Of a DNA stretch of 23,314 bases, positions 1 to 23,314 are shown piece after piece. The stretch's first letter is position 1, and each line of letters starts with the position of its first letter. Source of the DNA: a virus; IMG/VR virus record IMGVR_UViG_3300036832_001182, positions 1 through 23,314 of that record; one strand, given 5' to 3'. The translations under genes and the position numbers were made by a program. The notes under the pieces are model-generated. The model searched no databases, was not told the DNA's origin, and saw nothing but the letters and a program-made list of their open reading frames with translations.

Positions 1-595
1 ATTGTATGAAAGTAACCGGATCAGTCGTTGCAACACCCGGTGTGATGGCTAAGCCATTGCCGGTGTATGAGCCGAAATCGAGAATACCGAGCCTGATCCC
101 TTGCTTGACGCTCAGGTTGCCGGTCGCGCGCCTTATCCCGACGGTGAAATTGGCGTCGATCTGAACGCCGCTGTCATCAAACCGATTGAGGTAGAAATTC
201 GATCCCGCGTTGCCGCCGGTTTCCGCCTCGGTGGTGCCAAGCTGCATCGACCAGCGGCTAAGCCCGACCTTGTTTCCCAGGACAAAGTTCGCCTGCCCGG
301 GCTGCGCATCTATCACGATCGAAGGCCATCCGGTGGTGCCCGGCTGCGTCACGATATGCAAGCCAGCCACGGCATTCGGCTGGGTCGCGGTGAGCAGCAG
401 AGATGCCGTGGTCTTATCCACATACGACACATCCTGGATCACCAGCGGCCCGGTCAAAGTTCCGCCGGACGCTGGCAGACTGCCGGACTGCAAGGCGGTA
501 ATCTCTGAAGCGGCAGTGGCGAAGTTGTTGCGCACATCCATTGACACGACAGGTCCGCCGGTCGGTGGCTTGGTAATGTCGATCATTGAGGCCAT
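1..595 (-). CDS. Third tail-fibre protein, N-terminal part (cut by left window edge)
   Basis: The frame opens with ATG at 595, sharing one base with the upstream TGA (TGATG), and stays open to the window edge: 198 codons with no stop. The protein begins MASMIDITKPPTGGPVV. Around residue 45 it has one fibre hinge, ASGGTLTGPLVI. Further on it carries the module 'RWSMQLGTTEAETGGNAGSNF' split by no gaps relative to the module in the giant fibre encoded at 12181-12262; the DNA of the two copies is about 80% identical by eye over 80 bases. This makes it a receptor-binding fibre or baseplate appendage related to the two fibres upstream. The C-terminal end, where an S74 chaperone could lie, is outside the window. 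Fibre identity is well supported by the hinge and the shared module; its exact position in the virion is unknown. Confidence 0.8.
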   Translation of the reverse strand, partial: MASMIDITKPPTGGPVVSMDVRNNFATAASEITALQSGSLPASGGTLTGPLVIQDVSYVDKTTASLLLTATQPNAVAGLHIVTQPGTTGWPSIVIDAQPGQANFVLGNKVGLSRWSMQLGTTEAETGGNAGSNFYLNRFDDSGVQIDANFTVGIRRATGNLSVKQGIRLGILDFGSYTGNGLAITPGVATTDPVTFIQ

Positions 596-1116
596 CAGCG
601 TGTCCCATCCCACAACATTTTCAGATCATCCCAAGCTTCCGTCAAGGTATCCCAGGCAGTTATTCCGTCATCCCAATGCGGCCTGATTACCGAGCTGATG
701 TCGTCCCAGACCGGACCGCCAGCATCCCATCGCGCCAGCCACAGCGGCACCGGGATAGAGGTCAGAGTCATGATACCTTCGTATTGACCAAAGCCCTGGC
801 GGAAGTTGCCGAACCGCCCGATCGCAGTCACCCGGTAAAGTGCGCCCTGCCACAGCACGACATCGGCCGCCGTCTGATCGGTCGCGGTGGCAAGCGCGAA
901 TGTAGTAATGATTTCGTAGGTGCCCTCGGTGCGCGCCAAGTCTGGGGTCATTGCCAAGTCTTCCGAGATTGACTGCACAGAGGCGACGATGCTGATCGGC
1001 TGCACAATGTGATACGCCATACCATCATCGCCAACTGTCTGCATCTGGCGCAGCACCGTAACCGGGTCAACAAAGTCGGGATCATACAGCAGCTCAGCGA
1101 CGGAGATATTCGCCAT
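595..1116 (-). CDS. Probable head-tail connector/structural protein with Trp-Asp heptad tail
   Basis: The protein has 173 residues. The start is clear: GAGGTGATCT precedes the ATG at 1116, and the upstream stop lies 8 bases away. Residues 1-125 look like a compact beta-rich phage connector protein, with 'ISVAELLYDPDFVDP' at the start and 'ADVVLWQGALYRVTAIG' around residue 84. The general layout (short N-terminal helix, 'SVQ' strand, 'DVV-W-G-Y-V' strand) recalls head-closure or stopper proteins, but I cannot name a family with certainty. From residue 130 the tail changes character: six W-D pairs occur at W130, W137, W148, W155, W162 and W169, mostly seven residues apart, suggesting a Trp-zipper-like helix or a docking peptide. 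The gene overlaps the downstream fibre by one base, so the tail could contact that fibre. Function is inferred. Confidence 0.7.
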   Translation of the reverse strand: MANISVAELLYDPDFVDPVTVLRQMQTVGDDGMAYHIVQPISIVASVQSISEDLAMTPDLARTEGTYEIITTFALATATDQTAADVVLWQGALYRVTAIGRFGNFRQGFGQYEGIMTLTSIPVPLWLARWDAGGPVWDDISSVIRPHWDDGITAWDTLTEAWDDLKMLWDGTR

Positions 1117-1124
1117 AGATCACC

Positions 1125-1373
1125 TCACTCAGATGGTGGAGGTGGCGGTGGACTACGTGACGCAGCGAGCAGAGCGAGGATACCTGTCAGCAACTCGCCG
1201 AAAATATCTTTGAGCATTCCACTCATATTCGAACATGCACCCATTTCCTGCCGTGCCTGGACCACGATGACAAAAGTGCAGCCAGTCAGAGCGATGAGGG
1301 TTTCCAGCATAATAAACAGGATAACCACACCGAACAGGTAGCAGCAGAAGCGGATGACGGAGAACGGGCGCAC
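1125..1373 (-). CDS. Small membrane protein, holin-like
   Basis: The protein is about 82 residues if it starts at the GTG at 1373, one base after the stop of the peptidase gene. A longer reading from an ATG at 1412 would overlap that gene by 38 bases and is less attractive. It has a long hydrophobic segment at about residues 11-39 (CYLFGVVILFIMLETLIAL and onward) and a second, shorter one at about 52-70 (MLKDIFGELLTGILALLAA). It ends in a proline run (SPPPPPPSE). Two membrane helices, small size and a position directly behind a cell-wall peptidase fit a holin or similar lysis/entry protein. No family-specific motif is seen. No strong ribosome-binding site precedes the GTG, so translation is probably coupled to the upstream gene. 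Confidence 0.6.
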   Translation of the reverse strand: MRPFSVIRFCCYLFGVVILFIMLETLIALTGCTFVIVVQARQEMGACSNMSGMLKDIFGELLTGILALLAASRSPPPPPPSE

Positions 1374-1374
1374 G

Positions 1375-1749
1375 TCATGCTTCAAGCTCAATGGTGTAGA
1401 AGTGATCACCATTATTCACTGGATCACCGTAGCCCCGACCACGAAAGCGAATAGTGCGCTGATGCACAGGTTGCCCCAGCCACTGATCCGCGACCAGCAG
1501 ACCCTGCTCGGTCTCGGCCATAAAGATCGCAGCATGCGAAGTGCCGTCAGTGCGCGAGGTATAGCGGTCGTTAGGATCAAAAGTAGCAATGCAGGTTCCC
1601 GGCACAAGTTGGGAGCCTCGTGCCGGGACGCCGCGGCGCCAGTGTGAGGTAGGAGGCAAACCGCTTACCTCACGCACCAGCGCAACACAATGGCCGTCGC
1701 CAACGACCTTGCCATGATAGCGACTAGGAATGTTGGCGACGATAGGCAT
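1375..1749 (-). CDS. BPSL0067-type Cys-His cell-wall peptidase (NlpC/P60-like), putative endolysin or tail lysin
   Basis: The protein has 124 residues from the ATG at 1749, seven bases after the upstream stop. The N-terminal 'GDGHCVALVREVSG' puts a cysteine at residue 21 at the head of a helix, as in papain-like NlpC/P60 and amidase folds. 'TSHAAIF' supplies His72 and 'VADQW' supplies Asp88, giving a plausible Cys-His-Asp triad. The motifs 'GTCIATF' and 'DQWLGQPVHQRTIRF' are typical of the BPSL0067 family as I recall it. Such proteins cut peptide or amide bonds in peptidoglycan. The next gene encodes a small two-helix membrane protein, so the pair resembles a lysis cassette, although it sits among structural genes and could instead be a virion-borne lysin. 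No signal peptide is visible. The ribosome-binding site is weak, with only GGA about 10 bases upstream. Confidence 0.78.
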   Translation of the reverse strand: MPIVANIPSRYHGKVVGDGHCVALVREVSGLPPTSHWRRGVPARGSQLVPGTCIATFDPNDRYTSRTDGTSHAAIFMAETEQGLLVADQWLGQPVHQRTIRFRGRGYGDPVNNGDHFYTIELEA

Positions 1750-1756
1750 GTCAAGT

Positions 1757-2419
1757 CTATCCGCGACGCGGCTGCGCTTCAGTCGGCGGCAACGTATTGT
1801 CAGGCCGCGCCGGTGCCGGTGGCAACGGATGACCGGGATGGCCCGGCACGGGCGGCAACGAGTGATCAGGATGACCAGGGACCAGCGACGGCGGAATGAT
1901 CGGGCCGGCGTTAATCTCAAGATTGGTGTCGATCACGGTGAAGCGGTAGCCGACACCGACGATCCAGACAAAGCACATGTATTTGCCGTCCATGCTTGGC
2001 GGCAGCGGCGGCCACACACTGCCGGGAGGCATCGGCAGGTCGTTGTTCGGTCCGCCCTGGAAAATCGGCAGATCGTGATTGGGAAATGCCGGGATAGGCG
2101 GCAGTCCCTGATCAGGACGGCCACCACCCGGGACAGGACCACCGCTGACATGCGGTGGACGCGGCGGGTTGGGCCAGATACCGGGACGCATGGGCAGATC
2201 ATAGCCGGGGTCGACCGGATAGGTCGGCGTCTGCGGCGGCCAAACCCCCGGCGGTGGCACAGGACCGCCACTGATCACAGGCGGAAGCGGCCAGCCATAA
2301 CTTGGATCGACCGGGCGCTCTATGCCAGGCAAAGAGTTATCAGGTCCCCCCTGAAATGGCGGAAGACTATTGTCGACGCCACCTCCGGTGACGATGACGG
2401 CTGGTGTGGAAACTGCCAT
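1757..2419 (-). CDS. Proline-rich repeat protein of unknown function
   Basis: The protein has 220 residues from the ATG at 2419 (MAVSTPAVIVTGGG), with GGAG about 10 bases upstream. About ten short units of the form 'x-x-x-LP-P' appear, among them DNSLPP, DNSLPG, GYDLPM, DQGLPP, NHDLPI, DHSLPP, GHPLPP and DNTLPP. They are spaced by Gly/Pro-rich stretches such as GGPVPPPGVWPP. A single non-proline island at about residues 144-168 (GKYMCFVWIVGVGYRFTVID) looks like a small folded beta segment. Composition implies an extended, rod-like or flexible chain, possibly a spacer, tail-tip or adhesion component. I do not recognise a catalytic domain. It lies between a tail-completion gene and a peptidase gene, suggesting a virion role, but this is inference. 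Confidence 0.75.
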   Translation of the reverse strand: MAVSTPAVIVTGGGVDNSLPPFQGGPDNSLPGIERPVDPSYGWPLPPVISGGPVPPPGVWPPQTPTYPVDPGYDLPMRPGIWPNPPRPPHVSGGPVPGGGRPDQGLPPIPAFPNHDLPIFQGGPNNDLPMPPGSVWPPLPPSMDGKYMCFVWIVGVGYRFTVIDTNLEINAGPIIPPSLVPGHPDHSLPPVPGHPGHPLPPAPARPDNTLPPTEAQPRRG

Positions 2420-2459
2420 ATTCGCTTTTCTCCATTTGAGAGGAAACTTGATAGGCACG

Positions 2460-2576
2460 TCAGACGAGAACAACCACTACCGTAGCGGCAATAGCGATCG
2501 ATAGCCAGACCAGGGTTGTTACATCTTCGGGAAGCAAGGAGGGCGCATCAGAAACCTCGCTTTCAGTTGCTGTCAC
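2460..2576 (-). CDS. Tiny single-pass membrane protein (38 aa, tentative)
   Basis: A 38-codon frame starting at GTG 2576 overlaps the last 14 bases of the tail-completion gene in another frame and fills most of the gap before the proline-rich gene. The peptide begins MTATESEVSDAPSLLPEDV, is acidic, and then turns into one membrane helix (LVWLSIAIAATVVVVLV) that ends at the stop. This N-out acidic, C-terminal-anchor layout is typical of small phage membrane proteins. No good ribosome-binding site precedes the GTG. A GCGAGGT motif lies just downstream of it, so a later start cannot be excluded. The clean helix and the otherwise empty interval are the support. Confidence 0.42.
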   Translation of the reverse strand: MTATESEVSDAPSLLPEDVTTLVWLSIAIAATVVVVLV

Positions 2577-3246
2577 GTATCACATAGGTGATACTGGCAC
2601 GCAGCTGACCAGTGTCGATCAGTGGGCGGATGTTGCCGGCTTCTGCCCACTCGGTCAGCGCCTGATTGGACTGGTTACCCGTCCAGCCAGCGGCAGCCTT
2701 GATCATACCCAAAGTCTTCAGCTTACGCCGTCCTGCTCCAGTGCGGCGTAAACGCGCTCTGATCGTTGCCGGTTTCAGCGGCACGAACTTGGGGTCTGGA
2801 TTGGTAATCGCCCGCACCACGGCATTGCGCGCTGCCAGACCAACTGCGTGCAAGGTCTTCTCAGCCTCATCTGCCGACGCTTTGGCAGCAGCGGCATCCG
2901 ACTTGGCCGGTCCCATAGGATCGCCATAGGCAGGCGGCAGTGGGACACCCGCCGCAATCGCCGCCTTTGCCCCAGCCTTCAGCAGAGCAATGATATGCTT
3001 GGATGCCTTCCTGATGCCGGGAAACAAAAATGGACGAGCCGGAATGTTGTGTGCTGGACTGCCAAATTCATGAATGTAGGCCAGTGCCGCGTTCGAGATG
3101 AAGTCAGGCTTGAAGTCACCTTCCTGTCGACGGAAGGTCTTCATCTGCGGCACGCCGACCAGCACCTGTTTCTTGGTCAACGCCTCGATCTTCTCGAACA
3201 GCGCGCGGGTATTGTCGACGGTTTTAGTGACCCCAGTGTCAGGCAT
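2563..3246 (-). CDS. Tail-completion / neck protein, HK97 gp10-like
   Basis: The protein has 227 residues. The start ATG at 3246 overlaps the upstream TGA by one base; longer in-frame readings begin inside the upstream gene and are rejected. The N-terminal part has 'KKQVLVGVP' (residues 25-33) followed by 'NAALAYIHEFGSP' and 'NIPARPFLFPGI' (about 52-78). That combination, a strand followed by an 'A-x-x-E-F-G-S-x-x-I-P-A-R-P-F' block, is characteristic of HK97-gp10-like and related tail-completion proteins that sit at the head-tail joint. The C-terminus 'LIDTGQLRASITYVI' is also typical. The middle (about residues 100-150) is an Ala/Lys-rich helical stretch longer than in the smallest family members. 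It probably caps the tail or neck during assembly. Confidence 0.85.
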   Translation of the reverse strand: MPDTGVTKTVDNTRALFEKIEALTKKQVLVGVPQMKTFRRQEGDFKPDFISNAALAYIHEFGSPAHNIPARPFLFPGIRKASKHIIALLKAGAKAAIAAGVPLPPAYGDPMGPAKSDAAAAKASADEAEKTLHAVGLAARNAVVRAITNPDPKFVPLKPATIRARLRRTGAGRRKLKTLGMIKAAAGWTGNQSNQALTEWAEAGNIRPLIDTGQLRASITYVIRDSN

Positions 3247-3614
3247 CACATTGCAATCGTGCCGTTGTCGAGCTGCTCGACGTAGGGCTGCGCGGCGGCC
3301 CAGAAGGTCTGCCACGCCGTGTAGAGCTGACCGATCGCGTAGCTGTAGGCTTGCCCCTGTTCGCCTGGCGTAGATGATGCCTGCACACCGAACAGGTTCT
3401 GACCGTATTGCATCATACCTGCGGGGTTGACATTGGTTGGACCGCCGACTTCGAACTCTGTGCCGGCAGTGCCCTCATAGCCGGAGGACGCAGTGGCAAC
3501 CGCTTCCTGCAACCGGGCCAGATTGGTGTTCAACGAGATAATCCGCGCGATGCATTGATTGGTCTGCATCCCGAACGGATACTGACCCATGTTGGAAATG
3601 ATCGTAGTAGTCAT
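3246..3614 (-). CDS. Small hypothetical structural protein
   Basis: The protein has 122 residues from the ATG at 3614. A GTG immediately before it (3617) is an alternative. GGGAG lies seven bases upstream of the ATG and overlaps the end of the fibre gene. The sequence has an N-terminal half rich in Asn, Thr and Ser (TNQCIARIISLNTNLARL, probably a helix) and a C-terminal aromatic stretch 'AIGQLYTAWQTFWAAAQPYVEQLDNG', probably another helix. There is no signal peptide or membrane helix and no motif I recognise. Its place between the fibre genes and the tail-completion gene, with a TGATG overlap to the latter, suggests a virion or assembly role, for example a fibre-attachment or neck accessory protein. 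Confidence 0.7.
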   Translation of the reverse strand: MTTTIISNMGQYPFGMQTNQCIARIISLNTNLARLQEAVATASSGYEGTAGTEFEVGGPTNVNPAGMMQYGQNLFGVQASSTPGEQGQAYSYAIGQLYTAWQTFWAAAQPYVEQLDNGTIAM

Positions 3615-3617
3615 CAC

Positions 3618-3890
3618 TTATCTCCCTTCCAAAGCCGCGACCCTAGCGGCAAGTTCCTGCATACCGTTCACCAGAGCGGCAATGATCGGCGCCGTGACGA
3701 GACTGAGCATGTCATCCTCGATGCCCTGCCCTGCCGCCTCCGGAATTACCTCGCGCACTTGGCACGCACCGAAGCCAATCTCACTGTGATCGGGCTTACC
3801 GGCGCGACCGAAGCGGATCGGCCTGAGCCGCAATACCTCGGGCAGCCCCACGTCCAGATCACGGATATCGGTCTTGGTGCGCTCGTCAGA
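3618..3890 (-). other. S74 chaperone domain of the 799-aa fibre
   Basis: This is the coding segment for Ser710 to the end. It begins 'SDERTKTDIRDLDVGL', continues with 'LRLRPIRF' and ends in the coiled-coil-like 'VNGMQELAARVAALEGR'. Self-cleavage is expected just before the Ser. It is diverged from the S74 domain of the giant fibre, sharing mainly the S-x-x-R-x-K motif and the terminal coil, so the two were probably not copied recently. Confidence 0.85.
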
Positions 3891-6017
3891 CGAATAATCC
3901 TGATATGGGCCATAGCCACCCACCGTGCCCATGCCGCAATAGACCCGGCTGTTGACGATATCCATCATCCATAAGTTGCCGTTGCCAACAGGCACCTGCC
4001 AGTTCAGGTTGCCGTTGCTAGTGTTGAAGGTCCAATACCAACCGCTGGTATATTGCTGCACATAACCGGCAGCACCCTCGCCCATGTAGAAGTTGGCATT
4101 GTTGGCGAAATACACGCTGTGCACAAAGCCGGCTGCGTTGCCGTAGAAATTCATTCTGGCATAGCAGTTACCGTCCGGCTGCACCCGGAAATTCTCAGTG
4201 CCGTTTTCGACGAAACGCCAGTTGGTATCGCTTGGCGACCGCTGCAGATAATAGTTGGGCGCGATCTGGAACAGTCCAGCACTAGCATAGACGCCCTGGC
4301 ATGACATATTGCCGCCGGCTTGCAGATCGCCGTCAGCATGAACAATGCCGGTCGAATACACGTAGGCACCTTGCGCCGTCCCCGATGCGGTCATGTTGGC
4401 ACAGGCAAAGCCGCCCTGTATGCCAAGATTGCCTCTGCCATCCAGCGTCATGACGGCGTTGCCGGTGATTGCCGACGCCCAGGCCCGCAGACCGCTGGCG
4501 ATCACCCAGTAGTCATACCAGCCCGAAGCCCAACTAAAGTAGCGGTTATTGGTATCCGCGGAAAGGCCGAAGGCTGTGTTGTAGGCTAGCACAGAAGCAG
4601 CCGCAGTCAGATTGCCGGAACCGTCCAGGACCATCGCGTTGCCGGATGGCGAGGCCCACACCCGCGTGCCGTTGGAACTTTGCCATAAGTCATACCAGTT
4701 AGCACGATGGTTCTGGACGTGGTTGCCACTGCTGTCCGTGGTGAACGACCACTCGTAGCTGTTGAATGACGACGGACGGACGCCCTGAGCCGCGAACAAC
4801 TGGGCGTTGAGCTGCATGTTACCGTTGGTATCGATATAGCCACGCTGTGTGCCGATGACACCATTGCCGTCAGCATTACCGAAACAGAGGTTGTTGCTGT
4901 TGTTCCAAAAGCCGACATTGCTACTGCCGGCCCACGCACCGACGAAAGGAGTCGCAGCAGCAGCGCCACTGGCCATGATGCTCTTGGTGACGTTCAGCCC
5001 TTGGGTCAGGCTGAAGGTGGCAATCGCTGCGAGGCTCGCCACTGCACCTACCGCACCAGTCGCCACGCCGTAGATGGTGGTGGCGCCACCCCCCGCCGAA
5101 GGTGACAGGATCGCCCCCGCCCCGGCCGTCAGATACCGCCAGTTCGTGCCGTCATAATAAAGGTTGAAGGTGTAGTTCGGCGCCGCGACATGCGAGGTGG
5201 TGAAGATCGCATTGCCGGTGTTGGCCGGCGGCGTGACACCAAGTCCCAGGTTGCCGATCCTGTCCAGGGTCATCCTGGTTACCAAAGCCGGCACTACATC
5301 AGCCGCAGCCGAAGGCGCATACATCCAGGTAATGTTGTTCGGACCGCACTGCGTCAACCACGCCGTCCCGACATTCAGCAGCCGGAAGCTGGACCCATCA
5401 TAATAAAGGTTGGTCGCCCAAGTCGTGTTGGTCACACCCCAGCCGAACACCCAGCCACCGATGCCGCTCTGCGTTCCTGATGCCGCACCAGCAGGTGGCG
5501 TTATGCTGATGCCGACATTGCCCTTAGCGTCATAAACCACACCACTGGCTGACACGAGGTCCTGGGTGTTGAGCACCACAGCACCCGTCCGCGTATTGAA
5601 ACTGGCCACCCCAGTGATGCCGCTGATCGCCCCCTGCATCTGCTGCAGGGTCACGGCACCGAGTGGCTGTGTAGCGTTCCCCGCCAGGATCAGCGGACCT
5701 GACAGAGTGCCGCCAGTATATGGAAGGCGCGCACTATCCGCCACCTGCATCTGCTGCAAGGTCACTGCCCCGAGCGCCGCTACGGCATTACCTGAGAGGA
5801 TCAGCGCTCCGGTAAGAGTGCCACCCACGATCGGCAGAGCAGCAAACCATGAAGCATTTCTGCGTCCATAGGTATTACCATCTGAAGGCGCATCGGGCAG
5901 CGCATCCAGCGTTTGCATTACCACTGCCCACTTTACGCCATCCCAGATATAGACGACGCCTCCAGCGCCTATGACAGTCTGGCCGTTCGTCGGTGAACCG
6001 GGGAAGTCGTAGGCCAT
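3618..6017 (-). CDS. Tail fibre with C-terminal S74 intramolecular chaperone (799 aa)
   Basis: The start ATG at 6017 overlaps the giant fibre's stop by one base. Residues 1-33 contain 'GSPTNGQTV...YIWDGVKW', a short beta unit also found near the N-terminus of the giant fibre. Two hinge repeats follow (VGGTLTGALIL, TGGTLSGPLIL), each with 'LGAVTLQQMQ'. Then comes 'SFNTRTGAVVL', a motif common in fibres, and a long Gly/Ser/Asn/aromatic-rich shaft with repeated 'NLYYDG(S/T)xx' units. From Ser710 (SDERTKTDI) the last 90 residues form a peptidase S74 domain; Ser710 and Lys715 fit the Ser-Lys self-cleaving dyad. 'EIGFGACQVREVIPEA' replaces the usual 'GFIAQEV' segment, and a short coiled coil closes the chain. 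The S74 domain trimerises the fibre and is then cut off. It is probably a receptor-binding appendage. Confidence 0.9.
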   Translation of the reverse strand: MAYDFPGSPTNGQTVIGAGGVVYIWDGVKWAVVMQTLDALPDAPSDGNTYGRRNASWFAALPIVGGTLTGALILSGNAVAALGAVTLQQMQVADSARLPYTGGTLSGPLILAGNATQPLGAVTLQQMQGAISGITGVASFNTRTGAVVLNTQDLVSASGVVYDAKGNVGISITPPAGAASGTQSGIGGWVFGWGVTNTTWATNLYYDGSSFRLLNVGTAWLTQCGPNNITWMYAPSAAADVVPALVTRMTLDRIGNLGLGVTPPANTGNAIFTTSHVAAPNYTFNLYYDGTNWRYLTAGAGAILSPSAGGGATTIYGVATGAVGAVASLAAIATFSLTQGLNVTKSIMASGAAAATPFVGAWAGSSNVGFWNNSNNLCFGNADGNGVIGTQRGYIDTNGNMQLNAQLFAAQGVRPSSFNSYEWSFTTDSSGNHVQNHRANWYDLWQSSNGTRVWASPSGNAMVLDGSGNLTAAASVLAYNTAFGLSADTNNRYFSWASGWYDYWVIASGLRAWASAITGNAVMTLDGRGNLGIQGGFACANMTASGTAQGAYVYSTGIVHADGDLQAGGNMSCQGVYASAGLFQIAPNYYLQRSPSDTNWRFVENGTENFRVQPDGNCYARMNFYGNAAGFVHSVYFANNANFYMGEGAAGYVQQYTSGWYWTFNTSNGNLNWQVPVGNGNLWMMDIVNSRVYCGMGTVGGYGPYQDYSSDERTKTDIRDLDVGLPEVLRLRPIRFGRAGKPDHSEIGFGACQVREVIPEAAGQGIEDDMLSLVTAPIIAALVNGMQELAARVAALEGR

Positions 6018-6346
6018 CAGTGCAGGGTCCGGGCCTCGACTGCCGCGAGACGCGCAGCAAGTTCCTTCACGGCATTGACCAGCACAGGTATCAACACAGA
6101 GGTATCCAGCCCGTGCATCGGTTGATCATCCGGATCGCCGTCCCATTCCAGATGCGATAGATCGGTCACCACTTCGGGCATCACCGGCAGCATTTCTTCA
6201 ACGATGAAGCCGATTTCCTTTCTGATCGCCGGCTCGGGATCAGTCGGACGTATTTTGCGGCGACGGAATGTCACCGGGCGCATTGCTATGATCTGTTCCA
6301 GGCCCTGTGGTGCATCCTCGATATCGAACTTGAACCGACGCTCCGA
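6017..6346 (-). other. S74 chaperone domain of the giant fibre
   Basis: This is the coding segment for the last 109 residues. The motif 'SERRFKFDIEDAPQGL' holds the expected Ser and the Lys five residues later; the usual Asp after Ser is Glu. 'AMRPVTFRRR' and 'EIGFIVEEMLPVMPEVV' match the conserved S74 core. A C-terminal coil 'VNAVKELAARLAAVEAR' probably assists trimer formation. Confidence 0.88.
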
Positions 6347-9300
6347 GGCCGCGAGGTTCTGATAAGCCCCCATGCCGCCGACCAGACCGAGGTTGTTGTA
6401 GGTCCAGTTGTCGTTGCGCATGATCCATAGATCGACGTTGTTGAGCTTGTAGCTCAGCGTGCCGGTGGCCGTGGCGAAGTCCAGGTAATAGCCTGCCTGG
6501 AATGAATACACCTTGCCGCTACCGCCGGCCCAGAAACCGAAGTTGGCGTCGTTGTTGGCAAAGACCGTGGTTGCCGACTGAATGCTGTTCGCGAAGATAC
6601 CTCCGTTCACCCCGAGGTTCTGCGCAACGACGACACCACCATTGTTGCGATTGATTGTGAGCGGCGCGCCGAGATAGTTACCCGCGTCATCGTAGCGGTA
6701 GATCGCGAAGTTCGTGCCGGCGTTGCTGCCAGTCTCAGCTTCGGGGGTGCCAACGGCGACAATCCAGCGAAGGCTGCTGCCGACGAGACTCTGAACGAAA
6801 TGCGGCTGTCCGGCTGGAGCGTTGAGGTTGAAACCACAGCCGTAGCCAGCGGGAGCATTCAATTGCATATATGCCCCGGCGCCATTCCCATACACCGAGA
6901 GCGATCCGGTCTCCAATAGGGTCATGGCGGTCGCAAGTGTCGCGACACCGCCGACCGTTCCTATTGTTAGTGCCGTCGCCCATTGCCAGCCATTCAGGCT
7001 GCCAGCACTTTGGAAGACGTAGCCTTTCTCGGCCCGCTGATACCGGAAGTTCGTGCCGTCGTAGTAGATGTTGCTGGCGATGTTCTGCGCCGTGATGCCC
7101 CAGCCGAACAACCAGCCACCACCGTTCACCGGATTGGGCGCCGCCTGATTGGAAGGCGGCGGGATGCCGACACCGAAGTTGCCGTTGGGACCAAAGACCG
7201 AGGCGGCATTGCTGCCAGCCTGGATGGTGAGCGGTGCCCCGGAAGGCGCATGAGCCGTCAATGAATTGATGGTCATTGCGCCAGTCGCGCGGTTGACGGT
7301 GTAGACCGTCGTATAACCGTTGCCGGTATCGTTCACCGCTTGAAGTTGCAGATTGTTGCCGACGTTGCCGCCGCTTTCCGCCGTGCCGTCCAGTGACCAC
7401 AGCCAGCGGGACAGGTTGCCGACCCGGAAACCCAGCGCGCACGCCTGCCCCTGGATGGCATTGAGCGCCAGCCCATTGGACCCCGCGGGCGGACTGATGA
7501 TCAGGGTGCCGGTCATCGTGTCGCCGGTCTTCTGGACATACTGACCGAGGGTGACGCGACTATCCACATATTGCTTGGTCACGGCGCCAAGCGGCAGATT
7601 TGGATCAGCCGCGAGTACTAAGTTGCCGGCCACCCCGATGTGAGTCGTGTCATACAGGTAGAGGCCAAGGCTGGGCGTGCCGCCGGTATTTGAGTTGATG
7701 GCGAAATTCAGAGACGGATGCGCAGCCGAGCCGGACGGGATCGACAGACCAAAGGTGCCAAATGATCCAGCCCAAATCGCGTTGGTCGGATAGACAATAC
7801 CACCCGAGCCGTCGTTGACGTAGAAATCGATCCCGTTGCCGTAGCTGCCCGCCGTAGCGTCGTGGCGCGTCGCAATCCAGTGGCGGTAACTGCCGCCGTA
7901 ATAGTCGAATTGCATCTGGGCAAAATTCTGCTGCCGGGCAGCGGTATCGCCATTCCTCACTGCATAGGTGAGGGAATTCGCATTGCCGGCACGATCTGCC
8001 GAGAACATCGAAACCGGCCCCGTCGTGGTATCGCCGGGAGCCGGCATCGCCAGCAAAGCAAAATTGCCGCCGGAGTTGCATAGCGCGAGGTAGTTTTGTG
8101 TATTGCTGTCAGGGATGCCGATGGCAGGATTTCTGCCATTGCTCGTGACGTTGAGCGACAGGCCCAAATTGCTGGCGGACCACTGATCTCCATATGATAA
8201 CCAAACCGGCGGATTAAATATCACCCGGGTCGGATCAAGCCGGGCGATCAGGGTAGTTGAGCTATAAAAATCGTGGTGCCCTGTGACAGTGTTGTAATTC
8301 AGCGTACTGCCGGTGACCGAGAATCCGTAGGTCGAACCGGTGCCGCCATCCCAGAGCGTGATGTGCCTGGATGTATCCTGCGGTCCGGTGGCCACCGCTC
8401 CACCGAAACTTATGCCACCGGACATAACGCCGCCGCCAAGCGGCAAGTAGCCGCCGCCAGCGACTGCACCGGTCAGAGCATCACGCACGAATGCCGTGGT
8501 CGCGATGAAGGTCGTATTGTCGCCGCGCGCCCGTGTGCTGCTGACATTATTCAGCGGGTAGATGCCGGCAGTGTCGGTCCACAGCGCCCACGATCCGCCA
8601 CCCGGGATCGTGATCGTCCCGCCGCTCGCGCCCTGGATGGTGACCGGCTGCGAATTGGTGTTGTTGAAATTCCAAAAGAGCCGCGTCGTGGTGGCCACCG
8701 GCATGGTGATCGTCGCCGGACCAGTCGGGCTGCCGTAGATGTAGAGGTAGCCGTAATTCACCTGATCGGCAGTTGGAGACGCAGCGCCCGAAGCCACGTT
8801 GATGACATTCCGCGAGCCGGCCCGGTCGGCGTACTGTTTTGGCACAGCGAACAACGCGGAAGTCGGATCACCCGGGAGGCTAAGCCATAGCCGAGAGAAA
8901 TTCGTAGAGCCGTCCAACTGAAAAGCGATATTGCCGGCAGCGATGATATTCAGACTGCCGCTGGTCATGCTGAAGCCGCCCCAACCGTCAAACAGCGAGA
9001 TATGGCGACTCATGTCAGTCGCACTGCCCACAGTCGTGGAGCCGAATGAAAGACCGGCGTTGAAGTGCGATGCAGCGTTGGTGGTGAGGCCGCCCGCCAG
9101 CACCTCGTTGCCGCCGCTGTCCAGCGTGAAACGATTCTGCGCCCACGACCAGCCGCCGATGCGAAACAGACCGCCGCTTCCCAGGCCCATCGTGGTCGCA
9201 ACATTGCCGCCCACGTCGAGACCGATCACAGCATCGGCCGTGCTACTCGTGGTGTGTATTCCCAGCGACATAACGGTCGAAGCAAAGCTACCGTCCTTAC

Positions 9301-12300
9301 GGACATCCAACCCACCATGCACCGTGGTGTCGGTCGCGTAGAAGTCGATGGCGGTAGCCGTGGTGCCACTGCGCGTAACGGTAAGCCAGGATGGCGCGGC
9401 GCTGTAGACATCGTTGACCAGCCGGAAAAGCAAGCTGGTCCCGTTGACGAGCAAGTCCCAGTTATTCGCATCCGTGCCGTTACCGGCAGTCATAAACTGA
9501 AGCGCTCCACTCGAAATTGTGGTGGATTGGAGCGCGAGGCTATTGCCGCCACTGATATTCAGGCCGCCGGTCAGTGTCCCGCCGGTCAATTTGAGGTAGT
9601 TGCCGCTAACAAAGCTTTGGGTGGCCAATGCACCCTGGTCATTGCCGTCCACAAAGGCATGGACAGCGCCGCCGGCCCACGTGAAGGCCATCGCGTTGCC
9701 GCCACCGGTCACACCAGAATATTGAATGCCTGGGCCGTAGTTAAGTGTGAGCGTGCCGCCCCAGTTGAGCGACATGATATTGTTGATAGTGCCGCCACTG
9801 TTGATGACCTGATACCAGCGGAAACCCCCGGCAGTGTAGTAGAGGTTGACGAAATCGGTCTCGCCCTGGCCCTGGGTGTAGTTGTTGCCGATCACCGTGC
9901 CCCAGGTGCCGAGGCCAGCGACCGTTCCCATGTTGGAACCGGCCCATAAAGTGCCAGAGATGTTCGCGTTGCCGCTGACCGTCTCATTGCCGGTGACCGT
10001 CAGACTGCCAGAGAAGGTCGCGGCGCCACTTCCGATGTTGAGTTGATCGGCCTGACCGATCACAAAGACATGGTGGCTGTTGGCGTCGCAGTTGTAGTTG
10101 AACCGTGCCCCGGTGACGCAGAAGCCGAAAAGGCCGCTGTAGAAGTCGATGCCCTTCGACAAATCCCAGTTGTTGCTGACCACCGCGCTGCGGAAATCGA
10201 TGCCGGCGCCGAAGCTTCCGTGACCGTCCTGGGTGAGCGGGCCGGAGTTTTGGATACCAACATTCGATAGGATTTGCTGAAGGAAGACCATCCGATTGGC
10301 CTTCACCCAGGTCAGATTGACGGTGATCCCACTGCCGGTGAAGCCCGGCGCAGCAGTGAGTGCGATGGGATTGGCCGGCGCCGATGCCCCGAAGAAATTT
10401 GCCGGGGTGACATCGAGGCGGATGGCCGTTGCCGCGCCCGCGCTGGCAGCGGTGACCGTGTAGATATTCGCGTAGTTGTCATAGTAGCGGTCGTTGGCGG
10501 CAACGCTGGCACCTGCCGCGACGATAGCGACCGCGGTCGCCTTCCATCCTGATGCATCGAAGAACAGGTCGCTGGTGGAGTTGTAGATATTGAGAGTGCT
10601 CGCCTGCAACGACTGAAAATGGCCAGCGCCAGCCGTCCAGATATTGCCACCGCGGGTATCAAACGTGATGCCCATCAGTCCGCCGGGAATGGTCTGGCTG
10701 CCAACCAGCGTGGTCATGCCAATGCCGAACCACGAACCCATCTGCCAGTTGGCACCGGCGAGCCACGCGCCATCGACGCCGCCTGTGCCTGCGCTGGCAT
10801 AACCGGCACTGCCAAATTGGACCTGACTTGTGCCCGACATATTGATGTTGCCGGTCATGCTGCCGCCAGCGAGCGGCAGGTAGTTATTCAGCAAGGTCTT
10901 GACCGCATCGACGTATTGTTTCGTCGCCACACCGAGCGCCGTCGTTGGATCACCCGACATCACCATCGGTTCATAGGCACTAATCTGGCCGGAATTTATC
11001 CCAAAAACTAGGGAGCTATTGCTGTAAAAAGCGTGGGTATTTCCGCTGATATAATTCAGCGCGCTGTTGGAGGTGACGCTGAAGCCGTAGTTGGGCGAAT
11101 AGAGTTCAATGTGATGCGACAGGTCAAACGGGTTAGCTGCCGTGGTGGATGTGAAACCAATGCCGGCGCCGTTGCCCATGGTAAGCGGGCCGGTCATCGT
11201 ATCGCCGACCTGTTCCACATACAACGAGTCAGCTTCCTCACGGGTCAGCGAAGAACCATAAATCTGATACCACTGGGCTTCGGCTGTTGAGTAGATCAGC
11301 TCTGAGCCGCGGTCGAGGATGGTGCCTTGCGGCAACCCAGGCACACTGACCAGGATCGGCGTCATGCCAGTGCTGGAAGCCGTATTCACCGTGTAGGAAT
11401 ACTCATTGTCAACGGTGACCGTGGACAGGTCCGGCGTGTTGGTGTCCGCGTCATAGACGCCCTGCCACAACCTGCCTTGGCTGTTGATCAGCAGATCGAC
11501 GTATTCCTTCGACGTGGCGTCCTTGGTCTGCGTCGGCATCGCGAGGCCGGTCAATTCGTAGCCGGCCATCTGAAGGACACCCTGCATGGTGTCGCCAGTG
11601 ATCAGGACGTATTTGCCCTGTGGACTGAGGTTGTCCACGTAGCTCTTGTTGACCGCTTCCATAGCCAAGGTCGGCGCGTGGTCCAGCATCAGGTTAACGC
11701 CGGACTGCAAGGCGACTGTGAGTGGCGTCGAGCTTGAATAAACCCCAAGCAAGTCGCCAACATAGGCTCCGGCGCTGGTGAAATAACTCAGGTAAAGATT
11801 GCCGCCCCAATTGGAGAAGGCTAGGGCGTTGGCGGAATTTGCCCCTGCTTGAATGTAGAGGCCAGGATTGACGCCGCCGCTTGACGTAAGTGTAAGGTTC
11901 CGTGCGATTTGAGCGGTGTTGACGTTGGTGTCGATGGTCAGGCCACCGGTCAGTCGCCCTCCGACGAGAGGCAGGAAGCCATTGTCCACATACTGCTTCG
12001 GCACCGCCTGCAACGCGGTGGAGGGATTGCCCGCCAGGGTAACGGTGGAACCAAAGGTGGCCGACAGATCAACACCCAAAGCGCCGCTGACATGCAGGCC
12101 GTTGGCAATCAGCACCTGTCCGGTCGCACGCACGATCTGCAAAGTTGCGGTGGCATCAAGCTGCGCACCGGCATCAGAGAACCGGTTGAGGTAGAAGTTG
12201 CTTCCCGCGTTGCTGCCGCTCTCAGCCTCGGTGGTGCCAAGCTGCATTGACCAGCGAGCGAGGCCGCCACGTTCCGCGAACAGCGCCATGGCCAATCCGG

Positions 12301-14071
12301 GCGCAGCGTCGAAGGTGATCGTGGTCCAGTCGGTGGCGCCCGGCGGCGCGACGATGTGGATGCTGTTGGCGCTGTTGCCGGTGATCAGCAGCGAACCGTT
12401 CGGGTTCGATGCAACGTTGGCAATGGTCAGCAGGCCGGTCAGTGTCCCGCCAACCAGTTGTAGGTAGCGCGCGTCGGCTTGTGCTTGAGTGAGCTTGGTA
12501 TCGGCATATTGCCTGGTGACGGCGCCGAGCGGATTTGTCGGATCACCAGCCAAAATGAGCAACCCAGTAGCCCGCGCGATCGTAATCGCGTTCGGTAGCT
12601 GCGTAGTCCCATCATCAGCATAGGCAAACAACTCAAAGTCGCTGCCCGCATTCGAACCACTCTCAGCCACACCATTGATGCGCAGCCGCCAGCGTTCCAA
12701 GGATGCGGTGCGGAAGCTGATATACCGGCCCGATCCAGCTTGACCATTCAGGAACAGATGACCGACGCCAGTGGTGTCTGTGCCAATGGTAAGTTGACCA
12801 GTGAGGGTGCCACCAGTCAGTTGCAAATAACGCGCGTCGCCCAACGCAGGCACCGCGGCATTCACAAATGCCGTGCTGGCAAGCTGTGTGGTGTTGGTGC
12901 CTGGTGCGGCGGTAACACTGGTGACCGATCCGCTGAAAGCTGCCGTCGTGCCGCTCAGGCCGGCAGCAAGAGCCACGGCTTTGTCGAAACTGTAACCGGC
13001 AATGCCGCTGGTCGTGAAGGCAATCGGATTGGTAGTGCCGGACCCCGCCGTGATGGTCAGCTTGTTGGTGTTGCCCACCCCGACCGTCAGCCGGGAAACC
13101 GTGGTCGCCAGCGCAGACAGCGTGCCGACCATCTGCACCGGCACGTTGAAGTAGGCATAGACGCTGGCGAGGCCGCCCCCGGCGTAGAACCACATCCACT
13201 TGTTTGCCGTGTCGCCCGTGCCATCGGCGTTCGCCGCACCAAATACAAACTGTCCAGAACTAGGATAGATACCATAGCTCAGGCTCGCGCTGGCGTCCGG
13301 CATCGCGTAGCTAGGCGCGATCAGCGGACTGGTCAGCTTGCCACCGGATGACCACGCCGCGCTCGCCCGCATGTAGGCATTGCCGTCATTCGGCGCCTCA
13401 GGGAAGCCGTCTCCGACATGCGCATTGAAATACTGCAACGTCACCGGCTGGAGCGCAGCGGCAGGGTCAGCGGCGAGGGTCAACGTGCCGGTCAGCGTGC
13501 CGCCGGTAAGCTGCAACGCCAGTGGTGCCCAGAGCAGACTATCACTGCCTAGCCGCACATAGTTGTTGGGATCAGTGCTGACCGCGGTTGGTCCAGCGGG
13601 ACCGGGCGCGCCATCAGCTCCTGGCGGTCCTTGGACGCCATCTGCACCAGGTGGTCCAGGCGGCCCGGCCGGACCTGTCTCACCTCCCTGGTTAATAGCG
13701 ACCACCCATTGCGCCGTGTTGGGATCAATATACCAGACATAAAGCTGCGTGCCGACGCTGTCGAACCACAGATCGCCGGAATTAGGATTGGCAGGTGGCG
13801 TATCCGCGACGGTGACCGAGGCGCTGCCTCCGCCACCTCCCGTGCTGGCATCGAAGATCAGCTTGCGCCCGGTTGGGTCGATCGAAGTCGGCACACCCAT
13901 CCACAGCCGCACCGGGTCCGATTGCTCCAGGGCAAGCTGGCCGTCGAGCAGCGACAATGGCGCCGGCGGATTGTTCGGCACCGTGGTGCGCAGATGCTGC
14001 ACCACGTTGCCCTGCGCACTGGCGGCGCGCGGAACAGGCAGAGGCCGGAAGAAGGTAAAGCCGTCAGGCAT
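6017..14071 (-). CDS. Giant tail fibre (2684 aa) with collagen-like stretch, hinge repeats and S74 chaperone
   Basis: The ATG at 14071 shares one base with the upstream TGA; a TTG codon just before it is a less likely start. The N-terminus (FTFFRPLPVPRAASAQGNVV) probably anchors to the tail. A small beta unit 'NSGDLWFDS...YVWYID' follows at about residues 98-118. Next are about 11 Gly-X-Y triplets (about 130-162), a short collagen-like trimer seed. The shaft has about ten hinge motifs of the type 'GGTLTGxLxL' and about eight 'DPxxALxAVxKQYVD' motifs. Four copies of an 'ERW...AESGSNAGSNF' module are also present, along with many jelly-like repeats rich in Gly, Asn, Thr and aromatic residues. 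The last 109 residues, from about Ser2576 (SERRFKFDI), are an S74 auto-cleaving chaperone with 'EIGFIVEEMLPVMPEVV'. The frame is uninterrupted over 8 kb. It is a host-recognition fibre, unusually long. Confidence 0.92.
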   Translation of the reverse strand: MPDGFTFFRPLPVPRAASAQGNVVQHLRTTVPNNPPAPLSLLDGQLALEQSDPVRLWMGVPTSIDPTGRKLIFDASTGGGGGSASVTVADTPPANPNSGDLWFDSVGTQLYVWYIDPNTAQWVVAINQGGETGPAGPPGPPGADGVQGPPGADGAPGPAGPTAVSTDPNNYVRLGSDSLLWAPLALQLTGGTLTGTLTLAADPAAALQPVTLQYFNAHVGDGFPEAPNDGNAYMRASAAWSSGGKLTSPLIAPSYAMPDASASLSYGIYPSSGQFVFGAANADGTGDTANKWMWFYAGGGLASVYAYFNVPVQMVGTLSALATTVSRLTVGVGNTNKLTITAGSGTTNPIAFTTSGIAGYSFDKAVALAAGLSGTTAAFSGSVTSVTAAPGTNTTQLASTAFVNAAVPALGDARYLQLTGGTLTGQLTIGTDTTGVGHLFLNGQAGSGRYISFRTASLERWRLRINGVAESGSNAGSDFELFAYADDGTTQLPNAITIARATGLLILAGDPTNPLGAVTRQYADTKLTQAQADARYLQLVGGTLTGLLTIANVASNPNGSLLITGNSANSIHIVAPPGATDWTTITFDAAPGLAMALFAERGGLARWSMQLGTTEAESGSNAGSNFYLNRFSDAGAQLDATATLQIVRATGQVLIANGLHVSGALGVDLSATFGSTVTLAGNPSTALQAVPKQYVDNGFLPLVGGRLTGGLTIDTNVNTAQIARNLTLTSSGGVNPGLYIQAGANSANALAFSNWGGNLYLSYFTSAGAYVGDLLGVYSSSTPLTVALQSGVNLMLDHAPTLAMEAVNKSYVDNLSPQGKYVLITGDTMQGVLQMAGYELTGLAMPTQTKDATSKEYVDLLINSQGRLWQGVYDADTNTPDLSTVTVDNEYSYTVNTASSTGMTPILVSVPGLPQGTILDRGSELIYSTAEAQWYQIYGSSLTREEADSLYVEQVGDTMTGPLTMGNGAGIGFTSTTAANPFDLSHHIELYSPNYGFSVTSNSALNYISGNTHAFYSNSSLVFGINSGQISAYEPMVMSGDPTTALGVATKQYVDAVKTLLNNYLPLAGGSMTGNINMSGTSQVQFGSAGYASAGTGGVDGAWLAGANWQMGSWFGIGMTTLVGSQTIPGGLMGITFDTRGGNIWTAGAGHFQSLQASTLNIYNSTSDLFFDASGWKATAVAIVAAGASVAANDRYYDNYANIYTVTAASAGAATAIRLDVTPANFFGASAPANPIALTAAPGFTGSGITVNLTWVKANRMVFLQQILSNVGIQNSGPLTQDGHGSFGAGIDFRSAVVSNNWDLSKGIDFYSGLFGFCVTGARFNYNCDANSHHVFVIGQADQLNIGSGAATFSGSLTVTGNETVSGNANISGTLWAGSNMGTVAGLGTWGTVIGNNYTQGQGETDFVNLYYTAGGFRWYQVINSGGTINNIMSLNWGGTLTLNYGPGIQYSGVTGGGNAMAFTWAGGAVHAFVDGNDQGALATQSFVSGNYLKLTGGTLTGGLNISGGNSLALQSTTISSGALQFMTAGNGTDANNWDLLVNGTSLLFRLVNDVYSAAPSWLTVTRSGTTATAIDFYATDTTVHGGLDVRKDGSFASTVMSLGIHTTSSTADAVIGLDVGGNVATTMGLGSGGLFRIGGWSWAQNRFTLDSGGNEVLAGGLTTNAASHFNAGLSFGSTTVGSATDMSRHISLFDGWGGFSMTSGSLNIIAAGNIAFQLDGSTNFSRLWLSLPGDPTSALFAVPKQYADRAGSRNVINVASGAASPTADQVNYGYLYIYGSPTGPATITMPVATTTRLFWNFNNTNSQPVTIQGASGGTITIPGGGSWALWTDTAGIYPLNNVSSTRARGDNTTFIATTAFVRDALTGAVAGGGYLPLGGGVMSGGISFGGAVATGPQDTSRHITLWDGGTGSTYGFSVTGSTLNYNTVTGHHDFYSSTTLIARLDPTRVIFNPPVWLSYGDQWSASNLGLSLNVTSNGRNPAIGIPDSNTQNYLALCNSGGNFALLAMPAPGDTTTGPVSMFSADRAGNANSLTYAVRNGDTAARQQNFAQMQFDYYGGSYRHWIATRHDATAGSYGNGIDFYVNDGSGGIVYPTNAIWAGSFGTFGLSIPSGSAAHPSLNFAINSNTGGTPSLGLYLYDTTHIGVAGNLVLAADPNLPLGAVTKQYVDSRVTLGQYVQKTGDTMTGTLIISPPAGSNGLALNAIQGQACALGFRVGNLSRWLWSLDGTAESGGNVGNNLQLQAVNDTGNGYTTVYTVNRATGAMTINSLTAHAPSGAPLTIQAGSNAASVFGPNGNFGVGIPPPSNQAAPNPVNGGGWLFGWGITAQNIASNIYYDGTNFRYQRAEKGYVFQSAGSLNGWQWATALTIGTVGGVATLATAMTLLETGSLSVYGNGAGAYMQLNAPAGYGCGFNLNAPAGQPHFVQSLVGSSLRWIVAVGTPEAETGSNAGTNFAIYRYDDAGNYLGAPLTINRNNGGVVVAQNLGVNGGIFANSIQSATTVFANNDANFGFWAGGSGKVYSFQAGYYLDFATATGTLSYKLNNVDLWIMRNDNWTYNNLGLVGGMGAYQNLAASERRFKFDIEDAPQGLEQIIAMRPVTFRRRKIRPTDPEPAIRKEIGFIVEEMLPVMPEVVTDLSHLEWDGDPDDQPMHGLDTSVLIPVLVNAVKELAARLAAVEARTLH
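7498..13516 (-). repeat. Hinge and 'KQYVD' repeats of the giant fibre shaft
   Basis: About ten diverged protein repeats of the form 'L-x-L-[TV]-G-G-[TR]-L-T-G-x-L-[TN]-[IL]' or its 'TGDTMTG' variant occur from near 13516 to near 7498. Most are paired with an 'A-V-x-K-Q-Y-V-D' segment, for example near 12500, 11985, 10915, 8830 and 7565. The repeats are irregularly spaced and separated by different shaft domains. This is typical of phage fibres built by module duplication and exchange. Confidence 0.8.
13586..13684 (-). other. Collagen-like Gly-X-Y stretch in the giant fibre
   Basis: Eleven consecutive Gly-X-Y triplets (GET, GPA, GPP, GPP, GAD, GVQ, GPP, GAD, GAP, GPA, GPT) are encoded here. 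A run of this length can form a short triple helix, so it supports a trimeric fibre. It lies between the N-terminal anchor and the first hinge, where a rigid spacer would be useful. Confidence 0.9.
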
Positions 14072-14595
14072 CAACTACCCCAGCGCATCATGACACCTCT
14101 GCTCCAGGTCAGCACCAGGCCGGAGAGGGTATCCGGCACGTTGTCACCCAGCACCTCATAGCCACCAATGCCGACCATGCGCATCAGCCAATAGAACCGC
14201 TGGCCATACATGGTATAGTTCCAGGGTCCGGCGCCCTCCATCGCGGTGACATTGACATCATAACTGACTGAGACCTTGCTGACGCTCTTGTTGGTCATCA
14301 GCCCCTTGGCGAGGCCGGGCACTCCGTTGCCGCTGCCCTGCATGGCATAGGCCGACAGAGCCAGCATGTGCGCCGTCATCAGCTCCACACCAGGCTGGAT
14401 CAGAGTAACCCATACCAGAGGATCAAGTGCTGCGGATGACATGTCAAGATAGAACTGCACCTGGCTGTCGGGATATTTCGTCGTGTCACCGAACTCGGGG
14501 AAGTGAGAACGAAAAGTCGGCGGATCGGATATCGTCGAAGTGGGAATGACCGGAGGCGCTGGTGTGCCAGCAGGCAGAACGACGGCGCCGCTCAT
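14071..14595 (-). CDS. DUF4054-type head-tail adaptor protein
   Basis: The protein has 174 residues; its start overlaps the upstream stop by four bases (ATGA). 'FRSHFPEFGDTTKYPDSQVQ' (about residues 28-47) is the family's hallmark opening, in which an 'F-P-E-F' turn is followed by a helix whose remnants cover residues 43-58. 'ELMTAHMLALSAYAMQGSG' continues the helical bundle. A beta segment 'VSKVSVSYDVN' and 'YTMYGQRFYWLMRM' follow, with the usual 'T-x-Y-G-x-x-Y' box. DUF4054 proteins are adaptors placed between portal and tail, next to the capsid genes, as here. The C-terminus (LSGLVLTWSRGVMMRWGS) is slightly longer than the box requires. Assignment is strong on motif and context. Confidence 0.88.
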   Translation of the reverse strand: MSGAVVLPAGTPAPPVIPTSTISDPPTFRSHFPEFGDTTKYPDSQVQFYLDMSSAALDPLVWVTLIQPGVELMTAHMLALSAYAMQGSGNGVPGLAKGLMTNKSVSKVSVSYDVNVTAMEGAGPWNYTMYGQRFYWLMRMVGIGGYEVLGDNVPDTLSGLVLTWSRGVMMRWGS

Positions 14596-14951
14596 CGCAC
14601 AGGCTCGACCCTGACGACATTCGGCGGAATAGCCGCAGCACGCGGCATTGTGGAACCGACCGGCATCGGCTGCGTCGGGTCAGTCGGTTCCTCTGTCTTG
14701 CTTTGCTGCTGCAGAACATACTCCGCTGTGCCAGGTCCCTTCGGCGGTTCCTGATACCCCTTCAGATGCGCACGCACATACCAGTGCGCAGCGATCTTGT
14801 CCTCGACATCATAGATGCCGATGTCAAAATACTGCATCACCGACGGCTGGGTCACCGTCATCATCTTGTCGGGGTCCATTGGGTCCTGCGTCTTGACCAC
14901 CACGGGATCGAGCTGCAGGGTGAATGGCTTCACCACCTGGATTGTCGGCAT
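14592..14951 (-). CDS. Small phage-associated protein (STY1053-like)
   Basis: The protein has 119 residues. Its ATG at 14951 shares one base with the stop of the Acb2-like gene. The core 'VKPFTLQLDP...YFDIGIYDVEDKIAAHWYVRAHLKG' (about residues 7-66) reads as a beta strand, then a segment ending in 'AxHWYVRAH'. That resembles small phage proteins annotated as the STY1053 family, usually found between capsid and head-tail genes. The rest (about 70-119) is Pro/Glu-rich and probably disordered. No catalytic motif is visible. A virion or assembly role is inferred from position, between the capsid module and the DUF4054 adaptor; the family name is from memory and only moderately certain. Confidence 0.72.
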   Translation of the reverse strand: MPTIQVVKPFTLQLDPVVVKTQDPMDPDKMMTVTQPSVMQYFDIGIYDVEDKIAAHWYVRAHLKGYQEPPKGPGTAEYVLQQQSKTEEPTDPTQPMPVGSTMPRAAAIPPNVVRVEPVR

Positions 14952-15151
14952 CAGGTTCCCTCCTGGTATAGCCGCGCCCGCACGGCGGCGTCTTTAGCCT
15001 CAAGCAGTTTGCGCAGTGCCATCAACCGCTCAGGATTGCGCGGCAGAGTAGCGATCAATTGCTCAGCCAGCACGCCAAATGGCTTCGACACTTCCTTCAG
15101 ATGATCCTGAAGGTGGTCATAGGCAAAGAACTGCAGGATTGGATCATCCAT
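14951..15151 (-). CDS. Acb2/Tad1-hairpin-like protein, possible anti-CBASS nucleotide sponge
   Basis: The protein has 66 residues from the ATG at 15151, chosen because GAAGGAG lies six bases upstream; longer in-frame readings run back through the non-coding gap. The sequence 'FFAYDHLQDHLKEVSKPF' then 'AEQLIATLPRNPERLMAL' and 'RKLLEAKDAAVRARL' forms two helices joined by a turn. This matches the small phage family now described as the Acb2/Tad1 hairpin domain ('HL..VS.PF..LA....LP..PER..ALRKLLEAKDAAVRA'). Known Acb2 proteins bind cyclic di- or trinucleotides and so block CBASS, and some Tad1 proteins block Thoeris signalling. Here the gene sits right after the major capsid gene, where such proteins are often found. 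Family membership is fairly sure; nucleotide binding by this one is inferred. Confidence 0.8.
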   Translation of the reverse strand: MDDPILQFFAYDHLQDHLKEVSKPFGVLAEQLIATLPRNPERLMALRKLLEAKDAAVRARLYQEGT

Positions 15152-15157
15152 GATATT

Positions 15158-15164
15158 CTCCTTC
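15158..15164 (-). promoter_or_regulatory. Ribosome-binding site of the Acb2-like gene
   Basis: GAAGGAG on the minus strand lies six bases before the ATG at 15151. It decides the short 66-codon reading over in-frame extensions that would run through the structured gap behind the capsid gene. Confidence 0.85.
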
Positions 15165-15173
15165 AAGTGTGCT

Positions 15174-15318
15174 GCCTCCGCGCTTCTCGGGCGGATGCGC
15201 GGAGGCCAACACCCCAGCCCTGGAAAGGAAACGAAACAAGGCTGGCAGTCATTGCCCCTTGCGGGGTAGGCAATGGGGAGCCTTACGTGCGCGTCTCCGC
15301 GGAGTAATCTGTAAGGCT
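15174..15318. other. Non-coding gap with four inverted repeats after the capsid gene
   Basis: The 188 bases between the capsid stop (15340) and the Acb2-like start (15151) hold no credible gene but four perfect inverted repeats. They are 10-bp arms GCCTCCGCGC/GCGCGGAGGC at 15174-15183 and 15197-15206; 6-bp arms CCAGCC/GGCTGG at 15214-15219 and 15240-15245; 7-bp arms CATTGCC/GGCAATG at 15250-15256 and 15269-15275; and 8-bp arms AGCCTTAC/GTAAGGCT at 15279-15286 and 15311-15318. The last pair encloses the palindrome CTCCGCGGAG. None is followed by a T-run on the minus strand, so a standard intrinsic terminator is not obvious. The array may stabilise or punctuate the abundant capsid mRNA. That role is inferred. 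Confidence 0.7.
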
Positions 15319-15339
15319 TAGGCTTAAAAGATGAATTGG

Positions 15340-16323
15340 TCAGATGCCGTCGCGGAAACCGATCGTTTCCGGGTAGGGAGACTCCACCTGACCCTTGCGG
15401 GACCAATAGGTGGTGATGTTGTAGAGTGAGCGCCACTCAAGCGGGGTCTTCTGCAGTGGCGTCATCGGAAAACGCACCTTGTCGTATTCCTTGGTGTAAG
15501 CGACCATGCGCTGAGCATTGCCGACACCGCGGTTGGTCAGCCACTTCGACGCCTGGATGTTCAGTGGCTTGTTGCCGTGCGTGATGGACAGGTTGTTCTC
15601 CTGGATGTAGCGCAGCACGGAGACGTTACCGGCTGTGCTGACGATCGTCGAGACCAACAGCGCCATCTGCGCCGGCGGCACGCGCAGTTCGGAAGGCACG
15701 ATGGCATAGCCGGAAGCTGCCCAGACAGACGACAGCAGCTCGTTGATCTGCGCGATGATCACGGCCGCACCACCTGCCGACCAGGTGCCACCTGTGACGT
15801 TGGTCACATTGGTAACTGTCGAGAGGTTGACGAGACCTGTGGTGCCGACAATGCTATCGCCAATATACACGAGCTGATCAGTGTCCATCTGATCCTTCAG
15901 GCGCAGTGCCTGAAACTTCTGCTCGTCGATCGGCCGGCCAAGCTGCATGGCGGAGGCCAGCTCCGGCATCGAGTAGGCCAGCTCCTGCCCCCAGAGGCGC
16001 AGCGGGTTGGCAGTCTTGCCGATGTCCAGCGACACACTTGGAATGGCGTTGCTGTCTTTGCCAATCCATGAAATGCCCTGGGTGGCGAAACCACCGGCAG
16101 CACCGAATGTCGAGTTGGTGAACGACACCCACTCGTCACCGGTTGTGATGTCGGTGCGCAGGTCCATATCGCGCGACCAGGTGATCGACACCAGAGGCTC
16201 ATGAAGCGCCGGATCAAGCCGCTCCAGCTCCCCGATCAGAAAGGCACCGGCGCTGTCGCGCGTGATGCCGTCAAAGGTCTGCATCCCTCCGTAGGAAGGC
16301 AGGCCACTCATGCCGTCAGGCAT
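15340..16323 (-). CDS. Major capsid protein, DUF2184-type HK97 fold
   Basis: The protein has 327 residues. GGGGGTGAG lies just upstream of the ATG at 16323, and the gap to the cement gene is 14 bases. The N-terminal 'AFLIGELERLDPALHEPL' followed by 'TTGDEWVSFTNSTFGAAGGF', 'SVSLDIGKTANPLRLWGQEL' and the long helix 'FQALRLKDQMDTDQLVYIGD' fit the DUF2184 family of major capsid proteins. 'STVTNVTNVTGGTWSAGG' marks the loop before the axial helix. The C-terminal part holds 'EYDKVRFPMTPLQKTPLEWR', typical of the closing strand. It assembles into the shell with the scaffold- and cement-like proteins encoded just upstream. There is no sign of a long cleaved N-terminal delta domain, consistent with a separate scaffold. 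Confidence 0.9.
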   Translation of the reverse strand: MPDGMSGLPSYGGMQTFDGITRDSAGAFLIGELERLDPALHEPLVSITWSRDMDLRTDITTGDEWVSFTNSTFGAAGGFATQGISWIGKDSNAIPSVSLDIGKTANPLRLWGQELAYSMPELASAMQLGRPIDEQKFQALRLKDQMDTDQLVYIGDSIVGTTGLVNLSTVTNVTNVTGGTWSAGGAAVIIAQINELLSSVWAASGYAIVPSELRVPPAQMALLVSTIVSTAGNVSVLRYIQENNLSITHGNKPLNIQASKWLTNRGVGNAQRMVAYTKEYDKVRFPMTPLQKTPLEWRSLYNITTYWSRKGQVESPYPETIGFRDGI

Positions 16324-16337
16324 AACTCACCCCCTTG

Positions 16338-16853
16338 TTAGATGTTGTATGCCACCTCGACGATGCCATTGGCATCGGCCGCTGACATGAAGACAGCATT
16401 CGGCAGCGCCACGCAGGAACCCGCTGCCGGTGCCACCGCCGTGATATTGCCAGGCACCTGTCCGCCACCGGCAGTCCCTGTCCATACATTGGCAGGTGCG
16501 TTCTTGACGGCAGCCGTGGCACCTCCCAGCTTGACCAGGATGTAACCACGGCGCAGCACGCTGGCCGTGCCGGCAACCGGGGGTGTGGCCGCACCGATTG
16601 GATCGGTGAGCGATCCAACCGGATTGCCGAACCCCTGGGTCGGGTATGGCAGCACGTTGACGCCGTAAAAGCCGGCAGTGTCGGCCGTGGCGGGGGCACG
16701 CACTGTGCCAGTGGCGACGTCCATCACCACGACCGTCCCGTAAGCCAGAGGCGGCGTTGTCGTGTTGATGGGCTGGCCCTCCACTGTGGCGTGTTCCCAG
16801 CGGTTGAGCGCGCCGGGAAAGCCGGAAGGCATGTTGAGAAGAAAGGCGACCAT
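16338..16853 (-). CDS. Capsid cement/decoration-like protein
   Basis: The protein has 171 residues. AGGAGGG lies six bases upstream of the ATG at 16853, and the stop of the scaffold-like gene is 11 bases away. The chain is rich in Gly, Ala, Pro, Thr and Val, with almost no charged residues in the middle and many short beta strands: 'PLAYGTVVVMDVATGTV', 'FYGVNVLPYPTQGF', 'VLRRGYILVKLGG', 'NGIVEVAYNI'. The pattern 'G-x-V-V ... GV-V ... V-R-R-G-Y-I-x-V' is that of structural cement or decoration proteins that clamp neighbouring capsid subunits. Position immediately before the major capsid gene supports this. The precise family (for example Gp24-type cement) is not certain. Confidence 0.75.
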   Translation of the reverse strand: MVAFLLNMPSGFPGALNRWEHATVEGQPINTTTPPLAYGTVVVMDVATGTVRAPATADTAGFYGVNVLPYPTQGFGNPVGSLTDPIGAATPPVAGTASVLRRGYILVKLGGATAAVKNAPANVWTGTAGGGQVPGNITAVAPAAGSCVALPNAVFMSAADANGIVEVAYNI

Positions 16854-16864
16854 TCTTGTCCCTC

Positions 16865-17800
16865 CTAGTTGACGCGGCGCGCAGTGCCACCGTTGGCCGA
16901 CCAGAACTCCGCATTGCGCTTGTTGATGTCGGAAATCCTCGTGCGCAGGTCCTGGTTGGCGGCACGGCGGTTGTCGCCAAACTGCGGACTGGGCAGGTTG
17001 GCGGCATTGTTCATCGAGCGCATCCGGTCGGAAGCGTCGATGAACAGCATGCGGACGGCATCGCAGCTCATCACTGCAATGGCATCCTTGGTATGACGGC
17101 CGATGGCAACCATGCCACGCTCGGTGCCGGCAGCCGCCGTCAGAGCGGCACGGCGTGTATCGCAGATGCGCTTACCGGCAGTCGTCAGCCGGTCATCGCC
17201 AGGTGCGCCATCGAGTATGCCGATCTTGATGCCGGGAGACAGCACCTCGGCGCGTGCCTTGGTGTCACGCGTGAGCTTTGCCATCGCCGAGTTGAGACGC
17301 GCGATCTGGGTTGCGTCACCCATCATGGTCTTGCCCATCTTCAGGGCGGGGTCCGCTTCCATCAGATCAGGCTCGGCCGATGGCGGAGGCGAACCAGTCT
17401 GCGCCCCTGCCCCCACCTTCTCAGGCAGGTCCTCGTCCGTCGTCTCCTTCTTGTCGTCGTCCCCGTCCTCGTCGTCATCCTTCTTGGGCGGGAACTCATC
17501 GCGCGCCGTCAGGCGGTCAGTGAGCGCTTTGACGGCATCACGCAGTTCCTTGATGCTGGCGTCGGCCGACTTCTTCCAGTCGTCGTCGTCGGCATCCGGA
17601 TCAGCATCATCCGTGCCATTGCCATTACCATTCTCGTTGTGATGGTTATGGATGATCACGGCATGCTTGCCTTCGTCACCATCAGGCTCGGCATGCTCCT
17701 GATTGACTTCTTCGGCGTCCGCCACGATCTTTGCCAGGGATGCCTTGTCCCTGGCAAAAAAGGCATCGTGGAGGAAGTCGCGCAATGAGCGCTGGCTCAT
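16865..17800 (-). CDS. Scaffold-like acidic protein of the capsid module
   Basis: The protein has 311 residues from the ATG at 17800, chosen because AAGGAGGG lies five bases upstream; a longer in-frame reading to 17977 would cover most of the 57-aa gene. Residues 1-30 (SLRDFLHDAFFARDKASLAKIV) form a helix, and 'HAVIIHNHH' follows at 46-54. Two very acidic runs lie at about 64-75 and 103-125. Between them 'IKELRDAVKALTDRL' is a probable coiled coil. The C-terminal half is helical, with 'QIARLNSAMAKLTRDTKARAEVL' at 165-187 and a segment rich in Met/Arg near 230-265. This layout, plus its position before the cement and capsid genes, suggests a scaffolding protein. The 'IHNH' segment resembles the tail of DUF2213-type prohead proteins, but no protease domain is present. 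Role inferred. Confidence 0.75.
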   Translation of the reverse strand: MSQRSLRDFLHDAFFARDKASLAKIVADAEEVNQEHAEPDGDEGKHAVIIHNHHNENGNGNGTDDADPDADDDDWKKSADASIKELRDAVKALTDRLTARDEFPPKKDDDEDGDDDKKETTDEDLPEKVGAGAQTGSPPPSAEPDLMEADPALKMGKTMMGDATQIARLNSAMAKLTRDTKARAEVLSPGIKIGILDGAPGDDRLTTAGKRICDTRRAALTAAAGTERGMVAIGRHTKDAIAVMSCDAVRMLFIDASDRMRSMNNAANLPSPQFGDNRRAANQDLRTRISDINKRNAEFWSANGGTARRVN

Positions 17801-17805
17801 TGTGT

Positions 17806-17813
17806 CCCTCCTT
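17806..17813 (-). promoter_or_regulatory. Ribosome-binding site of the scaffold-like gene
   Basis: AAGGAGGG on the minus strand, five bases before the ATG at 17800, is the strongest such site in the window. It fixes the start of the scaffold-like protein and fits a need for high expression. Confidence 0.88.
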
Positions 17814-17837
17814 CCCTGACAGAGTTCACAGTCGCAG

Positions 17838-18011
17838 TCATTCCTCGTAGTCGACATCATCGTCGTCTGCCACCCGAGGCAGTGGCAGACCCTTCTCGCG
17901 CTTGGGCAGGCCGTAGTAATCGCTCTCGCCGTCCCAGGAAACGCTTTCCTCTTTGCCATCCTTGTCGTAGATGACAACCATCATGCCGCCTTCGAAGTTC
18001 TCTCTGGCCAT
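17838..18011 (-). CDS. Small acidic hypothetical protein (57 aa)
   Basis: The ATG at 18011 overlaps the polyprotein stop by one base (TGATG), and GAGGAG lies 11 bases upstream, inside the end of the polyprotein gene. The product begins MARENFEGGMMVVIYDKDGK, has 'SVSWDGESDYYGLPKREKG' in the middle and ends in an acidic tail (ADDDDVDYEE). Two short strands and a disordered tail are likely. It is too short to assign. Its place between the polyprotein and the scaffold-like gene suggests a capsid-assembly or packaged accessory role. Coding is supported by the exact overlap and by filling an otherwise empty interval, which also rules out an N-terminal extension of the scaffold-like gene. Confidence 0.7.
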   Translation of the reverse strand: MARENFEGGMMVVIYDKDGKEESVSWDGESDYYGLPKREKGLPLPRVADDDDVDYEE

Positions 18012-21000
18012 CACATGGTCACTCCTCGCACGACATATTCACCGTTGGGCTTCTTCTCAATCTCGTAGATATCCCACACCGTGCCATGACGCAGGTTGAG
18101 TTCGTTCTCGGTATCGAACGACGAGTCATTCGCCCAGAAACCAAGCGCACGATGACCCTTGCGCACGACGATCTCGTAGGTGACATTGCCGTGCATGGCA
18201 GGGTGCGCCGCCATCGAGCACGAAGTATGGCCCGACCGCTGCGGACGCACATACTTGCCGGCCTGCAAATCCGCAATCCATCCATCAATCACAGCCTGCT
18301 TGACATTCTCACCGCGCCGCACCAGAACGTCCTGCTTCACGACAGCATCGTCGTGCTCATAAAGGTCGTCGATCAGGTCGGCGTATTCCTTGGCCAGCGG
18401 CGAGTAATGACCAGTCTTGTCACGCAGATAGCCATTGATGGAACCAGAGCCGCCCTTGTAGGACTTGACAGCCGTGCGCTGCTCGGCGGTGGTATTCTTC
18501 TTCCACCAGTTGCGATCCATGGTGATCGTAGCCTTCACCGCCTGCGCATCATGTGCGTTCGGCATGCTCAGCGCTACCTGGCGCAGGGTCGTGCCTCTGG
18601 CGAGCACCTTGTGGTTGGCACTCTCGATCTTGTTGGATACAGGCTTGGGCGCAGGTGCAGGCTTAGGCGCAGGTGCCTGTGCAGGTGCTGCTGCCGGCGT
18701 GGGCTGGATGATCTGCTTGACCTGAGCGGCATATTCCTGGGTCTTGGGTCCAGTGACCGAGCTGTTCTGCAGGATCAGATTGATCGCATTGATCTTGTCA
18801 GTGGGCGACAGTGCAGGATTGGTGGCAATCTTGTGCACCTGTTCCTGACCGGCAGACCCTGGATAGGGGTCAGGGATTTTCGGCGGTGCCGGCTGCTGCG
18901 CAGCCAGATGCTGCATCCACTTATGGGCGAACTGCTGATCAGCCTCCGGTGCAAGTTGATTTTGGCCCAGATACTCACTGATTGCCTGGGCTTTCTCAGC
19001 CGGGGTTTTCCCCTCCTCAGTCGCCAACCCATAAACCTTGGCCTGCATGAAATGAGCAAAATCCGGCTTCATATCATCGGGAACAGGCGCCGCCGACAAC
19101 GACGGATCATCCTTCAGCTTCTGCAGCACCTCAAGTTTATATTTGGTGATGATCGAGTTGGTCGAGATGACCTTGTTGATCTGCGCGACCTTTTCCTCGT
19201 AGGTCATCGAAGAAGCCGTCGCGACGGCGTTGATCAGCTCGGTCTTGCCCTGCCCCAGCGGCGACAGGCTGATCTTTGGCGGTGGCGGCAGACCGGCAGA
19301 CGGCATCAAGGTGGGTGGTGGCGAGGCGGGTGCGGATGGCTTCGGCACCGGCTTGGCGATGGCGGCACCACCTTCGGCCGACTGCACGTGGCTCAGCAGC
19401 TTCTTGGCGTAGGACTTGAAGCTGCCATCGACGTATTTGTCATGATAGTTCTTGATCTTCTGCTTGATCTCATCGAAACCGGTGCCGCTCTCCAGCGCGT
19501 GCTTGACCTCCTGGACGAGCACCTTGGTAGGCCAGTGGCCCTGCACGGACTTGGCAACGGGGGTCGGGATTGAAGACGCGTAGTGCAGCGTGCTGGGTGG
19601 CAGCGGAGATGACGCACCTCCGCCACCTCCGCCGCCTGAAGTGAACTGCCCACCACTGGCCGAACCAGAGGGAACGCGTGGGTGTTCTGCTTCAACGAAA
19701 TCATCCTTTGACCAGCGCGAGAAGAAGTGCATCACGCGGTCAACTACCGTCACACCGGCACGCTTGGCGATGTCGCGCTTGCGCGCGATCAGCTTCTCGG
19801 CCAACTCCTTCTTCTGCTGCTCGGTGCCGGGTCCGTGCTCCATCACGAGTGCGCGGATGGTATCATTTGGAACTGAAGACACCTTGGCGGCAGATGCGGC
19901 CAAAGCTTCGGTCGAGGCAGAACCGAATATCCGATGCGCCTGCTGATTGGATGGGCTGCGCATGCTCTCCCATTCGCCGACCTGATTGCCGAAGGCATTG
20001 CCCTTCAGTGTGCCTTGCGCCCGGAAGATCAGCGAACCACCCGGGTCCAGGGTGGTCATCTTGCCACCGATCACACCCTGGTTGTCATACTCCAGGCCGG
20101 CCGCGTCCCAGTTGGCAAGCCAGGCGTGGGTGGCGAAGTGCTGCTGGGCTTCGGCCACCTGCGCCTTGTTATGCCGGTCGATCAGCTTGACATCGTGCGC
20201 CCATTTGGTGGCAGTGCCGAGCTTGCCTTCCGGGGTCTTCACCAACTGCGAACTGATGACTGGTGAGCCTGCCGCCTCGTAGAGTTTCGCCGCCAGTATC
20301 TCGTTCCTGGCATGTGCCTCGGACTTGGAGAACTTGACGTAATGCTTGGTGCCGGTCTCGTCCTCCATCTGCGCACCCGGGTTACTGCCCAGCTGCTTGC
20401 CGACCTTTTTCCAGTTGGAGACATCGGGAATGGGCTTGCCGGCAGGCACAGTCGTCTTCAACGCCGCCTTGGGTGTCTCCTTCAGCTCAGTCTTGGGCGC
20501 TGACTTCAGGATCAGCTTATCGACCATCTCGTGGTCGATCGGATGATTGAGGATTTCCTTGAGCTTGTCGGGAGGAACCAGCGACACCTTTTCAGCTTCA
20601 CGACCATGATCGGTCGGCGTGCCGCCGATGCGCCGGCCATAGTAGTAGCGCGTCTGGGTATATTCACGGTTCACATCAGCGGCATATCCAGTGAGTTCAA
20701 CCTGCAGACCAGTTTCCTCATGCGCCTCCTTAATGGCGTTGGCGCGAAGCGACAGGTTAGGGTCCTGACCACCCTTCGGAAAAGTTGCTTCATAACCACC
20801 ATACTGATTGGTTGGATGCATCAGCCAGACGTGGCCATTAGGTTCGCGGATGATCACTCCGGAAGACTGGGTTTTGCCATGCTTGAGCGGTGGAACCGGA
20901 GGTGCTGTGATCTTCGGACCTTTTGACGCATGCGCTTCCCAGCCTTTGGCGTTGGTTGGTGCCGCTTCCCACTTTTTGAAAGCAACCCCATGCAGAGGGG

Positions 21001-23314
21001 CTGGATTGGCCATACCCCTGCTGTATGACGCGTGACTGCCACCGCCTTCGGTGAACTTGCCCTCGTCATCGCGCGGATGTTCACTTTCAACGAAGCCGGC
21101 ATCCTCGGTCTGGTCATAGTCGACGTCCCCGAGCATGTCCTTGATTTCATCACTGTCAAGGTTGTCCACCGTATCAGCGATCGCCTCGGCGAACTTACGC
21201 AGAAGCTCAATGTCCTCGGGATCAAGGTCCTCGTCGCTCTCATCCTTGGACAGCAGCTTGCGCTTGGCAACCATGCCGGCACCGACCAGGGTCTTCAGGG
21301 CGTGTTCGACGATGACGTGCTGGACGACCTCCTGACCGAAGTGTGCCGCCAGGTGGCCGACCGACCCCGTTGGATCGCCGAACGCCACCGAGGCACCGGT
21401 CATCAGGATGCGGGCGCCGACACTGCGCAGCCCTTTCATCTGCGCCGGACTGGGCTTCGATCCACTCGCCAGCGCCTTCAGTCCACCCGCGGCATGTCTG
21501 GCGTGATGGACTTCTTCTTTCATCTTCGTGCGCAGCAGGCCGGGCAGGGACCTCGCCATGGCCCTGACCTGGTGCGACAGCTTGCCGCGGTCTTCAGCGC
21601 TGATCTTACTTATCTGCGAATGGATAGCATGCGCCTCAGAAGCACCAAACTTTTTGACAGCACGTGTGCCATGCCGCATAGCCTTTTTATGCAGGCCCTC
21701 TCCCTTGGAGGAACTGCTGCCGCCACCCCCTGATGTAAACTGCCCGCTCTCGGCGCCGCCATGGACGCGTGGGTGTTCACTTTCGACGAAATCATCTTCG
21801 GTCGAGAATGGGTCGAACCCGAGCATGGCAATGACATCAGGATCAGCTCGCTCGATATCCTCACCATCGTCTTCGTCTGGCGCATCGCCGACATCCGGCA
21901 GCTCGCTGCCTGCTTCGCCCCAGTGCGCATCTGGCAGGTCGTCATCGTCCTGATAGGCGGCGTCCGCGGTCATCTGCGCTGCCTGGCGCCAGCCGGCAAA
22001 CACCACGGGAGAGATATAGGACGACAAGGCAATCGCCGGGGTATTGCCGAGCTTCTGCGATACAATTATCGCTACATGCTTGACGGCACGTTTGTATTCC
22101 TTTGCGTTGGCAGGCTCGGGGGTCTGTCTGACTGCCTCCATCGCGGTGGTGGTGCCGACGTGGGTGCGGAAATCCTTGGTCTTGAACTCACCGAGCGAGT
22201 GCACATGGTTGAGCACAGCCTTTTCGTTCGCTTCGAACAGCTGGCCCTCGTCCCCAGCCTTTGCCTTGCGGCGCAGCAGCATCTGAGCCACATCGGGATC
22301 ATCAACCGGCATCTCAATGGTCTGGCCGTGCTTTTTACCGGGCACGAAGCGCAGCACGACACCGTTCGGTGTCTCGACTACGTGGCGCCCCTCCAGGGTG
22401 GTGGCGCCATAGGACTGCTCATCGGCACCTTTCTCCACGCCGCCAGGCCGCATACCGGTGTGCATGATCAAAGCGGTGGCGTCGGCAGCAGCAGCCGTCG
22501 TCGGGTCCTTGGACCTCTGCGCGGCAGCGTTCTTCGCCCTGATGGCATTGAACTTGCCGGTCAGAGCTTTGACACGCGCGAACTTGGCAGCGGCCTGGGT
22601 GGCGTGGTGCGCCTCCGAGTAGATCGGCTGGCGCCTGCCTTTGGCATCCATGCCTGTGGCCAGCAGGGCAGCATTGGGATCAGGCGAGTAGGTGACGGAT
22701 GTCCAGGCCGGCGGTATCTTCAGCTTCTGGATGTGCTCCGGCAGGTCTTTGCCAGAGGCCGCCGTGCGCTTACCATTGACGGCCGCAGACGCTGCCAGAT
22801 GATGCGCCTTGGATGAACCACTGCCTTCGGTGAACTGACCTTCGTCATCGCGTGGGTGCTCACTCTCGACAAAGCCGGCGTCGTTCACAGCACCAATCCT
22901 GAGCAGATCGGAGTGATGCACGATACCCGAACTGTTGCCCTCGGGACCTTCCATCAGGGTCTGCTTGCCGGAGGGACCAATGCCGCTCTCGATGTCGGGA
23001 TATATCTTCGCCCCTGACTTCAGCCGGTAGGCTGTGGTCTTGCCGTGATACTGCGCGCCCGTGCGCGAGCGCGTGACGAACATAAAGCCCTCGGGTTTAT
23101 AGCCTTCCTTCAGGCCATGATAGACCAGAGGATCGCTGGCCTTGGCCTTGGGATGGGTCGACACCAGGCCCGCCTCATGGCCCTGCTTTGCCCATTCCCG
23201 CGCAGTGGGTGAGCCTTCCGTCCCGGCGAACTTGCCGGCATCGTCCCTTGGATGGTCACCTTCGATGAAGGCAGCGTCGTAGTCATAGACCGTTCTGCCG
23301 TCTATGATCGTGCA
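18011..23314 (-). CDS. Mosaic polyvalent phage protein with topoisomerase IB, NUDIX, kinase-like and ADP-ribosyltransferase domains (5' end outside window)
   Basis: The frame is open to the right edge. A GTG at 23164 could be read as a start, but the 50 codons before it already encode a complete linker copy, so the gene begins outside the window. Residues here are numbered from that GTG. In order: small unknown domain (about 1-95); type IB topoisomerase (125-398); unknown helical domain (486-690); NUDIX hydrolase (760-890); kinase-like domain (912-1135); tandem helical repeats (1195-1490); Pro/Ala linker; R-S-E ADP-ribosyltransferase (1515-1717). Linkers with core 'F-[VI]-E-x-[ED]-H-P-R' separate most of these. 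Such 'polyvalent' proteins are known in phages and are thought to be packaged and injected. The upstream part may hold a portal- or MuF-type head protein. Cleavage into separate enzymes by a prohead protease is possible but not shown. Confidence 0.9.
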   Translation of the reverse strand, partial: CTIIDGRTVYDYDAAFIEGDHPRDDAGKFAGTEGSPTAREWAKQGHEAGLVSTHPKAKASDPLVYHGLKEGYKPEGFMFVTRSRTGAQYHGKTTAYRLKSGAKIYPDIESGIGPSGKQTLMEGPEGNSSGIVHHSDLLRIGAVNDAGFVESEHPRDDEGQFTEGSGSSKAHHLAASAAVNGKRTAASGKDLPEHIQKLKIPPAWTSVTYSPDPNAALLATGMDAKGRRQPIYSEAHHATQAAAKFARVKALTGKFNAIRAKNAAAQRSKDPTTAAAADATALIMHTGMRPGGVEKGADEQSYGATTLEGRHVVETPNGVVLRFVPGKKHGQTIEMPVDDPDVAQMLLRRKAKAGDEGQLFEANEKAVLNHVHSLGEFKTKDFRTHVGTTTAMEAVRQTPEPANAKEYKRAVKHVAIIVSQKLGNTPAIALSSYISPVVFAGWRQAAQMTADAAYQDDDDLPDAHWGEAGSELPDVGDAPDEDDGEDIERADPDVIAMLGFDPFSTEDDFVESEHPRVHGGAESGQFTSGGGGSSSSKGEGLHKKAMRHGTRAVKKFGASEAHAIHSQISKISAEDRGKLSHQVRAMARSLPGLLRTKMKEEVHHARHAAGGLKALASGSKPSPAQMKGLRSVGARILMTGASVAFGDPTGSVGHLAAHFGQEVVQHVIVEHALKTLVGAGMVAKRKLLSKDESDEDLDPEDIELLRKFAEAIADTVDNLDSDEIKDMLGDVDYDQTEDAGFVESEHPRDDEGKFTEGGGSHASYSRGMANPAPLHGVAFKKWEAAPTNAKGWEAHASKGPKITAPPVPPLKHGKTQSSGVIIREPNGHVWLMHPTNQYGGYEATFPKGGQDPNLSLRANAIKEAHEETGLQVELTGYAADVNREYTQTRYYYGRRIGGTPTDHGREAEKVSLVPPDKLKEILNHPIDHEMVDKLILKSAPKTELKETPKAALKTTVPAGKPIPDVSNWKKVGKQLGSNPGAQMEDETGTKHYVKFSKSEAHARNEILAAKLYEAAGSPVISSQLVKTPEGKLGTATKWAHDVKLIDRHNKAQVAEAQQHFATHAWLANWDAAGLEYDNQGVIGGKMTTLDPGGSLIFRAQGTLKGNAFGNQVGEWESMRSPSNQQAHRIFGSASTEALAASAAKVSSVPNDTIRALVMEHGPGTEQQKKELAEKLIARKRDIAKRAGVTVVDRVMHFFSRWSKDDFVEAEHPRVPSGSASGGQFTSGGGGGGGASSPLPPSTLHYASSIPTPVAKSVQGHWPTKVLVQEVKHALESGTGFDEIKQKIKNYHDKYVDGSFKSYAKKLLSHVQSAEGGAAIAKPVPKPSAPASPPPTLMPSAGLPPPPKISLSPLGQGKTELINAVATASSMTYEEKVAQINKVISTNSIITKYKLEVLQKLKDDPSLSAAPVPDDMKPDFAHFMQAKVYGLATEEGKTPAEKAQAISEYLGQNQLAPEADQQFAHKWMQHLAAQQPAPPKIPDPYPGSAGQEQVHKIATNPALSPTDKINAINLILQNSSVTGPKTQEYAAQVKQIIQPTPAAAPAQAPAPKPAPAPKPVSNKIESANHKVLARGTTLRQVALSMPNAHDAQAVKATITMDRNWWKKNTTAEQRTAVKSYKGGSGSINGYLRDKTGHYSPLAKEYADLIDDLYEHDDAVVKQDVLVRRGENVKQAVIDGWIADLQAGKYVRPQRSGHTSCSMAAHPAMHGNVTYEIVVRKGHRALGFWANDSSFDTENELNLRHGTVWDIYEIEKKPNGEYVVRGVTM
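18014..18622 (-). other. ADP-ribosyltransferase domain (R-S-E class)
   Basis: The C-terminal 200 residues carry the R-S-E signature. Arg1616 or Arg1617 lies in 'DVLVRRGEN', a Ser motif lies in 'SGHTSCSMAAHP' (1644-1655), and the 'E-x-E' pair Glu1686/Glu1688 lies in 'FDTENELNLRHGTVW'. The preceding helix 'QRTAVKSYKGGSGSINGYLR' is also typical. E-x-E enzymes usually modify arginine. All catalytic positions are present, so an active NAD+-using host-protein modifier is plausible. Confidence 0.85.
18695..19582 (-). other. Tandem helical repeats with Pro-rich spacers
   Basis: Residues about 1195-1490 hold roughly four diverged units of 50-60 residues. The clearest shared part is 'T-x-x-E-K-[VA]-x-x-I-N' (TYEEKVAQINKVISTNS, TPAEKAQAISEYLGQNQ, SPTDKINAINLILQNSS). 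Each unit is followed by a second helix rich in Lys and Gln. Pro-rich segments separate the units. They look like a flexible helical arm between the kinase-like and ADP-ribosyltransferase domains. Confidence 0.6.
19760..20431 (-). other. Kinase-like domain (HipA/PI-kinase-like fold, tentative)
   Basis: Residues about 912-1135. 'GKQLGSNPGAQMED' resembles a nucleotide-binding loop, 'HYVKF' supplies Lys944, and 'ARNEILAAKLYEAAG' supplies Glu955 on a helix. 'NWDAAGLEYDN' (Asp1020, Asp1027, Asn1028) resembles a catalytic loop, and 'TLDPGGSL' (Asp1040) resembles the metal-binding D-x-G. The order and spacing match atypical kinases such as HipA and PI3/4-kinases. Substrate unknown. Confidence 0.65.
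20495..20887 (-). other. NUDIX hydrolase domain
   Basis: The NUDIX box lies at residues 798-820: 'FPKGGQDPNLSLRANAI' followed by 'KEAHEETGLQV'. The core 'K-E-A-x-E-E-x-G-L' matches R-E-U-x-E-E-x-G-U with Lys for Arg. The earlier conserved Glu of the box is Leu. 'SSGVIIREPNGHVWLMHP' forms the preceding strands. The metal-binding Glu residues are kept, so hydrolysis of a nucleoside-diphosphate derivative is likely. Confidence 0.85.
21095..21709 (-). other. Unknown helical domain of the polyprotein
   Basis: Residues about 486-690 are predicted to be helical: a basic N-terminal half (KKAMRHGTRAVKKFGASEAH; MKEEVHHARHAAGGLKALAS), a hydrophobic Gly-rich middle (ARILMTGASVAFGDPTGSVG; HVIVEHALKTLVGAGMVAK) and an acidic helix (DPEDIELLRKFAEAIADTV). 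I recognise no enzyme motif. The middle could interact with membranes. Confidence 0.6.
21965..22792 (-). other. Type IB DNA topoisomerase domain
   Basis: Residues about 125-400. The opening 'KIPPAWTSVTYSPDPNAAL' and 'GMDAKGRRQPIYSEAH' match bacterial and poxvirus-like enzymes. The catalytic set is visible: Arg239 in 'HTGMRPGG', 'YGATTLEGRHV', Lys277 or Lys278 in 'FVPGKKHG', Arg333 in 'FKTKDFRTHVGTTTA', Asn374 in 'KLGNTPAIA' (His in vaccinia) and Tyr383 in 'SSYISPVV'. It should relax supercoils through a 3'-phosphotyrosine intermediate. Confidence 0.92.

Follow-up and report, generated by a model that had tools for sequence, protein, structure and literature searches.

A predicted polyvalent phage protein carries enzyme modules behind a head-maturation protease, separated by a recurrent linker peptide

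A giant polyvalent protein in a phage capsid locus

The window analysed here is an entire IMG/VR record of 23,314 bp. Its minus strand encodes a giant protein that is, with good probability, a polyvalent cargo protein built on a phage head-maturation protease, packaged in the procapsid and ejected with the DNA. The initial annotation had proposed a packaged effector set, and we infer packaging from the fusion to DUF2213, the neighbouring scaffold and major capsid protein (MCP) genes, virion-associated homologues and the contexts in which the linker occurs. Read from the sequence, the order of parts is DUF2213 protease, linker, domain A, linker, topoisomerase IB, linker, helical domain, linker, NUDIX hydrolase plus kinase-like domain, linker, helical arm and ADP-ribosyltransferase (ART). 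The polypeptide thereby combines two or more biochemically disparate domains, one mark of a polyvalent protein. The initial annotation recognized the modules, but neither the protease on which they are built, nor what the linker means, nor that the protein belongs to a shuffled series.

The frame runs uninterrupted for 1767 codons, as had been claimed, from position 23314 to 18011 on the minus strand. It is open at the contig end and the gene is therefore incomplete in the window. A plus-strand reading of the same bases was rejected, since stops interrupt the frame. The assignment to a capsid locus was likewise correct: the MCP (PF09950, E 2.8e-70; 15340–16323, minus strand) and the scaffold gene lie downstream, which places the gene among virion late genes. 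The polyvalent gene is separated from the scaffold gene by a short ORF (MARENFEGGMMVVIYDKDGK...) at about 17810–18010 (minus strand). Two large fibre-like proteins of 2685 and 799 aa are encoded at 6017–14074 and 3618–6017 (both minus strand), between the capsid and neck genes. Both have many repeats of the 'GDP..ALGAVTKQYVD' type, a collagen stretch and Peptidase_S74 chaperone ends, and they may be fibres of the head or the tail, encoded at an unusual place. PADLOC gave no match to anti-phage defence systems. A scan of genomes gave no host assignment, with only 37–53% relatives of the protease domain, mostly proteobacterial; the same scan returned three linker copies, in other contexts.

The protease base and the scaffold gene

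The first residues of the frame (CTIIDG; 23297–23314, minus strand) are the last residues of a DUF2213 head-maturation protease, the remainder of which lies beyond the contig. They align with the RCGARCSILDG end of DUF2213 in the relative L007 (PF09979, E 1.7e-43). The near-identical contig L132 overlaps the window (137 of 138 bp) and carries the whole DUF2213 domain, as judged by alignment. Based on these alignments, the N-terminus of the giant protein is a DUF2213 head-maturation protease, supplied by L132 and also present in L007. Residues H79 and S134 are invariant in the DUF2213 alignment A3 and would suit an assemblin-type active site. L007 is a complete relative: its DUF2213 domain is followed by topoisomerase IB, by the helical domain that the window protein also has, and by an arm, and where the ART would be it has a zincin-like HEFGH domain. 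Its upstream genes are terminase-like, portal-like and MuF-like, by reading and by synteny with Burkholderia phage Magia.

The scaffold gene of the window (P0004; 16865–17977, minus strand) matches phrog_1961 at positions 170–416 of 417. The same sequence is fused to DUF2213 in Magia gp5 and in L140, a close 'empty' relative with protease and scaffold in one ORF and no enzymes between them. Because L140 and Magia have both parts in one protein, and the scaffold is a separate gene here, the enzymes sit between the protease and its scaffold.

Enzyme modules

Four enzyme-like domains in one frame had been described previously. Pfam matches, PDB profiles, catalytic residues and AlphaFold2 (AF2)/Foldseek comparisons support this description, with the ART lacking a confident model. 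A bacterial-type topoisomerase IB is encoded at 21995–22816 (minus strand), with conserved TGxRPG, GKK, KDFR and SYI(S) positions. Pfam Topoisom_I matches residues 239–420 (E 7.3e-18), Top1B_N_bact is matched with E 1.9e-9, and the best PDB sequence match is the bacterial-type structure 2f4q (E 1.9e-20). The AF2 pLDDT is mostly 70–94. The catalytic residues R271, K309, R365 and Y415 (A12 numbering) are invariant in 17 sequences. Some members of the topoisomerase IB family have His where the LGNT motif here has Asn.

The NUDIX hydrolase (20510–21037) and the kinase-like domain (19730–20428, both minus strand) follow each other without a linker. For both, AF2 models built on 28 aligned natural sequences have a pLDDT that is mostly >90, the confident folds that a structure-prediction check was to look for. 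The NUDIX domain is nearest to Ap4A/Ap6A hydrolases. Its Pfam match (residues 816–932, E 6.3e-10) is above the cut-off, and the Ap4A hydrolase 3i7u is both its best PDB sequence match and a Foldseek match (E 3.4e-7, TMt 0.75). The kinase-like domain carries GSNPG, VK, NE, NWD and DPGGSL motifs and is shared by 78 related loci. Foldseek matched its model to the HipA-like kinase CtkA of H. pylori (3akl, E 2.7e-5, TMt 0.54), and it looks like a HipA/CtkA-type kinase on the basis of this model. The HipA_C curated Pfam cut-off was not reached (17.9 bits vs 30.5, E 0.0026).

The C-terminal ART (18014–18547, minus strand) belongs to the R-S-E class, with VRRGE, HTSCSM and ENE motifs. Pfam ADPrib_exo_Tox matches residues 1603–1753 with E 8e-5 in the whole protein, and above the cut-off with E 2.7e-7 when the domain is searched alone. 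Its profile matches VIP2, C3 and CdtA structures in the PDB (E about 1e-8). VRRGE, TSxSM and ENE, the Arg, STS-like and ExE motifs of the C3/VIP2 class, are invariant in alignment A6. The AF2 model is of low confidence.

The previous claim that each enzyme retains its catalytic residues holds for the topoisomerase, ART and kinase, in which they are kept across divergent relatives. In the NUDIX domain, compared with GX5EX7REUXEEXGU, the KEAHEETGL core of the box is kept, R is replaced by K and the first Glu by Leu. The NUDIX homologue of Yersinia phage fHe-Yen8-01 likewise lacks this first Glu. An imperfect box, together with enzyme activities that are predicted ones, might point to a structural or degraded multidomain protein with no delivery function. 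We consider this very improbable in view of the long open frame and the catalytic residues kept in the other three enzymes.

Domain A, the helical domain and the helical arm

The segment previously listed as unknown and the helical arm were both located. Domain A (22874–23227, minus strand) is an orphan of about 118 aa with no Pfam match and an AF2 pLDDT of about 30; in local tblastn its only match is in the overlapping contig L132. By eye, it has a faint resemblance to small ART-like folds (PLVYHG...FMFVT). The helical domain (21095–21718, minus strand) has no assigned function and no Pfam match, and its AF2 model is of low confidence. It is common to L007, L135, L139 and L061/L215, with tblastn E-values down to 3e-44 against relatives. 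The helical arm (18560–19621, minus strand) consists of short helical repeats and Pro/Ala linkers; its helices appear in the AF2 model, parts of which reach pLDDT 70–94. A related arm precedes the ART in L047/L142/L145, and a similar Pro-rich helical stretch lies ahead of the zincin in L007 and L149.

A conserved linker peptide between the modules

Linkers had been noted before and are indeed present. The new result is that all five are copies of one conserved peptide of the 'FVESEHPRD' type, with the consensus [FW]xE(S/A/G)xHPR..G(K/Q)F(T/A)xGGG. They are found between the modules at residues 18, 150, 511, 743 and 1208, corresponding on the minus strand to FIEGDHPRDDAGKF (23228–23269), FVESEHPRDDEGQFTEGSG (22817–22873), FVESEHPRVHGGAESGQFTSGGGG (21719–21790), FVESEHPRDDEGKFTEGGG (21038–21094) and FVEAEHPRVPSGSASGGQFTSGGGGG (19622–19699). 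A Glu followed by a small residue (x-E|small) is present in all five.

Modules are shuffled among relatives and the motif is followed by Gly-rich tails, as expected if the linker were a recombination seam, that is, a mere flexible spacer spread by module shuffling. However, the linkers at residues 150 and 743 share 8/8 residues and only 2/8 codons. Identical peptides thus use different codons, which points to selection on the linker peptide rather than to copies made recently. Conservation across unrelated portal families, and N-terminal copies with nothing in front of them, likewise speak against a seam, and we regard this explanation as improbable.

The linker in other phages

The linker was searched with a fixed pattern, E-x-[EDKN]-HPRD-xx-G-x-F, the residue after it being only loosely specified; this covers HPRD variants only. 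The pattern was found in at least 119 phage contigs. Isolated phages with the linker include Pseudomonas phage Orimi01, in which it joins the portal to an ART-like domain, Gordonia phage Forza and Faecalibacterium phage FP_Brigit. The matches listed comprise 114 distinct copies. In 108 of these the second residue ahead of the Glu is Phe or Trp (4.8% expected), and in 71 the Glu is followed by Ser, Ala or Gly (24% expected); neither position is set by the search pattern. The segments on the N-terminal side of the listed linkers are portals (about 32), NUDIX (10), MuF (6) and DUF2213 (3). On the C-terminal side, ART (12), Zeta toxin (8), topoisomerase IB (5) and NUDIX (4) were found, and also PBECR, RelA/SpoT, GNAT and kinase domains. 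In phage topoisomerase IB loci, the linker is in the same ORF in 11 of 12 cases, and there it precedes the topoisomerase, with the sole exception of a locus cut at its start. Since in many unrelated phages the linker joins toxin-like enzymes to head proteins, it looks like a label for packed and delivered enzymes.

The listed matches also include copies close to the N-terminus: in 34 of 109 5'-complete ORFs the linker lies within 60 aa of it, and in 10 within 15 aa. Stand-alone cargo genes may start with the linker (e.g. MQFDENKHPRD, MNAFEESKHPRD), and such genes adjoin portal, terminase, protease and capsid genes. In L039, a single ORF of 1351 aa (997–5016) strings small modules together and contains six linkers, the first at residue 11.

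On the sequence evidence, the best explanation of the linker is a cargo tag. That it is in addition the cleavage site of the DUF2213 protease we propose tentatively, at somewhat less than an even chance. The protein would then be a polyprotein cut at [FW]xE|(S/A/G), with the separate enzymes released in the head. The enrichment of F/W and S/A/G around the Glu would fit such a site. An x-E|small junction also agrees with known head proteases, which cut after x-E (S/A-X-E in phiKZ, A-X-E in SPN3US), and T4 removes capsid targeting peptides from its internal proteins and Alt (PMC9026906, PMC5694885). Among the matches listed, 30 long linker contigs were compared with protease families, and 18 of them contain a DUF2213 (15, of which 14 above the cut-off), S78 (1) or XkdF (2) protease. 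S49 or ClpP proteases were found in none of 16 linker contigs screened. As a rough, unmatched baseline for this co-occurrence, 714 of 50,697 phage records give a DUF2213 match, and much of the association may reflect one head-gene lineage.

Other observations argue against cleavage. In 12 of the 30 long contigs, which may be partial, no protease of the five families tested was detected. The conserved DxxLEAExA site of the scaffold, compared as a possible cleavage site equal to the linker, shares with it only a loose E-containing motif. Furthermore, the linker is best conserved in HPRDxxGKF, downstream of where the cut would fall, and differs in this from T4 targeting peptides. With the strongest conservation there, the motif may only bind something.

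HPRDxxGKF could stay uncut and serve as a docking peptide by which cargo is attached to the scaffold, the portal or the capsid interior, which we judge possible, if rather short of an even chance. Docking would be consistent with the downstream conservation, with the N-terminal placement in stand-alone cargo and with the presence of the linker in phages that have different portals and no detected DUF2213. On its own, however, it leaves [FW]xE(S/A/G) unexplained, and one copy would do where up to six (L039) are found in a row in one protein. The broadest proposal, that [FW]xE(S/A/G)xHPRDxxGKF is a general tailed-phage address label for head-loaded enzymes, cut by a DUF2213/assemblin-type protease, with the present protein a true capsid polyprotein, we regard as possible but less likely than not.

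Shuffled architectures around the protease

In 19 of the 22 loci nearest to the window, linker and enzymes follow DUF2213; none were detected among more distant loci. Three of the loci are the same contigs as others (L131, L136 and L151 correspond to L017, L007 and L014), and L133–135 and L137–139 are near-copies. The 22 loci therefore hold about a dozen independent architectures, and some architecture calls were made by regular expression. DUF2213 is followed by kinase and ART in L014, L141 and L145, by NUDIX and kinase in L150, by topoisomerase and ART in L142, by GNAT, NUDIX, kinase and ART in L047, by a zincin-like domain in L149 and by ART-like and nuclease-like domains in L146. Across the series an ART or a zincin is the C-terminal module. 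Some DUF2213 fusions (L143, L146) end in a nuclease-like domain (GEAVI..NYL..PVDMIGDHELIEIKTG).

Effectors follow the protease in L131–L152. In L244, L245, L255 and L262 a linker and a kinase were seen ahead of a DUF2213-like signature, by regular expression only. On these matches, the fusion of effectors with the head protease may occur in either order, which would favour the linker as a cleavage site. The same kinase domain is also found in phage proteins of about 5000 aa (L243, L252, L254, L258, L284).

A whole-protein search for the same architecture returned only two contigs, of a shorter relative, and no isolated phage had it at 80% coverage. The domain combination had been called unfamiliar. 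In the open-access literature, topoisomerase IB as head cargo, the linker family and a protease base with this enzyme set were not found described; the protein is nevertheless one of a shuffled series, and polyvalent proteins as such are known.

Discussion

We propose the following course of events. The protease domain would carry the enzymes into the procapsid core together with the scaffold. At maturation the linkers would be kept as tags or, less surely, be cut by the same protease after the Glu of [FW]-x-E|(S/A/G), which would free the enzymes inside the head. The enzymes would then be ejected with the DNA. In the host, topoisomerase IB could relieve supercoiling of incoming or host DNA, the NUDIX hydrolase could clear nucleotides that resemble alarmones or ADP-ribose, and host proteins could be modified by the kinase and ART. 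Indirect support for presence in the virion comes from Pseudomonas phage Pa193, whose DUF2213 protein gp24 was detected in mature virions by LC-MS and cryo-EM, with residues 286–326 seen at the capsid five-fold vertices (PMC11042391). Homologues of the ART/kinase and NUDIX modules in fHe-Yen8-01 are annotated as 'particle associated'.

Apart from T4 and a few giant phages, it is not yet understood how a phage selects the proteins that enter its head and its host. With a short conserved tag at the junctions of head proteins and effectors, a single mutation would suffice to test this, and injected effectors could be sought by sequence. Should the reading as a general label be true, the label alone would find injected effectors across viromes. 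Topoisomerase IB is added to the enzymes that a phage may deliver at entry, and effector cassettes are shown to be placed between the head protease and its scaffold.

Iyer et al. (2017, PMC5512222) described polyvalent proteins in phages and conjugative elements. As here, they combine unlike enzyme domains in one polypeptide, are encoded in the virion gene region, include ARTs, kinases and MuF/portal fusions, and are predicted to be injected. In contrast, the base here is a DUF2213 head protease. Processing was ascribed to zincin metallopeptidases, none of which was seen in the window protein. The main text of that study does not name topoisomerase IB as a domain, and it makes no reference to the HPR linker. 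Fusions of MuF, portal or head protease (a capsid-processing serine peptidase) with NUDIX and ART domains, predicted to be packaged, have also been reported (PMC9503650); the passages compared describe no multi-module set with topoisomerase IB, a HipA/CtkA-like kinase and a recurrent linker. The open-access literature yielded no further portal or protease effector fusions.

T4 Alt and internal proteins and the ejection proteins of SPN3US and phiKZ are packaged in the head, as predicted here, and are cleaved after x-E where a propeptide ends (PMC9026906, PMC5694885). The junction in the window protein differs in being conserved mainly downstream and repeated within one protein, with the protease in the same polypeptide. 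Magia gp5 and Pa193 gp24 have a homologous protease domain and the same gene position. There, the scaffold directly follows the protease, whereas here about 1750 aa of enzymes follow it and a gene of its own encodes the scaffold.

Yersinia phage fHe-Yen8-01 and Pseudomonas phage Dolphis carry homologous NUDIX and kinase domains (about 42–46% identity) beside an ART. Their records gave no match to topoisomerase IB. In contrast to the window protein, the NUDIX is a separate gene and the ART protein is punctuated by a different repeat (GMLVFKDGHW). In the particle-associated ART/kinase protein of fHe-Yen8-01 (L002, 3294–9734) this repeat reads EGDxKxGxxGMLVFKDGHWVK, and it is perhaps a second kind of cargo linker.
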